Source: Serratia sarumanii
Lineage (GTDB): Bacteria; Pseudomonadota; Gammaproteobacteria; Enterobacterales; Enterobacteriaceae
Length of the DNA stretch: 64,000 nucleotides
NCBI RefSeq assembly: GCF_029962605.1
Contig: NZ_CP124750.1
Location: 2,914,001-2,978,000, forward strand
Direction of reading: 5' to 3'
The translations under genes were made by a program, and so were the position numbers. Shown piece after piece: positions 1 to 64,000 of this stretch; position 1 is the stretch's first letter, and every line of letters begins with the position of its first letter. The notes under the pieces are model-generated. The model did not search any database and was not told the DNA's origin. It worked only from the letters and a program-made list of their open reading frames with translations.

Positions 1-84
1 CGCTGGCCGCGGCTCCTGCTTTGTGCGCCAGCGACTACACTGTGATCCTGACCGCCCCTTCTCTTCTGCGCACAAGGAGTCCCC

Positions 85-1059
85 ATGCCCAAGAAAACCG
101 TCGATCTCAGCCAGCCGCACGCCCAACACGACATCCGCGCGTTTCTCGACGCGCTGAATGCCGGCGGCGGTAAACCTATGGAACAGATGAAGCCCAAAGA
201 GGCGCGCAGGGTGTTGGAGGACGCGCAACGCAGCGTCGAGGTGCCGCTGCGCGAGGTCGAGATCAGCGAGAAAACCATTCACGTAGAAGGTCAGGATATT
301 CTGCTGCAGCTGGTGCGGCCGGCCAGGGTCAAAGAGGCGCTGCCGGTATTCATGTTCTTCCACGGCGGTGGCTGGGTGCTGGGCGATTTTCCCACCCATG
401 AACGGCTGGTGCGCGATCTGGTGCACAGCTCAGGTGCGGCGGCGGTGTTCGTCAATTATCCCCGCTCACCGGAGGTGCGCTACCCTGAGGCGATCAACCT
501 GGCTTACGCCGCCACCGAATGGGTGGCCGAGTACGGCGAGAAGATCAACGTCGACGGCTCGCGGCTGGCGGTGGTCGGCAACAGCGCCGGCGGCAATATG
601 GCGGCGGTGGTCAGCCTGATGGCCAAACAGAAAGGCATACCGGCGCTGCGCTGCCAGATCCTGCTGTGGCCCGTCACCCGCGCCCAGTTTGATACCGATT
701 CCTATCATCAGTTTGCCGAAGGCCATTTCCTGACCCGCAACATGATGAAGTGGTTTTGGGACAGCTACGCGCCCGATAAGGCGCAGCGCAAAGATATCTA
801 CGCCTCGCCGCTCAACGCCACGCCGGACCAGCTGCGGGGGTTGCCGCCGGCGCTGGTGCAAACCGCCGAGCTGGACGTACTGCGCGATGAGGGCGAAGCC
901 TACGCGCGTCTGCTCGATGCCGCCGGCGTCGAGGTCACCTCCACCCGCTATAACGGGCTGATCCACGACTACGGCCTGTTGAATCCGCTCGCCCACGTCC
1001 CGGCGGTGCATTCGGCGATCCACCAGGCCGGGCGCGCGTTGAAGCACTATCTGTCCTGA
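85..1059 (+). CDS. alpha/beta hydrolase, HSL-type esterase/lipase
   Basis: A 324-residue protein of the hormone-sensitive-lipase branch of alpha/beta hydrolases. The oxyanion-hole motif HGGGW is at residues 93-97 and the nucleophile elbow GNSAGG puts the catalytic Ser at 168. An Asp in the ELDVLRDEG segment and a His in the LIHDYG segment complete a plausible triad. The first 80 residues form a cap-like region. The start is fixed by AAGGAG six bases upstream of the ATG. It has no signal peptide, so it should be a cytoplasmic carboxylesterase on short acyl esters; the natural substrate cannot be read from sequence. It converges on the MocR-type gene with only 15 bases between stops and has no operon partner in view. 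Confidence 0.88.
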   Translation: MPKKTVDLSQPHAQHDIRAFLDALNAGGGKPMEQMKPKEARRVLEDAQRSVEVPLREVEISEKTIHVEGQDILLQLVRPARVKEALPVFMFFHGGGWVLGDFPTHERLVRDLVHSSGAAAVFVNYPRSPEVRYPEAINLAYAATEWVAEYGEKINVDGSRLAVVGNSAGGNMAAVVSLMAKQKGIPALRCQILLWPVTRAQFDTDSYHQFAEGHFLTRNMMKWFWDSYAPDKAQRKDIYASPLNATPDQLRGLPPALVQTAELDVLRDEGEAYARLLDAAGVEVTSTRYNGLIHDYGLLNPLAHVPAVHSAIHQAGRALKHYLS

Positions 1060-1074
1060 CGCCAGGTGTGCCGT

Positions 1075-2499
1075 TCAGCCTGCCGCCGCCAGCCCCCGGA
1101 TAAGTTTGGCTAAGGTTTTGATCGCCTCTTCAAAGCGGTCGTTCCATTCAAAAGAGGCGTTGAGACGGAAGCAGTGGTTGAAATGGTCGCCGGTGGTAAA
1201 CATGCGCCCCGGCGCGATGCTAATGCCCCGGGAAAGGGCCCGCCGGTACAGTTCCATCGACGACAGCGCCGGATCCAGCTCCAGCCACAGGAAGTAGCCG
1301 CCGTCGGGCTGGCTGACCTTCACCGTCGGCGGGAAATGGTGGGCGATCGCCTGACGCATCGCGCTTTGGCGCTGGGCCAGCAGGCGCCGCAGCCGCCGCA
1401 GATGGGTATCGTAGCCGCCGTGCAGCAGATAATCCGCCAGCGCCATCTGGGTCGGCACGCTGGTAGAAACGGTGCTCATCAGCTGCAAACGCTGGATCTG
1501 CTGCGCATAACGCCCCGCCGCCACCCAGCCGACGCGAAAGCCCGGCGCCAGGCATTTGGAAAACGACGAGCAGTGCAGGATCTGGCCGCCGCTGTCGAGC
1601 GCCTTGGCCGGCAGCGGCCGTTCCGCGCTGAAGTACAGTTCGCCGTAGACGTCGTCTTCAATCAGCGAGATCTGCCGTTCGCGCAGCAGCGTCACCAGCC
1701 GTTGCTTGTTGGCCTCCGGCAGGGTGGCGCCCTGCGGGTTCTGGAAATGGGTCATCAACCAGCAGGCTTTGATCGGATACTGGTCCACCGCCTGCTGCAG
1801 CGCGTCCAGATCGATGCCGTCCTGCGGATGCGTAGCGATCGCCACCGCCTTTAACCGCAGCCGTTCCAGCGCCTGCAGCGCGCCGTAAAACGCCGGCGAT
1901 TCGATCGCCACATAGTCGCCCGGTTGGGTCACCGCCTGCAGGCTGAGGCTGAGCGACTCCATCGCCCCGGCGGTGATGACGATTTCGTCCGGCGCGACCT
2001 GCATGCCGCTCAGCGCATAGCGTTGGGCGATGTGCCGCCGCAGCGCGTCGTTGCCCGGCGGCAGGTTGGCCAGCGAACTGTGCGGCGTGAACTTGCGCGC
2101 CACGCTGCTCAGCGCGCGCGCCAGCTTCGGCTGGGCGAACAGCGTGGCGTCGGGAAAGGCCGAACCGAAAGGAACGATATCCGGATCCTTGCAGGCCTGC
2201 AGCACGTCGAAAATAAAGGCGTTGATGTCCACCTGCTCGCTCAGCAACAGCTTCTCGCCGCGCGAAGGCTGGGGCAGCGGCTGCGGGCGCGCCGCCACGT
2301 AGTAGCCCGACTGCGGCCGGGCGACGATCCACCCCTGGCTCTCCAGCAGTTGGTAAGACTGCACCACCGTCATCAGGCTCAATCCGGCGCGTTTGCCGCT
2401 CTCGCGCAGCGAAGGCAGCTTGTCGCCCGCCCGCCACACCCGGTTCTGGATCTGCTCTCTAATCTGCTGCGCAAGCTGCTCGTATCGGGTCATAACCAT
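1075..2499 (-). CDS. MocR-type regulator (GntR HTH fused to aminotransferase-like domain)
   Basis: A 474-residue two-domain protein. Residues 1-75 are a GntR winged helix (RYEQLAQQIREQI, then a LPSLRE turn) and the rest is a fold-type I PLP aminotransferase-like domain. The PLP-binding Lys is kept in the SSFSKCLAPG stretch, with a typical DDVYGEL motif earlier. MocR proteins usually use bound PLP or a ligand to control a neighbouring gene. It is divergent from the bd-oxidase genes, so control of those genes or of itself is possible but is inference from position. Two ATGs (2499 and 2493) lie six bases apart and neither has a strong ribosome binding site; I kept the outer one. Confidence 0.85.
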   Translation of the reverse strand: MVMTRYEQLAQQIREQIQNRVWRAGDKLPSLRESGKRAGLSLMTVVQSYQLLESQGWIVARPQSGYYVAARPQPLPQPSRGEKLLLSEQVDINAFIFDVLQACKDPDIVPFGSAFPDATLFAQPKLARALSSVARKFTPHSSLANLPPGNDALRRHIAQRYALSGMQVAPDEIVITAGAMESLSLSLQAVTQPGDYVAIESPAFYGALQALERLRLKAVAIATHPQDGIDLDALQQAVDQYPIKACWLMTHFQNPQGATLPEANKQRLVTLLRERQISLIEDDVYGELYFSAERPLPAKALDSGGQILHCSSFSKCLAPGFRVGWVAAGRYAQQIQRLQLMSTVSTSVPTQMALADYLLHGGYDTHLRRLRRLLAQRQSAMRQAIAHHFPPTVKVSQPDGGYFLWLELDPALSSMELYRRALSRGISIAPGRMFTTGDHFNHCFRLNASFEWNDRFEEAIKTLAKLIRGLAAAG

Positions 2500-2637
2500 T
2501 AACTGTTATATGAAAAAGTAAAATAACTGTCACTATTATAGTCACTGTACTCCGTGCTTAACTTAACGCCAAGTATTTCACATAAAAATGACAGCTATAC
2601 TCAAGAGGTTAATTTATGTTCAACCCTAGGAGGCGCC
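2500..2637. promoter_or_regulatory. divergent control region between MocR-type gene and cioA
   Basis: A 138-bp AT-rich gap between divergent genes. It holds three direct ACTGT copies at 2502-2506, 2526-2530 and 2544-2548. The last two flank the small inverted repeat ACTATTATAGT (2532-2542). MocR/GntR proteins often bind such spaced direct repeats, so this is a candidate operator. The assignment rests on pattern only. Confidence 0.4.
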
Positions 2638-4038
2638 ATGCTGGGTCTTGATGCACTGGAACTCGCCAGAATACAGTTCGCCTTCACCGTGTCTTTCCAT
2701 ATCATCTTCCCCGCCATCACCATCGGTTTAGCCAGCTATCTGGCGGTGCTGGAAGGATTATGGTTGAAAACGCACAATGAAGCCTACCGTGAGCTTTACC
2801 ATTTCTGGTCAAAGATTTTCGCCGTCAACTTCGGCATGGGCGTGGTGTCCGGGCTGGTGATGGCCTATCAGTTCGGCACCAACTGGAGCTTCTTCTCCGA
2901 GTTCGCCGGCAGCATTACCGGGCCGCTGCTGACCTATGAAGTGCTGACCGCCTTCTTCCTCGAAGCCGGTTTCCTCGGCGTAATGCTGTTCGGCTGGAAC
3001 CGCGTCGGCCCCGGCCTGCACTTCTTCGCCACCTGCATGGTGGCGCTCGGCACGCTGATCTCCACCTTCTGGATCCTGGCTTCCAACAGCTGGATGCAGA
3101 CGCCACAGGGGCATGAAATCATCAACGGCCAGGTGGTACCGGTCGACTGGCTGAAGGTGATCTTCAACCCGTCCTTCCCGTACCGCCTGCTGCACATGTC
3201 CACCGCCGCCTTCCTCTCCTCGGCGTTCTTCGTCGGCGCCTCCGCCGCCTGGCATCTGCTGCGCGGCCGCGATACCCCGGCGATGCGCAAAATGCTGTCG
3301 ATGGCGATGTGGATGGCGCTGATCGTCGCGCCGGTGCAGGCGCTGATCGGCGATGCGCATGGCCTGAATACGCTGAAACACCAGCCGGCGAAGATCGCCG
3401 CCATCGAAGGCCATTGGGAAAACCCGCCGGGCGAAGCCACGCCGCTGATCCTGGTCGGCTGGCCGGACATGGAGCGCGAAGAGACCCGCTTCAAGCTGGA
3501 AGTACCGTACCTCGGCAGCCTGATCCTGACCCACAGCCTGACCGAACAGGTGCCGGCGCTCAAATCCTTCCCGCCGGAAGATCGCCCCAACTCCACCGTG
3601 GTGTTCTGGTCGTTCCGCATCATGGTCGGGCTGGGCATGCTGATGATCCTGGCCGGGGTGTGGAGCCTGTGGCTGCGCTGGCGCGGCGGGCTGTATCAGT
3701 CGCGTCCGTTCCTGTACTTCATCCTGTGGATGGGCCCTTCCGGGCTGCTGGCGCTGCTGGCGGGCTGGTTCACCACCGAGATCGGCCGCCAGCCGTGGGT
3801 GGTGTACGGCCTGCTGCGCACCAAGGACGCGGTCTCCGCGCACGGCGATCTGCACATGAGCATCAGCCTGCTGGCGTTCATCATCGTCTACTGCTCGGTG
3901 TTCGGCGTGGGCTATTCCTACATGATGCGCCTGATCCGCAAAGGGCCGCAGCCGCATGAACACCAAGAAGACAATACCGAGGGCCGGCCGGCGCGTCCGC
4001 TGTCCGCGGTCAACGACACTCTGGACGACAGGAGCTGA
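2638..4038 (+). CDS. cioA: cytochrome bd-type quinol oxidase subunit I (CIO type)
   Basis: A 466-residue CydA-family subunit carrying the hemes and quinol site of a bd-type terminal oxidase in the inner membrane. The N-terminal ARIQFAFTVSFHIIFPA segment has the conserved haem-ligand His at residue 21, and nine or so membrane segments follow. It is clearly shorter than E. coli CydA (about 520 residues), which fits the short-Q-loop cyanide-insensitive branch rather than true CydA. An earlier in-frame ATG at 2554 exists, but AGGAGG six bases before the ATG at 2638 decides the start. It is followed two bases later by subunit II. The symbol cioA marks the subgroup and is my inference. Confidence 0.9.
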   Translation: MLGLDALELARIQFAFTVSFHIIFPAITIGLASYLAVLEGLWLKTHNEAYRELYHFWSKIFAVNFGMGVVSGLVMAYQFGTNWSFFSEFAGSITGPLLTYEVLTAFFLEAGFLGVMLFGWNRVGPGLHFFATCMVALGTLISTFWILASNSWMQTPQGHEIINGQVVPVDWLKVIFNPSFPYRLLHMSTAAFLSSAFFVGASAAWHLLRGRDTPAMRKMLSMAMWMALIVAPVQALIGDAHGLNTLKHQPAKIAAIEGHWENPPGEATPLILVGWPDMEREETRFKLEVPYLGSLILTHSLTEQVPALKSFPPEDRPNSTVVFWSFRIMVGLGMLMILAGVWSLWLRWRGGLYQSRPFLYFILWMGPSGLLALLAGWFTTEIGRQPWVVYGLLRTKDAVSAHGDLHMSISLLAFIIVYCSVFGVGYSYMMRLIRKGPQPHEHQEDNTEGRPARPLSAVNDTLDDRS

Positions 4039-4040
4039 AC

Positions 4041-5048
4041 ATGGGCATCGATCTTCCGCTGATTTGGTTTGTGATCATCGTGTTCAGCACCATGATGTAC
4101 GTGGTGATGGACGGTTTCGACCTGGGCATCGGCATCCTGTTTCCGTGGGTGAAAGAGAGCGGCGACCGCGATCTGATGATGAACACCGTCGCCCCGGTGT
4201 GGGACGGCAATGAGACCTGGCTGGTGCTGGGCGGTGCGGCGCTGTTCGGCGCTTTCCCGCTGGCCTACTCGGTGATCCTCGACGCGCTGGCGATCCCGCT
4301 GACGCTGATGCTGATCGGGCTGATTTTCCGCGGCGTGGCCTTCGAGTTTCGCTTCAAGGCGACGCCGGAGAAACGCCATATCTGGGACAAGGCGTTCATC
4401 TGGGGCTCAATCTTCGCCACCTTCAGCCAGGGGGTGGTGGTGGGCGCCGTGATCAACGGCTTCCCGGTCGAAGGCCGCACCTACGCCGGCGGCGCACTGG
4501 ACTGGCTGACGCCGTTCGCGCTGTTCTGCGGGCTGGGACTGGTGGTGACCTACGCCCTGCTAGGCTGCACCTGGCTGGTGATGAAAACCGCCGGTGACCT
4601 GCAGGCGCGCATGTATCATCTGGCGACGCCGCTGCTGGCGATCCTGTTGCTGGTGCTGGCCGCGGTCAGTATCTGGACGCCGATCGCGCATCCGGAAATC
4701 GCCGCCCGCTGGTTTACGCTGCCGAATTTGTTCTGGCTGCTGCCGGTGCCGGTGCTGGTGCTGCTCAGCGCCTGGGGAATTCAACGCGGGGTGAAACGCG
4801 GCGCGCACTACTCGCCGTTCATGCTGACGCTGCTGCTGGTGTTCCTCGGCCTGAGCGGGCTTGGCATCAGCATCTGGCCGCACCTGATCCCGCCGGCCAT
4901 CAGCCTTTGGGACGCCGCCGCCCCGCCGCAGAGCCTCGGCTTTATGCTGGTGGGCGCGCTGTTCATCATCCCGATCATTCTGGTCTACACCTTCTGGAGC
5001 TACTACGTGTTCCGCGGCAAGATCAGCCATGAACACGGCTATCACTGA
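4041..5048 (+). CDS. cioB: cytochrome bd-type quinol oxidase subunit II
   Basis: A 335-residue CydB-family membrane subunit that pairs with the preceding subunit I. The N-terminal segment with VVMDGFDLGIGIL and the WDGNETWLVLGGAALF stretch are hallmark CydB sequence. About eight hydrophobic helices can be seen. It begins two bases after the subunit I stop, inside one operon, and is followed 14 bases later by the small DUF2474-like gene. The complex would oxidise ubiquinol and reduce oxygen to water, giving respiration at low oxygen or in the presence of cyanide or NO. Family membership is secure; the CIO rather than CydB name rests on the partner subunit. Confidence 0.92.
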   Translation: MGIDLPLIWFVIIVFSTMMYVVMDGFDLGIGILFPWVKESGDRDLMMNTVAPVWDGNETWLVLGGAALFGAFPLAYSVILDALAIPLTLMLIGLIFRGVAFEFRFKATPEKRHIWDKAFIWGSIFATFSQGVVVGAVINGFPVEGRTYAGGALDWLTPFALFCGLGLVVTYALLGCTWLVMKTAGDLQARMYHLATPLLAILLLVLAAVSIWTPIAHPEIAARWFTLPNLFWLLPVPVLVLLSAWGIQRGVKRGAHYSPFMLTLLLVFLGLSGLGISIWPHLIPPAISLWDAAAPPQSLGFMLVGALFIIPIILVYTFWSYYVFRGKISHEHGYH

Positions 5049-5062
5049 GAAGGGAGGACGCT

Positions 5063-5215
5063 ATGCAAGATAAAACGGCAACCGCCGCGCCGGCGCCCTG
5101 GTGGAAACGCATCGGCTGGCTGGTGATCATCTGGAGCGCCAGCGTGCTGGGGCTGTTCGTGGTCGCCTCGCTGTTCCGCCTGCTGATGACCGCGGCGGGC
5201 ATGAAGTCGCATTGA
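5063..5215 (+). CDS. small single-helix bd-oxidase accessory protein (DUF2474-like)
   Basis: A 50-residue protein beginning MQDKTATAAPAPWWKR, followed by one hydrophobic helix and a short polar tail ending KSH. GGAGG lies five bases before the ATG and it follows the subunit II gene by 14 bases, so it is the third gene of the oxidase operon. Short single-helix proteins in this position (CydX, or DUF2474 proteins beside cioAB genes) stabilise or help assemble bd oxidases. The WWKRIGWL start before the helix matches my memory of DUF2474. Its size and position are seen; the role is inferred. Confidence 0.75.
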   Translation: MQDKTATAAPAPWWKRIGWLVIIWSASVLGLFVVASLFRLLMTAAGMKSH

Positions 5216-5224
5216 CGCGGCGCC

Positions 5225-5491
5225 TTATCTGGCCGCGCTGGTGGGAAAGTAGAAGGAAACCACCAGCGTGACCAGCGGCAAGGCGCCGATCTTCACCAGT
5301 TCGAACGTTTGTCCGAGCGCTTCATTTTTGTCCCAGTACGCGTGGGCGGCGAATACGCCCACGCTGACCGCGAATATCCCGCACAATACCTGGCGCGCCA
5401 AGCGCAGCCACTCCATTTCGTCGAAGACCAACACCTGTTCCAGATAAACCTGGCTGGCCTCATCGCGCAGATTACGGCTTTCGATGTTCAT
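5225..5491 (-). CDS. small two-helix membrane protein paired with RHH gene, function unknown
   Basis: An 88-residue protein with a polar acidic N-terminus (NIESRNLRDEASQVYLEQVLVFDEMEW) and two hydrophobic stretches at about 33-52 and 66-84. I do not recognise a family. Its ATG overlaps the stop of the upstream ribbon-helix-helix gene (ATGA), so the two are translated together. A DNA-binding RHH protein followed by a small membrane protein recalls toxin-antitoxin modules, with this protein as possible toxin, but nothing in the sequence proves toxicity. It could equally be a small membrane protein under the RHH protein's control. It ends 10 bases from the stop of the oxidase operon, convergently. 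Confidence 0.65.
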   Translation of the reverse strand: MNIESRNLRDEASQVYLEQVLVFDEMEWLRLARQVLCGIFAVSVGVFAAHAYWDKNEALGQTFELVKIGALPLVTLVVSFYFPTSAAR

Positions 5492-5712
5492 GGGAAGATC
5501 TCCACGACCCGGCCCACCGCTTCAAGCTGTTCACCCTTCTCCCGTACAATGCCAAGAGAAGTACCATCCTGTTTCATCCAGTACTTATCGGCAAGGGTAA
5601 TCAGTGCAAACGCCATTTTGATTACCTCGGTTTTTTCCATCCCATGACGCCGGGCAATATCGTTCAGATCATCATCAATTTTGTTCGATAACCGAATCGG
5701 CAAGCTGCGCAT
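5488..5712 (-). CDS. ribbon-helix-helix DNA-binding protein (antitoxin-like)
   Basis: A 74-residue protein. The N-terminus MRSLPIRLSNKIDDDLNDIARRHGMEKTEVIKMAF has the beta-strand, helix, helix pattern of MetJ/Arc-type ribbon-helix-helix domains. The C-terminal 35 residues would be a partner-binding or effector part. AGGAGG lies six bases before the ATG, inside a pair of nested inverted repeats, which suggests autoregulation. It is coupled by ATGA overlap to the small membrane protein gene. Known RHH proteins of this size are mostly antitoxins or small repressors; which one applies here is open. Confidence 0.7.
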   Translation of the reverse strand: MRSLPIRLSNKIDDDLNDIARRHGMEKTEVIKMAFALITLADKYWMKQDGTSLGIVREKGEQLEAVGRVVEIFP

Positions 5713-5713
5713 A

Positions 5714-5746
5714 GTCCACCTCCTGTGGACGTTGATTCACAGGAGG
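5714..5746. promoter_or_regulatory. nested inverted repeats covering the RHH gene's ribosome binding site
   Basis: Two perfect inverted repeats share sequence. One is GTCCAC (5714-5719) with GTGGAC (5725-5730), spacer five. The other is CCTCCTGTG (5719-5727) with CACAGGAGG (5738-5746), spacer ten. The minus-strand AGGAGG ribosome binding site of the RHH gene lies inside both. The site can act as a protein operator in DNA or as an mRNA hairpin that hides the ribosome binding site. Confidence 0.6.
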
Positions 5747-5818
5747 AAAGTCTACTGGAAGGGCAACTATCGTTCAATTAGTGAACTGCGTAACGCCTCG
5801 CACAATCCGCATGCAACG

Positions 5819-6904
5819 CTAATGTGGTTTGCGCCCCATCGCGCTGAGGAAGCGCTGCTGCAGGCGCAACAGCTCCCCCAGCTCCAGCAGGCGGTAGTCG
5901 ATGCCGAAACGCGGCGCTACCTCGCCGATGATGCGGCTCAGCGCCGGGTAATGGCGGTGGCTCCAGTGCGGGAACAGATGATGCGTCAAATGCAGGTTCG
6001 CCCCGCCGAGCCAGTATCCCAGCCAACGCGGCCGGGTCAGCCAGTCGAAGGTCGTGGCGAACACATGGTGATACCAGCCGTGCGGCATCGCACCCTGCGC
6101 CGGCGCCTGGTAAAAATTGGCCTTGGCCCAGTGGGTGCCGATGATCAACATCACGAACAGCAATGAAGAAAGCATCTGGCTCAGCAAATAGACCAGCAGA
6201 ATTTGCCCGATGCCGATGGCCGGCGGCAGCAGCCAGCACGGGATCGCCAGCGCCAGCAGCAGGTGCGCCGCCTTGCCCGCCAGAAACTCGCACCAGCCGC
6301 GCACGCCCTGCTGTGCCATGCGCGCCGCCACCCGGGTGCGTCCCGCCCGATCCAGCCAGTCGAACAGCCAGATGTAGTACGGGAACGTCAGCGCCGCCAC
6401 CAGCGGCCAATAGTAACGCTGGGCGCGCATAAAGGGCCGCCAGCGCTGGAACGGCGTTTGCCGCAGCACGCCGTTGGCGTCGATGTCGGGGTCGTAATGT
6501 TCGATATTGTTATGGGCATGGTGGAACAGCACGTGCCGCACGCGCCAACAGTCGGGATCCAGCCCCAACGGGACGCTCACCAGGGCGTTCAGCCAGCGGT
6601 TGGCCCAGGGCCGACGGAAAAACGCGTTATGCGAGGCATCGTGCACCACGTTCACCGTCAGGAACATGCCGATAAAGATAAAACCGAAGTAGCAAGCGAA
6701 AAACGCCCAGCCGTTTTGCTGCTGCAGGCTCAGCCCGTAACACAGGCCGCACAGCGCCAGCAGCAGCGCCACCTTTGCCAGCATGCCGCCGTCGGCGAAG
6801 CGGTGATCGCCGTTGGCCGCCAGATAATGCTGGGCGGCCTGCATCAGCGCGCGATGCAGGCCGCCGTCGTCGCGCCGATAGGCTAACGGACGCAGCGCTT
6901 TCAT
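5819..6904 (-). CDS. membrane fatty-acid desaturase 2 of the lipid cluster
   Basis: A 361-residue integral membrane di-iron desaturase. The three His boxes are visible: HDASH, HVLFHH and HLTHHLFPHWSHRH. Hydrophobic helices lie between them. The reading frame stays open upstream, but that part overlaps the preceding desaturase in another frame. The ATG at 6904 overlaps that gene's stop as ATGA and begins MKALRPLAYRR, which matches its paralogue's start. It should insert a double bond or hydroxyl into an acyl chain of a lipid or acyl thioester. It is the last of eight coupled genes; it and the preceding gene look like a tandem duplication that has diverged. Confidence 0.85.
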   Translation of the reverse strand: MKALRPLAYRRDDGGLHRALMQAAQHYLAANGDHRFADGGMLAKVALLLALCGLCYGLSLQQQNGWAFFACYFGFIFIGMFLTVNVVHDASHNAFFRRPWANRWLNALVSVPLGLDPDCWRVRHVLFHHAHNNIEHYDPDIDANGVLRQTPFQRWRPFMRAQRYYWPLVAALTFPYYIWLFDWLDRAGRTRVAARMAQQGVRGWCEFLAGKAAHLLLALAIPCWLLPPAIGIGQILLVYLLSQMLSSLLFVMLIIGTHWAKANFYQAPAQGAMPHGWYHHVFATTFDWLTRPRWLGYWLGGANLHLTHHLFPHWSHRHYPALSRIIGEVAPRFGIDYRLLELGELLRLQQRFLSAMGRKPH

Positions 6905-7983
6905 GGCTGCCCCATAAGGCGCAAGAAGCGCTGTTGCTGCGCCAGCAGTTCGCGATAGCCGATGCAGCGATATGCCATGCCGTGCCGCTGCGCCACTTCC
7001 GCCAGCGCGGCGGCCAGCGCCGGATAGTGGCGGTGATTCCAGCCGGGAAACAGGTGGTGGGTCAGGTGATAGTTCAGCCCGCCGGTCAGGTGCTCCAGCC
7101 CGCGCGGCTCGGGCTGCCAGTCGCAGGCGGTGGCGAAATTGTGCCGGTACCAACCGTGCGGCATGCTGTCGCCCGCCGGCGCCGGGTAAAACTCGGCCTG
7201 CGCCCAGTGGGTGCCCAGCAGCAGGAACACCACCAGCAGCGAGGCAAACATCTGGCTGAGCGCGTAAGCCAACAGCACCCAGCCCCAACCGATGCCGTGC
7301 AGGTGGCACAGGATCAGCGGCACCACCAGCACCAGCGCCACATGAAGCAATTTGCACAGCACGAACAGCGTCCAACCGCCGCGCCCCGCCAGCACGCGTT
7401 TTTCCCGCAGCGGCGTTTTATCGAGCCGATCGGACCAATCGAAAATCCACGCGATGTAGGGCAGCGAGAGCGCGGCGATCAGCGGCCAGTACAGATGCTG
7501 ATAGCGCATATGCGGCCGCCAGCGCTGGAACGGCGTCTGGCGGAAAAAGCCGTTCTCTTCGGTGTCCAGATCGTAGTGTTCGACGTTGGCGTAAACGTGG
7601 TGGTAATCCACGTGCCGCGTGCGCCAATAGTCCGGATCGACGCCCAGCGGCAGCGTCACCAGCCGCCCCACCAGGCGATTGGCCCAGGGCGCGCGCAAGA
7701 AGGCGTTATGCGAAGCATCGTGGTTGACGTTGACGTTGAGCAGCATGCCCATGGCCACGAACAGGAAATAGCAGAGGAAAAACGCCCAGGGCTGATGCTG
7801 CAGCAGGCTCAGGGCATAAAACCCGACGCACAGCGCCAGCAACAGTGCGGCCTTGGCCAATCGCGCGGCATCGGCATAGCGATGATCGCCCGCCAGGCAG
7901 GCGTGCGCCGCGCGCTTGAGATCGCGGTGAAACGCCTGCTCGCCATCGGCGGGAAAACGCAGCGGCGGCAATAAGTCAGCCAT
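6901..7983 (-). CDS. membrane fatty-acid desaturase 1 of the lipid cluster
   Basis: A 360-residue membrane desaturase. His boxes are HDASH (residues 88-92), HVDYHH (124-129) and a C-terminal HLTHHLFPGWNHRH. Two hydrophobic pairs flank the first box. The ATG at 7983 overlaps the end of the sterol-desaturase-type gene by eight bases; earlier in-frame codons lie in that gene and are ignored. It closely resembles the next gene in layout, including the PWANR and YWR/CWR stretches, so the pair probably arose by duplication. It likely acts on an acyl chain made or loaded by the KAS III/ligase genes upstream. The regiochemistry cannot be read from the sequence. Confidence 0.85.
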   Translation of the reverse strand: MADLLPPLRFPADGEQAFHRDLKRAAHACLAGDHRYADAARLAKAALLLALCVGFYALSLLQHQPWAFFLCYFLFVAMGMLLNVNVNHDASHNAFLRAPWANRLVGRLVTLPLGVDPDYWRTRHVDYHHVYANVEHYDLDTEENGFFRQTPFQRWRPHMRYQHLYWPLIAALSLPYIAWIFDWSDRLDKTPLREKRVLAGRGGWTLFVLCKLLHVALVLVVPLILCHLHGIGWGWVLLAYALSQMFASLLVVFLLLGTHWAQAEFYPAPAGDSMPHGWYRHNFATACDWQPEPRGLEHLTGGLNYHLTHHLFPGWNHRHYPALAAALAEVAQRHGMAYRCIGYRELLAQQQRFLRLMGQP

Positions 7984-9109
7984 GCGGTTCCTCCACGGCG
8001 GCCGGCGCGGCCACTCGCCCCCAGCCCAGCGCCACGCACAGGGCATGCAGCGCCACGGCGGCCATGGCGATATGCCAATAGCGCTGCGGCCAGCCAAGAT
8101 AGCCGATAAACAGCAGCGGCATACCCAGCGCGATCAGCAGCCAGACGGCGCTCGCCCACGGCCGCCCTTCCGTCATGCCACCCAGCGCTACCGAGCCCAA
8201 CGCCAGCAGCACCAGCAGCGCCATTTGCGGCCAGCTGATGTCGCCGTAGCCGTAACCGTATTGGTAGACGTAACCGACCACCAACGAGAACAGCAGCATG
8301 GCGCCGCTGAAGACGCTGAGCGCCGAACGGCGGTCGCGCGGCCGGCCCGGCGCCGGGCGCCATGCCAGGCGCAAATAGCGCAGAAACGGCAGATTGCTCG
8401 CCCAGAACGGGTTGGCGGACGGCCGATCGCCGCTGACGCCGTAGCTGAACGGTGTGGTCGGCAACGCCGGGCAGAACGTGCCGAACAGCTTGTCCCAGAA
8501 GATAAAGCTGCCGCCGAAGTTCTTATTGGAATACGCCATGTCCTTGACGTGGTGCACCCGGTGGTGCGCCGGCGTGACCAGGATTTTTTCCAGCACGCCC
8601 AGCTTCGGCGTCAGCGCATTGTGGTTGAACAGCTGAATGCTGTAGTGAAAAATCGACACCGTGACGAACACCGACAGCGGCACGCCCGCCAGCGCCAGCA
8701 GCAAAAAGAACGGGATCGATGTCAACGACGAATACCAGGAGTTGCGCACCCCCAGCGACAGGTTGAAGTGCTCCCCCTGGTGGTGCACCACGTGTACCGC
8801 CCACAGCACGCGGAAGCGGTGATGCAGACGGTGCAGCCAGTAGAAACCGAAGTCCCACGCCAGCAGGGCGAACAGCCACATCAGCAGCGGCGGCCAGGCG
8901 TCCAGCAGCCCCAGACTGAAATGCGCGGCCACGTAGCCGTAGCAGGTGATCTCCAGCCCGCGGAACAGCCACAGCATGATATGGCCGGAGTTCAGGTTAA
9001 ACACCAGATCGTGCCAGTTGACCGGCTCACGGCGCCCCCACTGCAGCGCCACCGCCTCGGCCACCACGATGAACAGCATGAACACTATCGGCAACGCCAG
9101 ATCGCTCAT
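7976..9109 (-). CDS. sterol desaturase / fatty-acid hydroxylase family protein
   Basis: A 377-residue membrane protein of the fatty-acid hydroxylase superfamily. The di-iron His motifs are HRLHH (93-97), HVVHH (106-110), His163 and HHRVHH (182-187). The catalytic half is followed by a C-terminal region of about 110 residues with three to four more hydrophobic segments. That extension is seen in bacterial members but its role is unclear. It sits between the PAP2 gene and the two desaturases, joined by short overlaps. The family includes C4-sterol oxidase, ceramide hydroxylases and alkylglycerol monooxygenase. A hydroxylase acting on a long-chain lipid fits the cluster, but the substrate is unknown. 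Confidence 0.85.
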   Translation of the reverse strand: MSDLALPIVFMLFIVVAEAVALQWGRREPVNWHDLVFNLNSGHIMLWLFRGLEITCYGYVAAHFSLGLLDAWPPLLMWLFALLAWDFGFYWLHRLHHRFRVLWAVHVVHHQGEHFNLSLGVRNSWYSSLTSIPFFLLLALAGVPLSVFVTVSIFHYSIQLFNHNALTPKLGVLEKILVTPAHHRVHHVKDMAYSNKNFGGSFIFWDKLFGTFCPALPTTPFSYGVSGDRPSANPFWASNLPFLRYLRLAWRPAPGRPRDRRSALSVFSGAMLLFSLVVGYVYQYGYGYGDISWPQMALLVLLALGSVALGGMTEGRPWASAVWLLIALGMPLLFIGYLGWPQRYWHIAMAAVALHALCVALGWGRVAAPAAVEEPHG

Positions 9110-9723
9110 CCCATTTCTCCTTTAACCACCCGCCGGCGCAGGGTCTTGATGCGCAGGGCCAACCACCCGGCGCACAGCGCCAGCAGCGCGCCGCCGGCCA
9201 GATCGACAAACAAATGGCGGCGCAGCTGCAGAATGGAGAACGCGATCGCCACGCCCCACAGCATCCACAGCGCCGTCCGCACTTTGCGCTCGCCGTCGCT
9301 CAACGCCCACACCGCCAGCACCGTCAGCGCCATATGCAACGAAGGCAGGCAGTTCTGCGGCGAATCCACCTGGGTTAACGCCGCCAGCAGCTGCGCGCTG
9401 ATCCCAACGCCATCGTTCCGCGGATAGGCCATGGTGGTCGGCCACAGCAGGTAAACTGCCCCGGCGCCCAGCGCCGTCAGCTGCATCGCCAGCGTCAGCC
9501 ATTTGATTCGCTGCAGCGGCGCCAGCAAATAGCCCGCCGGGACGATGAGGAAGAACGACAGGTAAAGCCAAATGGCCGCCGGGCTGAACGGGATCGCCCG
9601 ATCAAGCGCCGACGGCGGCAACAAAGTTCCCGTCCCCTGCAGGCGATCGGTCAGGCTATACACCACCCCGACCGTCCCCCAGCCGAGCAACATGTGCCCT
9701 AGCCTGAACAGCGTATTTTTCAT
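9106..9723 (-). CDS. PAP2 / inositolphosphotransferase-type membrane phosphatase
   Basis: A 205-residue protein with five to six hydrophobic segments. The PAP2-like catalytic motifs are CLPSLHMA in the middle and RRHLFVDLAGG near the end, supplying two His and an Asp. The spacing resembles the AUR1/inositol-phosphoceramide-synthase subgroup. The frame runs much further upstream, but the ATG at 9723 overlaps the ligase stop by four bases and begins a normal membrane segment. It likely removes phosphate from, or exchanges a headgroup on, a lipid phosphate at the outer face of the inner membrane. Its place in the operon implies a phospholipid-like intermediate or product. Confidence 0.8.
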   Translation of the reverse strand: MKNTLFRLGHMLLGWGTVGVVYSLTDRLQGTGTLLPPSALDRAIPFSPAAIWLYLSFFLIVPAGYLLAPLQRIKWLTLAMQLTALGAGAVYLLWPTTMAYPRNDGVGISAQLLAALTQVDSPQNCLPSLHMALTVLAVWALSDGERKVRTALWMLWGVAIAFSILQLRRHLFVDLAGGALLALCAGWLALRIKTLRRRVVKGEMG

Positions 9724-11006
9724 GCTTCCTCCGCCTGGCGCACGATGCGCCGCCGCTTGCGATCGAACTGCGGCAGCACCGCCTGCGCCGTCAACCGCCA
9801 TTCGAGCCGATCGGTGGCGATGCCCTGGCGAGCGAACAGCGCGATCAGCTGCGCCTGGCAGTGCGCCAACGCCGCCGGGCTGCAATCGGCGATCAACTCC
9901 AGCCGGTGCTCGCCGCGCTGGATCAGGCGGTAATCGCTGGTCAGCGGCAGCGCATTGGCGATCGTCCGGCTGCAGGCATCGGCGAACACCGCCTGCGGTT
10001 GCCGCTGCGCATCGGGCAGCATCAGCTGATCGTCGCGCCGCCCTTCGATACGCGCAATCGCCCGCGTCGGCTGCCCGCACGGGCAGGGTTCCTTGCGCAG
10101 CACCAGCACATCGTCCAGCCGATAACGCACGATCGGCTGCGTGCTGCGGGTGAAATCAGTGATCAGCGGCGTGAAACGCAGTTCGTCGATCCACTGCGGT
10201 TCGATATGCAAAAACTCTTCGTTCAGATGCAGGGTGCCGTGCGCGCAGGTCGCGGCCAGGAACCCCTCGGTGGCCTGATACACTTCGCCGACCGCCGGAA
10301 ACACCTGCATCAGCAGGCGGCGATCCTGTTCTTCCAATACCTCGGCGACCGAAATCACTTTTTTGACCGGCAGCTTCACCTGCCCGGCCAGCACCGCCAG
10401 CGCCAGGGCGCGCAGCACCTGCGCCGGCGCCACGATGATGCTGGGCGCCTGCCGTTCCAGCGCGGGCAGATGCTCGCTGAACGGCGCCAGCAAATCGTAA
10501 AACGCCAGGCTCAGCCAACGGTTGTTTACGCTGTGATAGAGATTATTGTCCGCCCGCAGAAACAGCGCGACACGCTCACCGGCCAGCAGCCCGTCCGGCA
10601 GCATCTTCGCCAGCATGCCGCCGGCCCACACCTGCTGTTCGCGCGGGCTGACGACAAACACGCCGCGCTGCCCAGAGGTGCCGGACGACAACCCGACGCT
10701 GTAGCGCCCGATCTTTGGCGTGAAATCGCGATCCGCCTCGCTGCGCTGCGCGCAGGCCAGCACCGCCTCCCGGCTCAGCCCGGCGGTATTCATCCGGTCG
10801 AACTGCGCCATCATCAGCGCCTTGTCCATCTGCGGCCATTCGGCGAACGGCCGGCGGCTGAAACACTGAAAATAGGGGCTCTTGCTCAGCACCCGGCGGG
10901 CAAAGCCCGCGAGCTGCCGGGCCTGATGCGCCTCCAGCGCCGCACGATCGCCAAAGCGCAGGCGCCGGGCGCGGAAGTAGTGCCAAAGGGTCATGAAGGG
11001 GATCAC
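9720..11006 (-). CDS. adenylate-forming ligase, PaaK / coenzyme F390 synthetase type
   Basis: About 428 residues. The SSGTSGQRG phosphate-binding loop at roughly 107-115 is the signature of adenylate-forming enzymes. The YQATEGF and YRLDD segments and a Cys pair in EPCPCGQPT resemble PaaK/F390-synthetase-like members. It should activate a carboxylic acid as an acyl-AMP and pass it to a thiol or other acceptor. I chose the GTG at 11006: it has GAGGGG five bases upstream and overlaps the previous stop as GTGA. The ATG at 10994 is the alternative but is too far from that site. In this operon it may activate or load the acyl product of KAS III. Confidence 0.8.
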   Translation of the reverse strand: MIPFMTLWHYFRARRLRFGDRAALEAHQARQLAGFARRVLSKSPYFQCFSRRPFAEWPQMDKALMMAQFDRMNTAGLSREAVLACAQRSEADRDFTPKIGRYSVGLSSGTSGQRGVFVVSPREQQVWAGGMLAKMLPDGLLAGERVALFLRADNNLYHSVNNRWLSLAFYDLLAPFSEHLPALERQAPSIIVAPAQVLRALALAVLAGQVKLPVKKVISVAEVLEEQDRRLLMQVFPAVGEVYQATEGFLAATCAHGTLHLNEEFLHIEPQWIDELRFTPLITDFTRSTQPIVRYRLDDVLVLRKEPCPCGQPTRAIARIEGRRDDQLMLPDAQRQPQAVFADACSRTIANALPLTSDYRLIQRGEHRLELIADCSPAALAHCQAQLIALFARQGIATDRLEWRLTAQAVLPQFDRKRRRIVRQAEEA

Positions 11007-11809
11007 AGGTCCCCCTCGTGGCACAGCAAAATGTTGACCTGGCCGCCCGCCCACAGTTGGTTAAGCCGCTCCAGCGTGCGGGTGTACGCCGCCGCATCGT
11101 CCATCACCAGATTGGCCAGGCGTGAGGGTCCGCGCAGCGTCTGGTAGCTCTGCGGCGACCAGGCGGCGTCGCTGGCCAACAGCGTCCAGCCGGCGTCGGT
11201 GAGGATAAAGGCGCCGATATGGCCGGCCGCATGCCCCGGCAGCGGCACCAGCACGATTTGTCCTTCACTGCCCGGCAGCGCGTAACCGCGATCGAACGGC
11301 GCCAGCAGTGCGGGCAACGCCACCGAGGGAAAAGACTCCATAAACTGCAGGCGGCTCTCGAAATCCGCCGGGATCAGGCCGGGAATAAAGGCGCGCTTGA
11401 GCGCCGCGAAACCGCGCAGCCCGCGGGTTTGCTGCCAGCCTTCGCCGCAGCAAATAAAATCGAGGCGGCTGAAATCCTGCAGCCCGGCGATGTGATCCGC
11501 GTGAAAGTGCGAGACGATCAGCGCCTGGATGTCGCCTTCGGCGTAACCGGCTTCGCGCAGCTGATGCGCCAACGACTCGGCGGGATCGAAATAGACCGGC
11601 GTCATGCGGCGGTAAAGGCTGAACAGCCCCGACTGCGTGTGCTGCTGAAAATAATGCGCATAGCCGGTATCCCACAGCCAGCGGCGCTCTCCCACCTCCA
11701 GCAGATAGGCGCGCGCCGGGAATTTACACACCCGGAACCCGGCGCCGCGCAGCGCCATGCAGCCGATATGCGTGCAATAGCCCACTTCAAATACGGTGAC
11801 CTTAGCCAT
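11003..11809 (-). CDS. metallo-beta-lactamase-fold hydrolase
   Basis: A 268-residue MBL-fold enzyme. The metal motif HFHADH is at 101-106, followed by the later GHAAGHIGAF His and the C-terminal LLASDAAW Asp. This pattern fits two-metal hydrolases such as lactonases and thioesterase-like MBL proteins. It starts with an ATG overlapping the SDR gene by eight bases. Within the cluster it could open a lactone or cleave an acyl thioester or ester. A homoserine-lactonase annotation would be tempting but nothing in context supports quorum quenching. Confidence 0.85.
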   Translation of the reverse strand: MAKVTVFEVGYCTHIGCMALRGAGFRVCKFPARAYLLEVGERRWLWDTGYAHYFQQHTQSGLFSLYRRMTPVYFDPAESLAHQLREAGYAEGDIQALIVSHFHADHIAGLQDFSRLDFICCGEGWQQTRGLRGFAALKRAFIPGLIPADFESRLQFMESFPSVALPALLAPFDRGYALPGSEGQIVLVPLPGHAAGHIGAFILTDAGWTLLASDAAWSPQSYQTLRGPSRLANLVMDDAAAYTRTLERLNQLWAGGQVNILLCHEGDL

Positions 11810-12818
11810 GCTGTATGCCTCCTTGCTGCCGCAGCCACTCGCCGGTCAGGCGGATCCCCTCTTCCATCGAGTAACGCGGCCGATAGCCCAGCTCTTCGAT
11901 CGCGCGGGTCTGGCTCAGGGTCATGTCAAAATGCACCGCCGCCACGCTGTAGCGCGTCAGCAGCGGTTCCTTGCCGCTCAGCGTTGCCCACAGCTCCATG
12001 CCGCCGGCCAGCGCCTGCAGCAGCGGGTAAGGCACGGCCTGCAGCCGGTAACGCAGCCCCAGCTCCTGGCGCAGCAGTGCATCCAGCATCTCCGCCAGCC
12101 GCTGCGGTTGGTGGTTGGTGATGTTATACACGGCGCCGGACGGCAATCCGCGCTGCCGGCTGGCCAGCTCCATGGCGTGCACCACGTTGGGAGCAAAGGT
12201 CAGATCCAGCAGCGCTTGCCCGCCGCCGGGCAGCCGCAGCACGCCGCGATCGCGTTCGAGCTGCTGCAACAGCCGCGGCACGATCACCCGATCGTGCGGG
12301 CCAAACAGGCCGCGCGGCCGCAGCATAATATAGGTGGTTTGCGGGTAGATTTTCGCCTGCGCCAACAACCGCTGCTCGGCGGCGTGCTTGCTGGCGGCAT
12401 AGTGATTGGCGAAGCGCCGGGCGCGATAACCCTCATCAAGATCGTAATGCGGCTGAAAATCGAAGTAGATTGCCGGCGTGGAGATATGCACGAAGCGCCG
12501 CACGCCGCAGCGCCCGGCCGCCTCCGCCAGTTTCTCCGTCGCCGCGGCGTTGATGCGGTGAAATTCCGCTTTGCTGCCCCAGGGCGAAGACTTGGCCGCA
12601 CAGTGCCATACCCACTCGCAGTCGGTCACCAGCTCCCGGCACTGCTGCGGCGTGGCCTGCGCCAGATCGCGCGAGTAAAATTCAGCGCCCATCTGCCGCA
12701 ACGCTTCGCCGGCCCGCTCATCGCGGCCGGTGGCGCGCACCTGATGCCCGGCCTCCAGCAACCACTGCGCCGCGTTGCGCCCCAGCCCGCTGGTCGCCCC
12801 GGTCACCAGCACCCTCAT
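11802..12818 (-). CDS. NAD(P)-dependent extended SDR, 3-beta-HSD/OleD-like
   Basis: A 338-residue extended short-chain dehydrogenase. The Rossmann motif TGATSGLG is at residues 6-13 and the active-site YAASK at 140-144. The middle and C-terminal regions resemble NAD-dependent epimerase/3-beta-hydroxysteroid dehydrogenase proteins. Its ATG overlaps the KAS III stop as ATGA. A KAS III followed directly by such an SDR is the arrangement of OleA and OleD in bacterial olefin synthesis, where the SDR reduces the 2-alkyl-3-keto acid made by OleA. That parallel is an inference; the family call is firm. Confidence 0.85.
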   Translation of the reverse strand: MRVLVTGATSGLGRNAAQWLLEAGHQVRATGRDERAGEALRQMGAEFYSRDLAQATPQQCRELVTDCEWVWHCAAKSSPWGSKAEFHRINAAATEKLAEAAGRCGVRRFVHISTPAIYFDFQPHYDLDEGYRARRFANHYAASKHAAEQRLLAQAKIYPQTTYIMLRPRGLFGPHDRVIVPRLLQQLERDRGVLRLPGGGQALLDLTFAPNVVHAMELASRQRGLPSGAVYNITNHQPQRLAEMLDALLRQELGLRYRLQAVPYPLLQALAGGMELWATLSGKEPLLTRYSVAAVHFDMTLSQTRAIEELGYRPRYSMEEGIRLTGEWLRQQGGIQHG

Positions 12819-13822
12819 GGCAGCAACACCATGCCGGCCAGCGCCAGCCCGGCGGCGGTGCCGATCAGCATCACCGGCTGGCCGGGGTTGAAGCGCCCGC
12901 TGGTCACGGCGGCATGCAGCGCGGTCGGGATAGAGGCCGCCACCTGGTTGCCGTGATGGCGGTAGATGTCCACCAGCGCCTCGCTGGAGACGTGCAGCCG
13001 TTTGCGCATATGTTCGAGCGACAAATGGCTGGCCTGGTGCGGCACCACGGTGGCGATCTGCGCCAGGGTCAAGCCGCTGGCGCTCAGCAGCCGGTCGAGG
13101 TAGTCCTCAATCAGCGCCGACGCCTGACGGAACAGCGGTTTGCCCTGCATATGAAACAGGAAGTCTTGCTCGCACATGCCGGCGCGCGGGTTGCGGCGCG
13201 TGCCGCCGGCGCGGATCTCGCACAGTTCGCTGCCGGCGGGATAGGTTTCCACCAGGCTGGCGAGGATGCCGCCGGTGCCGTCGCCGCGCTCCACGATGGC
13301 GCAGGCGGCGCCGTCGCCGAAAATCAGCGACGACTCTTCGTGCTGCCAGTCGATGCCGCGCGAAGCGAGATCCGCCGAGACGATGGCGATACGCCGATAC
13401 GTCCCGGCGTTCAACAGCCCCGCCGCCACCTGCAGCGCAGAGATAAAGCTGACGCAGCTGCTGTTGATGTCGAAGCCCGGCGTACCCGGCGCCAATCCGG
13501 CGATCTTGAGAATATGCGCGGCAGAGCACGGCAGCGCCTGTACCGCTATCGCCGAGGCGGAGATCAGCAGGTCAATCGAAGCGGCCGGAATAGTGCTGCG
13601 GGCCAGCGCGTCTTGCAGTGCGGCGGCGGCGAGCTCGGCCTGGCTGGCGTCGTCGTCGGCGTGATAGCGGTAAACGATGCCCGAGCGCTTTTCAACGTAG
13701 CCGGCCGGTTTCCCCAGGCGGGCATCGAGCGTAGAGGAGGCCACGCGGTTGGGCGGCAACGCGGCCCCGGTGGCGATGATTTTCAGAGGCAACAGCTCGG
13801 GTGAGCGACATTGTGTGGTCAT
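12815..13822 (-). CDS. beta-ketoacyl synthase III (FabH/OleA-like), first gene of lipid cluster
   Basis: A 335-residue thiolase-fold condensing enzyme with the KAS III triad: Cys123 in NSSCVSF, His262 in VPHQAS and Asn292 in HHGNQVAAS. The N-terminal LKIIATGAALPPNRV is typical. It would condense two acyl groups or an acyl-CoA with a malonyl unit. Because it heads an operon of SDR, ligase and desaturases, it is unlikely to be the housekeeping FabH, which sits with other fab genes. The ATG at 13822 has only a weak ribosome binding site. A perfect 16-base palindrome lies about 140 bases upstream. The choice between FabH-like and OleA-like chemistry needs the acyl-pocket residues compared in an alignment. 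Confidence 0.87.
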   Translation of the reverse strand: MTTQCRSPELLPLKIIATGAALPPNRVASSTLDARLGKPAGYVEKRSGIVYRYHADDDASQAELAAAALQDALARSTIPAASIDLLISASAIAVQALPCSAAHILKIAGLAPGTPGFDINSSCVSFISALQVAAGLLNAGTYRRIAIVSADLASRGIDWQHEESSLIFGDGAACAIVERGDGTGGILASLVETYPAGSELCEIRAGGTRRNPRAGMCEQDFLFHMQGKPLFRQASALIEDYLDRLLSASGLTLAQIATVVPHQASHLSLEHMRKRLHVSSEALVDIYRHHGNQVAASIPTALHAAVTSGRFNPGQPVMLIGTAAGLALAGMVLLP

Positions 13823-13957
13823 TATTGTTATTGATTAACCTGACTATCCATAAAGCGATTCTCCCGCGCGGCGCGAAGGCCATGCGGATCATCCCCGGTT
13901 TTTATGTCCCAAAAGGCCTTTCATCAAGGCGCTATCTCTTGTTATCGGCTACCACGG

Positions 13958-13973
13958 GCCGACGTCCGTCGGC
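13958..13973. promoter_or_regulatory. 16-bp palindrome upstream of lipid cluster, candidate operator
   Basis: GCCGACG (13958-13964) and CGTCGGC (13967-13973) form a perfect inverted repeat with a two-base spacer. It lies in the 276-bp gap between narI and the KAS III gene, about 140 bases before the latter. Size and symmetry fit a dimeric repressor site. No regulator gene lies next to the cluster. Confidence 0.35.
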
Positions 13974-14059
13974 GCAAGCATAAGCGTAACATGACTGAGA
14001 TAGTAAGTTTACGACAAGGCGGCGAGAATGGGCAGACGGCGGGGGAATTATCGGAATAG

Positions 14060-14083
14060 CGCCGCCGCTGGCGATCGGCGGCG
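14060..14083 (-). terminator. GC-rich hairpin after narI
   Basis: CGCCGCCG (14060-14067) and CGGCGGCG (14076-14083) pair around an eight-base loop, 15 bases past the narI stop. No clear U tract follows on the minus strand, so termination may be partial or the hairpin may protect the narGHJI message. Confidence 0.4.
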
Positions 14084-14098
14084 GCGGCGGGGTCAGGC

Positions 14099-14776
14099 TC
14101 AGCGGCGGTTGCGCACCAGCTGGTAACGGCGGGTCAGATACTCTACCGGCGCACTCCAGATATGCACCAGGCGGCAGAACGGGAACAGCACGAACAGCGT
14201 CATGCCCAGCACCATGTGCAGTTTGAAGATAATCGCCACCCCTTCCAGGTGCGCAGAGGCGCCGGCGTGGAACGTCACCACCGCCTGCGCCCAGGCCACC
14301 AGCTTCATCATTTCGCTGCCGTCCATATGCTGGGCGGAGAACGGAATGGTCAGCAGGCCGAGGCACACCTGCACCACCAGCAACGTCAGGATTATGATGT
14401 CGGCGAAGCTGCTGGTGGCGCGCACCCGCGGATTGGTCAACCGGCGCTTCAGCAACAGCGCACCGCCGATTAGCGTCATCAGGCCGCAGGCGCCGCCGGC
14501 GATCATCGCCAGCTTCTGCTTCACGTCGATCGGCAGGAAAGCCTCATACATCCAGTGTGGCGTCAGCATGCCGAGGAAATGGCCCGCGAAGATGCCGATA
14601 ATGCCGATGTGAAACAGGTTGGACGCCAGCCGCATGCCCTTTTTATCCAGCATCTGGCTGGAGCCGGCGCGCCAGCTGTATTGCCCGTAGTCGTAACGCA
14701 ACCAGCTGCCGATCAGGAATACCGCGCCGGCCAGATAAGGGTAAATATCGAAGAAGAACTGATTCAAAAATTGCAT
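14099..14776 (-). CDS. narI: respiratory nitrate reductase A, gamma subunit
   Basis: A 225-residue cytochrome b subunit, the usual NarI length, starting [17 protein letters not shown] with a periplasmic N-terminus and five membrane helices. Histidines in [13 protein letters not shown] and in [14 protein letters not shown] are the expected ligands to two b haems. It takes electrons from quinol at the periplasmic side and passes them to NarH. The frame is open further upstream, but the ATG at 14776 sits two bases after the narJ stop. It is the last gene of narGHJI. Confidence 0.97.
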
Positions 14777-14778
14777 GA

Positions 14779-15501
14779 TTAGCGTCCTTTGGTTCCGGTT
14801 AACGCATCCGTCAGGTCCAGATACTGTGGCGCCACCGCGCCGGCGAAGCGCCGCTGGTGCGCCGTCTGCTGGGCGGAGGCGCAGCCCTGTTCGCCGAGAA
14901 ACTTGACCTGCTCCTCTTCCCACACCGCATCCAGCGCCTGCGGCGTATCGTCGCGCGCCTCTTGCGCCACCTGGGTTTCCAGCGTCTGGGCCTGCACCTC
15001 GCTGCCGGACAGCAATAGCAGCAGATCGAACAGCACCGCATACGGGCTTTCGCGCTGTTGCAGGCGCGCGCCCAGCAGCGCCAGGATCGGCGCGATGTCC
15101 TGCAGCCCTTCCCGCGCCTGCGCCGCGCTGCGGCTGGCCAGATACTCCAGGTACAGCGGCAGGAAATCCGGCAGCTCGCGGCTGTCGATCTCCAGCCCGG
15201 CGGCGCGGTACTGCGCCATCAGATCGACCATCGCCTGGCCGCGATCGCGCGACTCGCCGTGCACGTGCTCAAACAGCAGCAGCGAGGTGGCGCGGCCGCG
15301 ATCGAACAGCTCGCAATAGTCGGCCTGCGCGTCCAGCAGCGGACGGGCGCACAGGCGGCGGATAAACAGAATCAGCTGCGCGCTGTGGTGCAGATCCAGC
15401 TCGCTGGCCGGCTCCAGCGCCTCAATCAGCGCCTGCTGATGGTCAAACAGGACCTGCTCCGGGTAATCCAGCAGGCGGGCGATCACTTTCAGGCTGATCA
15501 T
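14779..15501 (-). CDS. narJ: nitrate reductase molybdenum cofactor assembly chaperone
   Basis: A 240-residue soluble, mostly helical protein starting [29 protein letters not shown], which is characteristic of NarJ. NarJ binds apo-NarG and helps insert the molybdenum cofactor and FS0 cluster before the complex docks on NarI; it is not part of the final enzyme. The ATG overlaps the narH stop as ATGA, so the two are translationally coupled. Its C-terminal 40 residues are less conserved and Ala/Gln-rich. Confidence 0.96.
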
Positions 15502-17042
15502 GAGGCGTCCTCCGGCCGCGCGGTTTTCGCGGTCACGTCGATGGCGTCGATGCGGCGGCTGTTGAACAGGTTGAACTTGCCGTCGCTGCCGTGGCAGCCG
15601 TCGCCGAAGCTGAAACCGCAGCCTTTGCTTTCCGGGAAGGCTTCGCGCGCCAGCTCGCGGTGGCTCGACGGCACCACGAAGCGATCTTCATAGTTGGCGA
15701 TCGCCAGGTAGCGATACATCTCCTGCGCCTGCGCTTCGCTCAACCCGACCTGCTCCAGCGCGCTGGTGTCCACCACGCCGTCGACGGTTTCCGCCCGCTT
15801 GTAGTGGCGCATCGCCAGCATGCGCTTCAGCGCCAGCAGCACCGGTTCGGTATCGCCGGCGGTCAGCAGGTTCGCCAGATACTGCACCGGAATGCGCAGG
15901 CTCTCGACGTCCGGCAGCACGCCGCTGTGCGCCAGCTCGCCGGCGTCGGCGGCGGACTGAATCGGCGACAACGGCGGCACGTACCAGACCATCGGCAGCG
16001 TGCGGTATTCCGGGTGCAGCGGCAGCGCCAGCTTCCAGTCCATCGCCATTTTGTACACCGGCGACTGCTGGGCAGCTTCAATGACCCCCTGCGGCACGCC
16101 GTCCGCCAGCGCCTGAGCAATCACCTTCGGGTCATGCGGATCGAGGAAGATGTCGAGCTGGCTCTGATACAGATCCTTGTCGTTCTCCACCGCCGCCGCC
16201 TGCTCGATGCGGTCGGCGTCGTACAGCAGCACGCCGAGGTAGCGAATGCGGCCCACGCAGGTCTCCGAACACACCGTCGGCTGCCCAGCTTCGATGCGCG
16301 GGTAGCAGAAGATGCACTTCTCGGACTTGCCGCTCTTCCAGTTGAAGTAGATTTTCTTGTACGGACAGCCGGTCAGGCACATGCGCCAGCCGCGGCACTT
16401 GTCCTGGTCGATCAGCACAATACCGTCTTCGCCGCGCTTGTAGATCGCCCCGCTCGGGCAGGTGGCGACGCAGGCCGGGTTGAGGCAGTGCTCGCACAGG
16501 CGCGGCAGGTACATCATGAAGGTGTTTTCGAACTGGCCGTACATCGCCTTCTGCAGGTTGTCGAAATTCTTGTCCTGCGAGCGTTTTTCGAACTCCCCGC
16601 CGAGGATCTCCTCCCAGTTCGGGCCGCTTTCGATCTTGTTCATGCGCTGGCCGGTGATCAGCGAGCGCGGGCGGGCCACCGGCTGGTGCTTGCCCTGTTT
16701 GGCGGTGTGCAGATGCTGGTAGTCGTAATCGAACGGCTCGTAGTAGTCGTCCAGCGCCGGCACGTCCGGGTTGGCGAAGATTTTCGCCAGCACGCCGACA
16801 CGGTTGCCCATACGCGGCTCCAGCTTGCCGTTGATTTTACGTATCCAGCCGCCCTTCCATTTTTCCTGATCTTCCCAGGCGTGCGGATACCCGACGCCGG
16901 GCTTGCTTTCCACGTTATTGAACCAGGCGTATTCCATACCTTCACGGCTGGTCCAGACGTTTTTGCAGGTGACCGAACAGGTGTGGCAACCGATGCACTT
17001 GTCCAGATTCAGCACCATGCCGACTTGCGAACGAATTTTCAT
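15498..17042 (-). CDS. narH: respiratory nitrate reductase A, beta (Fe-S) subunit
   Basis: A 514-residue iron-sulphur subunit. Four ferredoxin-like Cys groups can be read: CIGCHTCSVTC near the N-terminus, CEHCLNPACVATC, CRGWRMCLTGC and CIFCYP followed by CSETC. In the third group a Trp replaces one Cys, the known mark of the [3Fe-4S] cluster of NarH. It carries electrons from the NarI haems to NarG on the cytoplasmic side of the membrane. Its ATG overlaps the narG stop and its stop overlaps the narJ start. Confidence 0.97.
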   Translation of the reverse strand: MKIRSQVGMVLNLDKCIGCHTCSVTCKNVWTSREGMEYAWFNNVESKPGVGYPHAWEDQEKWKGGWIRKINGKLEPRMGNRVGVLAKIFANPDVPALDDYYEPFDYDYQHLHTAKQGKHQPVARPRSLITGQRMNKIESGPNWEEILGGEFEKRSQDKNFDNLQKAMYGQFENTFMMYLPRLCEHCLNPACVATCPSGAIYKRGEDGIVLIDQDKCRGWRMCLTGCPYKKIYFNWKSGKSEKCIFCYPRIEAGQPTVCSETCVGRIRYLGVLLYDADRIEQAAAVENDKDLYQSQLDIFLDPHDPKVIAQALADGVPQGVIEAAQQSPVYKMAMDWKLALPLHPEYRTLPMVWYVPPLSPIQSAADAGELAHSGVLPDVESLRIPVQYLANLLTAGDTEPVLLALKRMLAMRHYKRAETVDGVVDTSALEQVGLSEAQAQEMYRYLAIANYEDRFVVPSSHRELAREAFPESKGCGFSFGDGCHGSDGKFNLFNSRRIDAIDVTAKTARPEDAS

Positions 17043-20000
17043 TTGCTGTTCTCCTGCTGACTGCCCTGCGCGTAGTCGTTGCCTTCGTCATCCAACCAAT
17101 CAATGCGGTTCATCTTGCGCACCACCACGAACTCGTCGCGGTTGGAGCCGACGGTGCCGTAGTAGTTGAAGCCGTAGGCCAGCTGCGCATAGCCGCCGAT
17201 CATGTGGGTCGGCTTCGGACAGGCGCGGGTCACCGAGTTGTGGATGCCGCCACGCTGGCTGGTGATCTCCGAGCCCGGCAGGTTCACGATGCGCTCCTGC
17301 GCGTGGTACATCATGGTCATGCCGGCCGGGATACGTTGGCTGACCACCGCGCGCGCCGTCAGCGCGCCGTTGGCGTTAAAGGCCTCGATCCAGTCGTTGT
17401 CCGCGATGCCCAGATCTTTGGCGTCGTCTTCGCTCAGCCAGACGATCGGGCCGCCGCGCGACAGCGTCAGCATCAACAGGTTGTCGCTGTAGGTGGAGTG
17501 AATGCCCCACTTCTGGTGCGGCGTCAGGAAGTTCAGCGCCTTCTCCTTGTTGCCGTTCGGTTTGCTGTTGAGCAACGGCTGCGCGGCGCGGGTGTCGATC
17601 GGCGGCCGGTATACCAGCAGGCTTTCACCGAAGGCACGCATCCACTCGTGATCCTGATACAGCTGTTGACGGCCGCTAAGGGTGCGCCACGGGATCAGCT
17701 CGTGCACGTTGGTGTAGCAGGCGTTGTAGGAAACGTGTTCGTCTTCCAGACCGGACCAGGTCGGGCTGGAGATGATTTTGCGCGGCTGCGCCTGAATGTC
17801 GCGGAAGCGAATTTTCTCGTCTTCCTTGTTCAGCGCCAGATGGCGGTGATCGCGGCCGGTGACGTTGCTCAGAGCCTCCCAGGCTTTTACCGCCACCTGG
17901 CCGTTGGTTTCCGGCGCCAGCGACAGGATCACTTCCGCCGCGTCTATCGCGCTCTCGATCTTCGGCCGCCCCGCCGCCGGGCCGTCGGCCTTGACGTAGT
18001 TAAGCTGCTTGAGGAAGTCGACCTCGGTTTGGGTGTTCCAGCTGATGCCCTTGCCGCCGTTGCCCAGTTTGTCCAGCAGCGGCCCCAGCGAGGTGAAGCG
18101 CTCGTAGGTGGCCGGGTAATCGCGTTCCACCGCGATGATGTGCGGCGCAGTTTTGCCGGGGATCAGATCGCATTCGCCTTTCTTCCAGTCCTGCACGCCG
18201 TAAGGCTGCGCCAGTTCGGCGGCGGAATCGTGCTGGATAGGCAGGGTCACCACGTCGGTTTCCTGGCCCAGATGGCCAACGCACACCTCGGAGAAGGCCT
18301 TGGCGATGCCCTTGTAGATCTCCCAGTCGCTCTTCGAATCCCAGGCCGGATCGACCGCCGCCGACAGCGGATGGATGAACGGGTGCATGTCGGAGGTGTT
18401 CATGTCGTCTTTTTCATACCAGGTGGCGGTCGGCAACACCACGTCGGAGTACAGGCAGGTGCTCGACATGCGGAAATCGAGCGTCACCACCAGATCCAGC
18501 TTGCCTTCGCCGCCCTGCTCGCGCCATTCCACTTCCTGCGGCATCACGCCGCCCTGCTGGCCGAGATCTTTCCCCTGAATGCCGTTTTCGGTGCCCAACA
18601 GGTATTTGAGCATGTACTCATGGCCCTTGCCGGAGGAGCCCAACAGGTTGGAGCGCCAGACGAACAGGTTGCGCGGGAAGTTCTGCGGATTGTCCGGCTG
18701 CTCGGCGGCGAAGCCCAGCGAGCCATTTTTCAGGCTGTCGACGGTGAACTCGACCGGCGACTGACCGGCCGCGCGGGCCTGCTCCGCCAGGCGCAGCGGG
18801 TTGGTGCTCAGCTGCGGCGCCGACGGCAGCCAGCCCATGCGCTCGGCGCGCACGTTGAAGTCGATCAGGCTGCCGCCGAAGCGCGATTTGTCCGCCAGCG
18901 GCGACAGCAGCTCGTCGGTGCCGACGGTTTCATAGCGCCATTGGCTGGAATGGTTGTAGAAGAACGAGGTGCTGTTCATGTGGCGCGGCGGACGCTGCCA
19001 GTCGAGGCCGAACGCCAGCGGCAGCCAGCCGGTTTGCGGCCGCAGTTTTTCCTGGCCGACGTAGTGCGCCCAACCGCCGCCGCTCTGGCCGACGCAACCG
19101 CAGAAGATCAGCATATTGATCAGGCCGCGGTAGGTCATGTCCATGTGATACCAGTGGTTGACGCCGGCGCCGACGATGATCATCGAACGGCCGTGGGTCT
19201 TTTCGGCGTTTTCCGCGAACTCGCGGGCAATGCGGATGATGTTGTGGCGCGACACGCCGGTGATCTGTTCGGCCCAGGCCGGGCTGTAGGCCTTGACCTC
19301 GTCATAGTCGGCGGCGCAGTTGGCGTCACCCAACCCGCGCTCGAGGCCGTAGTTGGCAAGCGTCAGGTCGTACACGCTGGTCACCAGCGCTTCGCTGCCG
19401 TCCGCCAGCTGCAGGCGTTTCACCGGCAGTTTGTGCAGCAGGATCTCGTCCAGCGCCACGCTGTTGAAATGCTCGCTGTCGGCGCCGCCGAAGTACGGGA
19501 AGCCCACCTCGGCAACGTCGTCATGCATGCCCAACAGGCTGAGCTGCAGCTCGACTTCCTGTTGCGACTTGCCCTCGCGCTGTTCCAGGTTCCACTTGCC
19601 CTTCTCGCCCCAGCGGAAGCCGATGGAGCCCTGCGGCGCCACCAGATCGCCGCTGCGGCTGTCGATAGCGACGGTTTTCCACTCGGGGTTGTTTTCCTGG
19701 CCCAGCCCGTCCACCAGATCGGCGGCGCGCAGCAGGCGGCCAGCGGCGTAATGGCCGCCTTCACGCGCTTCCAGCAGCACCAGCATCGGCATGTCGGTAT
19801 AGCGGCGCACGTAGTCGCGGAAGTAGCCGACTTCGCGATCGAGATGGAACTCTTTCAGCATTACGTGGCCCATCGCCAGCGCCATCGCGCTGTCGGTGCC
19901 CTGCTTCGGATTCAGCCAGTGGTCGCACAGCTTGGCGACTTCGGCATAGTCCGGCGTCACCGCCACGGTTTTGGTGCCCTTGTAACGCACTTCGGTAAAG

Positions 20001-20800
20001 AAGTGGGCGTCCGGGGTGCGCGTCTGCGGCACGTTGGAGCCCCAGGCGATAATGTAGGAGGAGTTGTACCAGTCGGCGGATTCCGGCACGTCGGTCTGCT
20101 CGCCCCAGGTCATCGGCGAGGCCGGCGGCAGATCGCAATACCAGTCGTAGAAGCTCAGGCAGGCGCCGCCGATCAGCGACAGGTAGCGGGCGCCGGCGGC
20201 GTAGGACACCATCGACATCGCCGGGATTGGCGAGAAGCCGATGATACGGTCCGGGCCGAAGGTTTTGGCGGTATAGACGTTGGCGGCGGCGATCAGTTCA
20301 TTGACCTCCTGCCAGCTGGAGCGGACGAAACCGCCGCGGCCGCGCGCCACCTTGTAGCTTTTGGCTTTTTCCGCATCGCCGACGATAGAGCCCCAGGCCG
20401 CGACCGGATCGCTGTGCTGCGCTTTCGCCTCGCGCCACAGCTTGAGCAGACGCTTGCGCATCAGCGGGTATTTCAGCCGGTTGGCGCTGTACAGGTACCA
20501 GGAGTAGCTGGCGCCGCGCGGGCAGCCGCGCGGTTCATGGTTGGGCAGATCGGGGCGGGTGCGCGGGTAGTCGGTTTGCTGGGTTTCCCAGGTCACCAGG
20601 CCATTCTTCACGTAGATCTTCCAACTGCAGGAACCGGTGCAGTTCACGCCGTGGGTGGAACGCACCACTTTGTCGTGCTGCCAACGGCTGCGGTAGCCGT
20701 CTTCCCAGTCGCGGTTGGTGTTCAAGGTCTGGCCGTGATCGCCAGAAAAAGGCTCCGCCAACTGCTTGAAATAGCGGAAACGGTCTAAAAATTTGCTCAT
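17039..20800 (-). CDS. narG: respiratory nitrate reductase A, alpha (catalytic) subunit
   Basis: A 1253-residue molybdopterin subunit, close to the 1247 of E. coli NarG. The FS0 motif begins with His50, Cys54 and Cys58 in STHGVNCTGSCSW, where a His replaces the usual first Cys. The YCDLPPASP region carries the expected Asp ligand to molybdenum. It reduces nitrate to nitrite in the cytoplasm, bound to the membrane through NarHI. AGGAG lies eight bases before the ATG. An FNR box lies about 90 bases upstream. In E. coli narK precedes narG directly; here a polysaccharide cluster separates them. Confidence 0.98.
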   Translation of the reverse strand: MSKFLDRFRYFKQLAEPFSGDHGQTLNTNRDWEDGYRSRWQHDKVVRSTHGVNCTGSCSWKIYVKNGLVTWETQQTDYPRTRPDLPNHEPRGCPRGASYSWYLYSANRLKYPLMRKRLLKLWREAKAQHSDPVAAWGSIVGDAEKAKSYKVARGRGGFVRSSWQEVNELIAAANVYTAKTFGPDRIIGFSPIPAMSMVSYAAGARYLSLIGGACLSFYDWYCDLPPASPMTWGEQTDVPESADWYNSSYIIAWGSNVPQTRTPDAHFFTEVRYKGTKTVAVTPDYAEVAKLCDHWLNPKQGTDSAMALAMGHVMLKEFHLDREVGYFRDYVRRYTDMPMLVLLEAREGGHYAAGRLLRAADLVDGLGQENNPEWKTVAIDSRSGDLVAPQGSIGFRWGEKGKWNLEQREGKSQQEVELQLSLLGMHDDVAEVGFPYFGGADSEHFNSVALDEILLHKLPVKRLQLADGSEALVTSVYDLTLANYGLERGLGDANCAADYDEVKAYSPAWAEQITGVSRHNIIRIAREFAENAEKTHGRSMIIVGAGVNHWYHMDMTYRGLINMLIFCGCVGQSGGGWAHYVGQEKLRPQTGWLPLAFGLDWQRPPRHMNSTSFFYNHSSQWRYETVGTDELLSPLADKSRFGGSLIDFNVRAERMGWLPSAPQLSTNPLRLAEQARAAGQSPVEFTVDSLKNGSLGFAAEQPDNPQNFPRNLFVWRSNLLGSSGKGHEYMLKYLLGTENGIQGKDLGQQGGVMPQEVEWREQGGEGKLDLVVTLDFRMSSTCLYSDVVLPTATWYEKDDMNTSDMHPFIHPLSAAVDPAWDSKSDWEIYKGIAKAFSEVCVGHLGQETDVVTLPIQHDSAAELAQPYGVQDWKKGECDLIPGKTAPHIIAVERDYPATYERFTSLGPLLDKLGNGGKGISWNTQTEVDFLKQLNYVKADGPAAGRPKIESAIDAAEVILSLAPETNGQVAVKAWEALSNVTGRDHRHLALNKEDEKIRFRDIQAQPRKIISSPTWSGLEDEHVSYNACYTNVHELIPWRTLSGRQQLYQDHEWMRAFGESLLVYRPPIDTRAAQPLLNSKPNGNKEKALNFLTPHQKWGIHSTYSDNLLMLTLSRGGPIVWLSEDDAKDLGIADNDWIEAFNANGALTARAVVSQRIPAGMTMMYHAQERIVNLPGSEITSQRGGIHNSVTRACPKPTHMIGGYAQLAYGFNYYGTVGSNRDEFVVVRKMNRIDWLDDEGNDYAQGSQQENSK

Positions 20801-20884
20801 CCGGAATGCTCCTGAAGGCTCTTGTCGTTATAAGAAGACATGCTCAATCTGCCGCCAGCCTACTGACGGCCAATCGGCGGCAAA

Positions 20885-20898
20885 TTGATTGCGATCAA
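20885..20898. promoter_or_regulatory. FNR box upstream of narGHJI
   Basis: TTGATTGCGATCAA is a perfect match to the FNR consensus TTGAT-N4-ATCAA. It is centred about 91 bases before the narG ATG, which suits a class II site at -41.5 with a leader of roughly 50 bases. It supports anaerobic induction of the operon. Heptamer-like TACCACC lies further upstream near 20936 and may be a NarL site. Confidence 0.85.
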
Positions 20899-21052
20899 GA
20901 GAAAGCGGGAGGCGATACACGCACCGGGTGAGAAATACCACCAAAGTATAGGTGCGATAAACGAGATTAATATGTTGAATTTAAATGAATAAATCAGGAG
21001 TGGAAGACAGAGGCTGACGGGCGGGAGGCAAGATGGGGTATTTGGGGGTAGG

Positions 21053-21074
21053 ACGCGGGAGAAACCTCCCGCGT
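21053..21074 (-). terminator. hairpin at the end of the polysaccharide operon
   Basis: ACGCGGGAG (21053-21061) and CTCCCGCGT (21066-21074) pair perfectly around AAAC, 18 bases past the stop of the last cluster gene. There is no good U tract on the minus strand. It marks the likely operon end before the narG promoter region. Confidence 0.5.
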
Positions 21075-21092
21075 AACGCTAACTCGACGCTT

Positions 21093-22961
21093 TCAGCGTT
21101 GGAGCCACAGCGTCGCGGTGCCCACGGCGGGCAACGCCAGCTGGATCTCCGCCCCCCCTTCCCGCTGCCGCCAGCCCGCCGGAAGGCGCAATCGGGTGCT
21201 TTCCTCTCGATAGTAAGGGTTGGCTACCAGCAGCAAGGCGCGATCGCCCAGAACAAACATCCGCGCCGGCATTTGAGGGTTGCTTCCCGCCAGCGGCGTC
21301 GATTTTCCCGTCAGCAGATAAGGGGTGAAGGCGGCGATTTGCTGCGACACGGCGGCCACAACGCGCCAGGTGGCGTCAAACTCCCGTTGGTCGAAGCGGC
21401 CGGTTTTGCGCTTGTAAAACAGATCGGTATAAGAATAAAACAACAGCCCCTTGGCGCCGCCGATCAGCGCCTGCCAGGCCTGATTGCGGATTTCCGCCTC
21501 TGACGGCGGATGTGGCTTGCGGCGGGCGTCATAAGCGGCATGATCCATGATTTGCATCACCACCCAGGCCCCGCGCGCCTGGCGGGCGGCCTGCACCGTC
21601 AGTTCGGTATAACGCGTGGTGCGCGTCAGATCGCGATCGTTCCCCACCGGGTAAGGGTCGGTCGCCAAAATGTCGCTGCTGTTGAAGTGAGCGTCCAACT
21701 CCCCGGTTTTGTTCAACACCTGGAAGGTAGGATGATCGCCGTCAAGCCGCTTTATTTGCAGGTTTTTTTCCTCGATCTTATCGAGATATTCCGGCCCCAG
21801 CTCATCGTTGATGTACCAGGCGAGCAGGTTGGGCTGAGAGCGCAAGCGCTGCACGTACCAGGCCGTCATCGCCGCATAATCGCCGCCGCGCACGGCCGGA
21901 GCGAAACGGCTGCCGCGGTACTGATCTTTGACGGAGTAAATGACCAGCAGCCCGCGCTGGCGTGCGTTGCGGAAAAAGGCGTAAGGGTCTTTCTTCTCCC
22001 CATAATCATAATTCAGCACCGTGTTGAATCCCGCCGATGCGATGCGCGCCAAATGCTCATCGGTCGCCACGTTGGCGTAAATACCCAACGGGAAAAGCCG
22101 TTGACCGTCGCGCAGGGTAAAGCCTTCGCTGTCGATCGCCACTTTGGCCGCAGGCTGCCCGACGCGAAAAGACAGCTCGCTGTCCGGTGCCGGCCGGGAT
22201 TGCTGCCCGGTGACCTGCTGACGCAGGCGGTATTCGCCCTGGGCCAGGCCGGTCGGCGGTTGGTATTCGATACGGCGCTGCCCTTCAACCTGATAACGGT
22301 CGCGGCTACGGTGAACAACCTGCCCCTCGGCATTGAGCAATTCGCTGTCGACTTGCAAACGCTGCGGCTGCGAAGTGACGACCAGCGTGTCGACCTTCCC
22401 CTGTGCCGACGCGCCGAGCTGATACAACGCGGGCGTAGGCGCTCGAGCACACGCATAGGCGTCGTCAAACCAGGCGGTACCGGTGCTCCCCTTGCGCAGA
22501 TAAACGCCAAACGTGATTCGCGCCGCCTGCGGCGGCACGGTATAGCTGGCGTTCACCTGCCGCCAGCCGCTGTCGCCGGTCACCCCAGCCGGATAGCTGC
22601 CCTCCAGAAAGCGCCCCTGCGCATCAAAGCTCTGCAGATAAACCCCGGCGCCGCCGTCGCGGCTTTGCCCGCGTACGCCGCGGGTTTTGAGCCAGACGCC
22701 AAAATCGATCGTCTGTCCGGGCGCAACCTGCAGCGCCTGGTTGAAGGTGCGGTACTGCGCGGCATCTGCATTGTCATAGCGCAAACTGCCATTGCCGCTG
22801 TGCGTATCGCCGTCGGCCTGCGCGCCCTGCGCTCGCCAGCCGCCGAGCCCCTGCTCAAAGCCGGGGTTGGCCAACAGATTGGGTTGGCAGCTCTGCGCCA
22901 GAGCCGAAGCGCCCCACAAGGCGCAACAGCCCAGAACCACCCTCTGATACATCCCCCTCAT
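21093..22961 (-). CDS. secreted multidomain protein, carbohydrate-binding plus glycosidase-like barrel
   Basis: About 622 residues. A signal peptide (RGMYQRVVLGCCALWGASALAQS) is followed by a jelly-roll carbohydrate-binding-like domain (NPGFEQGLGGWRA... to about 180). A beta-sandwich linker and a TIM-barrel-like region (GIYANVATDEHLARIASAGFN onward) come next. WYINDELGPEY contains a Glu placed like the acid/base residue of clan GH-A enzymes. A C-terminal beta domain ends the protein. I chose the ATG at 22961, seven bases from AAGGA; the ATG at 22967 overlaps the upstream stop. It is the last gene of the polysaccharide operon and may trim, release or modify the polymer in the periplasm or outside. 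No specific glycosidase family is claimed. Confidence 0.75.
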   Translation of the reverse strand: MRGMYQRVVLGCCALWGASALAQSCQPNLLANPGFEQGLGGWRAQGAQADGDTHSGNGSLRYDNADAAQYRTFNQALQVAPGQTIDFGVWLKTRGVRGQSRDGGAGVYLQSFDAQGRFLEGSYPAGVTGDSGWRQVNASYTVPPQAARITFGVYLRKGSTGTAWFDDAYACARAPTPALYQLGASAQGKVDTLVVTSQPQRLQVDSELLNAEGQVVHRSRDRYQVEGQRRIEYQPPTGLAQGEYRLRQQVTGQQSRPAPDSELSFRVGQPAAKVAIDSEGFTLRDGQRLFPLGIYANVATDEHLARIASAGFNTVLNYDYGEKKDPYAFFRNARQRGLLVIYSVKDQYRGSRFAPAVRGGDYAAMTAWYVQRLRSQPNLLAWYINDELGPEYLDKIEEKNLQIKRLDGDHPTFQVLNKTGELDAHFNSSDILATDPYPVGNDRDLTRTTRYTELTVQAARQARGAWVVMQIMDHAAYDARRKPHPPSEAEIRNQAWQALIGGAKGLLFYSYTDLFYKRKTGRFDQREFDATWRVVAAVSQQIAAFTPYLLTGKSTPLAGSNPQMPARMFVLGDRALLLVANPYYREESTRLRLPAGWRQREGGAEIQLALPAVGTATLWLQR

Positions 22962-22963
22962 GG

Positions 22964-23707
22964 TCATTTCCTTTTCACCACGGCATTGAACAGATAGGTG
23001 GCGAACAGATAGCAGGATTTCTGGTAAGACAGCCCCAAATGCTGACGGTAAATCCGCCATTGCCAGTCAGCGGCGCGGATTTTGTTGCCCGACAGCGAAT
23101 GGGTAGACAATCGGTAACAGGCCAGCGGTTCAGGAATGCAGTAGGCCAGGCCGTTACGCGCCTTCTGCAGCACCGCCAGCCACATCAAATAGTCCTCATG
23201 GCCCACTTTTTGCTGATACACCTTGCCGATGCGCTTTTGATTGTAGATGCCGGTGAGATTACCGATCCAGTTGCTTTTCAACATGTCCTGATAGCCGATA
23301 AGCTCTTCCGCGCCACGGGTGTTTTTGATCAATTTCAGGTCGTCTTCGAAGGTGTAGTAATGGGAACACACCACGTCGTAGCGGCGGGTTTGCAAAATGC
23401 TCGCCTGGCGCGACAGCTTGTTGGGGAGCCATACGTCATCGCTGTCGCAGAAGGCGATATAGTCGCCGTTCGCCGCCTCAATGCCGATGTTGCGCGTTTC
23501 CGCCACGCCCTGATTATGCTCATTGCGTATATAGGTGAGGCGATCGTGGATAAACGGCCGCACCACCTCGGCAGTATCGTCGGTGGACGCATCATCGATC
23601 ACATACAGGTGATAATCGGTAAATCGCTGGTTCAGCACGCCTAGAATCGACTCTTTGATAGAGTTCGCGGCATTGTAGGCCGGCATGATTACGGATATCT
23701 TTTCCAT
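22964..23707 (-). CDS. glycosyltransferase family 2 (exopolysaccharide)
   Basis: A 247-residue GT-A fold transferase. The start KISVIMPAYNAANSIKESILGVL is the classic GT2 opening. VIDDASTDD and CDSDDVW provide the nucleotide-sugar and metal-binding acidic residues. It should add one sugar to the lipid-linked repeat on the cytoplasmic face of the membrane. It follows the GT4 gene by seven bases and its stop overlaps the first possible start of the secreted glycosidase-like gene. The donor sugar and linkage are unknown. Confidence 0.88.
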   Translation of the reverse strand: MEKISVIMPAYNAANSIKESILGVLNQRFTDYHLYVIDDASTDDTAEVVRPFIHDRLTYIRNEHNQGVAETRNIGIEAANGDYIAFCDSDDVWLPNKLSRQASILQTRRYDVVCSHYYTFEDDLKLIKNTRGAEELIGYQDMLKSNWIGNLTGIYNQKRIGKVYQQKVGHEDYLMWLAVLQKARNGLAYCIPEPLACYRLSTHSLSGNKIRAADWQWRIYRQHLGLSYQKSCYLFATYLFNAVVKRK

Positions 23708-23714
23708 TTTGTCC

Positions 23715-24770
23715 TCACTCGGTGAGCTGTTGCCACTGGGGATAAATACGTTCGGGAGAAAAACGGCGAGACTTCTCTAACGCGGCGACAGAAAAGTGCT
23801 CGCGCAAACCCGGATCGAGCATCAGTTTGATCACCCCTTCGCTGAAGGCGGCGGCGTCGTCATCGGGCACCAGATAGCCGTTGACGCCGTCGTCTATCAA
23901 CTCGGCCGGGCCGGTCTTGCAGTCGTAGGCCACCAACGGCAGGCCGAAACTCATGGCTTCGATCAACACCATCGGCAATCCCTCATAGCGAGAGGTCATC
24001 AAATACAGGCTGGCCTGGCGATAATAGTCCGCCACGTCGGCGGTGGCCGGCAGCAGACTCACCTGCCGCGCCAGCCCGGCGTCTTCAATCTGCCGCCGCA
24101 GCGCATCGCGCTCCGGGCCGTCGCCAATAATCAGCAGCCGCCAATCCGGCACCTGCGCCGCCACCCCTCGCCACAGCGCGATCAGACGATCGAAGCCCTT
24201 CTGATTGCTCAAGCGCCCCACCGCCAGCGCCACCTTTTGCTGCAGCGCCGGCGTCGGCGCCTGTGCGCGGAACGGCGAAACGTTCTCGATCACCCTACAT
24301 TTCCCGGCCCCCACCCAGCGCGCGATGGCGTCGCTATCTTGCCGCGTCAGGAAAATCACGCGATCGCTCAGCCGGTAAACCAGCAACTTCAGCCACTTAA
24401 ATACGCGCGGATACTGGTGAAAGCTGACGTGCTCACTCAACAGCAGCCGGCTGCGGGCACAGAACAAACGCAGGAAAGGCGTCATCACCACCGACAGTTT
24501 CCCCATGGAAACGGTAATGATCACGTCCGCGCGTTCACGCCGCAGCGCGAACGCCAGCCGCCACGGCCAGAACAGCGAATCGCCACCGCCGCAGCGCAAC
24601 CGGACGTCGCTCGCCAGCGGAAAGAAGCTCCGCTCGCCAAACAGCGAAAACACCGCGACCTCGTAACCCGGCAAACGCGCCAGCGCATTGGCCAAACCGC
24701 TGGCGACCCTCTCAGTACCGCCCTTGCCCGCCATATTTTCGATAACGATGATTATCTTGCGTGGTTGCAT
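23715..24770 (-). CDS. glycosyltransferase family 4 (exopolysaccharide)
   Basis: A 351-residue GT-B fold enzyme. The N-terminal domain opens with KIIIVIENMAGKGGTERVASGLA. The C-terminal donor site has VGRLSNQKGFDRLI and the EAMSFGLPLVAYDCKTGPAELI motif of GT4 enzymes. The frame is open a little further upstream, but that part lies inside the previous gene; the ATG at 24770 follows its stop by one base. It probably adds a retaining-linked sugar to the repeat unit. Confidence 0.88.
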   Translation of the reverse strand: MQPRKIIIVIENMAGKGGTERVASGLANALARLPGYEVAVFSLFGERSFFPLASDVRLRCGGGDSLFWPWRLAFALRRERADVIITVSMGKLSVVMTPFLRLFCARSRLLLSEHVSFHQYPRVFKWLKLLVYRLSDRVIFLTRQDSDAIARWVGAGKCRVIENVSPFRAQAPTPALQQKVALAVGRLSNQKGFDRLIALWRGVAAQVPDWRLLIIGDGPERDALRRQIEDAGLARQVSLLPATADVADYYRQASLYLMTSRYEGLPMVLIEAMSFGLPLVAYDCKTGPAELIDDGVNGYLVPDDDAAAFSEGVIKLMLDPGLREHFSVAALEKSRRFSPERIYPQWQQLTE

Positions 24771-24771
24771 G

Positions 24772-25677
24772 TCATCTCCTGAATCCCTGGCGCACGTTGC
24801 GCAGCAGCCGGCCGCCAACCGAGAACAACCCCAACCGCGCCAGACAATCGCCATACCATTTGATCATCTTGAACTTGCCGCTCAGGCTATGCCGCACGAT
24901 GCGCGACGAGTAATAATTGAACGCCTGGGCGTTTTCCGAATACAGCGAGGCCAGCAGATGCTTACAGGCGAATCCGCTGATATGGCGATCGCTGGGGCTG
25001 AGGAAGGTATTGATAAAGCGGTCGCTGGCCTCCAGATTAAGCTTCGCCGTCATGCGCCCGTAGCGCCCCACGTCGAGAAACACCCCGCCGCCGGCGTCAT
25101 GCGCCACTTGCGCGCCCAAATTGGTGGCGTTGACCAGAAAACCCCAATCCTGATGCTTGTTGAGAAACTCGGGAAATAAAAAGCGGCGATCGCTTTTTTT
25201 ACGCATGCTGATGGTGGATGACCGAATATCGCCCATTTCCAGAAAAAGAAAATCTTCGCCGGAAGAACCGGATTTGTAGTGGAAGTTGAAGTCGCGTACC
25301 GAATCGCCGCTCACCTCCGCATAGTTGCCGAAGATAATATCAATCTGGCGATCTTCATGCTTCTTCATGCGGCGAATAATATAGTTGGTTGTGAAGTAAT
25401 CATCGGAGTCGAGGAAAAACACGATCTCCGATTGCGCTAACTTGGTGCCTAAGTTGCGCGATACCGCCGCATTGCTCTTCTGTTTTTTCTCATGCAGCAT
25501 CACATTGCTATTGGTCGCCGCTATCTGGCGGATAGATTTGATGTCATCCTCGTCAGAGCAATCATCAACCAAAATCACCTGATAGTCGAACCCTTGGCAA
25601 GCGTTGAAAATTCGCTTCAGCGTTTTAGGCAGGTAGCGCGAACTATTATAAATAGGGATCACGATAGAGAAATCCAT
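24772..25677 (-). CDS. glycosyltransferase family 2 (exopolysaccharide)
   Basis: A 301-residue GT2 protein starting MDFSIVIPIYNSSRYLPKTLKR. VDDCSDEDD and FFLDSDDYF are the donor and metal-binding motifs. GGAGGG lies seven bases before the ATG. It is AT-richer than the nar genes nearby, as are the polymerase and ATP-grasp genes beside it, which fits a horizontally shaped core. It likely transfers one sugar in repeat-unit assembly; donor and acceptor are unknown. Confidence 0.88.
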   Translation of the reverse strand: MDFSIVIPIYNSSRYLPKTLKRIFNACQGFDYQVILVDDCSDEDDIKSIRQIAATNSNVMLHEKKQKSNAAVSRNLGTKLAQSEIVFFLDSDDYFTTNYIIRRMKKHEDRQIDIIFGNYAEVSGDSVRDFNFHYKSGSSGEDFLFLEMGDIRSSTISMRKKSDRRFLFPEFLNKHQDWGFLVNATNLGAQVAHDAGGGVFLDVGRYGRMTAKLNLEASDRFINTFLSPSDRHISGFACKHLLASLYSENAQAFNYYSSRIVRHSLSGKFKMIKWYGDCLARLGLFSVGGRLLRNVRQGFRR

Positions 25678-25680
25678 TTC

Positions 25681-26835
25681 TTAACCCTCCAGCTTAGAAT
25701 TTATTATTTCTTTTCCACGGCAAAGCAACAATAACGACACGTTAAATACCGGGACCAAAAAATAGGTTTCCGTCAAGGTTGTTAACAGGAAAACCACCAC
25801 CACCCAGCGCATGAATCGACTCAGCCTGCGCATATTGCCCAACAAGTGAAAATAACAAAAAAGCATGACGACAGAGGCGATGCCACCGGCCGAATAAAAC
25901 ATGGCGATGAAGAAGAAATCGACTGGCTTATACGGCTCTATATTCATGCCGAACAGCGGATTGGGTAGCCCCACCGCCTGAAACATCTGCCAGGAGAACC
26001 AGATCCGGCCGGTCAGCGCCTGGTTCAAGAGCACGTCCAATGCCGGATTGTTCCCCCAGCGTATAACGCTGGCGAATTGAAAGCCTACAATGACCAACGT
26101 CAGTGCGATGCAGACTTTTCTGTTGGGGGCGACACGCAGCAGCGGCGCCAGCCAAAACAGCAGCAGCATCAACAACGCCAGCATAAAACAGGTGCGAGAA
26201 TAGGAATACATCAGCACCGGGAGAATTAACGCCGATACCGCCAACGAAGCGATATTTTTCATTCCACGCGTTAATTTCGCATGGTCGATCAGGCACAGCA
26301 GTGTGGCGAACAAGGCAAAAGAATAATACGCCAGGGTATTCGGGTTATCGAACCCCAGCGTTAATCTGTTGCCATAACGTTCATCAAGGTAAACAAACCC
26401 ATCAGTGTAAAAGGTATAGGGAATAACCACCAGCAACCCTGCCACCACAAAGGTGATGGCAAACATTTCAGCGCCACGCCCCATTTCGATACGACGAAAT
26501 AAAATTATCACCGCCGTGCTGAATACCGCACCAAACAGATAATCACCATGCCCGGTGGCAATATTCATAAGAAACAGCAGAACCAAAAAACCCGCAACCG
26601 CCTTTTCCGCCAGCGTAGCGATAAAAAATGCATAGCCGACATAGAGCAACATCAGGCCATTCAGCCCCAGCACGGCTTTATTAATCAGCTCGCTGTTGAA
26701 CGATCCCGAGGTCAGGAAGGTTTTCACGAAAAACATCAGCAGGAAGGTCAATACGATGGATTGATTGATCAAATCCCGCGACTGATTATAACCGGCATTG
26801 GCATGCATTTGAAAATTGGAGGCGACTCTTTGCAT
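25681..26835 (-). CDS. wzy: Wzy-like polysaccharide polymerase
   Basis: A 384-residue protein that is almost wholly hydrophobic, with ten or more membrane segments and one larger polar loop around TFYTDGFVYLDERYGNRLTLGFDN. That is the layout of Wzy polymerases and O-antigen ligases. Sequence conservation in this family is low, so the call rests on topology and on position between glycosyltransferases and the flippase. It would join flipped repeat units in the periplasm. A WaaL-type ligase is less likely because the cluster has Wza and Wzc. Confidence 0.72.
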   Translation of the reverse strand: MQRVASNFQMHANAGYNQSRDLINQSIVLTFLLMFFVKTFLTSGSFNSELINKAVLGLNGLMLLYVGYAFFIATLAEKAVAGFLVLLFLMNIATGHGDYLFGAVFSTAVIILFRRIEMGRGAEMFAITFVVAGLLVVIPYTFYTDGFVYLDERYGNRLTLGFDNPNTLAYYSFALFATLLCLIDHAKLTRGMKNIASLAVSALILPVLMYSYSRTCFMLALLMLLLFWLAPLLRVAPNRKVCIALTLVIVGFQFASVIRWGNNPALDVLLNQALTGRIWFSWQMFQAVGLPNPLFGMNIEPYKPVDFFFIAMFYSAGGIASVVMLFCYFHLLGNMRRLSRFMRWVVVVFLLTTLTETYFLVPVFNVSLLLLCRGKEIINSKLEG

Positions 26836-26841
26836 AAGCGT

Positions 26842-27690
26842 TTACTCAGTAAAATAACTGCCCCATTCCTGCTCAATGTTTTTCGGCATCAGCTTGCTTA
26901 GCCCCGCGCCAGGCGTAAACGTCAACTCACCGAAATACACCTTCTCGCCGACCTGGTAGAAATCCACGCGCACATAAGAGAACTGCTGCGCCGTCTGGCG
27001 AGCCAAACGTATCATTTCATCCAGCCGCGTAGGGCGCGGCATCGGTTCGTCGGCATTGGGCAAGCTGATGCGGATTTCGGTGCGGTTCCAGTCGACATCA
27101 AAAATATCGCGCCGATGGGTGCCGAAGCGCTGATAATCCACCTGGATGAACATGCGAATTTCATGATTGTCGTTGAAACAATGAAACTTGATATCGTTCG
27201 GCACCTGTTCGCCATCCAGCAACATGCGCTCCACCATGATGCAGGGTTCGATATCCAGATAATGCTTTTCGCGACTCTGCTCATAAAAGTTGCTGCGCAT
27301 CCACGCGTTGCTGAGATCGTACAACTCCGCGTAGCTAACCTGCCGCTTGTCGAACACCAACCGGTTATAACCGCTGCCGTGGTTGGCCTTCAGCACAAAG
27401 GCGTTGGGCAATTGCCTGAACATCTCGTAGCTGAGTTCAGTGCCATGCGCATACAGCTCCACCAGGTACTCCTCGCCCCACAGACCGGCGATAAATTCAC
27501 GTACCTTGAACTTGTCCGACAAGGTGGTGTAGATGCTGCGCGGGTAAATTTTGCGGCGCATGATCTTTTCGCTGAAGCCGGTCGGTTTTGACAGGTGCGG
27601 CAGCTTCTTGAAATAGAGCGCGTATTTAACCTGATGGTGCCAGGCATCGGGCAGGCGCTTGGAAATGTTTTTAACCAGGATGTTTAACAT
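26842..27690 (-). CDS. TupA-like ATP-grasp protein in polysaccharide cluster
   Basis: A 282-residue soluble protein. The FVLKANHGSGYN stretch, the later NDIKFHCFNDN and the closing VRVDFYQVGEKVYFGELTFTPGAG are typical of TupA-like ATP-grasp proteins. These occur in many capsule and exopolysaccharide clusters and are sometimes labelled glycosyltransferases. ATP-grasp enzymes ligate a carboxylate to an amine, so it may add an amino acid or similar group to a uronic acid in the repeat. It overlaps the end of the flippase gene by 20 bases. Confidence 0.8.
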   Translation of the reverse strand: MLNILVKNISKRLPDAWHHQVKYALYFKKLPHLSKPTGFSEKIMRRKIYPRSIYTTLSDKFKVREFIAGLWGEEYLVELYAHGTELSYEMFRQLPNAFVLKANHGSGYNRLVFDKRQVSYAELYDLSNAWMRSNFYEQSREKHYLDIEPCIMVERMLLDGEQVPNDIKFHCFNDNHEIRMFIQVDYQRFGTHRRDIFDVDWNRTEIRISLPNADEPMPRPTRLDEMIRLARQTAQQFSYVRVDFYQVGEKVYFGELTFTPGAGLSKLMPKNIEQEWGSYFTE

Positions 27691-28969
27691 GCTCTCTCCT
27701 TAATTTGCTGACAAGACGCGGCAGGCAGTAAAAACAGGTCAGCTGCAGTCGGGTAATTTTTCCGCCACGGAATAAACTGTTCAGCACAAAGAACGAAATG
27801 AATTCCGCCAGCAGCGTAGACACCGCCGCGCCGATCAGGCCATAGCGCGGGATCAGCAGCAGATTCATCACCACGTTCGCCACAGCCACCAACGGCATCT
27901 TGATGGCGATAAAGCGATAGCCGGCGAACAGCACGATGCTGCGGTACGAAACCGTCCCCATGACCGAAAACAGCGAGGTCAGCGTACAAATAGCCAGGAT
28001 GTTGGCGGCCGGTTGGAAAGCGGCGCCGTACAGCAGCGCAATGGCCGGGTGGGCGAACCACCACAGGCCCAGCAACACCGGCAACGACAGGCCCAGGACC
28101 ACCAGATAAAGCACCCGGATACGGTACTCCTGCTCCAACGGATCGCGGCAGCTGGCAATGCCCGGCATCAACGAGGTGATCAGCGCCATCGGCACGAAAA
28201 CCCAGCCTTGGCTGAGGGTGGTGGCGGCACTGAACCAGCCTACCGCCTGTTCGCCGACCAGATTGCCCAGCATGATTTGATCGATGCGGGTATAGATCAC
28301 TATCGACAGGCTGGAGATGGCCAACGGCAGCCCCACCTTTAGCAAGTAACGGCCGTAGCGCCTGGCCTGGCGCGGCGTAACCCGCGGCGAGGCCGCAGCT
28401 TCCCCACGGAATAACCAGAGGCGCACCAGGTAAGGCACGGCGCTGCTGAGGATGTAGGGTACCGCGAACCACACCAGCGGCAGCGCGGCGCTCACCAGCG
28501 CCAGCCGCAGCCCGATCGACAGCAGCAGCGCCAGGTTGTTGATCAGCGTATTGCGTTTCGACTGCAGGCGGGCATCGTAATAAATCTTGTACACGTCCTG
28601 AATCGAGAAATAGGCGCTGACAAGCAGCAACAGCGTCATCAGTTGGCTGGCGGGCGTTTGGCTGAAATAGCTCCATATCAGTATCGGCAGCGCCACCACC
28701 AGGAACAGCCGGCGGCGCAGGCGTATTGACGCCAGCATCAGGCGAATGCCGCTCGGCTGTCGGCGGGCGACGCGGTTGAAAATGATGCTGTCGGCGCCCA
28801 ACTGCACCAGTGGCACCACGATGGCGATCGTCGCCAACAGATAGTTGAGCGCGCCAAACTGCGCGGGCCCCAGATAGCGCGCAACGTAAATGGAGACGAA
28901 GATGCCGGACAGGCTGAGCGAAACGCGTTCGAGCATCAGCCACAGGGCATTGGTGATAATGGCCTTCAC
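27671..28969 (-). CDS. wzx: Wzx-type polysaccharide flippase
   Basis: A 432-residue membrane protein with twelve or so helices, of the MOP exporter superfamily (polysaccharide biosynthesis protein). The start ALWLMLERVSLSLSGIFVSIYVARYLGPAQFGALNYLLA is characteristic. It translocates the undecaprenyl-linked repeat across the inner membrane. The start codon is GTG at 28969, with GGGGAG seven bases upstream, four bases after the wzc stop. Confidence 0.88.
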   Translation of the reverse strand: MKAIITNALWLMLERVSLSLSGIFVSIYVARYLGPAQFGALNYLLATIAIVVPLVQLGADSIIFNRVARRQPSGIRLMLASIRLRRRLFLVVALPILIWSYFSQTPASQLMTLLLLVSAYFSIQDVYKIYYDARLQSKRNTLINNLALLLSIGLRLALVSAALPLVWFAVPYILSSAVPYLVRLWLFRGEAAASPRVTPRQARRYGRYLLKVGLPLAISSLSIVIYTRIDQIMLGNLVGEQAVGWFSAATTLSQGWVFVPMALITSLMPGIASCRDPLEQEYRIRVLYLVVLGLSLPVLLGLWWFAHPAIALLYGAAFQPAANILAICTLTSLFSVMGTVSYRSIVLFAGYRFIAIKMPLVAVANVVMNLLLIPRYGLIGAAVSTLLAEFISFFVLNSLFRGGKITRLQLTCFYCLPRLVSKLRREHVKHPG

Positions 28970-28973
28970 CCGC

Positions 28974-31154
28974 TTACTCCCCTGCCTGCGGGCGTTCTTC
29001 CCGATGGCTTGGGTAGGCGAAGTTGTAATAGCTCATGTCGGTTGCCGCCTTCTTCACCATGCCGTTGAGGATCACGCCCTTGATCGTCACCCCATTCTGT
29101 TCGAAGCGGCGCATGCTGGTTTCGATCTGCTTGACGGTATTCACCTCAAAGCGCACCACCAGCAGCGAGGTGCCCGCGTGATTGCCGACGATCGCCGCGT
29201 CCGTCACCGCCAGAATCGGCGGCGTGTCGATCAGCACCAGATCGTAGTTTTGCCCGGCCCAGCGCAGAAAATCGGCGAAACGGCGGTGCATCAGCAGTTC
29301 GGACGGGTTCGGCGGCACCTGGCCGCGCGGCACGAAGTCCAGGTTGGCGATGGCGGTTTTCCGCACCGCCTGTTCCGCCGTCACGTTGCCCACCAGCATG
29401 TCGGACAGGCCCTGATGCCCATCATCCGCCAACCAGCGGTGCAGGAAGCCTTTGCGCATATCGGCGTCGATCAACAGCACCCGCTGCCCGGCCTGCGCCA
29501 CCACCACCGCCAGGTTGGTGCTGGTAAAGCTCTTGCCGCTTTCCGGGCTGGCGCCGGAGACCATCAGAATGTTGTTTTTGGCCTCCATCATGGCGAAATG
29601 CAGGCTGGTGCGCAGGCTGCGGATCGCTTCCACCGACAGATCCGTCGGTTCGGCCACCGCCAGGATCGGCAAGCGCCGGCCGCCGGATTTGGGCAGCAAA
29701 TGGCGCTGCTCGCGGTTGCGCTTGACCTGCCACGGCGACAGCGGCACGGTGGCGTAGACGTTGATGCCCCGCTTCTCCAGGGTATCGATATCATTGATGC
29801 CGCGATGGAAAGCCGCGCGCAGCAGCACCACCGAGGCGGCGCCTCCCGCCCCCAGCAGCAGCGCCAACAAGACGATCAGCATCTTTTGCGGCTTAATCGG
29901 CCGGATAGCGGTTTCCGCTTCGTCGATGATGCGAACGTTGCCCACCGTGCCGGCCTTGCTGATGCTCAGCTCCTGCTGCTTGTTCATCAGCTGCATGTAA
30001 ACCTGCTGATCCACCTGCACGTCGCGGGTGAGGCGCAGGATCTCCTGCTGCATTTTCGGCAGCGTCTGCACCTGTTTACCCAGCCGCGCCTTTTCCGCCT
30101 CCAGCGTGGCGCGCTTTTCCAGCAGCGCCCGGTAAGCCGGGTGCGCGCGGGTATAGAGCTTGGAGATCTCCGCTTCCTTGAAGGTCAGCTCATTGAGCTG
30201 GGCTTCGAGCTGCACCTGAGTATCCAGCACCGATTTGGCTTCCAGCGACAGATCCACCGAGTCGTTTTGCTGGCGGAACTGATTGAGCTGGGTTTCGGCA
30301 TTGTTCAGCGAGGTTTGCGTTTGCGGCAATTGCTCTTGCAGGAACGCCAGCATGCGCTGCGCCTCTTCCGTTTTGCGGTCCACGTTCTGTTGCAGGTAGT
30401 TGTCGGTGATGTTCTTCAGCATCGCCTCGGCGCTCTGCGGATCTTCGCTCGGCAGCGTAAAGGCCATGATGCCGCTGTCCTTGCCGCCCGGTACCACGTC
30501 CAGGTATTTGCGCAGATCATCCACCGCTTCTTGACGCGCGACTTTGACCACGGTAAAGCTGGCGCCCGGCGCCGCGTCCAGCGCCGAGACGGTCATGTTC
30601 CAACCGCCCTGCGCCACCGGCTGCCCGACCACGCCGCTGAACAGTTTGTCGCCGTCATGGCTCAATTCGTAATGCTGCCCGTCGCGCACCGTCAGCGTCA
30701 GCGCTTCGCCCTGCATGTCCGCCGGCGTCGTCAGCGTGGTGATGTTCAGCACCGGCGGCTTTTCACCGCTCAACCGGGCAAGGCCTTTGCCGAACACCGG
30801 GAAATAGTCCGGGCTGACGCGCACCGTCAGGCCGAGGGCGTCCACCGTTTTGCCGAGCACGTAGCGTGACTTGGCCAGCGTCACCTCATCCTGCGTCGCC
30901 GAGCTTTGCCCCATCGTGCTGTCCAGCGTTTCACGCAGCAGCGAATCGCCGGACAGCTGCTTCTCCACCTGCACCACCGCCGTGGCCTGATACACCGGGG
31001 TGGCCAACAGGGCGTAGGCGACGCCCAGCACGCCGGCCAAACCGGTCACGACGGCGATCCGCCAACGGTTATCCCACAGCGGCCCGATCAGCCGCTCCCA
31101 CTCCAGCTTTTCATCTTGTTCGGCCACCATCACGGACAGCGCATTGTTTTTCAT
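28974..31154 (-). CDS. wzc: Wzc-type chain-length determinant and tyrosine autokinase
   Basis: A 726-residue inner-membrane protein. An N-terminal Wzz domain with a helix around WRIAVVTGLAGVLGVAYAL is followed by a long periplasmic coiled coil and a second helix near MLIVLLALLLGAGGAASVVLL. The cytoplasmic BY-kinase has Walker A SGASPESGKS, Walker A' LLIDADMRKG and Walker B VLIDTPPI. The C-terminal tail contains a short Tyr cluster (MSYYNFAY) for autophosphorylation. The ATG at 31154 has AAGGA seven bases upstream; a GTG at 31172 is the alternative. It controls polymer length with Wza. No Wzb phosphatase gene lies beside it. Confidence 0.93.
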   Translation of the reverse strand: MKNNALSVMVAEQDEKLEWERLIGPLWDNRWRIAVVTGLAGVLGVAYALLATPVYQATAVVQVEKQLSGDSLLRETLDSTMGQSSATQDEVTLAKSRYVLGKTVDALGLTVRVSPDYFPVFGKGLARLSGEKPPVLNITTLTTPADMQGEALTLTVRDGQHYELSHDGDKLFSGVVGQPVAQGGWNMTVSALDAAPGASFTVVKVARQEAVDDLRKYLDVVPGGKDSGIMAFTLPSEDPQSAEAMLKNITDNYLQQNVDRKTEEAQRMLAFLQEQLPQTQTSLNNAETQLNQFRQQNDSVDLSLEAKSVLDTQVQLEAQLNELTFKEAEISKLYTRAHPAYRALLEKRATLEAEKARLGKQVQTLPKMQQEILRLTRDVQVDQQVYMQLMNKQQELSISKAGTVGNVRIIDEAETAIRPIKPQKMLIVLLALLLGAGGAASVVLLRAAFHRGINDIDTLEKRGINVYATVPLSPWQVKRNREQRHLLPKSGGRRLPILAVAEPTDLSVEAIRSLRTSLHFAMMEAKNNILMVSGASPESGKSFTSTNLAVVVAQAGQRVLLIDADMRKGFLHRWLADDGHQGLSDMLVGNVTAEQAVRKTAIANLDFVPRGQVPPNPSELLMHRRFADFLRWAGQNYDLVLIDTPPILAVTDAAIVGNHAGTSLLVVRFEVNTVKQIETSMRRFEQNGVTIKGVILNGMVKKAATDMSYYNFAYPSHREERPQAGE

Positions 31155-31181
31155 CTTCTGTTCCTTATTCACCCTGCGGAG

Positions 31182-32315
31182 TTACCAGTTGCGCACGCGC
31201 AAGGTAGCCTCGCTGAGATCGTTAAAGCTGCTGATGGTCGGCACCAGCTGGCTGATCAAACGGTTCCAGCGCGCGATCGGCGCCGCAGTGACGTACACGA
31301 CGTCGTAAGGTTGCAGCTGAAATTCAGCGCCCATCGCCAGCGCGCTGGCGTCGGAGAGATCGAACTGATACAGCGTCGCCAGCCGCTGCGGCGTTTTACC
31401 GCCGCTCGGCCGGATCACGAACACCCCGGTCGCATCCGCCACCGTCTGGCTGATCCCTTCGGAAGATCCGAGGGCTTCGGTCAGGGTCATGCCGCTGCGA
31501 TCCATCTTCAGCGTCGCTTGCTTGCCCACCTCGCCCATCACGAACACTTTCAATTCGTCATTGCGCGGGATGTAGAGGATGTCGCCCGGCTGCAGCAGCG
31601 CGTTCTGGCTGATGTCGCCACGCTGCATCAGCGCCTGCAGCGAAATAGCCCGCTCTTTGCCCTGATGGGTCAGCACCACGTTGCGCCAGTCGGCGTTGTC
31701 CGTCAGGCCGCCGGCGGCGTTGATCGCGTCCAGAATGGTCAACGGCACGTTGGTGATCGCCTGTTGGCCGGAGGTTTTCACTTCGCCGGTCACGTAGGCC
31801 TTCTGCGAACGAAAAGCGGCGATGCTGACGTCCACCTGCGGGCTTTCCACGTACTGCGCCAGACGGCCGGCGATCAGGCTGCGCACTTCGGTGACGGTCT
31901 TGCCCACCACCGCCACTCGCCCGATATAGGGATAAAAGATCGTGCCATCTGCATGCACCCAGTTGCCGGTATCGCTGGCGCTGCGGTACTGCCCGGCCGG
32001 CGTGGTCAACTCGGGGTGATCCCAGACGGTGACGTTCAACACGTCGCCGACGCCGATGCGGTATTGATAGTTCTGCAACCGCTGATCCAGCGCCGGATTC
32101 GGCCGGGCGACCGGTTCTACGCGCCGCATTTTCTGCAGCAGCATCGGCGACATGCGGTAAACCTGCACCTGGTCATTCAAATCGAAATCGTCATCCTGCT
32201 GCACGACGATGGCTTTTCCGCTGGTCGGTAAATGTGAGCCGGGGACCACCGTACACCCGCTCAACAACGCGGAGGTGAAGGCCAACGGCATCAAAAGAGG
32301 CAAATGAAAATTCAT
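31182..32315 (-). CDS. wza: Wza-type outer-membrane polysaccharide export lipoprotein
   Basis: A 377-residue protein. The signal peptide ends in the lipobox ALLSGC, with Cys21 as the lipid-modified residue. The body has the polysaccharide-export domain ([19 protein letters not shown]) and repeated SLBB-like segments ([31 protein letters not shown]). The C-terminus ends in a short amphipathic helix and RNW. It forms the octameric outer-membrane pore working with Wzc. It starts 45 bases after the wecA-like gene, with a hairpin in between. Confidence 0.94.
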
Positions 32316-32332
32316 GGAAGTACCGTGATAAG

Positions 32333-32352
32333 CGGGCTGCTGCCGCAGCCCG
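32333..32352 (-). terminator. hairpin between wecA-like gene and wza
   Basis: CGGGCTGC (32333-32340) and GCAGCCCG (32345-32352) pair around TGCC, eight bases past the wecA-like stop. No U run follows. Inside an ops-led operon it may be a partial terminator that RfaH-modified polymerase passes, or an RNA-processing point. Confidence 0.5.
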
Positions 32353-32360
32353 TGAGGGGA

Positions 32361-33410
32361 TTAACGGCCGACGGTCGGATTATCGCTGAACACCGTCGCC
32401 TGACGCGGTTCGCGCAACATGGCGAAATAACCGCAGAAACAAAACAGAAACGCCACCAGCATCAGGCTTTCCTGCAGCTGCAGCACTTCGCTGCAAATGC
32501 CGACGCAGGCCAGCGTCACCGCCAGCATGGTGCTCATCGCCAGCGCCTGGCGCGCATTGAGCCCGCGACGCATCAGAATGTGGTGCAAATGATCGCGGCC
32601 CGCTTTGAAGGGGCTTTGGCGGCGCAACAGGCGGCGCACCATCACGGTCACCATGTCCATCAGCGGAATGGCGATCAGCCACAGCGCGGTGACCGGACGC
32701 ATTACCGCCTGCGGCCCCTGAGTCGCCAGCAACACCAGCCACAGCACGCTGAAACCGATCACCATGCTGCCGGCGTCCCCCATAAAGATCTTGTTGCGCG
32801 CGCCGAACAGGCTCAGGTTGAACAGCAGATAAGCCGCCAGCGCGGCGATCAGGCCCAGGCACCACAGCGCCAGATCTTCCCGGCCGCCCAATCCGAACAC
32901 AATGGCCAATGCAACGAAGGTAACGCAGGACAAGGCGCCCAGTTGCCCATCGATGCCATCCACCATGTTGTAGGCGTTGATCGCTCCCCATACCGCCAGC
33001 GGCGTAAGCAGCAACGCGCCATAGCCGAGCATCACTTCCTGATGCCCCCAGACATAACCCAATGAGGAAAGCTGCATCCCTGCCGCCAGCATCATCGCCA
33101 GCGCGATCCCTCCCTGCACCATGACGCGCGGCGCCACGGGCAGATCAAAGCGGTCATCCAGCACGCCCAATACCACCAGCGCCGTAATGCACAGCAGATA
33201 GACGGTGCTGTCGGGCAGCCAGGCGGGTTGCCACAGCGTCATCAGCATCAGCGTCAGGTATATGGCGATGCCGCCGACCAGCGGAATATGTCCCAGATGT
33301 TGCTTGCGCGCATTGGGCTTATCCACCAATCCCACCGTCAAGGCGGCCCGGCGGGCAATAAGCACCCAGGCGACCGCCAGCACAAATATCACGCTCAGTT
33401 GATATAACAT
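32361..33410 (-). CDS. wecA: WecA-like undecaprenyl-phosphate GlcNAc-1-phosphate transferase
   Basis: A 349-residue membrane enzyme with about eleven helices. The motifs LGVLDDRFDLP (catalytic DDxxD-type), NAYNMVDGIDG, KIFMGDAGS and GRDHLHH are those of WecA. It transfers GlcNAc-1-phosphate from UDP-GlcNAc to undecaprenyl phosphate and so starts the repeat unit. Serratia also makes enterobacterial common antigen, so a second wecA elsewhere is expected and this one would be cluster-specific. GGAGG lies close before the ATG. A JUMPstart/ops element lies 20 bases upstream. Confidence 0.9.
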   Translation of the reverse strand: MLYQLSVIFVLAVAWVLIARRAALTVGLVDKPNARKQHLGHIPLVGGIAIYLTLMLMTLWQPAWLPDSTVYLLCITALVVLGVLDDRFDLPVAPRVMVQGGIALAMMLAAGMQLSSLGYVWGHQEVMLGYGALLLTPLAVWGAINAYNMVDGIDGQLGALSCVTFVALAIVFGLGGREDLALWCLGLIAALAAYLLFNLSLFGARNKIFMGDAGSMVIGFSVLWLVLLATQGPQAVMRPVTALWLIAIPLMDMVTVMVRRLLRRQSPFKAGRDHLHHILMRRGLNARQALAMSTMLAVTLACVGICSEVLQLQESLMLVAFLFCFCGYFAMLREPRQATVFSDNPTVGR

Positions 33411-33429
33411 CGTTCCTCCAGCGAATAAG

Positions 33430-33462
33430 CACGCTACCGCCCTTGAGTTACAGCTCCCAATG
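33430..33462 (-). promoter_or_regulatory. JUMPstart element with ops (RfaH recruitment site)
   Basis: On the minus strand the ops core GGCGGTAGCGTG (33441 down to 33430) is perfect. It is preceded by GGGAGCTGTAACTCAAG, which matches the GGTAGCTGTTAAGCC part of JUMPstart imperfectly. It sits just upstream of the first operon gene (wecA-like). Such sites pause RNA polymerase and recruit RfaH for long surface-polysaccharide operons. Confidence 0.88.
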
Positions 33463-33510
33463 CGCTATTAACAAAAACAAAATTGATCCGGCCAGGATAT
33501 AAGTCAGCAT
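33448..33510 (-). CDS. 20-residue hydrophobic leader ORF ahead of the polysaccharide operon
   Basis: The minus strand reads MLTYILAGSILFLLIAHWEL followed by a stop. AGGA lies seven bases before the ATG. The peptide is one short hydrophobic helix. Its stop overlaps the JUMPstart region, so translation would end just before the ops core. It may be a tiny membrane protein or a leader peptide that links translation to the ops pause. Only the ORF and ribosome binding site are seen; expression is not known. Confidence 0.4.
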   Translation of the reverse strand: MLTYILAGSILFLLIAHWEL

Positions 33511-33584
33511 GAGTTAATCCTGAAAAATACAGATTTATCCGCTTGTCGGCGGAAATAAGTAAATAACGTCAGCGTGCGGTTAAG

Positions 33585-34547
33585 TTATCTATCAGAAAAC
33601 TCATGTTTAATGGTTCTTTCGATTGCCGAATCAAGTTCAACCGGCGCCACGAAATTATTTTTCACATTACTTTTAAATTGCGTTCTGGCGCAGAATTTCT
33701 GCACTCTGACGCGGCTGATTGGGAATTTTTTACGACTTATTTTACTCACGACATCCAATGCGGTCGCCCCGCATATGCCCACCACATAAGGAATGCGAAT
33801 CGTCTTATTTTCTCTGCCCAGCGAGGAGGAAATAACGTCGACCAATTGATTCATCGTAAAATCCGGTTTATCGACGTAGTTGCTGACCTGATAACTTGAC
33901 TGCTGGTCCAACGCATGTTCCAGCCGCGCGGCAATATTTTCAACGTAAGCCATCGACTTCATATTATTGCCGCTGCCAATCATCACGAATCGGCCGCTGG
34001 CGATCTGGCGAAACAGGTTATACACATTGCCCCGGTTGCCTTCACCGAATACCACCGTCGGGCGGATGATGGTCAATTTGTTTGCGCTATCCGCCTTGCG
34101 CCACGCTTCATAAACGTATTCCGCTTCGAGCTTGGACTTGCCGTAATGGTTGAAGGGATCGAAACGTCCCCCTTCATCGGTTTCCTGCTCGACGAACCCG
34201 TAAACGGCCACCGAGGAAGTGAAAATGATTTGGCGGATATTCAAGGCGGAGGCGGTCATGCAGACATGGCGTGCGCCTTCGACATTGACCTGATAATAGA
34301 GCGAAATAGGATCGACGTTGTCCTGATGCTCCGCCGCCAGATTAATGATGGCGTCACAGCCCGCCAGCGGTTCTTGCAGGGTCTGGGGCTGTGTCACGTC
34401 GCCATACTGATAGAGCGCCGGAAAATGCGCGCTGGGTTGCTTGTCAACGATGACCAACGTCAGATCATCGCGCGCACTGAGACGTTTTGCCAGGCGTGTT
34501 CCGATAAAACCGGAACCCCCGATAATAGCTACTTTACGCTTATCCAT
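33585..34547 (-). CDS. gnu: Gnu-like epimerase (GlcNAc-P-P-undecaprenol 4-epimerase)
   Basis: A 320-residue extended SDR. GGSGFIG is the NAD motif at residues 10-16 and YGKSK the active-site motif. The segments LAAEHQDNVDPISLYYQVNVEG, RPTVVFGEGNRGNVYNLFRQIASG and MKSMAYVENI closely recall E. coli O157 Gnu (Z3206). Gnu converts lipid-linked GlcNAc to GalNAc. Its position before wecA supports a GalNAc-primed repeat. It lies outside the JUMPstart-led transcript by about 120 bases and is visibly AT-richer than the nar genes. UDP-sugar epimerase activity is the alternative. Confidence 0.8.
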   Translation of the reverse strand: MDKRKVAIIGGSGFIGTRLAKRLSARDDLTLVIVDKQPSAHFPALYQYGDVTQPQTLQEPLAGCDAIINLAAEHQDNVDPISLYYQVNVEGARHVCMTASALNIRQIIFTSSVAVYGFVEQETDEGGRFDPFNHYGKSKLEAEYVYEAWRKADSANKLTIIRPTVVFGEGNRGNVYNLFRQIASGRFVMIGSGNNMKSMAYVENIAARLEHALDQQSSYQVSNYVDKPDFTMNQLVDVISSSLGRENKTIRIPYVVGICGATALDVVSKISRKKFPISRVRVQKFCARTQFKSNVKNNFVAPVELDSAIERTIKHEFSDR

Positions 34548-34727
34548 AATTTGTCACTCAGCAGGTTCTCATTATTCCTGTCACCGCGATGGAAACAGGA
34601 CGCTAATATGCGTTAGGTAATGAGTTCCAGACTGGACAAATCGAACCTGGCTTTCAAATAACAAATAATGAAATAAAAGATTTCATCAAATGTAAAATTA
34701 TCGCTAAAGATAAAACCTCATTCAGCA

Positions 34728-35627
34728 CTAATTTTTAACATCGTAAGCAACTTGATATTGCAAGGTTTTGTTCGGCAATATGAGATTAATCCGACCTTTA
34801 CCCGGCGTAGAAGAAGTCTCATATTTTACCGGCAACTTAAGCTGCCCTTGCTTAGGGTCGACACATTCGATGGTCGCCTGCTCCATGCTCTCGCCCTGGT
34901 ACAGGCAGAGCAGGGTTTGCGGGCTGTTGGTATGGGGATTATTCAGCGTCAGCGTCAACACCACGCGCGTGTTGTTCTGAATATCATTGATCACCGGTGG
35001 ACGAGTTTGGTTGCCGAGCACATATGAAAAATGTGAAATAACCAGCAAAGAAGCGAATACCGTCAGGTATTTCACTACGCGGCTGGCGGGCATGCTGAAA
35101 AAGCGCCGCGCCGTCGTCGATTTTTTTTCACGCGTGGGTTCATGAGCTGACTCTACCGTTGCAACAGGCGCAGCCACCAGCGTCGATTTACGCGGCTTAT
35201 CTATTTTTTCATCGTTTGTTTCAGACGACTCACTTTCATTTTCAGAAAGTTCCGCTTGAATATCAACGCCAATATTTTCATCGCCATTTAATATATCATC
35301 ATCAGCGTAGCCCTCATCCTCGGATATAAAGTAAAAAGCCGCTTGATTTTCCACCTTGTAACCCAAACGGGGAATGGTTCTGATAAGCGTATGTTCCGTG
35401 TCGCTAATTTTTTGGCGAATAGATTTAATTGTTTGATTTATCGTTGAATCTGAGCAGTAAGTTCCTTTCCAGATATTTTCTATAATTTCCGTTCGTGTAA
35501 CCAGCTCTGGCGATCTGGCGACAAGCAGCGAAAGAATTTGATACTCCTTCCAACGCAGACGAAATTTCTCCCCGGCAGGAGTCAGAACATCGAGATTCCT
35601 AATCTTTATTCTTTTATCAAGATTCAC
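34728..35627 (-). CDS. membrane-bound winged-helix regulator (CadC/ToxR-like)
   Basis: About 299 residues. Residues 1-100 are an OmpR/PhoB-type winged helix (RWKEYQILSLLVARSPELVTRTEIIENIW, then TIRTIPRLGYKVE). An acidic linker (ENESESSETNDEK) is followed by a Lys-rich stretch, one membrane helix (YLTVFASLLVISHFSYVLG) and a periplasmic domain of about 100 residues. This is the CadC/ToxR layout: an inner-membrane one-component regulator sensing periplasmic signals. I chose GTG at 35627, with AAGGA eight bases upstream; a TTG at 35678 has no such site. It is AT-rich and sits at the head of the polysaccharide cluster, which it may regulate. Confidence 0.82.
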   Translation of the reverse strand: MNLDKRIKIRNLDVLTPAGEKFRLRWKEYQILSLLVARSPELVTRTEIIENIWKGTYCSDSTINQTIKSIRQKISDTEHTLIRTIPRLGYKVENQAAFYFISEDEGYADDDILNGDENIGVDIQAELSENESESSETNDEKIDKPRKSTLVAAPVATVESAHEPTREKKSTTARRFFSMPASRVVKYLTVFASLLVISHFSYVLGNQTRPPVINDIQNNTRVVLTLTLNNPHTNSPQTLLCLYQGESMEQATIECVDPKQGQLKLPVKYETSSTPGKGRINLILPNKTLQYQVAYDVKN

Positions 35628-36356
35628 TTTTAATTTCCTTAGCGTGCCTGTCCTGCACACTTTGTATAGAAATATCAAAAAATGTTCAAGAAATTAAATG
35701 TAAACTCAACAGGTTGCATTCATCGGATATTGGCCTTTATAAAAATTTTCTGATTTCATTTTTTACATTAGGCCTTATTAAGGATGTTCCGTTTACCCAA
35801 ATGACTCTTTTTCCCTGCTGGCAACATGGATTTCTTTCATGGCTACCGTAAAATTCAAATGGTCACCTCATTGATTTAAAAAGGAAAAACTAGCGGCGTT
35901 GTTAGATTGTTAATCGAATAAAATTGTGAAATTTCATTCTTATCCGTGAATTCATTGTGTTTTTCCACCTAATCTGATTGTCAGATAGACTACAAAAAGC
36001 CGGAAAAAACAGAATGAGAGTTATCTGATTTAACCCCGTTACACATTCCACTCAGTGCGTGCAGCATCTATGACAAAACCCTATTACTGATTTTATAACA
36101 ATCGCACTAATTATGCCTTACCGTCCCGGAAATTTCATTTAATCTGCGGAAAGATATTAACGCCTTAATGTAAGAATACTCTCAATAAAACGAAAAAAAC
36201 GTACAAATAATATAATCCGTTTTGGCGAAAATATTCCCACATTGAGAGATAGTGCTATAAAAAAAGAAAAAAACGGCAAGCGGAGATGAGAATTTTACCT
36301 AAAGACAGAAAATTTCACTGAGGAGGCGAGGAGAGATGACTCGGAATGAGCGAAAT
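35628..36356. other. long AT-rich intergenic region upstream of the membrane regulator
   Basis: Roughly 730 bases with no convincing gene on either strand. It is markedly AT-rich compared with the rest of the window, with many A and T tracts, and resembles H-NS-bound DNA at the edge of an acquired locus. It must hold the promoter of the regulator gene. I see no clear -35/-10 pair that stands out among many AT matches and no repeat of note. Confidence 0.5.
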
Positions 36357-36379
36357 ATCCCTCCCCTGCCGGGAGGGAT
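36357..36379 (-). terminator. hairpin after narK
   Basis: ATCCCTCCC (36357-36365) and GGGAGGGAT (36371-36379) pair perfectly around CTGCC, about 20 bases past the narK stop. The following minus-strand sequence ATTTCGCTC has only a short U stretch, so it is a moderate terminator. Confidence 0.65.
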
Positions 36380-36398
36380 TGAGAAAGACGTTTGATAC

Positions 36399-37793
36399 TC
36401 AGGCTTTTTTCTTGCGGCCATACACCGCCCAGGTGATCACCACGCACAAGATATAGAACACCAGGAATACTTTCATTGCCCCCGCCGGCGAACCGGTCAA
36501 CGCCAGCGAGGTGCCGAATGCCTGGGGAATGAAGAAGCCGCCGGCGGCGCCGATCGCCGAGATAAAGCCCAATGCGGCGGCGGAGTCCGTCACCGCTTCA
36601 CGCTGCGCGCTCTCGTCGCTGCCGCCGGCCGCTTTCACGCGATCGACAGTGATTTTACGGAAAATGACGGCGATCATTTGGAAAGTCGACCCGCTGCCCA
36701 GCCCCGCAGTGAGGAACAGCACCATAAAGATGCCGTAGAAGGCGATGAACGAACCGCCCTCACCCGCCGTCGGCAAGGTCAGGAACAGCAGCGCGGCGAA
36801 TACGGCCATCACCACAAAGTTGATCAGCGTCACCCGCACGCCGCCGAAACGGTCAGACAGCGCGCCGCCGACCGGCCGCGCCAGCGCACCGAGGAACGGC
36901 CCGAAGAATGCGTAATGCAGGATCACGATGTCCGGGAATTGCGTCTTCGACAGCATGGCAAAACCGGCGGAGAAACCGATGAAAGAACCGAAGGTTGCGA
37001 GATACAGCAAACTCAGCATCCACAAATGCCCACGCTTGAGCACCGGCAGTTGCTGGCGCAGCGAGGCCTTGGCCGCCGCCAGATCGTTCATGCCGAACCA
37101 AGCCGCCAGGGTGGCGACCAGCAGGAAAGGCACCCAGACCCAGGCGGCGTTTTCCAGCCACAGCTGCCCCCCCTCCGCCTGATTTTGCGCCGTGCCGCCA
37201 AACAGGCCGAACAGGCTGAAAGAAATCGCCAGCGGCGCGACCAGCTGCATGACGCTGACGCCCAGATTTCCCAACCCGCCGTTGAGCCCTAACGCGCCGC
37301 CCTGACGCGCTTTTGGGAAGAAGAAGCTGATGTTGGCCATGCTGGAGGCAAAGTTGGCGCCGGCGAAGCCGCACAGCAGGGAAATGATGACGAACACGCT
37401 GTACGGCGTGCTGCTGTCTTGCACCGCGAACCCCAGCCACAAGCACGGCACCAGCAGGAAGCAGGTGCTGATGGCGGTCCAGCGACGGCCGCCAAACAGC
37501 GGGATCACGAATGAATACGGCACGCGTAAAATAGCACCCGACACCGACGGCAGCGCCGTCAGGAGGAACAGCTGGTCGGTGGTGAAGTTGAAGCCCACCT
37601 TGTTCAGGTTGACCGCGACGGCGCTGAACAGCATCCAGACGCAGAAGGCCAGCAGCAGGCAGGGAATGGAAATCCACAGGTTGCGGGTGGCGATGCGATG
37701 GCCACGCTGCTGCCAAAAGGCGCTGTCTTCAGGACGCCAGTCCTGAATCAGCGCACCGGTTTTCTTTGATGAAGGCGTTGCAAGTTGCGACAT
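36399..37793 (-). CDS. narK: nitrate/nitrite transporter NarK
   Basis: A 464-residue major-facilitator protein with twelve helices, matching the E. coli NarK length. The nitrate-signature stretches FAGANFASSMANISFFFPKARQGGALGLNGGLGNLGVS and GFSAGFAMLSKTQFPD are clear. It exchanges nitrate for nitrite across the inner membrane and so feeds NarG. The ATG at 37793 has GAGG five bases upstream; a GTG 15 bases earlier is rejected. An FNR box and a NarL heptamer lie in the shared gap with narX. In E. coli it is followed by narG; here the polysaccharide cluster follows. Confidence 0.97.
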   Translation of the reverse strand: MSQLATPSSKKTGALIQDWRPEDSAFWQQRGHRIATRNLWISIPCLLLAFCVWMLFSAVAVNLNKVGFNFTTDQLFLLTALPSVSGAILRVPYSFVIPLFGGRRWTAISTCFLLVPCLWLGFAVQDSSTPYSVFVIISLLCGFAGANFASSMANISFFFPKARQGGALGLNGGLGNLGVSVMQLVAPLAISFSLFGLFGGTAQNQAEGGQLWLENAAWVWVPFLLVATLAAWFGMNDLAAAKASLRQQLPVLKRGHLWMLSLLYLATFGSFIGFSAGFAMLSKTQFPDIVILHYAFFGPFLGALARPVGGALSDRFGGVRVTLINFVVMAVFAALLFLTLPTAGEGGSFIAFYGIFMVLFLTAGLGSGSTFQMIAVIFRKITVDRVKAAGGSDESAQREAVTDSAAALGFISAIGAAGGFFIPQAFGTSLALTGSPAGAMKVFLVFYILCVVITWAVYGRKKKA

Positions 37794-37853
37794 AAAAACC
37801 TCAGACACGGGGGATCATTCTGCACACCCTAGGGGGCGGCCCCGGCGGCAAAG

Positions 37854-37867
37854 TTGATGTATATCAA
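37854..37867. promoter_or_regulatory. FNR box between narK and narX
   Basis: TTGATGTATATCAA fits TTGAT-N4-ATCAA exactly. It is centred about 68 bases before the narK ATG, consistent with a class II activator site at -41.5 for narK. The remainder of the 350-bp narK-narX gap holds the narX promoter, which I cannot place exactly. Confidence 0.85.
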
Positions 37868-37913
37868 CCCGAATGCAAGTAGTTGGCGGCGCAAATAGCG
37901 CCTTCATCCCCTT

Positions 37914-37920
37914 AGGGGTA
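37914..37920 (-). promoter_or_regulatory. candidate NarL heptamer
   Basis: The minus strand reads TACCCCT, matching the NarL heptamer consensus TACYYMT. It is half of the small inverted repeat CCCCT-T-AGGGG (37908-37918). It lies about 56 bases upstream of the FNR box relative to narK, similar to NarL sites at E. coli narK. Confidence 0.5.
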
Positions 37921-38143
37921 CGCCCAAAATAAAAATTAAATCACTTTAAATCAACGCATTAGAAAACATCACGCCGCTACTCTCACCGCTGCGCCGTCCC
38001 GCCGGAAACTAATGGGTACTTCATTCGAGGTATGGGGTTATGCTCAGGGATAATCAAAAATACGGCTGAATCGTTACTTGTTTACCCCGTCGCCGCCTCT
38101 CCCCCTGAGTTTCAGCGGCGCCAAATGCCAGGAACCCGCGCTT

Positions 38144-39928
38144 ATGAAACGCCTGTTGGCCCCGCTTTCGATCGTGAATCAGGTCGCCCTGCTGATGTTG
38201 CTGTCGGGCATTCTGGGCGTGGCCGGCATGGGGATTTCCGCCTGGATGTCGCAAAGCATTCAGGGCAATGCGCACGCCATCAACAAGGCCGGCTCACTGC
38301 GTATGCAAAGCTACCGTCTGCTGGCGCAGGTGCCGCTGGATGAACGGCATGAAGCGTTGATTCGCGAACTGGAGCGCGACGAAAACAGCCCCGATCTGCA
38401 GCGTTCGGTGGAGCAGGAAGGGTTGACGCAACCTTTCGACGCCTTGCGCGACTACTGGCAACAGACCCTGCAACCACGCCTGCGCAGCGCGCAGCGCCCG
38501 GCCGACGCCGCGCCGCAGGTGGCGCACTTCGTGCAGCTGCTGGATAAGCTGGTGTCGGATATCGACAGGCAAACCGAGCGCCGCCTGCTGATGGTGACGC
38601 TGGTGCAGGCCGGCTTCATCGCGCTGACCCTGCTGCTGCTGATCGGCACCACCTGCTACCTGCGCCGCCGGTTGCTGCATCCGTGGCGACAGCTGGTGGA
38701 AATGGCGCTGGCGGTGGGCCGCGGCGATTTTAGCCGCCGCTTCGCGCAGCGCGGCCATCAGGATGAAATGGCGTCGCTCGGCGGCGCGTTGAACACCATG
38801 TCCGACGAACTGTCGGCCACCTACAGCGGGCTGGAGCAGCGCGTGGCCGAGAAGACCGCGGACCTGCAGCAAAAGAATCAGGTGCTGAGCTTCCTTTATC
38901 GCGCCAGCCGCCTGCTGCACGCCAGCGAGCCGCTGTGCAGCCGCCTGACGCCGCTGCTCAACCAGCTGCAAACCCTGACGCCGCTGCGCGCCATTCAGGT
39001 GCGACTGTATGAAAACGACAGCCGGGAACCGCTGCTGCAGCTGAGCGGCAACCAGCCGCTGCGGCCGGAGCATTGCCATAACCCGGTGTGCAGCGCCTGC
39101 CTGAACGACAGCGACCGCCAGCATCCCGACAATCCGTCGCTGAGCTGGAGCCTGAGCGACAAGCTCGGCGACTACGGCGTGATCGTGGCACAGCATGCGC
39201 CGCAACAGCCGCTGAACGATGAGCACCGCCAGCTGATCAACACCCTGGTGGAGCAGCTGACCAGCGTGCTGGCCATCGAGCGTCAGGTCGACCATCAGCA
39301 GCAGCTGATGCTGATGGAAGAACGGGCGGCGATCGCCCGCGAGCTGCACGACTCCATCGCCCAATCGCTTTCCTGCCTGAAAATGCAAATCGCCTGCCTG
39401 CAGATGCAGGGCGAAACGCTCTCGTCGGCCAGCCAGGCGCTGGTGCAGCAGATGCGCGAAGAGCTGAACGGCGCCTATCGCCAGCTGCGCGAGCTGCTGA
39501 CCACCTTCCGCCTGCAACTGACCGAACCGGGCCTGCTGGCGGCGCTGCAATCGACAGTGGCGGAGTTCAATCCCAAACTGGGTCTGACCATCAGCCTCGA
39601 TTACCAACTGGGGCCACGCACGGTGCCGGCTTACCAGGCCATTCACCTGCTGCAGATCGCCCGCGAGGCGCTCAGCAACATCCTTAAGCATGCCGCCGCC
39701 AGCGAGGTAAGCATTCAGGTCATCAACAAGCGGGGCGAAGTGACCCTGAGCGTATGCGACAACGGACGCGGCCTGCCGGCCGAGACGTCTCGCCCCGACC
39801 ATTACGGCTTGATCATCATGCGCGATCGCGCCAAGAGCCTGCATGGCCGCTGCAATATTTTACCGCGCAGCGGCGGCGGCACCGAGGTGCGGGTCAGCTT
39901 CACGCCGGATAACCACGCCATCGACTAA
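38144..39928 (+). CDS. narX: nitrate/nitrite sensor histidine kinase NarX
   Basis: A 594-residue sensor, close to E. coli NarX (598). Two membrane helices (about 11-35 and 150-173) flank a periplasmic domain that has the P-box [18 protein letters not shown] at 42-59, the nitrate-binding element. A HAMP domain and a Cys-bearing central module ([10 protein letters not shown]) follow. The HisKA_3 box is [12 protein letters not shown] and the ATPase lid has DNGRGLP. It phosphorylates NarL in response to nitrate. The start [13 protein letters not shown] is chosen because the upstream in-frame codon is a TTG with no ribosome binding site. narL follows ten bases later. Confidence 0.97.
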
Positions 39929-39938
39929 CGGAGACACC

Positions 39939-40589
39939 ATGACGACAGAAACCGCCGCCACAATCTTACTGATAGACGACCACCCGATGCTGCGCAACGG
40001 CGTAAAACAGCTGATTGGCATGGACGCCCGCCTGCAGGTCATCGCCGAAGCCAGCAACGGTGAGCAAGGCGTCACGCTGGCGGAGCAGCACGACCCGGAC
40101 CTGATCCTGCTCGACCTGAACATGCCCGGCATCAACGGGCTGGAAACGCTGGATCGCCTGCGCCAGACCGACCTGTCGGGGCGCGTCGTGGTGTTCAGCG
40201 TGTCCAACCATGAAGACGACGTCGTCAGCGCGCTCAAACGCGGCGCCGACGGCTATCTGTTGAAAGACATGGAGCCGGAGGATCTGCTGAAGGCGCTGCA
40301 TCAGGCGGCGGCCGGGCAGATGGTGCTGAGCGAAACGCTGACGCCGATCCTCGCCGCCAGCCTGCGGGAAAACCGCCCCAGCGCCGATCGCGATATTCAG
40401 CAATTGACGCCGCGCGAGCGGGATATCCTGAAGCTGATCGCCCAGGGGCTGCCGAACAAGCTGATCGCCCGCCGCCTGACCATCACCGAGAGCACCGTCA
40501 AGGTGCACGTCAAACACCTGCTGAAAAAGATGAAGCTAAAATCCCGCGTCGAGGCCGCGGTGTGGGTGCTGCAGGGTAAAAACGGTTAA
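39939..40589 (+). CDS. narL: nitrate/nitrite response regulator NarL
   Basis: A 216-residue LuxR/FixJ-type regulator, exactly the E. coli length. The receiver domain has DD at 13-14, phospho-acceptor Asp59 in LLDLNMPG and the usual Lys in LLKDMEP. The C-terminal HTH reads [25 protein letters not shown]. It activates narGHJI and narK on nitrate. The frame extends upstream into narX, but the ATG at 39939 follows a CGGAG site. Its stop overlaps the stop of the convergent ychO-like gene by three bases. Confidence 0.98.
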
Positions 40590-42097
40590 TCGCCGCCGTA
40601 CAGCGGCCCGGTTTGCGCCGGGATCGGCGGCGGCGTCAGGGTTTTGATCGGCAGCAGGCTCGCATCATCACCGGCGGTCGCCGTCAGCGGCGGCGCCACT
40701 TTCAGCTCTATCCAGTTGGAGGTCACGCGCTGCTGCTTTTCGTCCTCCAGCGTGACCGACAGCCGGTAGCTGTTGGCGGCGCCCGGCGCGTCGTCCCACG
40801 GCGGCACGATCGCCGTCCAGCCCTGCGGATCGTTGGCGTTGTGCGGCGGCGTCAGGCTCAGCGCCTGCGTATCCCCCTGCCAACTGACGTGAGCGATGCC
40901 GTTCAACGCCTTGATTTCCAGCACCAGCGGCACGGTTTCCCCTGCCTGCAGGCTCCACGGCGGCGTGGCCAGGAACACCTGCAGCGTTTTGCGCTGGCGG
41001 AATTCCAGCACCGGCACGTTCTTGCGTTCGATGGGATCATAGCGGCTGCCGCGCAGCGACTTGGCCTGCGCCACATACTCCGGCGAAATCTGCTTCGCCA
41101 GCGGTACCCCGAGCCGATAGCTCAGCGCCAGTTCGACCTGATCCTGGCTCTGCCCGCCCGCGCCAATCTTATGCAGCGCCTTCATCGTCACCAGCGGCAC
41201 CGGCGTGTAATTGAGCCCCAGCTGCATCGCGCGCGGATCGTTTTGTTTTTTGCCGCTGCCAAACAGATCGACATTATCGCCCAGATACTGCTCATAGCTG
41301 AGCGAACCGCCGATCTGGCGATAAAACGGCAGATAGCCTTGCGTCGTGATGTCGTAACCGCGCGCCGGACGGCTGAAAAACACGCCATCGCCGGGCTGTT
41401 GCGCCAGCGCCGACAGCGGGTAGTAATAGTTGGTGGAGAAACGCAGGTAGTCTCCCCAGGCTTCCGCGCCGACGCTGCCGCGATTGCGCTGCCGGGCGAA
41501 ATCGCTGTCGAGCGCCGTGTTGTAACCCAGCAGCCAGTCGCCGACGATCCAGCGCTGCCCCAGCGCAAAATTGCCGAGCGCCCCGGCGCTTTGCTGCAGC
41601 CAGCCGATCTGGCTGTAGGTCAGCAATCCGTCGACGTCGTACAGCGGGCTGAATAACTGCCCGTTGCTGCCGGTAAAGTCCCCCTCACCGGTCATCTTCA
41701 GCGATAGCCGGGCGGTGCCCAGCGGCGACAACAGCTCCTGCGCCTGTTGCTGCAGCGTGTCGGCCGCCTGGCCGAGCAGGTAATCCTCGGCGCGGCTGCG
41801 CATCTGCTGACGGGAAACGTTATTCAGATCTTTTTCGCCAAACTGCTTGGCCATCTCGGCCCACTGCTTCTCGCGCGCGGCATCGTCGGGCGCACCGCCC
41901 AGCTCCGGCAAACTCTCGGCCGGATCCGCGGCTTGCCGTTCGGAAGAAATAACGGCGTCCGGCGCCGGCGGGGATTCGGCGCACACGGGCGCCGCGCCGG
42001 CCAGCCACACCAGCGGCCCGGCCAGCCAGGCCGCCCGGCGGCGGCGCCAGAGTCGTTTTTTGATTTTGATGAGTCCTGCCTGAATTTCGTCTTTCAT
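40586..42097 (-). CDS. ychO: YchO-like inverse autotransporter / invasin-type beta-barrel protein
   Basis: A 503-residue exported protein. After a long basic N-terminus ([15 protein letters not shown]) comes a signal helix ending APVCAES. The body has the beta-barrel sequence of inverse autotransporters ([64 protein letters not shown]) and a C-terminal Ig-like domain. E. coli has ychO in the same place, converging on narL, and the sequences look alike. It is expected in the outer membrane with a role in adhesion or surface structure. I used the ATG at 42097; the open frame further up lacks a leader. Confidence 0.9.
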
Positions 42098-42526
42098 GAC
42101 ACCGTTGGCCTCCCTCCCTCCTGGAGCATGCCAACCCACTGCTTTGCTGCCGCCTTTCCCGCGGCAGATCTGAAAAACCTTACGTCCCGGCCTGTCGGGG
42201 CGCCTCTCCCTTAAAGCCTAACGGCTTGACGAGCAGAAACAATAGGATAAACCCCAATCACCTCTCAGTGACGCCGTCACTTACGCCATTGGCCGCTCCA
42301 TTCCGGCCGCCAGGTGAATTCACACCCTTTTAGCACCGATTTTGCCGATAAAAAGCGCAGCAACCCACTGCTGCGCGCCACCGCGCATGGCATTGTATCA
42401 CTCTGCAATACCTAAAGTGGCGATGCGCACGACTGCGCATTTCTCACAATCCACCGCATTTCACTCCGATGAAATACGCATTTTGCCGTTATTTTAAACA
42501 TCTGTTTCACGACTGACGGAGCCTTG
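42098..42526. other. intergenic region between ychO and prepilin peptidase
   Basis: About 430 bases between divergent genes. It contains a perfect inverted repeat ATGCGCA-CGAC-TGCGCAT at 42423-42440, about 85 bases before the prepilin peptidase, and GC-rich hairpin sequence near 42372-42390. No ORF with a good ribosome binding site is seen. Promoters for both flanking genes must be here. Confidence 0.4.
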
Positions 42527-43285
42527 ATGTTTCTTTTCTCACTGTGGCACGCGCTGTTTTTTACCGCGCTGCTGTCGGCAGGAATGGTCGCCTTCGCGCT
42601 CATCACCCGGCTGGAGCGAACGGCGGCCGTGCGCGCCAGCCCGCCGAGATTGCGCCGCCGCAGCCTGCTGCTGACGGCCTTGGGTGTGGCGTTGGCGACG
42701 CTGCCTTTCGACCCGCCGGCAGCACACCGGCTGTGGTTACCGCCGGCCGCGGCGCTGCTGATCGCCCTGGCCTGGCTGGACTGGCGCCACCGCTGGCTGC
42801 CGGACCGGCTGACCCAGCCGCTGCTGTGGGGCGGGCTGCTGTGCAATCTCGACGCTCGCTGGGCGCCGCTGGACGATGCGGTTATCGGCGCCGCCGCCGG
42901 CTACGGGGCGTTGTGGCTGCTCAACGCGCTTTATCGGCAGCTGCGGCGGCGTAACGGCATCGGCCAGGGCGACTTCAAACTGCTTGCGGCGCTGGGCGCC
43001 TGGCTCGGTTGGACGATGCTGCCGCTGCTGGTCTGCCTGGCGGCAGTATTCGGATTAGGCATGGCCTTGGCGCGCGGCCTGCGCAACCGTCGCGCCTGGC
43101 GAACACCGCAACCTTTCGGCATCGCCTTGGCGGCCGCCGGCTGGCTGTTGCTCTTGATGAACGCCGGCCAGAACGCGCCGGCGTTGTTCGGTGAGTTCTT
43201 CAGCGTCTCGATCAGCCGATTGAGCAATCCGGCCACTTCTGCCGTGCTGGCCGTTGCCGGATTGGCCAGTGGCTGGAAACCATAA
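42527..43285 (+). CDS. one-domain prepilin peptidase (type IV leader peptidase, A24)
   Basis: A 252-residue membrane aspartic protease. The catalytic Asp residues are Asp85 in LDWRHRWLPD and Asp149 in GQGDFKLL, the A24 signature. The N-terminal zinc-binding and methyltransferase domain with its Cys pairs (as in PilD/GspO) is absent; the first 80 residues hold two helices and an Arg-rich loop. The ATG has CGGAG five bases upstream. It would cut the leader of type IV pilin-like or type II pseudopilin substrates, but no such genes lie nearby. It is therefore an orphan that may serve a system elsewhere. Confidence 0.85.
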   Translation: MFLFSLWHALFFTALLSAGMVAFALITRLERTAAVRASPPRLRRRSLLLTALGVALATLPFDPPAAHRLWLPPAAALLIALAWLDWRHRWLPDRLTQPLLWGGLLCNLDARWAPLDDAVIGAAAGYGALWLLNALYRQLRRRNGIGQGDFKLLAALGAWLGWTMLPLLVCLAAVFGLGMALARGLRNRRAWRTPQPFGIALAAAGWLLLLMNAGQNAPALFGEFFSVSISRLSNPATSAVLAVAGLASGWKP

Positions 43286-43366
43286 AAACTGTTCCGGCGT
43301 CACAACCTCACCGGCGGCGAGCCAGGTTGCCGCGCGCTCCACTGAAGCGTTTCCGTTATTGTCCAT
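43055..43366 (-). other. opposite-strand ORF with strong start, possibly a gene remnant
   Basis: A 103-codon ORF begins MDNNGNASVERAATWLAAGEVVTPEQF, with AGGAG five bases before its ATG. Only the first 27 codons lie outside the prepilin peptidase gene; the rest reads antisense to it and is low-complexity. The start could belong to a gene truncated by a rearrangement. A hairpin (GTCCGC/GCGGAC, 43387-43404) lies just upstream on this strand. I do not recognise the sequence. Confidence 0.25.
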
Positions 43367-43597
43367 AATATCTCCTGAGGTGATGTGTCCGCCTCATTGC
43401 GGACAACCGCGGTGAAAGACGTAAACAACGCCGCCTTTCAGCGCCAATTTATCAGCGCCATGTGAGCACGTTATGAAATTTCATTTTATTTCACCCTGAC
43501 AAAACCTCTCACGATTCCAGGTTGCAGCAGCAAGCGATTTCACGCACGGGCGGCCTTTGGCGCGATAGAAAGCTCGGCCAGGCGCACGGCGTTGGCG

Positions 43598-45172
43598 CTA
43601 CTTGCTGACCCGATCCAGATACAGCATGCTGTTGGCGATATCCAACCGGGCACCTTTGACGTTGTCGCGCAATGCCACCAGCGTTTGCCCCTGCAGCGCC
43701 ACTACATAGGGCGAGCTGGCCTGCAGTTCCCGTTGCAGCGCGGCATAACGTGCGCGGCGCGCGGCGCTGTTGCCCTCTGCGGCCGCGGCACGCGTTTCCG
43801 CGCTGATGGCGGGAATGCCCCACTGGGTGCGCCAGGCCAGGGTTTTCGGCCCACCGGGCACGTTGTAGGCAAAGGCGCTGGCGTTGGTGTTCGGATCTAG
43901 GTAGTCGGCGCCCCAGTAGGTGAAGATCGCCTGAAAATCGCGGCCGCGCATCTTGCCCCACAGGTCGCTCTCCACCACCGGATGGATATCCAGCCGCAGC
44001 CCGGCCTGCGCGAAGCTGGCCTGCAGCGCCTGTGCGATGTCAGTGTACGGCGGCTGATTGATGACGATAAGATCGAGGCGCGTACCTTCGGCAATACCGG
44101 CATCGCGCAGGATCTGTTTGGCTTTGCCCACGTCGAGCGTAAACGGCCGATCGTCGAGCGCCCCATCCAATCCCTGCGGCAAGAAGGCCTGATGCACGCG
44201 ATATTGCCCTTTCAGCAGTTGCTCGGCGATGCTTTGATAATCCACCAGCCAGCGCGCCGCCCGCCACAGCGCCGGATTGCCCAGCGCCGGGTTGTCTTTG
44301 CTGCCGGTGTTGAAACCGAGGTAATAGACCCGGGGCGCATCGGCCTGCTCGATGCGCACGCCAGACGCGTTGCGCAGCGAGTCGAACTGGTCGGCGCCCA
44401 GATCGTAGGCCACGTCGGCATCTCCTTTCAGCAACAGCAAACGGCGGGTGCCGGCGTCGCTGACGTTCTTGAACAACACCGTTTTCAGCCGGGCCGGCGA
44501 CGGCGCATAGTCGTTGCGGCCAAACAGCAGCGCTTCGTGCGGCACATAGTTGTTCACCCGATACGGGCCGCCGCCGGCGGAATGGCCGCGCAGCCAGGCA
44601 TTGCCGTAATCCCCCTGCTGCGCGTGCTCGTTCAGCAGCTTTTCATCCACGATCGAGGCCACATTCGCCGTCAGCAGCCGCAACGCCAACTCGCTGCCGA
44701 TGTTGGCGGGCCAACTGAGTTGCACCTGGTTATCCCCCACCTTCTTCAGCTGCTGCTCAACGTTATCCGGCGTCCAGCCAAACTCACCGAGAATAAACGA
44801 CGGCGCCTTGTTCAGCTTCACCGCGCGAACCAGCGAGAAAATCACGTCTTCGGGCCGCAGGGGATTGCCGGAAGCGAAGCGCTGCTGCGGTTTCAGGGTA
44901 AAGATCAGGCTGTGGCCATCGGCGCCCGCTTGCCAACTGGCGGCGGCGTCCGGCGCCAGCGTTTGCGGCGCACCGCGATCCGGCGCCACCAGGCGCTGAT
45001 AGAGGTTGACCAGATTGGCCGAGCTGACGGTTTCAAAACTCTCCGCCGGATCGAGGCTGATAATGCCCTCCAGCGAACTGACCACCACCAAGGTGTCCTG
45101 CGGGGTGGCGGCCTGCGCACCGAACGCGGCCACCAGCGCGCCATACAATAAGGTTGGGATTAACCGTTTCAT
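43598..45172 (-). CDS. peptide-type ABC transporter substrate-binding protein (second copy)
   Basis: A 524-residue periplasmic protein of the SBP_bac_5 family (DppA/OppA-like). The signal peptide KRLIPTLLYGALVAAFGAQA is followed by the mature start ATPQDTLVVVSSLEGIISLDPAESFE. Family hallmarks include SASLDP-like and FTLKPQQRFASGNPLRPEDVIFSL. It resembles the first gene of the operon (48726-50294) along its whole length, so the two are paralogues. GGAGAG lies seven bases before the ATG at 45172. It follows dppF-like after a hairpin, so it may be expressed less than, or independently from, the rest. Confidence 0.88.
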   Translation of the reverse strand: MKRLIPTLLYGALVAAFGAQAATPQDTLVVVSSLEGIISLDPAESFETVSSANLVNLYQRLVAPDRGAPQTLAPDAAASWQAGADGHSLIFTLKPQQRFASGNPLRPEDVIFSLVRAVKLNKAPSFILGEFGWTPDNVEQQLKKVGDNQVQLSWPANIGSELALRLLTANVASIVDEKLLNEHAQQGDYGNAWLRGHSAGGGPYRVNNYVPHEALLFGRNDYAPSPARLKTVLFKNVSDAGTRRLLLLKGDADVAYDLGADQFDSLRNASGVRIEQADAPRVYYLGFNTGSKDNPALGNPALWRAARWLVDYQSIAEQLLKGQYRVHQAFLPQGLDGALDDRPFTLDVGKAKQILRDAGIAEGTRLDLIVINQPPYTDIAQALQASFAQAGLRLDIHPVVESDLWGKMRGRDFQAIFTYWGADYLDPNTNASAFAYNVPGGPKTLAWRTQWGIPAISAETRAAAAEGNSAARRARYAALQRELQASSPYVVALQGQTLVALRDNVKGARLDIANSMLYLDRVSK

Positions 45173-45276
45173 CGATACACTCTCCACTATCACGCGGTTG
45201 CGCTGTTTTTCGAGTGTAGGGGGTAAGAATTAACGGAAGAACGACGATAAATTGCTTTATTTATTACCAGGATGGA

Positions 45277-45301
45277 TATGCCCGCCGCGTTGGCGGGCAT
45301 A
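45277..45301 (-). terminator. hairpin between ATPase gene and second substrate-binding gene
   Basis: TATGCCCGCC (45277-45286) and GGCGGGCATA (45292-45301) pair perfectly around GCGTT. It lies three bases after the stop of the DppF-like gene. There is no U run. It would lower read-through into the second substrate-binding protein gene or stabilise the upstream message. Confidence 0.6.
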
Positions 45302-45304
45302 GGG

Positions 45305-45976
45305 TCAAACGATGATGCGGCCGTGCGCCATCGCCACCGAACGATCGCACATGTGGTCAATCACGTCCGCATCGTGGCTGACCAGCACCATCGTCAGATC
45401 GCCCGCCTGTTTCAGCTCGTTGAGCAGGTTGAGGATCTCCGCCTGCACCGACATGTCCAACGCCGAGGTCGGCTCATCCAGCAACAGCAGCTTCGGCCGC
45501 AGCAACAATGCGCGCACGATCGCCACACGCTGACGCTGGCCGCCCGACAGCTGATGCGGGTAGCGCTCCAGCAGGCGCGGATCCAACCCCACCTGGCGAA
45601 AGCCCGCGCTGATTTTACGTTCAATGTCGCTTTCCTGCAGCAGTTTGAGCGGCTCCGACAGCGTACGCAAAAGCCGGTGCTTGGGGTGTAGCGAAGCATA
45701 GGGATCCTGAAACACCATCTGCACCTCGCGCCGCAGCTCGCCGGTAAACGCCTGGCCCGGCTGCAGGCGCCGCCCCAGCAACTCAAAGCCGCCCTGCCAA
45801 CTGCCATTCAGCCCGGCCAGCACCCACAGCAACGAGGACTTGCCGCAGCCGGAAGGCCCCACCAGCCCGAAACACTCGCCCGGTTCGATGCGCAGGTTAA
45901 CCTCATGCACCACGGTGCGCAGTTCGTAACCCTGGCGATGACTGACGCTCAGGTTCTCCAGTGCGATCACGCTCAT
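45305..45976 (-). CDS. peptide-type ABC transporter ATPase (DppF-like)
   Basis: A 223-residue ABC ATPase. Walker A is GPSGCGKSS, the signature is LSGGQRQRV and Walker B is LLLDEPTSALD. It is shorter than E. coli DppF (about 334) because it lacks the C-terminal oligopeptide-transporter extension with its Cys cluster. The ATG at 45976 overlaps the upstream stop as ATGA; the longer frame is inside that gene. It pairs with the preceding ATPase to drive import. Confidence 0.9.
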   Translation of the reverse strand: MSVIALENLSVSHRQGYELRTVVHEVNLRIEPGECFGLVGPSGCGKSSLLWVLAGLNGSWQGGFELLGRRLQPGQAFTGELRREVQMVFQDPYASLHPKHRLLRTLSEPLKLLQESDIERKISAGFRQVGLDPRLLERYPHQLSGGQRQRVAIVRALLLRPKLLLLDEPTSALDMSVQAEILNLLNELKQAGDLTMVLVSHDADVIDHMCDRSVAMAHGRIIV

Positions 45977-46815
45977 TTCAACGTCTCCAACAGCGCGCGA
46001 TCCAGCACCGGCAGCGGTTTGCCGCGCGTCTCGCGGCTCGGCCGACACGCCCACAGCGTGCGGGTATAAGGATGCGTGGCCTGCGCCAGCTCTGCTGCCG
46101 GCAGCTGATCCAACAGCTCGCCTTTGTACATCACCAGCACCCGCTCGCAGTGGTGCGCCACCTGCTGCAAATCGTGGCTGATCAGGATCAGCCCCATATT
46201 GCGTTGCGCCACCAGGTTTTCTATCAGCTGCAGCACCTGATCGCGCATCTGGTGATCCAGCGCCGAAGTCGGTTCATCGGCAATCAACAGCTGCGGATCG
46301 TTGATCAACGCAATGGCCAGCATCACCCGCTGCCCCATGCCGCCGGAGAGCTGATGCGGATAGCGGCGGCACAGCGCAGCCGGATCGGGCAAGCCCACCG
46401 CCGCCAGCATCTCCAGCACTTTTTCACGCCGCTCGGCGCGGCTCAGCTTCGCATGCAGCACCAGCGGCTCCTCCACCTGACGGCCGATCGGCTGATTGGG
46501 ATTCAGCGCATGCTTGGGATCTTGCATCACCATCGCCACCCGGTCGCCGCGCAGCCGGCTCCACTGGCGCTCGCTCAGGCGCGTCAAGTCTTCATCGCCC
46601 AGCGTCAGGCGCTGCGCCTGCAGCTGCAACGGCGGCGGCAATAGCCCCATCAGCGCACGCGCGGTCAACGATTTGCCGGAACCGGACTCACCGACCAGCG
46701 CCAGCCGCTCCCGCCCCATGCTGAACGAAATATGCTTCACCAACGTCACCGGCTGTGGCCCCGGCACGCCGATCGCCAACCGTTCGACGGTCAATAAGGT
46801 GTTATCAGTGCCCAT
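45973..46815 (-). CDS. peptide-type ABC transporter ATPase (DppD-like)
   Basis: A 280-residue ABC ATPase. Walker A is GESGSGKSL, the signature LSGGMGQRV and Walker B LLIADEPTSALD. The C-terminus has the short oligopeptide-transporter tail (ATHPYTRTLWACRPS). The ATG at 46815 overlaps the upstream permease gene by 11 bases. It is coupled by ATGA to the DppF-like gene. Opp, Dpp, Nik and Gsi systems share this layout, so the cargo cannot be called from the ATPase alone. Confidence 0.9.
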   Translation of the reverse strand: MGTDNTLLTVERLAIGVPGPQPVTLVKHISFSMGRERLALVGESGSGKSLTARALMGLLPPPLQLQAQRLTLGDEDLTRLSERQWSRLRGDRVAMVMQDPKHALNPNQPIGRQVEEPLVLHAKLSRAERREKVLEMLAAVGLPDPAALCRRYPHQLSGGMGQRVMLAIALINDPQLLIADEPTSALDHQMRDQVLQLIENLVAQRNMGLILISHDLQQVAHHCERVLVMYKGELLDQLPAAELAQATHPYTRTLWACRPSRETRGKPLPVLDRALLETLK

Positions 46816-47674
46816 GACGAGGATCCATTTTGTCGCGCAGGCCATCGCCCAGCAGGTTAAACGCCAGGCTGGCGAACAGGATCGCCCCGCCCGGCGCGGC
46901 GGCGACCCACCATTGGTCGAAAATCACTTTACTGCCTTCGGCCACCATCGAGCCCCATTCGGCGGTCGGCGGCGCGACGCCCATGCCGAGGAACCCCAGA
47001 CCGGCGGCGGACAGGATGATGCCGCCCAGGCTGAGCGCTGCGCGCACCACCGCGCTCGGCAGGCATAAAGGCAAAATATGGCCGACCATCAGCCGCAGCC
47101 CGTTGATGCCCTGCATGCGCGCCGCCGCCAGGTAATCGCTGCGGCGCAGCGCCAGGGTTTCGGCCCGCGCCTGGCGGGCAAAGGCCGGCCAGCTGGTCAA
47201 TGCCAGCGCCAGCGCGCCGTTCATCAGCCCCGGCCCCATGACCGCCACGAACGCCAGCGCGATCACCAGGCTCGGCAGCGACAGAAAAATGTCGGTCAGG
47301 CGCATCAAAATGCGCTCTACCCAGCCGCCGAGGTAACCGGCGCCAATGCCGACCAGCAGGCCGATGGGAATAGTCAACACCAGAATCAGCGACACCAGAA
47401 TCAGCGTCGGCCGCGCGCCGTAAATCACGCGGGAGAGCAAGTCGCGGCCAAAACCGTCGGTGCCCAGCCAATGTACGGCGGAAGGCGGCAATAACCGCAG
47501 CTCGATATGCTGCAGATTGGGATCGAAAGGCGCCAGCCACGGAGCCAGCAGCGCGGTGACGATCAGAATCGCCACCAGCGCCGTGCCCAGCGTCAGCGTG
47601 GTCAGGCGCCGGCCACGGCGGTAACCGACGGCTGGCTCGCTTTGCGGTTCGTGTTCAGAGAGATATTGGCTCAT
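46805..47674 (-). CDS. peptide-type ABC transporter permease (DppC-like)
   Basis: A 289-residue permease with six helices. The N-terminal cytoplasmic segment precedes a helix at LTLGTALVAILIVTALLAPWLAP. HWLGTDGFGRDLLSRVIYGARPTLIL is the DppC-family hallmark and the EAA loop is near AARMQGINGLRLMVGHILP. The ATG at 47674 overlaps the stop of the DppB-like gene as ATGA. It forms the membrane channel with the DppB-like protein. Confidence 0.92.
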   Translation of the reverse strand: MSQYLSEHEPQSEPAVGYRRGRRLTTLTLGTALVAILIVTALLAPWLAPFDPNLQHIELRLLPPSAVHWLGTDGFGRDLLSRVIYGARPTLILVSLILVLTIPIGLLVGIGAGYLGGWVERILMRLTDIFLSLPSLVIALAFVAVMGPGLMNGALALALTSWPAFARQARAETLALRRSDYLAAARMQGINGLRLMVGHILPLCLPSAVVRAALSLGGIILSAAGLGFLGMGVAPPTAEWGSMVAEGSKVIFDQWWVAAAPGGAILFASLAFNLLGDGLRDKMDPRHGH

Positions 47675-48726
47675 CGGGTTCGCGGATCCACTAAATAGGT
47701 CAAGGCGTCGGCCAGCGCATTCAACAGCACGAAACAGGTGCCGATCAGCAGCGTGGCACCGAGGATCGCCGGCGTATCGGCGGCAAACAGCGCCGAGGTC
47801 AGGTAACGCCCGACGCCGGGCCAGGCGAACACCGTTTCGGTCAATACCGCGCCCTCCAGCAGGCTGGCGTAGGAGAGAGACAGTACGGTGATCAGCGTGC
47901 CCAGCACGTTGGGAAACACATGGCGCAGCAGAATGCGCAGGCGCCCGGCCCCCTTGGAACGCGCCAGCGTCACGTATTCCTTGTTGCACTCTTCCAGCAT
48001 CGCCGCCCGCAGCAACCGAGTAATGCCCGCCATCGACAACAGCGCCAACGCCACTACCGGCAACCACAGGTGGCCGATGGCGTTGTAGAACATGTCGCGA
48101 TCGCCGGACAGCCAGCTGTCGATCAACACGAAACCGCTGCGCGGCTCCATGCTGTACAGGTAGATGTCGTCCAGCCGCCCCGGCCCCGCCGACCAGTGCA
48201 GCGTGGCGTAGAACAGCAGCAGCCCGAGCAGGCTCAGCCAGAAAATCGGCACCGAATAACCGATCAGCGATAGCAGACGTGCCGCGTTATCCAGCCAGCT
48301 GCCCGGTTTGAGCACCGCCAGAAACGCCAGCGTAATGCCGCCGAGGGCGCCGAGGATAATGGCGCAGGTGGCCAGCTCCACCGTCGCCGGGAAGGTACGC
48401 AGCAAATCGCTCAACACCGGCTGGGCGGTTATGCGCGAAATGCCCAAATCGCCGTGCGCCAGGTGCACCAGATAACGCCAAAACTGCACCGGCAACGGCT
48501 GATCCAACCCCAACTCATGCCGCACCTGTGCGTAGGTGGCTTCGCTGGCATGATCGCCCGCCACCTGCAGCGCCGGATCGATCGGCGCCAGATGCGACAG
48601 CATGAAGGTGAACAGCAGCAGGCCAAGCAACGTCAACGCCAGCGACAGCGCGCCGCCGAGCAGCCGCCCGCCCCAGCGCCAATACCGCCGGGCCGCCCCG
48701 GCGGAGGCGGACAGTTCAGCGGCCAT
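47671..48726 (-). CDS. peptide-type ABC transporter permease (DppB-like)
   Basis: A 351-residue permease with six helices. The family opening LLFTFMLSHLAPIDPALQVAGD and the RHELGLDQPLPVQFWRYL stretch are visible. The EAA loop is in EYVTLARSKGAGRLRILLRHVFPN. The ATG overlaps the stop of the first substrate-binding gene by one base, so the operon is tightly coupled. It lies in the inner membrane and pairs with the DppC-like permease. Confidence 0.92.
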   Translation of the reverse strand: MAAELSASAGAARRYWRWGGRLLGGALSLALTLLGLLLFTFMLSHLAPIDPALQVAGDHASEATYAQVRHELGLDQPLPVQFWRYLVHLAHGDLGISRITAQPVLSDLLRTFPATVELATCAIILGALGGITLAFLAVLKPGSWLDNAARLLSLIGYSVPIFWLSLLGLLLFYATLHWSAGPGRLDDIYLYSMEPRSGFVLIDSWLSGDRDMFYNAIGHLWLPVVALALLSMAGITRLLRAAMLEECNKEYVTLARSKGAGRLRILLRHVFPNVLGTLITVLSLSYASLLEGAVLTETVFAWPGVGRYLTSALFAADTPAILGATLLIGTCFVLLNALADALTYLVDPRTR

Positions 48727-50294
48727 TACTTGCTGACCTTGCTGTAGAACACCATGTCAGGGTTGATGCCCTGCACATAGCCCTTGAGGTTGTCGCGCAC
48801 CGCAATCAGGCTGCGCGCCTGCAGGCCGATGACGAACGGCGAGCTTTGCTGCACCTGTTTTTGCAGTTGCTGGTAGTCGGCCACCCGTTTGGCGGTGTCG
48901 TTTTCCGCGGTGGCGGCCAGCGTCAGCTTGCTCAGCGCCGGGATCTGCCAGTTGGCGCGCCAGGCCAGCGTCTTGCTGCCGTCTTCCGGGTTGTAGGCGA
49001 AGGCTGCGGCGTTGGTGTTAGGGTCGAAATAATCCGGCCCCCAGGAAGTCAGCGTCGCATCGTAGTTAAGCGTTTTCACCTTGGTGGAGACCTGCGAGCT
49101 GATGCCCGGCACCAGTTCCACCTTCACGCCGCCCTGGGCAAAACTGGCCTGCAGCGCCTGGGCGATATCCAGGTACGGCGGCTGGTTGTTGACGTCCAGA
49201 CGGAAACTGACGTTGCTGAGCCCCGCTTTGGCCAGTATTTCTTTGGCTTTTTGCGGATTGAAGCTGTACGGCTGATCCTTGAGCGCACCCAGATAACCGT
49301 CCGGCAGGAATGCCTGATGGCTCTGGAACTGCCCTTTCAGCAGATCGTCGGCGATGCCTTGGTAATCGAACAGCCAGCGCGCCGCCTCCCAGAACGCCGG
49401 ATTGCCGAGCGCCGGCGACGCCTTGGCGTTGAACTGCAGGAAATAAAGTGAGGCGTAAGGAATGGCCAACGGTTTGACGCCCGGCTTGCCCTTCAGGGCC
49501 GCCATCTGGTCTGCCCCCAGGTTGCGCGCGATATCGGCATCGCCCTGCTCGATCAGCAAACGGCGCGCGGCCGGATCGGGCACGTTTTTGATCAGGATGG
49601 TTTTCAGCGTCGGCGCCCCTTCCGGCGAACCGGGGTTGGCGTCCAGCACCACAACCTCGTGCGGCACATAGGTGCGGATTTTGTAAGGGCCGCTGCCGGC
49701 GGAGTGGCGGTTTAACCATTGGTGCCCCAGATCGTCGCCCTGCTGGTGCGCCAGCGCCTCTTTGGCGTCGACGATCGACGATACCGGCGCCGACAGCAGG
49801 CTGAGCACGAAGGCTGGGCTGACGTTTTCACTCCAGCTGATTTTTACCTGGTGGTCATCCACCTTGCTCAGGTGTTGCTCCACGTTCTTCGCGTTCCAGC
49901 CCAGCTGCGTCAGGATAAACGACGGCTCCAGATTCAGTTTTACCACCCGTGAAAGCGAGAAGATCACGTCTTCCGGCCGCAGCGGATTGCCGCTGGCGAA
50001 CCTGGCGTCCGGGCGCAGGCTGAAAGTCAGGCTGCGATTGTCGGCGCCGGCCTGCCAGCTGCTGGCCAGGGTTGGCTTGAGATCGATAGGGTTGTGCGGA
50101 TCGGACTGGATCAGACGTTGATACAGGCTGTTGAACGACTGCACCGTGGTTAACTCAAATCCCTGGGCCGGGTCAAAGCTGACCACGTCATCGATAGACT
50201 GCGCGATCACCAGCGTGTTGGCCGGCGTCGCCGCCTGCGCGTTAACGCTGGCCGCCACGGCTAAAAACAGCAAAGAAGGAACGAGCGCTTTCAT
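48726..50294 (-). CDS. peptide-type ABC transporter substrate-binding protein (first copy)
   Basis: A 522-residue SBP_bac_5 periplasmic binding protein. The signal peptide is KALVPSLLFLAVAASVNAQA and the mature start ATPANTLVIAQSIDDVVSFDPAQGFE. GGAGAG lies six bases before the ATG. It heads a five-gene run (binding protein, two permeases, two ATPases), followed by a paralogous binding protein. The regulator gene cbl lies next upstream in the same direction, 175 bases away. Cargo could be peptides, nickel-like chelates or a sulphur compound; nothing in the protein decides this. Confidence 0.9.
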   Translation of the reverse strand: MKALVPSLLFLAVAASVNAQAATPANTLVIAQSIDDVVSFDPAQGFELTTVQSFNSLYQRLIQSDPHNPIDLKPTLASSWQAGADNRSLTFSLRPDARFASGNPLRPEDVIFSLSRVVKLNLEPSFILTQLGWNAKNVEQHLSKVDDHQVKISWSENVSPAFVLSLLSAPVSSIVDAKEALAHQQGDDLGHQWLNRHSAGSGPYKIRTYVPHEVVVLDANPGSPEGAPTLKTILIKNVPDPAARRLLIEQGDADIARNLGADQMAALKGKPGVKPLAIPYASLYFLQFNAKASPALGNPAFWEAARWLFDYQGIADDLLKGQFQSHQAFLPDGYLGALKDQPYSFNPQKAKEILAKAGLSNVSFRLDVNNQPPYLDIAQALQASFAQGGVKVELVPGISSQVSTKVKTLNYDATLTSWGPDYFDPNTNAAAFAYNPEDGSKTLAWRANWQIPALSKLTLAATAENDTAKRVADYQQLQKQVQQSSPFVIGLQARSLIAVRDNLKGYVQGINPDMVFYSKVSK

Positions 50295-50441
50295 CTGAAA
50301 CTCTCCAAGCGGATGGAATTTATAATAATTTCGCGAGTGTATGCGAGCACGATCGGCAGCTGAAGGTACTTAAATCACTATAGATATTCTTTTTATGTAT
50401 ATAGATGGGATTTTGATTATTAGGGGAGCGATGCGGAATGC

Positions 50442-50462
50442 GCGGCAGGGGTTGCCTGCCGC
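50442..50462 (-). terminator. hairpin after cbl
   Basis: GCGGCAGG (50442-50449) and CCTGCCGC (50455-50462) pair perfectly around GGTTG, eight bases past the cbl stop. No U run follows on the minus strand. It separates cbl from the ABC operon, whose promoter must lie in 50295-50440. Confidence 0.55.
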
Positions 50463-50469
50463 TTATCGA

Positions 50470-51423
50470 TTAAATCTGGTAGTCAATCACCGCATCCAGC
50501 TGCGACGAGAAGACCTTGTCCTTGATTTCGGTCAGCGACAGCGTCGGGTTGCACAGTTGGATAAAGCGCCAGGCATAGTTGCGCTGCAGCTGGCTGCGCT
50601 TCAGGCCCAGCCATACCGTATTGGGTTCAAACAGGTGCTCGGCGTTGAGGCTCACCAACCCGCGATCGCGCTCTTTTTCATACGACATGTCCGCCAGCAC
50701 GCCCACGCCCAATCCCAGTTCGACGTAGGTTTTAATTACGTCGGAATCCTGCGCGCTGAGCGCGATGTCCGGCGTCAGACCCGCCGCTTTGAACGCCGCA
50801 TCCAACTTCGCGCGCCCGGTAATGCCCTGGCGGTAAGTGATCAGCGGCAAGGTGCTGAGCATCTCCAGCGTCACCTGCGGCTGGCGCGTCAACTCGTGCC
50901 CTTCCGGCACCAAAATGGTGTGATGCCAGCGGTAGTACGGGAATGCCGCCAGCGACTCGTCGCTCATCAGACGTTCGCTGGCGATGCCGATATCGGCTTC
51001 GCCGGCGGCCAGCATCGAGACGATCTCTTCGGGGCTGCCCTGATTGAGCACCACCCGCACCCGTGGATAAAGCGCGCGAAACTCTTTGATCACTCCCGGC
51101 AGGCTGTAGCGCGCCTGGGTGTGCGTCGTCGCGATATGCAGCTGCCCCGAATCGTTGCTGCTGAAGACGTCCGCCAGGCGACGGATGTTGTTGGCGTCGT
51201 TGAGAATGCGTTCCGCCACCACCAGCAGCTCTTTGCCGGGCTCGGTCATGCCCAGCAGCCGTTTGCCGCGGCGAATGAATATTTCAATGCCCAGCTCTTC
51301 TTCCAGCTCGCGAATATGCCGGCTGACGCCGGACTGCGAAGTAAATAAGGTATTGGCGACCTCGGTCAGGTTGTAGTTGCAGCGCGCCGATTCGCGAATA
51401 ATTTTTAATTGTTGAAAGTTCAT
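50470..51423 (-). CDS. cbl: LysR-family regulator Cbl (CysB-like)
   Basis: A 317-residue LysR-type regulator. The N-terminus MNFQQLKIIRESARCNYNLTEVANTLFTSQSGVSRHIRELEEELGIEIF and the end of the HTH (RRGKRLLGMTEPGKELL) match E. coli Cbl closely. ITYRQGITGR and SAQDSDVIKTYVELGLGVG line the effector pocket. Cbl activates genes for sulphonate use when sulphate is short. The ATG at 51423 is chosen; the frame upstream has no family match. In E. coli cbl sits near nac; here it is beside a peptide-type ABC operon that it may control. Confidence 0.92.
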   Translation of the reverse strand: MNFQQLKIIRESARCNYNLTEVANTLFTSQSGVSRHIRELEEELGIEIFIRRGKRLLGMTEPGKELLVVAERILNDANNIRRLADVFSSNDSGQLHIATTHTQARYSLPGVIKEFRALYPRVRVVLNQGSPEEIVSMLAAGEADIGIASERLMSDESLAAFPYYRWHHTILVPEGHELTRQPQVTLEMLSTLPLITYRQGITGRAKLDAAFKAAGLTPDIALSAQDSDVIKTYVELGLGVGVLADMSYEKERDRGLVSLNAEHLFEPNTVWLGLKRSQLQRNYAWRFIQLCNPTLSLTEIKDKVFSSQLDAVIDYQI

Positions 51424-51673
51424 CCCCGTCTCCCTGTTTCTTGCGGTAGCGTCTGCCATATTGATACGGAGTCCTGCGGGGCTGAACAAATAAGAAATAG
51501 CCTTTAGTTATGCAATTTAATACTAAGTGAATTATTTATCGTGACTCTCGGGGTGTGAAGACGGAGGAAAATGATGAATGGCTTTAAAAATAACGAGATA
51601 AATAACCATACAAAGAGACAGGCTTAAATAATCATGCAGAATAAAGTTATTAAATAGAGGTATTAGATATATG
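51424..51673. other. AT-rich region upstream of cbl
   Basis: About 250 AT-rich bases. They should hold the cbl promoter. On the plus strand a micro-ORF of 18 codons starts at 51571 after GGAGG (MMNGFKNNEINNHTKRQA). I do not call it a gene. No other structure stands out. Confidence 0.4.
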
Positions 51674-51701
51674 AAAAAGGGCTCCGCACGCTGAGCCCTT
51701 T
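51674..51701 (-). terminator. rho-independent terminator of chaC
   Basis: AAAGGGCTC (51676-51684) and GAGCCCTTT (51693-51701) pair around an eight-base loop. On the minus strand the stem is followed by a short U run (CCCTTTTTCA). It lies 25 bases past the chaC stop. Confidence 0.8.
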
Positions 51702-51725
51702 ACTGTCTGCCGCCCCGCCAACGCC

Positions 51726-52421
51726 TCAGGCCGTGGCCTCGGCCCCGAAAGCGCCGGGGCGGTTCTGCTGCAACCATTGCTGCACGTAACGCACCAGATC
51801 GCCGATGCAATCATCCTGCATGCCGTGGTGCTTCAGCTCGTTATCCAGCGCAAACAGGTATTGCGCGTTGGTGCCCAGCGGGCCGCTGGCGCTGGCGATC
51901 AATGGCGCGATCACCTGGTGGCTGGTGTCTGCTTCAAACAACGGATGCTGCGGGTTCATCACGAACACCAGCGCCGTGACGGCCTCACCGCCCTCCAGCT
52001 GCAGCTCACACCAGGTCGGCACGTAGCAATCGGTGATCATCTCGCGCTTCCACAGCAACTCCAGCTCTTCGCGCAGCGTGCTTTCCGGCAGACGGAAGGC
52101 CAATCCGGTGGTCTGGCCGCCCTCTTTCAGCGCCAGCATGCGCCCCGGCTGATGCAGCGTGCCGCGCCCGGCGGTCAAACGCATGCAGAACGCCCGATGC
52201 CAGCCCTGCAGTATGGCTGGCCGCACTTCTTCCGATTCGAAAACCGGATTCCACATCAGCGAACCGTAACCGAATACCCATACCGGGCTGTGATCCGGCC
52301 GGCGCGATAATGTGCACGCCAACGAGGCTGCGCGCTGTTCAGGCGTCAGCAACAGCGACTCCTCAATAGCGCCAAAGGCGGTTTTGCAATCCGCTTTTTG
52401 CAGAAAATCTCGCGTTAACAC
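51726..52421 (-). CDS. chaC: glutathione-specific gamma-glutamylcyclotransferase ChaC
   Basis: A 231-residue ChaC protein, the E. coli length. VFGYGSLMWNP is the GGCT nucleotide-free glycine loop and the TAGRGTLHQPGRMLALKEGG segment carries the family's conserved acidic region. It cleaves glutathione to 5-oxoproline and Cys-Gly in the cytoplasm. I chose GTG at 52421 (VLTRDFLQKADCKTAFGAIEE) because GGGAGG lies eight bases upstream and E. coli ChaC begins at the same point. A longer frame starts 45 bases earlier. It follows chaB after a 252-bp gap that likely has its own promoter. Confidence 0.92.
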   Translation of the reverse strand: MLTRDFLQKADCKTAFGAIEESLLLTPEQRAASLACTLSRRPDHSPVWVFGYGSLMWNPVFESEEVRPAILQGWHRAFCMRLTAGRGTLHQPGRMLALKEGGQTTGLAFRLPESTLREELELLWKREMITDCYVPTWCELQLEGGEAVTALVFVMNPQHPLFEADTSHQVIAPLIASASGPLGTNAQYLFALDNELKHHGMQDDCIGDLVRYVQQWLQQNRPGAFGAEATA

Positions 52422-52673
52422 TGTTACAACCTCCCGGGAATACGATTTCTCGTCCTCCCTCGCCACTACTGAACCTTTGCAATTTTATTTTTTGGTGCGG
52501 AATTTTATTAATTCAATAACCGCTCCGATTAATAATGACCATATTCTTTTCCCGCCGCGCAATCAAGTTGCAAAGCGGCGTTAACGTGGAAAAGTATTTG
52601 TACTGAGCAGCAATAATATTAATTGCCGAGGTCAGCATAACGTCTGCGCGATTTTTACCGGGCATGAAAGGCG

Positions 52674-52901
52674 TTACTTTTTGTGCCAGCGCTCATCGTC
52701 GCCCTTGCGATAGCTTTGTTTGACCGCTGCCCAGGCCACCTTGTGCGCCGTCTCTTCCCGGCCGGCGTCACCGCGTCGATCTTCAGGATCCCGATATTGT
52801 TGCCAGGCGCTGTTGAACGCTTCTTTATAGATCGCCTGCGCATGGGCCGGCAGCACATGCTTCACATTGTCCGGCAAGTCGTTCGTGTCTTGGTATGGCA
52901 T
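52674..52901 (-). CDS. chaB: ChaB, putative cation transport regulator
   Basis: A 75-residue ChaB-family protein (MPYQDTNDLPDNVKHVLPAHAQAIYKEAFNSAWQQY, then HKVAWAAVKQSYRKGDDERWHKK). The usual length is 76. GGGAGG lies five bases before the ATG at 52901. ChaB was proposed to act on ChaA, but its biochemical role is uncertain. In E. coli it is next to chaA; here a siderophore-interacting protein gene sits between them. Confidence 0.92.
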   Translation of the reverse strand: MPYQDTNDLPDNVKHVLPAHAQAIYKEAFNSAWQQYRDPEDRRGDAGREETAHKVAWAAVKQSYRKGDDERWHKK

Positions 52902-52965
52902 CACGTCCTCCCGTGCGTATTGCGTGAGCCTTAAGCCTAGCTCACACGCAGTTGCGCCTCAATGA

Positions 52966-52984
52966 GCAAACAATTCTCATTATC
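52966..52984. promoter_or_regulatory. Fur box upstream of siderophore-interacting protein gene
   Basis: GCAAACAATTCTCATTATC matches the 19-base Fur consensus at 14 positions, with a perfect TCATTATC right half. It lies about 50 bases before the GTG start of the SIP gene. It predicts iron-repressed expression. Confidence 0.8.
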
Positions 52985-53031
52985 AAACGGCATGGTATAC
53001 TCACCGCCAAACGAACTATAAGGAGATCCCC

Positions 53032-53850
53032 GTGACTACCGAAGCCCCTCGCTCACGCGCCCCCTACCTGATCGCCGTCAGCGCCGTACAGGACATTACG
53101 CCGCACCTGCGCCGCATCACCTTTACCGCGCCCGATCTACGCTACTACCCGGCCAACGCCGCCGCTGCGCACATCAAAGTCTTTTTGCCGCTCGCCGACC
53201 AAACTCAGCCGGATCTGCCGACGCTGACCGAAAACGGCCCGCGCTGGGCCGCGGACGCCGTGCGCCCGATCGTGCGCACCTATTCCATTCGCGCCGTGCG
53301 CCCGGAACAGGCGGAAGTGGACATCGAATTTGCGATTCACGATCACCGAGGCCCAGCGGTCGACTTTGCGCGCCAGGCGAAAATCGGCGATAAAATCGGT
53401 ATCAGCAACCCGGGCGGCCCCAAACCGATGCTGCCGGCGGCCGATTTCTACTGCCTGGCGGGCGATCCTTCCTCGCTGCCTGCGCTGGCCGCGCTGCTGG
53501 AAAACCTGCCGCCGCACAGCGCCGGGCGCGCTTTCGTCCGCGTCGACAGCACCGCTGACATGATTGACCTGAAAAAACCCGCTGATGTTGAAGTCAATTG
53601 GATCGTCGGCGGCACGGAGAAAACCGACGAACTGATCGCTCAGTTCCGCGCACAGTCCCTGCCGCAGGGCGAAGCGCACTTCTGGCTCGCCGGTGAAGAT
53701 CGCCTGGTGGTGGGGTTGCGCCGCTACCTGCGCCGTGAACGCCAATGCGATCGCAATCGTCTTTATGCCGTACCTTACTGGCGTGAGGGGCTAAATGAAG
53801 AGGGTTACCACAATAAACGGCATGAAATCATGGATAATATTGATGACTGA
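53032..53850 (+). CDS. siderophore-interacting protein (FAD-linked ferric-siderophore reductase, SIP/ViuB type)
   Basis: A 272-residue SIP-family flavoprotein. RTYSIRA is the FAD-binding RxYS motif, followed by VDIEFAIHDHRGPAVDFARQAKIGD. The C-terminal part has the LAGDPSSLPAL and WLAGEDRLVVGLRRYLRRER stretches that bind NAD(P)H. It reduces ferric iron in imported siderophores in the cytoplasm and frees Fe2+. The start is GTG with AGGAG six bases upstream. A Fur box precedes it and a strong terminator follows. It is inserted between chaB and chaA relative to E. coli. Confidence 0.92.
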   Translation: MTTEAPRSRAPYLIAVSAVQDITPHLRRITFTAPDLRYYPANAAAAHIKVFLPLADQTQPDLPTLTENGPRWAADAVRPIVRTYSIRAVRPEQAEVDIEFAIHDHRGPAVDFARQAKIGDKIGISNPGGPKPMLPAADFYCLAGDPSSLPALAALLENLPPHSAGRAFVRVDSTADMIDLKKPADVEVNWIVGGTEKTDELIAQFRAQSLPQGEAHFWLAGEDRLVVGLRRYLRRERQCDRNRLYAVPYWREGLNEEGYHNKRHEIMDNIDD

Positions 53851-53951
53851 CGGTCTCGTTTTCCTTGATTAACCAAGCGGTAAATGAGTAAACACGACTT
53901 TTCTCAAATCTAACGTTAAAAATTGGCGTTACTGCGTAAAAGTAAGTAAAT

Positions 53952-53977
53952 AAAACCGCACCCCGTGCGGTTTTTTT
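53952..53977 (+). terminator. rho-independent terminator of the SIP gene
   Basis: AAAACCGCAC (53952-53961) and GTGCGGTTTT (53965-53974) pair around CCC and run into seven T residues. This is a textbook terminator about 100 bases past the SIP stop. Confidence 0.93.
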
Positions 53978-54144
53978 GCTACCCTGATCACATAAAGCAA
54001 GCAATTGCTTTCTCAGATAAAAACAACATCACACCGGCGCCGCGGGTGTATCCTAATATAAAATACCTACTGGAAACGCAGAGTTGCCGTGCCACGGCGA
54101 CCGGCGCCGACGGGCTACGCTGTTTGAGAAGGAGTGTCACCCTC
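53978..54144 (+). promoter_or_regulatory. possibly structured chaA leader
   Basis: The gap before chaA holds two copies of ACCGGCGCCG (54033-54042 and 54100-54109). Each contains the self-complementary CGGCGCCG, so they can pair with each other. Between them is a small hairpin GCCGT-GCC-ACGGC (about 54086-54098). The layout suggests a folded RNA leader. I see no match to the yybP-ykoY manganese riboswitch core. A promoter must lie near 53980-54030. Confidence 0.4.
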
Positions 54145-55248
54145 ATGAAGTCGCAACACGATCCTGGCCGATCCACCAAATCTCGCCACACCGAATACTC
54201 GCTGATCTTCCCCATCGCCGCGCTGGTGGTGTTGAACCTGTGGAGCAGCACCGCTAACTTTCCGCTGATCGTCGGCATCAATATTCTCGCGCTGGTGGGG
54301 ATCCTCAGCAGCGCCTTCAGCGTGGTGCGCCACGCCGACGTGCTGGCTCACCGGTTGGGCGAACCCTACGGCTCGCTGATCCTCAGCCTGTCGGTGGTGA
54401 TCCTCGAGGTCAGCCTGATCTCGGCGCTGATGGCCACCGGCGACGCCGCGCCGGCGCTGATGCGCGACACGCTGTACTCCATCATCATGATCGTTTCCGC
54501 CGGCCTGGTCGGCTTCGCGCTGCTGCTCGGCGGGCGCAAATTCGCCACCCAGTACGTCAATCTGGGCGGCATCAAACAGTACCTGATGGCGATTTTCCCG
54601 CTGGCGGTGATTGTGCTGGTATTCCCGAGCGCGCTGCCGGGCGGCAACTTCAGCACCGGGCAAGCGCTGTTGGTAGCGCTGATCTCCGCCGCCATGTATG
54701 GCGTGTTCCTGGTGATCCAGACCAAAACCCACCAGAGCCTGTTCGTGTACGAGCATGAAGACGACGACGGCGACCCGCATCACGGCAAGCCTTCTTCCCA
54801 CAGCAGCGCCTGGCATGCCGCCTGGCTCATCGTGCACCTGATCGCGGTTATCGCCGTCACCAAGTTCAACGCCAATCCGCTGGAAGGTCTGTTGACCAAA
54901 ATGAACGCGCCGGCGCAGTTCACCGGTTTCCTGGTGGCGCTGCTGATCCTGTCGCCTGAAGGGCTGGGCGCGCTGCGCGCCGTGTTGAACAATCAGGTGC
55001 AACGCGCCATGAACCTGTTCTTCGGCTCGGTGCTGGCGACCATCTCCCTGACCGTGCCGGCGGTCACCATCATCGCCACCCTGACCGGGCAGACGCTGAT
55101 CTTCGGCCTGCAAACGCCGCATATCGTGGTGATGCTGACGGTGTTGCTGCTGTGCCAGCTGTCGTTCTCGACCGGCCGCACCAACGTGCTGAACGGCACC
55201 GCCCACCTGGCGCTGTTCGCCGCCTACATGATGACTATCTTCGCCTGA
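54145..55248 (+). CDS. chaA: calcium/sodium-potassium : proton antiporter ChaA
   Basis: A 367-residue CaCA-family exchanger, the E. coli ChaA length being 366. Eleven hydrophobic helices are seen. The two alpha-repeat signatures appear around SLSVVILEVSLISALMA and LILSPEGLGALRAVLNN. A His/Asp-rich loop (EHEDDDGDPHHGK) lies in the middle. It exports Ca2+, Na+ or K+ in exchange for protons, mainly at high pH or salt. The open frame extends upstream but MKSQHDPGRSTKSRH after GAAGGAG matches the family start. Confidence 0.93.
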   Translation: MKSQHDPGRSTKSRHTEYSLIFPIAALVVLNLWSSTANFPLIVGINILALVGILSSAFSVVRHADVLAHRLGEPYGSLILSLSVVILEVSLISALMATGDAAPALMRDTLYSIIMIVSAGLVGFALLLGGRKFATQYVNLGGIKQYLMAIFPLAVIVLVFPSALPGGNFSTGQALLVALISAAMYGVFLVIQTKTHQSLFVYEHEDDDGDPHHGKPSSHSSAWHAAWLIVHLIAVIAVTKFNANPLEGLLTKMNAPAQFTGFLVALLILSPEGLGALRAVLNNQVQRAMNLFFGSVLATISLTVPAVTIIATLTGQTLIFGLQTPHIVVMLTVLLLCQLSFSTGRTNVLNGTAHLALFAAYMMTIFA

Positions 55249-55250
55249 TC

Positions 55251-55276
55251 AAAAAGGGGCGCACACCGTGCGCCCC
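55251..55276. terminator. bidirectional terminator between chaA and lpxO
   Basis: GGGGCGCAC (55256-55264) and GTGCGCCCC (55268-55276) pair around ACC. On the minus strand five U residues follow, giving a good lpxO terminator; on the plus strand it serves chaA less well. It lies directly after the chaA stop. Confidence 0.85.
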
Positions 55277-55285
55277 CACCTTCGT

Positions 55286-56188
55286 TTATACCGAGAAGAA
55301 TATCGCCGCGGCGATCCCCCCGAACAAAATCCACTTGATGATGTAGTAACCGGTGCGATTCCAGGCCTTCAGGCGTTTCCCCACCCGGCGTATCGCATAG
55401 ATGTATTTGAACATCTTGTTGACGCCGCCGGTGCGATCGCCCTCTTCATTCGGCGCGGTGGCGGCGCTCATCAGATTGCGCCCCAGCCAGTGGTTCACCG
55501 CCTGCGCCCAGCGGTAGCGCATCGGCCGTTCGATGTCGCAGAACAGGATCAGACGGTTCTGCCCGCTCTGGTTTTCCGCGTAGTGCAGATAGGTTTCATC
55601 GAACATCACGCCTTCCCCGTCGCGCCAGCTGTAGCGCTCGCCGTCCACCTCAATGAAGCAGCGGTCATCGTTGGGGGTAATCAGCCCCAGGTGATAACGC
55701 AGCGAACCGGCGTAAGGGTCGCGGTGGCGCGGCAAACGGCTGCCGTCCGGCAGTTCGGCGAACATCGCCGCCTTGACCGAAGGCAGGCTGCGCAGCAGTT
55801 CCGTGGTCTGCGGGCACAGGGTCATGGCCGAAGGATGGCTGTCTTCATACCATTTCAGATAAAAGCGCTTCCAACCGGTCTTGAAAAACGAGTTGAAACC
55901 GGCGTCGTTGAATTGATCGGACGCCTTGATCTGCTGGATCTCCATCAGCTTCTGTCCTTCGTCGCGGATGGTTTCCCAGTTATCTCTCAACACCGCCAGC
56001 TCAGGAAACTGCTCCGGCTTCAGGTACGGCGTGGTCGGCACGCGGGAAAACAGATACATGAAGACGTTCAATGGTGCGGTAAAGGTGGAATGGTCAGACA
56101 GCTGCCGCCACACGTTGTAGCGTACCCGTCCGCGGTAATGCACATAGACGACGCATAAAATAAGCAAAATCAGAACGATGTATTTCAT
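55286..56188 (-). CDS. lpxO: lipid A hydroxylase LpxO (aspartyl/asparaginyl beta-hydroxylase fold)
   Basis: A 300-residue Fe(II)/2-oxoglutarate dioxygenase with N- and C-terminal membrane helices. RHRDPYAGSLRYHLGL gives the HxD iron ligands and VMFDETYLHYAEN the distal His. LpxO adds a 2-hydroxyl to the secondary myristate of lipid A at the inner face of the inner membrane. Length and layout match Salmonella LpxO (about 302). It is a single gene with its own terminator. The lipid A role is from the family; this enzyme was not tested here. Confidence 0.9.
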   Translation of the reverse strand: MKYIVLILLILCVVYVHYRGRVRYNVWRQLSDHSTFTAPLNVFMYLFSRVPTTPYLKPEQFPELAVLRDNWETIRDEGQKLMEIQQIKASDQFNDAGFNSFFKTGWKRFYLKWYEDSHPSAMTLCPQTTELLRSLPSVKAAMFAELPDGSRLPRHRDPYAGSLRYHLGLITPNDDRCFIEVDGERYSWRDGEGVMFDETYLHYAENQSGQNRLILFCDIERPMRYRWAQAVNHWLGRNLMSAATAPNEEGDRTGGVNKMFKYIYAIRRVGKRLKAWNRTGYYIIKWILFGGIAAAIFFSV

Positions 56189-56383
56189 GTTTGAATCGCA
56201 TCAAGGAACCTACACGCTATGCGCCGCACGGCGCACACCCCAGATAATGTCCTTTTGGCGGCACAGGCAAATTGCGCGCCAATCTGGAACTCACTAATCA
56301 TTGACGCTAACTCAACGAAAATCTATACAAAAAACCACAATAATTTACACAAAGGTTAAACGAAATGATAAATGAGGGGCGAT

Positions 56384-56408
56384 AAAAAAGGCCGCCGAAG
56401 CGGCCTTT
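56384..56408 (-). terminator. rho-independent terminator of phoH
   Basis: GGCCGC (56390-56395) and GCGGCC (56100 offset: 56400-56405) pair around CGAA, flanked by AAA/TTT pairs. On the minus strand it ends in a run of U residues. It lies 16 bases past the phoH stop. Confidence 0.93.
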
Positions 56409-56423
56409 CCAGTAGCGGATAGG

Positions 56424-57212
56424 TTAACTGTAAGCGTTGAGCGTGCGCTGGCACAAAGCGGAACGCACGCAGTCCTGTTTTTCAAAGCGGATAACGCCGA
56501 TCATCTCGTCCTCTTCGAAGCGCTCCAGGGCATCGCTGAGGCCGGATTTCACGCCGCGCGGCAAGTCGCACTGGGTCACGTCGCCGTTAACGATAACCGT
56601 CACGTTTTCTCCCAGGCGGGTCAGGAACATTTTCATTTGGCTGGCGGTCACGTTCTGGGCTTCATCCAGGATAACGACCGCATTTTCGAAGGTGCGCCCG
56701 CGCATATAAGCGAACGGCGCAATCTCTACCTTGCCGATTTCCGGGCGCAGGCAGTACTGCATAAAGGAAGATCCTAAACGACGTACCAGAATGTCATACA
56801 CCGGGCGGAAATAAGGCGCGAACTTCTCGGAGATATCCCCCGGCAAGAAACCGAGGTCTTCATCCGCCTGCAAAACAGGACGGGTAACGATAATCCGATC
56901 CACCTCTTTATGAATCAGCGCCTCCGCCGCCTTGGCGGCGCTGATGAATGTTTTGCCACAGCCGGCTTCGCCGGTGGCGAAGATCAGCTGCTTATTCTCT
57001 ATGGCTGATAAGTAATGACCCTGAGCTTCGGTTCTAGCCTCGATGGGTGAGCTATCGCGCTTGTCTCGCGCCATGCCGATAGACTCGACTCCCCCCATTT
57101 GCACCAGCGAGGTCACAGACTCTTCTTCCAGCTGGCGATGACTACGAGCGTCACGACGAATAACGCGTTTCGCTTCACGACGTGCTTTGATCACTGCTTT
57201 CTGTCTACCCAT
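56424..57212 (-). CDS. phoH: PhoH-family P-loop ATPase
   Basis: A 262-residue protein nearly identical in its motifs to E. coli PhoH. Walker A is GEAGCGKT, Walker B VVILDEAQN, and sensor-like NGDVTQCDLPRG follows. The basic N-terminus MGRQKAVIKARREAKRV is conserved. PhoH proteins are superfamily-1-like ATPases induced by phosphate starvation with links to RNA metabolism; the exact role is unsettled. In E. coli phoH is beside efeUOB and put genes, as here. I looked for a Pho box upstream and could not place one with confidence. Confidence 0.93.
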   Translation of the reverse strand: MGRQKAVIKARREAKRVIRRDARSHRQLEEESVTSLVQMGGVESIGMARDKRDSSPIEARTEAQGHYLSAIENKQLIFATGEAGCGKTFISAAKAAEALIHKEVDRIIVTRPVLQADEDLGFLPGDISEKFAPYFRPVYDILVRRLGSSFMQYCLRPEIGKVEIAPFAYMRGRTFENAVVILDEAQNVTASQMKMFLTRLGENVTVIVNGDVTQCDLPRGVKSGLSDALERFEEDEMIGVIRFEKQDCVRSALCQRTLNAYS

Positions 57213-57894
57213 AGTGGCACCTTACAGTTTGTTTCACCTACCGCAACGGCCTGGCCGCGCGATTATGTTTCACACACGTATTAGGTTTTGGCCTCCTCCG
57301 AGCCAATAAGAGCCAAGGGACAAGGTGAATTGACGGCAACGCTTAAGCGCCGTGTCTTCACGGGACAACGCGGACTGCATCTGTAAACGTGGAGTAAAAA
57401 GTGATGAGATTCGGTAGCGATAAGAGTGCGGAGTTGCCGGTAAAAGAGAGTCGGAGAGATAACCCTCGTTACAACGAGAAATCAGGGGAGATGTGTTATT
57501 TTTTCTTTCCAGCCCAACCAAGGACTTTACCATTAGCGATCCCCGCAGTGATATTTACAGCTTCAAGCTGTGCACCGTGTGAAAACTACCGCCAGATGAT
57601 TACAGTATAATGACATTCAATCTCGTCGCGTTACTAAAATGTAAAAAAATTTAATATCTTTTGTTTTCAGTTAGCGCTAAAACACTATATCACGCTCGAC
57701 ACGTCATTCCAGAAAAATTTTTACCACAACAATATCAATGAATTGCAATTAAAAACCGCAAATGACACTTTGGTTTCTCGATTAAATTTTGCGCAATCCA
57801 AAGCCGGTGAGCCGTGCAAGTTTTTTTAATCCGCAGCCAAAGCATCGAATTGAACTTCGTCGCGCAATGTCCCGCGCAATAGGCAATACAAAGT
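57213..57894. other. intergenic region upstream of phoH
   Basis: About 680 bases between phoH and the efeB terminator, both read leftwards. An 87-codon minus-strand frame (57270-57533) has no ribosome binding site and no recognisable sequence, so it is not called. The part 57600-57800 is AT-rich and probably holds the phoH promoter. I see nothing else definite. Confidence 0.4.
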
Positions 57895-57921
57895 AAAACG
57901 AGGCGGAAGATCGCGCCTCGT
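57895..57921 (-). terminator. rho-independent terminator of efeUOB
   Basis: ACGAGGCG (57898-57905) and CGCCTCGT (57914-57921) pair around an eight-base loop. On the minus strand the stem runs into TTTTA. It lies 11 bases past the efeB stop. Confidence 0.8.
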
Positions 57922-57931
57922 CATTGCGCAC

Positions 57932-59230
57932 TCAGGCCTTGAGCAAGCCGCTGGCCAGATAGTCGCCGCCCTCTTTCACGCCCGGCAATACGAAGAAATA
58001 CCCGCCGCCGATCGGCTTGATGTATTCCTCCAGCGCTTCGCCGTTGAGCCTTTTTTGCACCGTCAGGAATCCTTTTTCCAGATCGGCCTGGTAGCAGACG
58101 AACAGCAGCCCCATTTCCAGCTGCCCGGCATTCGAGACGCCAAGGGAATAGCTGTAGCCGCGCCGCAGCATCAGGTTGCTTTGGCTTTCCGGCGTGCGGG
58201 GGTTCGCCAACCGAATGTGCGCATCCATCGGTATCACCTTGCCGTCGGGATCGTTCGCGTAGTTCGGCTCGTCATGTTCATGCTTCATACCGAGCGGCGC
58301 GCCGCTGTACTTTTCGCGGCCAAAGATGGTTTCCTGCTCCTGCAGCGGCGTGCGATCCCAAAACTCCACGCGGAAGCGAATAATGCGCGCCGCCTGGTAG
58401 CTGCCGCCCGCCGTCCACGCCGGCTCGCCGGCGCCGTCGCCAACCCACACCACCTTATCCATCAGCGGTGTGTCGTCGGTTTTCGGGTTGGCGGTGCCGT
58501 CTTTGAAGCCCAGCAGGTTAATCGGCGTTTCTTTGCCTTTGCTGCGCGCCGCATGCGCCGAGATGAACCCTTCCCGCTTCCAGCGCACGCTGAGCAGATC
58601 CGGCGAATGCTTGATGATATCGCGCAGCGCGTGGAGAGCGGTTTCATTGGTGTTGGCGCAGATCTGCAGCAGCAGGTCGCCGTGGCACAGCGCGGCGTCC
58701 AGCGCATCGTTGGGGAAGCGCGTCATCTTCTGCAACCGCAGCGGTTTTTGCGCCTGCAGGCCAAAGCGTTCGTCAAACAGCGATGCGCCGACCGAAACGG
58801 TGATGGTCAGGTTGTCCGGGTAAATCTCCGGCCCCATGATGCCCGAATCGAGCGGCGGCAGCTTGGCATCCACTTCCGGCGCCTTGCCGCCGTGGGTCAG
58901 GAACGCGATGCGATCGGTCAGCAGCCGGAACAGACGCTCCAGATCCGCTTTGCTGGTCGCCAGCACGTCGAACGCCACCAGCATCATCGCCGCCTGTTGC
59001 GGCGTCAGCACCCCAGCCTGATGGCGACCATAAAACGGCTGTTTCTGCCAACGCTCATCCTGCGGCGTCGCCAACGGCTCCGCCGCGTTGCCCGCCGCCT
59101 GCGCCAGGCGGCTGCCGCCCAGCGCCAGTGCGCCCAGCCCCAGCCCTTGCAGCAAACGGCGCCGCGAAGGCGAGGCCGCCCCCTGCGATTGCGGATGCGG
59201 CCCGTTGTTCAGGCCTGCCTTGTTGCTCAT
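57932..59230 (-). CDS. efeB: EfeB, Tat-exported DyP-type haem peroxidase / deferrochelatase
   Basis: A 432-residue haem protein. The N-terminal twin-Arg signal ([18 protein letters not shown], residues 22-39) marks Tat export to the periplasm. GFKDGTANP is the DyP GxxDG motif with its catalytic Asp. EfeB works with EfeO and EfeU in acid-induced ferrous iron uptake, possibly by oxidising iron or extracting it from haem. It begins 11 bases after the efeO stop and ends the operon. Confidence 0.95.
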
Positions 59231-59241
59231 AATCCTATGCC

Positions 59242-60378
59242 TCAGTCCAGGCCCAACACGCCGCGCAGTTGAGAAAGGTCTTCCGCCAGCGTGGTGATCG
59301 GCCCTTTCAACGCGTTGCGATCGGCTTCGCTCAGCTTCTCGTAGGACTCATAGCCCTCTTTGGTTTTGTACTTCGCCAAAATGGTGTCCACGGTTTTGAA
59401 GTTGGCGTCAATCTTGTCCAGCAGCGGCTTGTTGGCCTTGACCAGCAGCGGACGCAGCAGGTTGACGATCTTCTGCGCGCCGTCGACGTTGGCCTGGAAA
59501 TCCCACAGGTCGGTGCGGCTATAGCGGTCTTCTTCACCGCTGATCTTGCTCGCCGCCACTTCTTCGATCAGCCCGGCTGCGCCGCCCACCACCTTGCTCG
59601 GCGGGAAGGTCAGTTCACCCACGCGTTTTTGCAGCTCAACGGTGTCCTGATACAGCCGATCGGCGTATTTATCCATGTCTTTGGTCGAGTTGTCGGCAAA
59701 CAGCGCCTTCTCCAGACGGTGGAAACCGGTGAAGTTAGGGTCCGCCGATTTCTTCTCGTAGTCGTCTTCACGGGCGTCGATGCTGCCGTCCAGATCGGAG
59801 AACAGCTCGGCGATCGGCTCGATGCGCTCATAGTGCTGACGGGTCGGCGCATACAGCTTGCGCGCTTGCTCCACGTTGCCGGCCTTCACCGCGTCGGTGA
59901 ACAGCTTGGTCTGTTTCACCAGCCCGTCGACTTCTTTGGTGACGTAGACTTTGTATTCGGCGATCGGGCCAACCAGATCCAGCGCGCTCGGCTTGCCGTC
60001 GGTGGCGCCGTTGGCCGCCGCAGTGACGGTCAGTTTGCCTTTTGGATTGCTCAGCAGCCCGCAGGTCATGTCATATTCGCCCGCTTCCAGCGTGGCGGTC
60101 ATTTTCTGGGTGAAGCCCGGCGCGATGTTCTCGCGCTCTTCCACCACCATCACCCCTTTCAGGATTTCCCATTCGACGTTTTTCTGGCTGGTGTTATGCA
60201 CCACAAACTGCGTCTTGCCGGCCGGCACCGTCAGCTGCATCGGTTCGCACTGCTTGTCGTTGACCGTGACTTTGACCTGCGGCACGTCCGCCGCCAGCGC
60301 ATCGATGCTCAGCGCAAACGCCGGGATAGCCAGTAATGCTGCGTGCAACGCCTTGCGGCGAAATAACGGAGTAGACAT
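59242..60378 (-). CDS. efeO: EfeO, periplasmic cupredoxin/imelysin-type iron-binding protein
   Basis: A 378-residue exported protein. After the signal peptide ([21 protein letters not shown]) comes a cupredoxin-like domain (about 30-125, with [19 protein letters not shown] and DMTCG). The C-terminal M75/imelysin domain has the HxxE motif in [10 protein letters not shown]. It is the periplasmic partner of EfeU and is thought to bind iron and perhaps copper. The ATG at 60378 has AGGGA seven bases upstream; the earlier in-frame start at 60399 overlaps the end of efeU. Confidence 0.95.
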
Positions 60379-60398
60379 ACGAGATTCCCTATTAAACA

Positions 60399-61244
60399 TT
60401 AATGATTGATTTTACGTTGCGCCGGAGCCGCTGCCGGCTCCGCGCGCTGCGGCAGGAAAAAGAAAATCAGCGCCGGGATCAGATACAGGAAGTAGACCGC
60501 CACTTCGCTGACCGTCGGCGCTTCCTGATAACCGAGAATGCCTTCCAGCAGGGTGCCGAACAGCGAATGGGTCGACAGGGTGCTGCTGAAATCGAAGGCG
60601 ATGTCCTGGAAGTGGTTCCACAGACCGGCCTCATGGAAGGCGCGGATCGCCCCCGCGGCCAGCCCGGCGGCGACGAACAGAATGAACAGGCTGGTCCATT
60701 TGAAGAATTTGGCCAGGTGCAGCTTCACCCCGCCCCAGTAAATCATCATGCCCAGCACGATGGCGGCCGCCAGGCCGAGCACCGCGCCGATCGGCGCCGC
60801 GGCGCCCACGTCTTGCTGGAAAGCCGCCAGCAGGAAGAACACCGACTCCAGCCCTTCGCGCGCCACGGCGAAGAACACCATCGCCACCAGCGCCCAACCC
60901 TGCCCTTTGCCGGCGCTGAGCGCCTGATCGATCGCCCCTTCCAGATGCACCTTGACCGACTTGGACACTTTGCGCATCCAGAACACCATATAGGTGAGGA
61001 TCACCACCGCCACCACCGCGACGATGCCTTCGAACAGCTCCTGCTGCTTCTGCGGGAACTCGCCGGTGGTTTCATTGATGAAGATGCCGAGCGCCAGACA
61101 CAGCGCCGCGGCGACAATCACGCCGACCCACACCGCGCCCAGCCATTGGCTGCGCTGCGTGCGTTTCAGGTAGCTGGCGATCAGGCTGACGATCAGCGCG
61201 GCCTCCAGCCCTTCACGGAACATGATAAGAAAGGGAACGAACAT
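60399..61244 (-). CDS. efeU: EfeU, ferrous iron permease (Ftr1/OFeT family)
   Basis: A 281-residue membrane protein with seven helices. Two REGLE motifs, at residues 10-14 and 129-133, are the iron-binding signature of this family. The gene is full length with no frameshift, unlike the broken copy in E. coli K-12. It imports Fe2+ (or Fe3+ formed on site) across the inner membrane. It starts the efeUOB operon; a Fur box lies about 90 bases upstream. Confidence 0.95.
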
Positions 61245-61332
61245 AAATAATCACCCCTGAAAAGACCGCGGCGGCAGAGAAAGCTGGCTCGACATGCGCT
61301 GCGCAACTCTGTAAAGAAACGTAAAATGCAAC

Positions 61333-61351
61333 GAGAGTGATTATCATTCTG
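61333..61351. promoter_or_regulatory. Fur box upstream of efeUOB
   Basis: GAGAGTGATTATCATTCTG matches the Fur consensus at 15 of 19 positions with a perfect TGATTATCATT centre. It lies about 90 bases before the efeU ATG and predicts iron repression. Confidence 0.88.
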
Positions 61352-61433
61352 CCAAGAAGAAATACAAGAGGCGCCAGCGTGATTTTTTCTAATCAAATGT
61401 CACCAGGTGTTGGATGACGGCGATCGGCAGGCG

Positions 61434-61458
61434 AAAAAAAGGGCGCGTTACGCGCCCC
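61434..61458 (-). terminator. rho-independent terminator of putP
   Basis: GGGCGCG (61441-61447) and CGCGCCC (61451-61457) pair around TTA. Seven A residues on the plus strand give a U run on the minus-strand transcript. It lies about 25 bases past the putP stop. Confidence 0.93.
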
Positions 61459-61481
61459 TTGCTGACTGACATCGAACGGCG

Positions 61482-62966
61482 TTATACCGTTTTATACTCG
61501 GCTTCCGCCTGATCGAAACGCTCGGTCATGGTGGCGGAAGGCCGGCGGCCCATTAGGCTCACCACCACGATGGCGAGGCTGCCCAGGATGAAGCCCGGGA
61601 TGATTTCATACAGGCCCAGCCATTCGTACTGTTTCCAGACGATAACCGTCACCGCGCCGACCAGCATGCCGGCCAGCGCGCCGTTGCGGGTCATGCGCGA
61701 CCACAGCACCGAGATCAGCACGACCGGGCCGAAGGCGGCGCCGAAACCTGCCCAGGCGTAGCTCACCAGGCCCAGCACGCGGTTCTCCGGGTTGGCCGCC
61801 AGCGCGATGGCGATCAACGCCACCACCAGCACCATCACGCGGCCGACCCACACCAGCTCACGCTGGCTGGCGCCTTTGCGCAGGAACGCCTTATACAGGT
61901 CTTCGGTGATCGCGCTGGAGCACACCAGCAGCTGGCAGCTCAGCGTACTCATGACCGCCGCCAGGATCGCCGACAGCAGCACGCCCGCCACCCATGGGTT
62001 GAACAGCAGCATCGCCAGCTCGATGAACACGCGTTCGCCGTTCTGCGACACGTTGCCGGCTTGATCCGGGTTATTGGCGAAGTAAGCGATGCCGAAGAAA
62101 CCGACGGCGATGGTGCCGGCGAGGCACAGGATCATCCAGGTCATGCTGATGCGGCGCGCGCTGCGGATGGTGCGGTGAGAATCCGCCGCCATGAAACGCG
62201 CCAGGATGTGCGGCTGGCCGAAGTAGCCCAGGCCCCAACCCAGCAGCGACAGGATGGCGACGAAGTTCAGCCCCTTCAGCATGTCGAGGTTCGCCGGGTT
62301 CTGCGCCTGGATCACCAGCATCGAGGTATCGATGCCGCCGACGGCGAAGATCACGATCACCGGCGTCAGGATCAGCGCGAAAATCATCAGGCTGGCCTGC
62401 ACGGTGTCGGTCCAGCTCACCGCCAGGAAACCGCCGATAAAGGTATACAAGATGGTCGCTGCGGCGCCGGCCCACAGGGCGGTTTCGTAGCTCATGCCGA
62501 AGGTGCTTTCGAACAGGCGCGCGCCGGCCACGATGCCGGAGGCGCAGTAAATGGTGAAGAACACCAGGATGACGATGGCCGAGATCACCCGCAGCAGCTT
62601 GCTGTTGTCTTCAAAGCGGCTGGTGAAATAGTCCGGCAGCGTCAGGGCGTTGTTGTTGGCTTCGGTATGCACGCGCAGCCTTCCTGCCACCAGCTTCCAG
62701 TTCAGGTAAGCGCCGATGGTCAGGCCGATGGCGATCCAGCTTTCGGAGATGCCGGAGAGGAAGATGGCGCCCGGCAGGCCCATCAGCAGCCAGCCGCTCA
62801 TGTCGGAAGCGCCGGCGGACAGCGCGGTCACCACGCTGCCCAAACTGCGGCCGCCGAGAATATAGTCATCAAAGTTGTTGGTTGCCCGGTAGGCAAGCAG
62901 GCCGATCAGCACCATCCCGAAAATGTACACCAGGAAGGTCACCAGCATAGGTGTGCTCATTGTCAT
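61482..62966 (-). CDS. putP: sodium/proline symporter PutP
   Basis: A 494-residue SSS-family transporter with about 13 helices. The N-terminal YILGGRSLGSVVTALSAGASDMSGWLLMGLPG carries Na+-binding residues, and GWGLGYFGQPHILARFMA is typical of PutP. It imports proline with Na+. The ATG at 62966 has GGAG six bases upstream; a second ATG follows two codons later. It is divergent from putA, sharing a 571-bp control region. Confidence 0.97.
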   Translation of the reverse strand: MTMSTPMLVTFLVYIFGMVLIGLLAYRATNNFDDYILGGRSLGSVVTALSAGASDMSGWLLMGLPGAIFLSGISESWIAIGLTIGAYLNWKLVAGRLRVHTEANNNALTLPDYFTSRFEDNSKLLRVISAIVILVFFTIYCASGIVAGARLFESTFGMSYETALWAGAAATILYTFIGGFLAVSWTDTVQASLMIFALILTPVIVIFAVGGIDTSMLVIQAQNPANLDMLKGLNFVAILSLLGWGLGYFGQPHILARFMAADSHRTIRSARRISMTWMILCLAGTIAVGFFGIAYFANNPDQAGNVSQNGERVFIELAMLLFNPWVAGVLLSAILAAVMSTLSCQLLVCSSAITEDLYKAFLRKGASQRELVWVGRVMVLVVALIAIALAANPENRVLGLVSYAWAGFGAAFGPVVLISVLWSRMTRNGALAGMLVGAVTVIVWKQYEWLGLYEIIPGFILGSLAIVVVSLMGRRPSATMTERFDQAEAEYKTV

Positions 62967-63217
62967 TTAATTCTCCACTTTCATTATTATTCGCGTTTCG
63001 CTCCGGCCACGCCGGCGCCGGTAAACCCACGCGCAATGCATTTCACTGGCCGCCGCGCCGGAACGTGGCGCAGCCTGCGAGCGAGTGCAGGTAAAATAGT
63101 TTCTGCCCGTAATTGTTGACCGTCGGCTATCCTAGATGAGCCTTTCATCAACCAACAAGATATTTAACAACAAAGTTACACAAAGTTTACCCTGCGTCAC
63201 ATTTACCGGGCTCAAAG

Positions 63218-63416
63218 GTTGCACTCACGACAAGTAAAATGAGTTGCACCCGGTCATTACCCTTATATACCGCAAGGTAAAACGCCTGCGGCCGCATAAA
63301 CCCCGCCGCGTTCGCTCAATAAGGCAACATTCATGCCAACTGCCGATGTTAAAAAATCGATGAAACTCACACTTCGTTCATCAGCCTGATTTAACAAGGT
63401 TGCACAAAGTTGCAAC
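63218..63416. promoter_or_regulatory. put control region with five PutA-type GTTGCA sites
   Basis: GTTGCA occurs on the plus strand at 63218-63223, 63243-63248, 63399-63404 and 63409-63414. It occurs on the minus strand at 63411-63416, overlapping the fourth. E. coli PutA represses putA and putP through sites of this sequence using its RHH domain. The rest of the 62967-63537 gap is AT-rich promoter sequence; 62985-63080 is GC-rich without clear features. Confidence 0.8.
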
Positions 63417-63537
63417 ATGCAGGATATTGTCTGCATTCTTAACCCCACACATCTCACGAACCTATCCCAACAGGCTTTCCGGCCTGCCGTTTGTCTAGCC
63501 TGATGGGATAGGTTCTAAACACAGGAGTTGGATTGGC

Positions 63538-64000
63538 ATGGGCACTACCACAATGGGCGTGAAACTCGACGAGGCAACACGCGACCGGATCAAGAGCGCC
63601 GCGCAGCGCATCGATCGCACGCCGCACTGGCTCATCAAGCAGGCCATCTTTAATTACCTCGAGCGTCTCGAGAGCGGTACCGATATTCCTGAAATTCCAG
63701 CGCTGGCCGCTGCGGGCCAGCCTGAAGCGGACGACATTATGCCGCAAGCGCAGGAAGAGTCACACCAGCCATTCCTCGATTTCGCCGAACAAATTCTGCC
63801 GCAGTCGGTCACCCGCGCCGCCATCACCGCCGCCTATCGTCGCCCGGAGACCGAAGCGGTGCCGATGTTGCTCGAACAGGCGCGATTACCCGCCGATCTT
63901 GCACAGGCCACTCACAAAATGGCCTATGGCATCGCCGAGAAGTTGCGTAACCAAAAAAGTGCAAACGGCCGCGCCGGCATGGTGCAAGGCCTGCTGCAAG
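63538..64000 (+). CDS. putA: PutA, trifunctional proline utilisation protein (5' part)
   Basis: The first 154 codons of putA; the gene runs off the window. Residues 1-50 (MGTTTMGVKLDEATRDRIKSAAQ, then DRTPHWLIKQAIFNYLERLES) are the ribbon-helix-helix DNA-binding domain found in trifunctional PutA. The following part begins the proline dehydrogenase domain's arm (FAEQILPQSVTRAAITAAYRRPETEAVPMLL). PutA oxidises proline to glutamate and represses the put genes when proline is absent. AGGAG lies ten bases before the ATG. A full-length protein should be about 1300 residues. Confidence 0.96.
   Translation, partial: MGTTTMGVKLDEATRDRIKSAAQRIDRTPHWLIKQAIFNYLERLESGTDIPEIPALAAAGQPEADDIMPQAQEESHQPFLDFAEQILPQSVTRAAITAAYRRPETEAVPMLLEQARLPADLAQATHKMAYGIAEKLRNQKSANGRAGMVQGLLQ

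Follow-up and report, generated by a model that had tools for sequence, protein, structure and literature searches.

Gene organization of the locus

The window analysed here is a stretch of 64,000 nucleotides of the Serratia sarumanii contig NZ_CP124750.1 (2,914,001–2,978,000). Positions 5819–13822 of its minus strand hold eight intact genes, none with an internal stop, which read from 13822 down to 5819 as KAS III, SDR, MBL hydrolase, TIGR02304 ligase, PAP2, FA_hydroxylase and two FA_desaturases:

12815..13822, minus strand: KAS III, PRK07204-like ketosynthase, 335 aa; Cys123, His262, Asn292
11802..12818, minus strand: extended SDR, OleD/3-beta-HSD-like (Epimerase/3Beta_HSD-type), 338 aa; Tyr140xxxLys144
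11003..11809, minus strand: metallo-beta-lactamase-fold hydrolase (Lactamase_B), lactonase branch, 268 aa; H101, H103, D105, H106, H193, D214, H264
9720..11006, minus strand: TIGR02304 'F390 synthetase-related' adenylate-forming ligase, 428 aa, GTG start; over the cut-off of the model
9106..9723, minus strand: PAP2_3/PAP2 membrane protein, putative headgroup transferase or lipid phosphatase, 205 aa; PSLH and RHxxxD motifs
7976..9109, minus strand: FA_hydroxylase (sterol desaturase superfamily) membrane oxygenase, 377 aa; HxxHH boxes
6901..7983, minus strand: FA_desaturase 1, 360 aa; His boxes HDASH, HVDYHH and HLTHH
5819..6904, minus strand: FA_desaturase 2, 361 aa; 56% identical to desaturase 1
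13823..14098, minus strand: gap between narI and the KAS gene, 276 bases; promoter-like matches not above chance

The original prediction had placed eight families on one strand with every junction overlapping by 4 to 8 bases, and profile matches together with overlaps of 4, 8, 4, 4, 4, 8 and 4 bases in operon order confirm this. These overlaps were obtained after moving four start codons, since the raw open reading frames of the ligase, PAP2 and both desaturases began too far upstream; the new starts were set manually where the genes overlap. Five of the seven downstream genes have a GGAGG-like stretch in front of them, which is not clear for the SDR and desaturase 2. Catalytic motifs were found in all eight proteins. 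The neighbour was correctly named as narI, which ends at 14099 (TIGR00351 match), 276 bases before the KAS start. The scan for promoters and terminators returned nothing above chance, with three promoter-like sites in 5300–14300 vs 1.7 expected (sd 1.3). Past the end of the operon lies a convergent pair of cytochrome bd-type oxidase genes.

Ketosynthase, reductase, hydrolase and ligase

The ketosynthase scored 335.2 bits against PRK07204, under the cut-off of 402, yet this is its best model by far, and the Paenibacillus ketosynthase from the same gene set passes it with 424.9 bits. Both FabH cut-offs are failed (213.2 vs 249 bits for the generic PRK09352, and 191.3 vs 292.1 bits), and a separate FabH with 477.9 bits is encoded in the same genome (G000:C1:1924803). 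The Cys-His-Asn triad (C123, H262, N292) is kept in all 10 aligned rows, the FabH of the same genome and an OleA among them, which marks the protein as a condensing enzyme of KAS III mechanism. The best-scoring solved sequences are the alpha-pyrone ketosynthases 4v2p (166.9 bits), which we take to be MxnB, and CorB (4yuc, 157.4 bits). CorB and MxnB belong to polyketide assembly lines, whereas the gene stands here within a four-gene core without an ACP.

The best model of the SDR is OleD, with 151.8 bits below the cut-off of 580, and its best PDB match is the sterol-4-alpha-carboxylate 3-dehydrogenase 6jkg (64.3 bits); a paralogue elsewhere in the genome is 48.8% identical. KAS III, extended SDR, hydrolase and AMP-forming ligase correspond in class to OleABCD, and the operon could accordingly be read as a divergent ole pathway in which the MBL protein and the TIGR02304 ligase replace OleB and OleC and an alkene or beta-lactone is formed. 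This reading appears highly improbable. The ketosynthase shares 24% identity with OleA from a reference ole locus (L187), whose OleD scores 641.8 bits and is over the cut-off; the OleA and OleC of that locus are putative assignments based on gene position and length rather than on profiles. Leu or Ile occupies the position of the OleA glutamate, a residue to which we attribute a presumed role in OleA, in 8/8 cluster rows (Leu in the ketosynthase of the window), and BLASTP at E 0.001 found no match between the ligase and the OleC-like ORF. Furthermore, the hydrolase is of a different fold here (MBL), hydroxylase, desaturase and headgroup genes are additional, and to our knowledge the glycosyl- and sulfotransferases found with the core in relatives do not act on alkenes. 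Membership of the ole pathway was rejected on the replaced glutamate, the OleA identity, the SDR score and the ligase–OleC comparison.

The HxHxDH motif, the dinuclear metal ligands and a predicted lactonase-like fold place the MBL protein in the lactonase branch of its superfamily. Lactonases are its nearest entries, the AiiA and 4-pyridoxolactonase models score below cut-off, and PqsE is absent among the 50 matches listed. The ligase passed TIGR02304 with 577.6 bits (cut-off 251.9), is 97% identical to a Serratia marcescens protein and retains the S[ST]GTSG loop, E247, D299 and K417 in 9/9 aligned rows. Its likeness to PaaK is only distant, but this likeness is in keeping with a logic resembling that of PqsA, PqsD and PqsE in alkylquinolone synthesis, which likewise combine an adenylating ligase, a FabH-like KAS and an MBL-fold hydrolase. 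The ligase would then make an aryl- or acyl-CoA, KAS III would extend it with malonyl, the MBL protein would hydrolyse the beta-ketoacyl thioester as PqsE and the SDR would reduce the product, giving a signal or antibiotic and not a membrane lipid. We consider this improbable; the operon differs from the alkylquinolone genes in the lactonase branch of its MBL protein, in the SDR next to it, in its lipid tailoring genes and in having no PqsBC-like gene among the eight.

PAP2 protein, hydroxylase and desaturases

The predicted model of the PAP2 protein (pLDDT 94.6) comes closest to synthases of the IPC and sphingomyelin type, with which the phosphatase LpxE ties by Z. IPC synthase, Aur1 and SMSr align over nearly its full length, with Foldseek ranks of 1, 4 and 2, respectively; only one match had E < 0.001, and LpxE superposes with a better rmsd than any of the three. 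The hydroxylase reached 79 bits against the OlsE ornithine-lipid hydroxylase model and did not pass its cut-off of 475. PDB sequence searches with the hydroxylase, desaturase 1 and PAP2 returned zero matches.

A conserved core and an exchangeable module

The ligase profile retrieved 360 relatives in the genome collection, and the best 80 of these were analysed; loci L001–L012 (12 loci of ~4.3 kb each) were excluded as too short from the counts of core order and module genes. KAS, SDR, MBL hydrolase and ligase occur in this order on a single strand in 80/80 loci. The remaining genes vary: PAP2 lies beside the core in 63 loci, the hydroxylase in 58 and desaturases in 57 (two in 38, one in 19), and a GT21 glycosyltransferase is found in 16, six of them with the hydroxylase as well, while seven loci hold the core without module genes. 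PAP2 accompanies the hydroxylase in 58/58 loci and a desaturase does so in 57/58, the single exception (L027) being a contig of 8.4 kb that breaks off close to this point. The operon consists of a four-gene core and an exchangeable module; co-occurrence of the eight families in other genomes, originally proposed as a check, holds for the core, whereas the other four vary.

A start codon is available exactly at the 4-base overlap in 73/74 loci for KAS–SDR and in 74/74 for MBL–ligase, counts that are biased to overlap because the script sought the start nearest to it, and 6/80 loci had no resolved junction. Nei-Gojobori omega was 0.085–0.241 for the eight genes vs Serratia plymuthica and 0.069–0.149 for seven genes when E. 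coli was compared with E. whittamii, values that indicate purifying selection on all eight genes. On the core tree, approximately 17 module changes were counted in 97 rows, among them nine of the hydroxylase and three of GT21; the counts rest on FastTree and hand labels, and L165–L167, L169, L170 and L201 stand outside the tree. L168 is labelled core-only there, yet an ATP-grasp gene adjoins its core. ORFs that appear Rieske-like by eye adjoin the core in L168 and L200.

Distribution across bacteria

With the own genome counted in, the TIGR02304 cut-off was passed in 24/60 relatives (24/30 of the same genus and 0/30 others), in 2/369 genomes of the class sample and in 7/398 of the phylum sample, and an alignment search with the ligase at E 1e-60 matched 15/295 genomes of the order. 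Going by these counts, the ligase family is patchy and mostly absent. Among further genome loci opened, 14/16 carry the full core (L123, L124, L165–L170 and L196–L201), with the SDR of L124 split over two frames and the core genes of L165–L167 located by tblastn; L125 and L126, where the ligase scored 96 and 90 bits by tblastn, lack the full core. The ligase matches 62 records of the plasmid collection; nine of the 15 listed were opened, and each of them carries the core. Both sets were picked from better-scoring matches, and 9/9 and 14/16 are no estimates of rate. When a Pseudomonas ligase was used for a near search of the plasmid records, nothing matched.

The core has so far been found in Pseudomonadota, Bacillota and Fusobacteriota, and its partners across relatives are PAP2, hydroxylase and desaturases, glycosyltransferases, ATP-grasp with GNAT, a Rieske oxygenase, or a sulfotransferase. 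Paenibacillus and Pontibacillus hold KAS, ATP-grasp, SDR, MBL and ligase genes, with a GNAT gene also in Paenibacillus; in Paraburkholderia ATP-grasp and GNAT genes follow the core. These ATP-grasp and GNAT calls rest on record names, PRK06849 scores under cut-off and weak Pfam matches, those to PF13480 (GNAT) being 23.8 and 24.8 bits at a cut-off of 22. In Paracoccus and Ketogulonicigenium the core is accompanied by a sulfotransferase and by a TetR gene that points the other way (divergent), and in Fusobacterium the order is classical SDR, GT21, a 215-aa protein, SDR, MBL, ligase and KAS.

Occurrence in Escherichia coli

The core is carried by 672 of 5,426 complete E. coli genomes (at least 80% query coverage). 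A seven-gene E. coli query was covered to at least 80% in 671 genomes, its best-place identity being at least 99% in 570 records, 95–99% in 100 and 90–95% in two. Carriers among the 60 matches listed include CFT073, Nissle, ATCC 25922, NRG 857C and an O25b:H4-ST131 strain, and one E. coli genome of the control set had no TIGR02304 match. Both chromosomes opened have narI on one side of the operon and tRNA-Tyr/purU on the other. The independent RefSeq annotation of this version gives overlaps of 4, 23, 4, 4, 8 and 14 bases, and its starts yield the same 4-base overlap at KAS–SDR and MBL–ligase.

Proposed pathway and related systems

On balance, we favour the reading that this is a specialised-lipid operon, in which a portable four-gene core makes a beta-hydroxy acyl unit and activates it anew, while the module hydroxylates and desaturates this unit and handles its headgroup. 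What the data establish is which genes are present and in what order, how they overlap, how far they are conserved and under selection, their catalytic residues and their fold kinship; each reaction is inferred. KAS III would join an acyl thioester and an extender into a beta-ketoacyl thioester; the MBL enzyme, being of lactonase type, might release the beta-ketoacyl chain or open a lactone; the OleD-like SDR would reduce the beta-keto acid to a beta-hydroxy acid, and the ligase would re-activate the carboxylate to an acyl-adenylate for coupling. In the version of the window, the di-iron hydroxylase may then hydroxylate the chain and the two paralogous desaturases may act at two chain positions, all of these being O2-requiring steps, and the PAP2_3 enzyme would either transfer a phospho-headgroup onto the lipid or remove phosphate from it. 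Since phosphate, sugar, sulfate and amide-type genes adjoin the same core, its product is taken to be an amphiphile that probably carries a headgroup-accepting group. The modified long-chain lipid proposed originally is partly supported, as to the families for condensation, reduction and activation and the module for hydroxylation, desaturation and headgroup, but not as the product of one fixed eight-gene set, and the reactions stay predicted ones.

The same partners bear on a bolder possibility, namely a ceramide-like lipid formed without serine palmitoyltransferase. The core would then supply a hydroxylated acceptor, long-chain or two-chain, and the tailoring genes would correspond to enzymes of sphingolipid synthesis: PAP2_3 would transfer the headgroup, hydroxylase and desaturase would act on the chain, GT21 would be the glucosylceramide synthase and GNAT the N-acyltransferase, with a sulfotransferase besides. 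Aur1/IPC synthase, SMSr, GT21, fatty acid hydroxylase and desaturase of sphingolipid synthesis share with the operon and its relatives the PAP2 fold (tied with LpxE) and tailoring families. The near full-length matches of the PAP2 model to IPC synthase, Aur1 and SMSr are in line with this, as are the recurrence of GT21, which we take to be the ceramide glucosyltransferase family, with the core in enterics and Fusobacterium, the sulfotransferase and PF13480 GNAT of relatives, and PF04116 and PF00487 in the window. However, LpxE equals these synthases by Z and surpasses them by rmsd, the GT21 protein of enterics gives 82.5 bits with the model of the hopanoid protein HpnI as well (its cut-off being 310), the PF13480 matches are weak, and every family involved also acts on other lipids. 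Sphingolipid synthesis uses serine palmitoyltransferase, of which there is none among the eight genes of the operon; a KAS III-based core stands here instead, and the eight include no PLP enzyme and no evident amine donor. We regard a ceramide-like product as unlikely.

No paper on the gene set or its product was found among the papers listed by searches of open-licence PMC, subscription papers and bioRxiv lying outside that scope. The original statement that no characterised pathway has exactly this set holds within the literature searched and is unproven beyond it. A Desulfotalea F390-type gene is mentioned in a ladderane context (PMC2649909), and a 'Coenzyme F390 synthetase', matching the operon ligase by name only, is tabulated for Pseudomonas aeruginosa ATCC 27853 in a gene comparison with PAO1 (PMC5467263) and as IYO_RS29540 of Pseudomonas syringae pv. 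actinidiae, likewise a name match only, whose Tn5 mutant (score 2, counted on six seedlings) is among 91 reduced-virulence mutants (PMC9823363). In uropathogenic E. coli the aryl polyene cluster is also an acyl-chain biosynthetic cluster (PMC8253772).

The preferred reading, a specialised lipid made by a portable core with varying modules, can be extended to a pathway family across phyla. Its core would replace serine palmitoyltransferase in supplying ceramide-like acceptors, to which the modules would add phospho-, sugar, sulfate or amino headgroups, and E. coli, in about one in eight complete genomes, would gain an O2-dependent desaturated and hydroxylated lipid. We hold this extension to be rather doubtful; its ceramide-like part, the boldest reading that the data allow, draws chiefly on the fold of PAP2 and on the gene families found in the alternative modules. 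If it were true, E. coli would make a lipid absent from textbooks. The genes of the operon presumably differ from those of the aryl polyene cluster. E. coli is taught to make unsaturated fatty acids solely by the oxygen-independent route, yet the operon encodes a desaturase and a hydroxylase, which raises the question of which lipid E. coli makes. E. coli strains widely held in laboratories carry the operon intact, with a membrane desaturase and hydroxylase and under purifying selection, and the modular core gives a starting point from which related lipids could be sought in other bacteria.

Genomic surroundings of the operon

The operon is convergent with a gene pair for a terminal oxidase:

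window 2554-5048, plus strand, terminal oxidase gene pair

The B subunit scored over the TIGR00203 (cydB) profile threshold, at 179 bits, and the A subunit fell far under the PRK15035 and PRK15097 cut-offs (294 versus 1025), so that a divergent or cyanide-insensitive oxidase is possible. The G+C content drops to 0.445 at window 34001-36000, compared with approximately 0.6 in the surroundings, and this DNA is possibly foreign. Lesser dips were seen at 26-28 kb and 56-58 kb. The sole tRNA detected in the window was as follows:

window 58952-59030, minus strand, tRNA-Cys, anticodon given as aca

This anticodon is unusual for cysteine, and either a pseudogene or a miscall might account for it.

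Related loci in other genomes

Among the matches listed, the ligase was found in two Escherichia coli records filed as plasmids, L138 (NZ_CP141085.1) and H17 (CP054248.1). The former contains the chromosomal narG-to-hns stretch, operon included, for which integration, fusion and misassembly are candidate explanations. A protein of 194-215 aa was found repeatedly next to GT21 in enterics and Fusobacterium, as in two loci:

L047:13433-14017, protein adjoining GT21
L132:6220-6867, protein adjoining GT21

It had no match in Pfam; by eye, its pattern of Ser, Asp and His is alpha/beta-hydrolase-like.

In one core locus (L124:5982-6991), the SDR gene is broken into two frames of 94 and 238 aa, reflecting either sequencing error or decay. 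The S. sarumanii genome itself carries an unlinked SDR gene with 48.8% identity to that of the operon:

L189:8039-9304, about G000:C1:1698000, unlinked SDR gene, probably YbjS

The two SDRs might share a substrate class.
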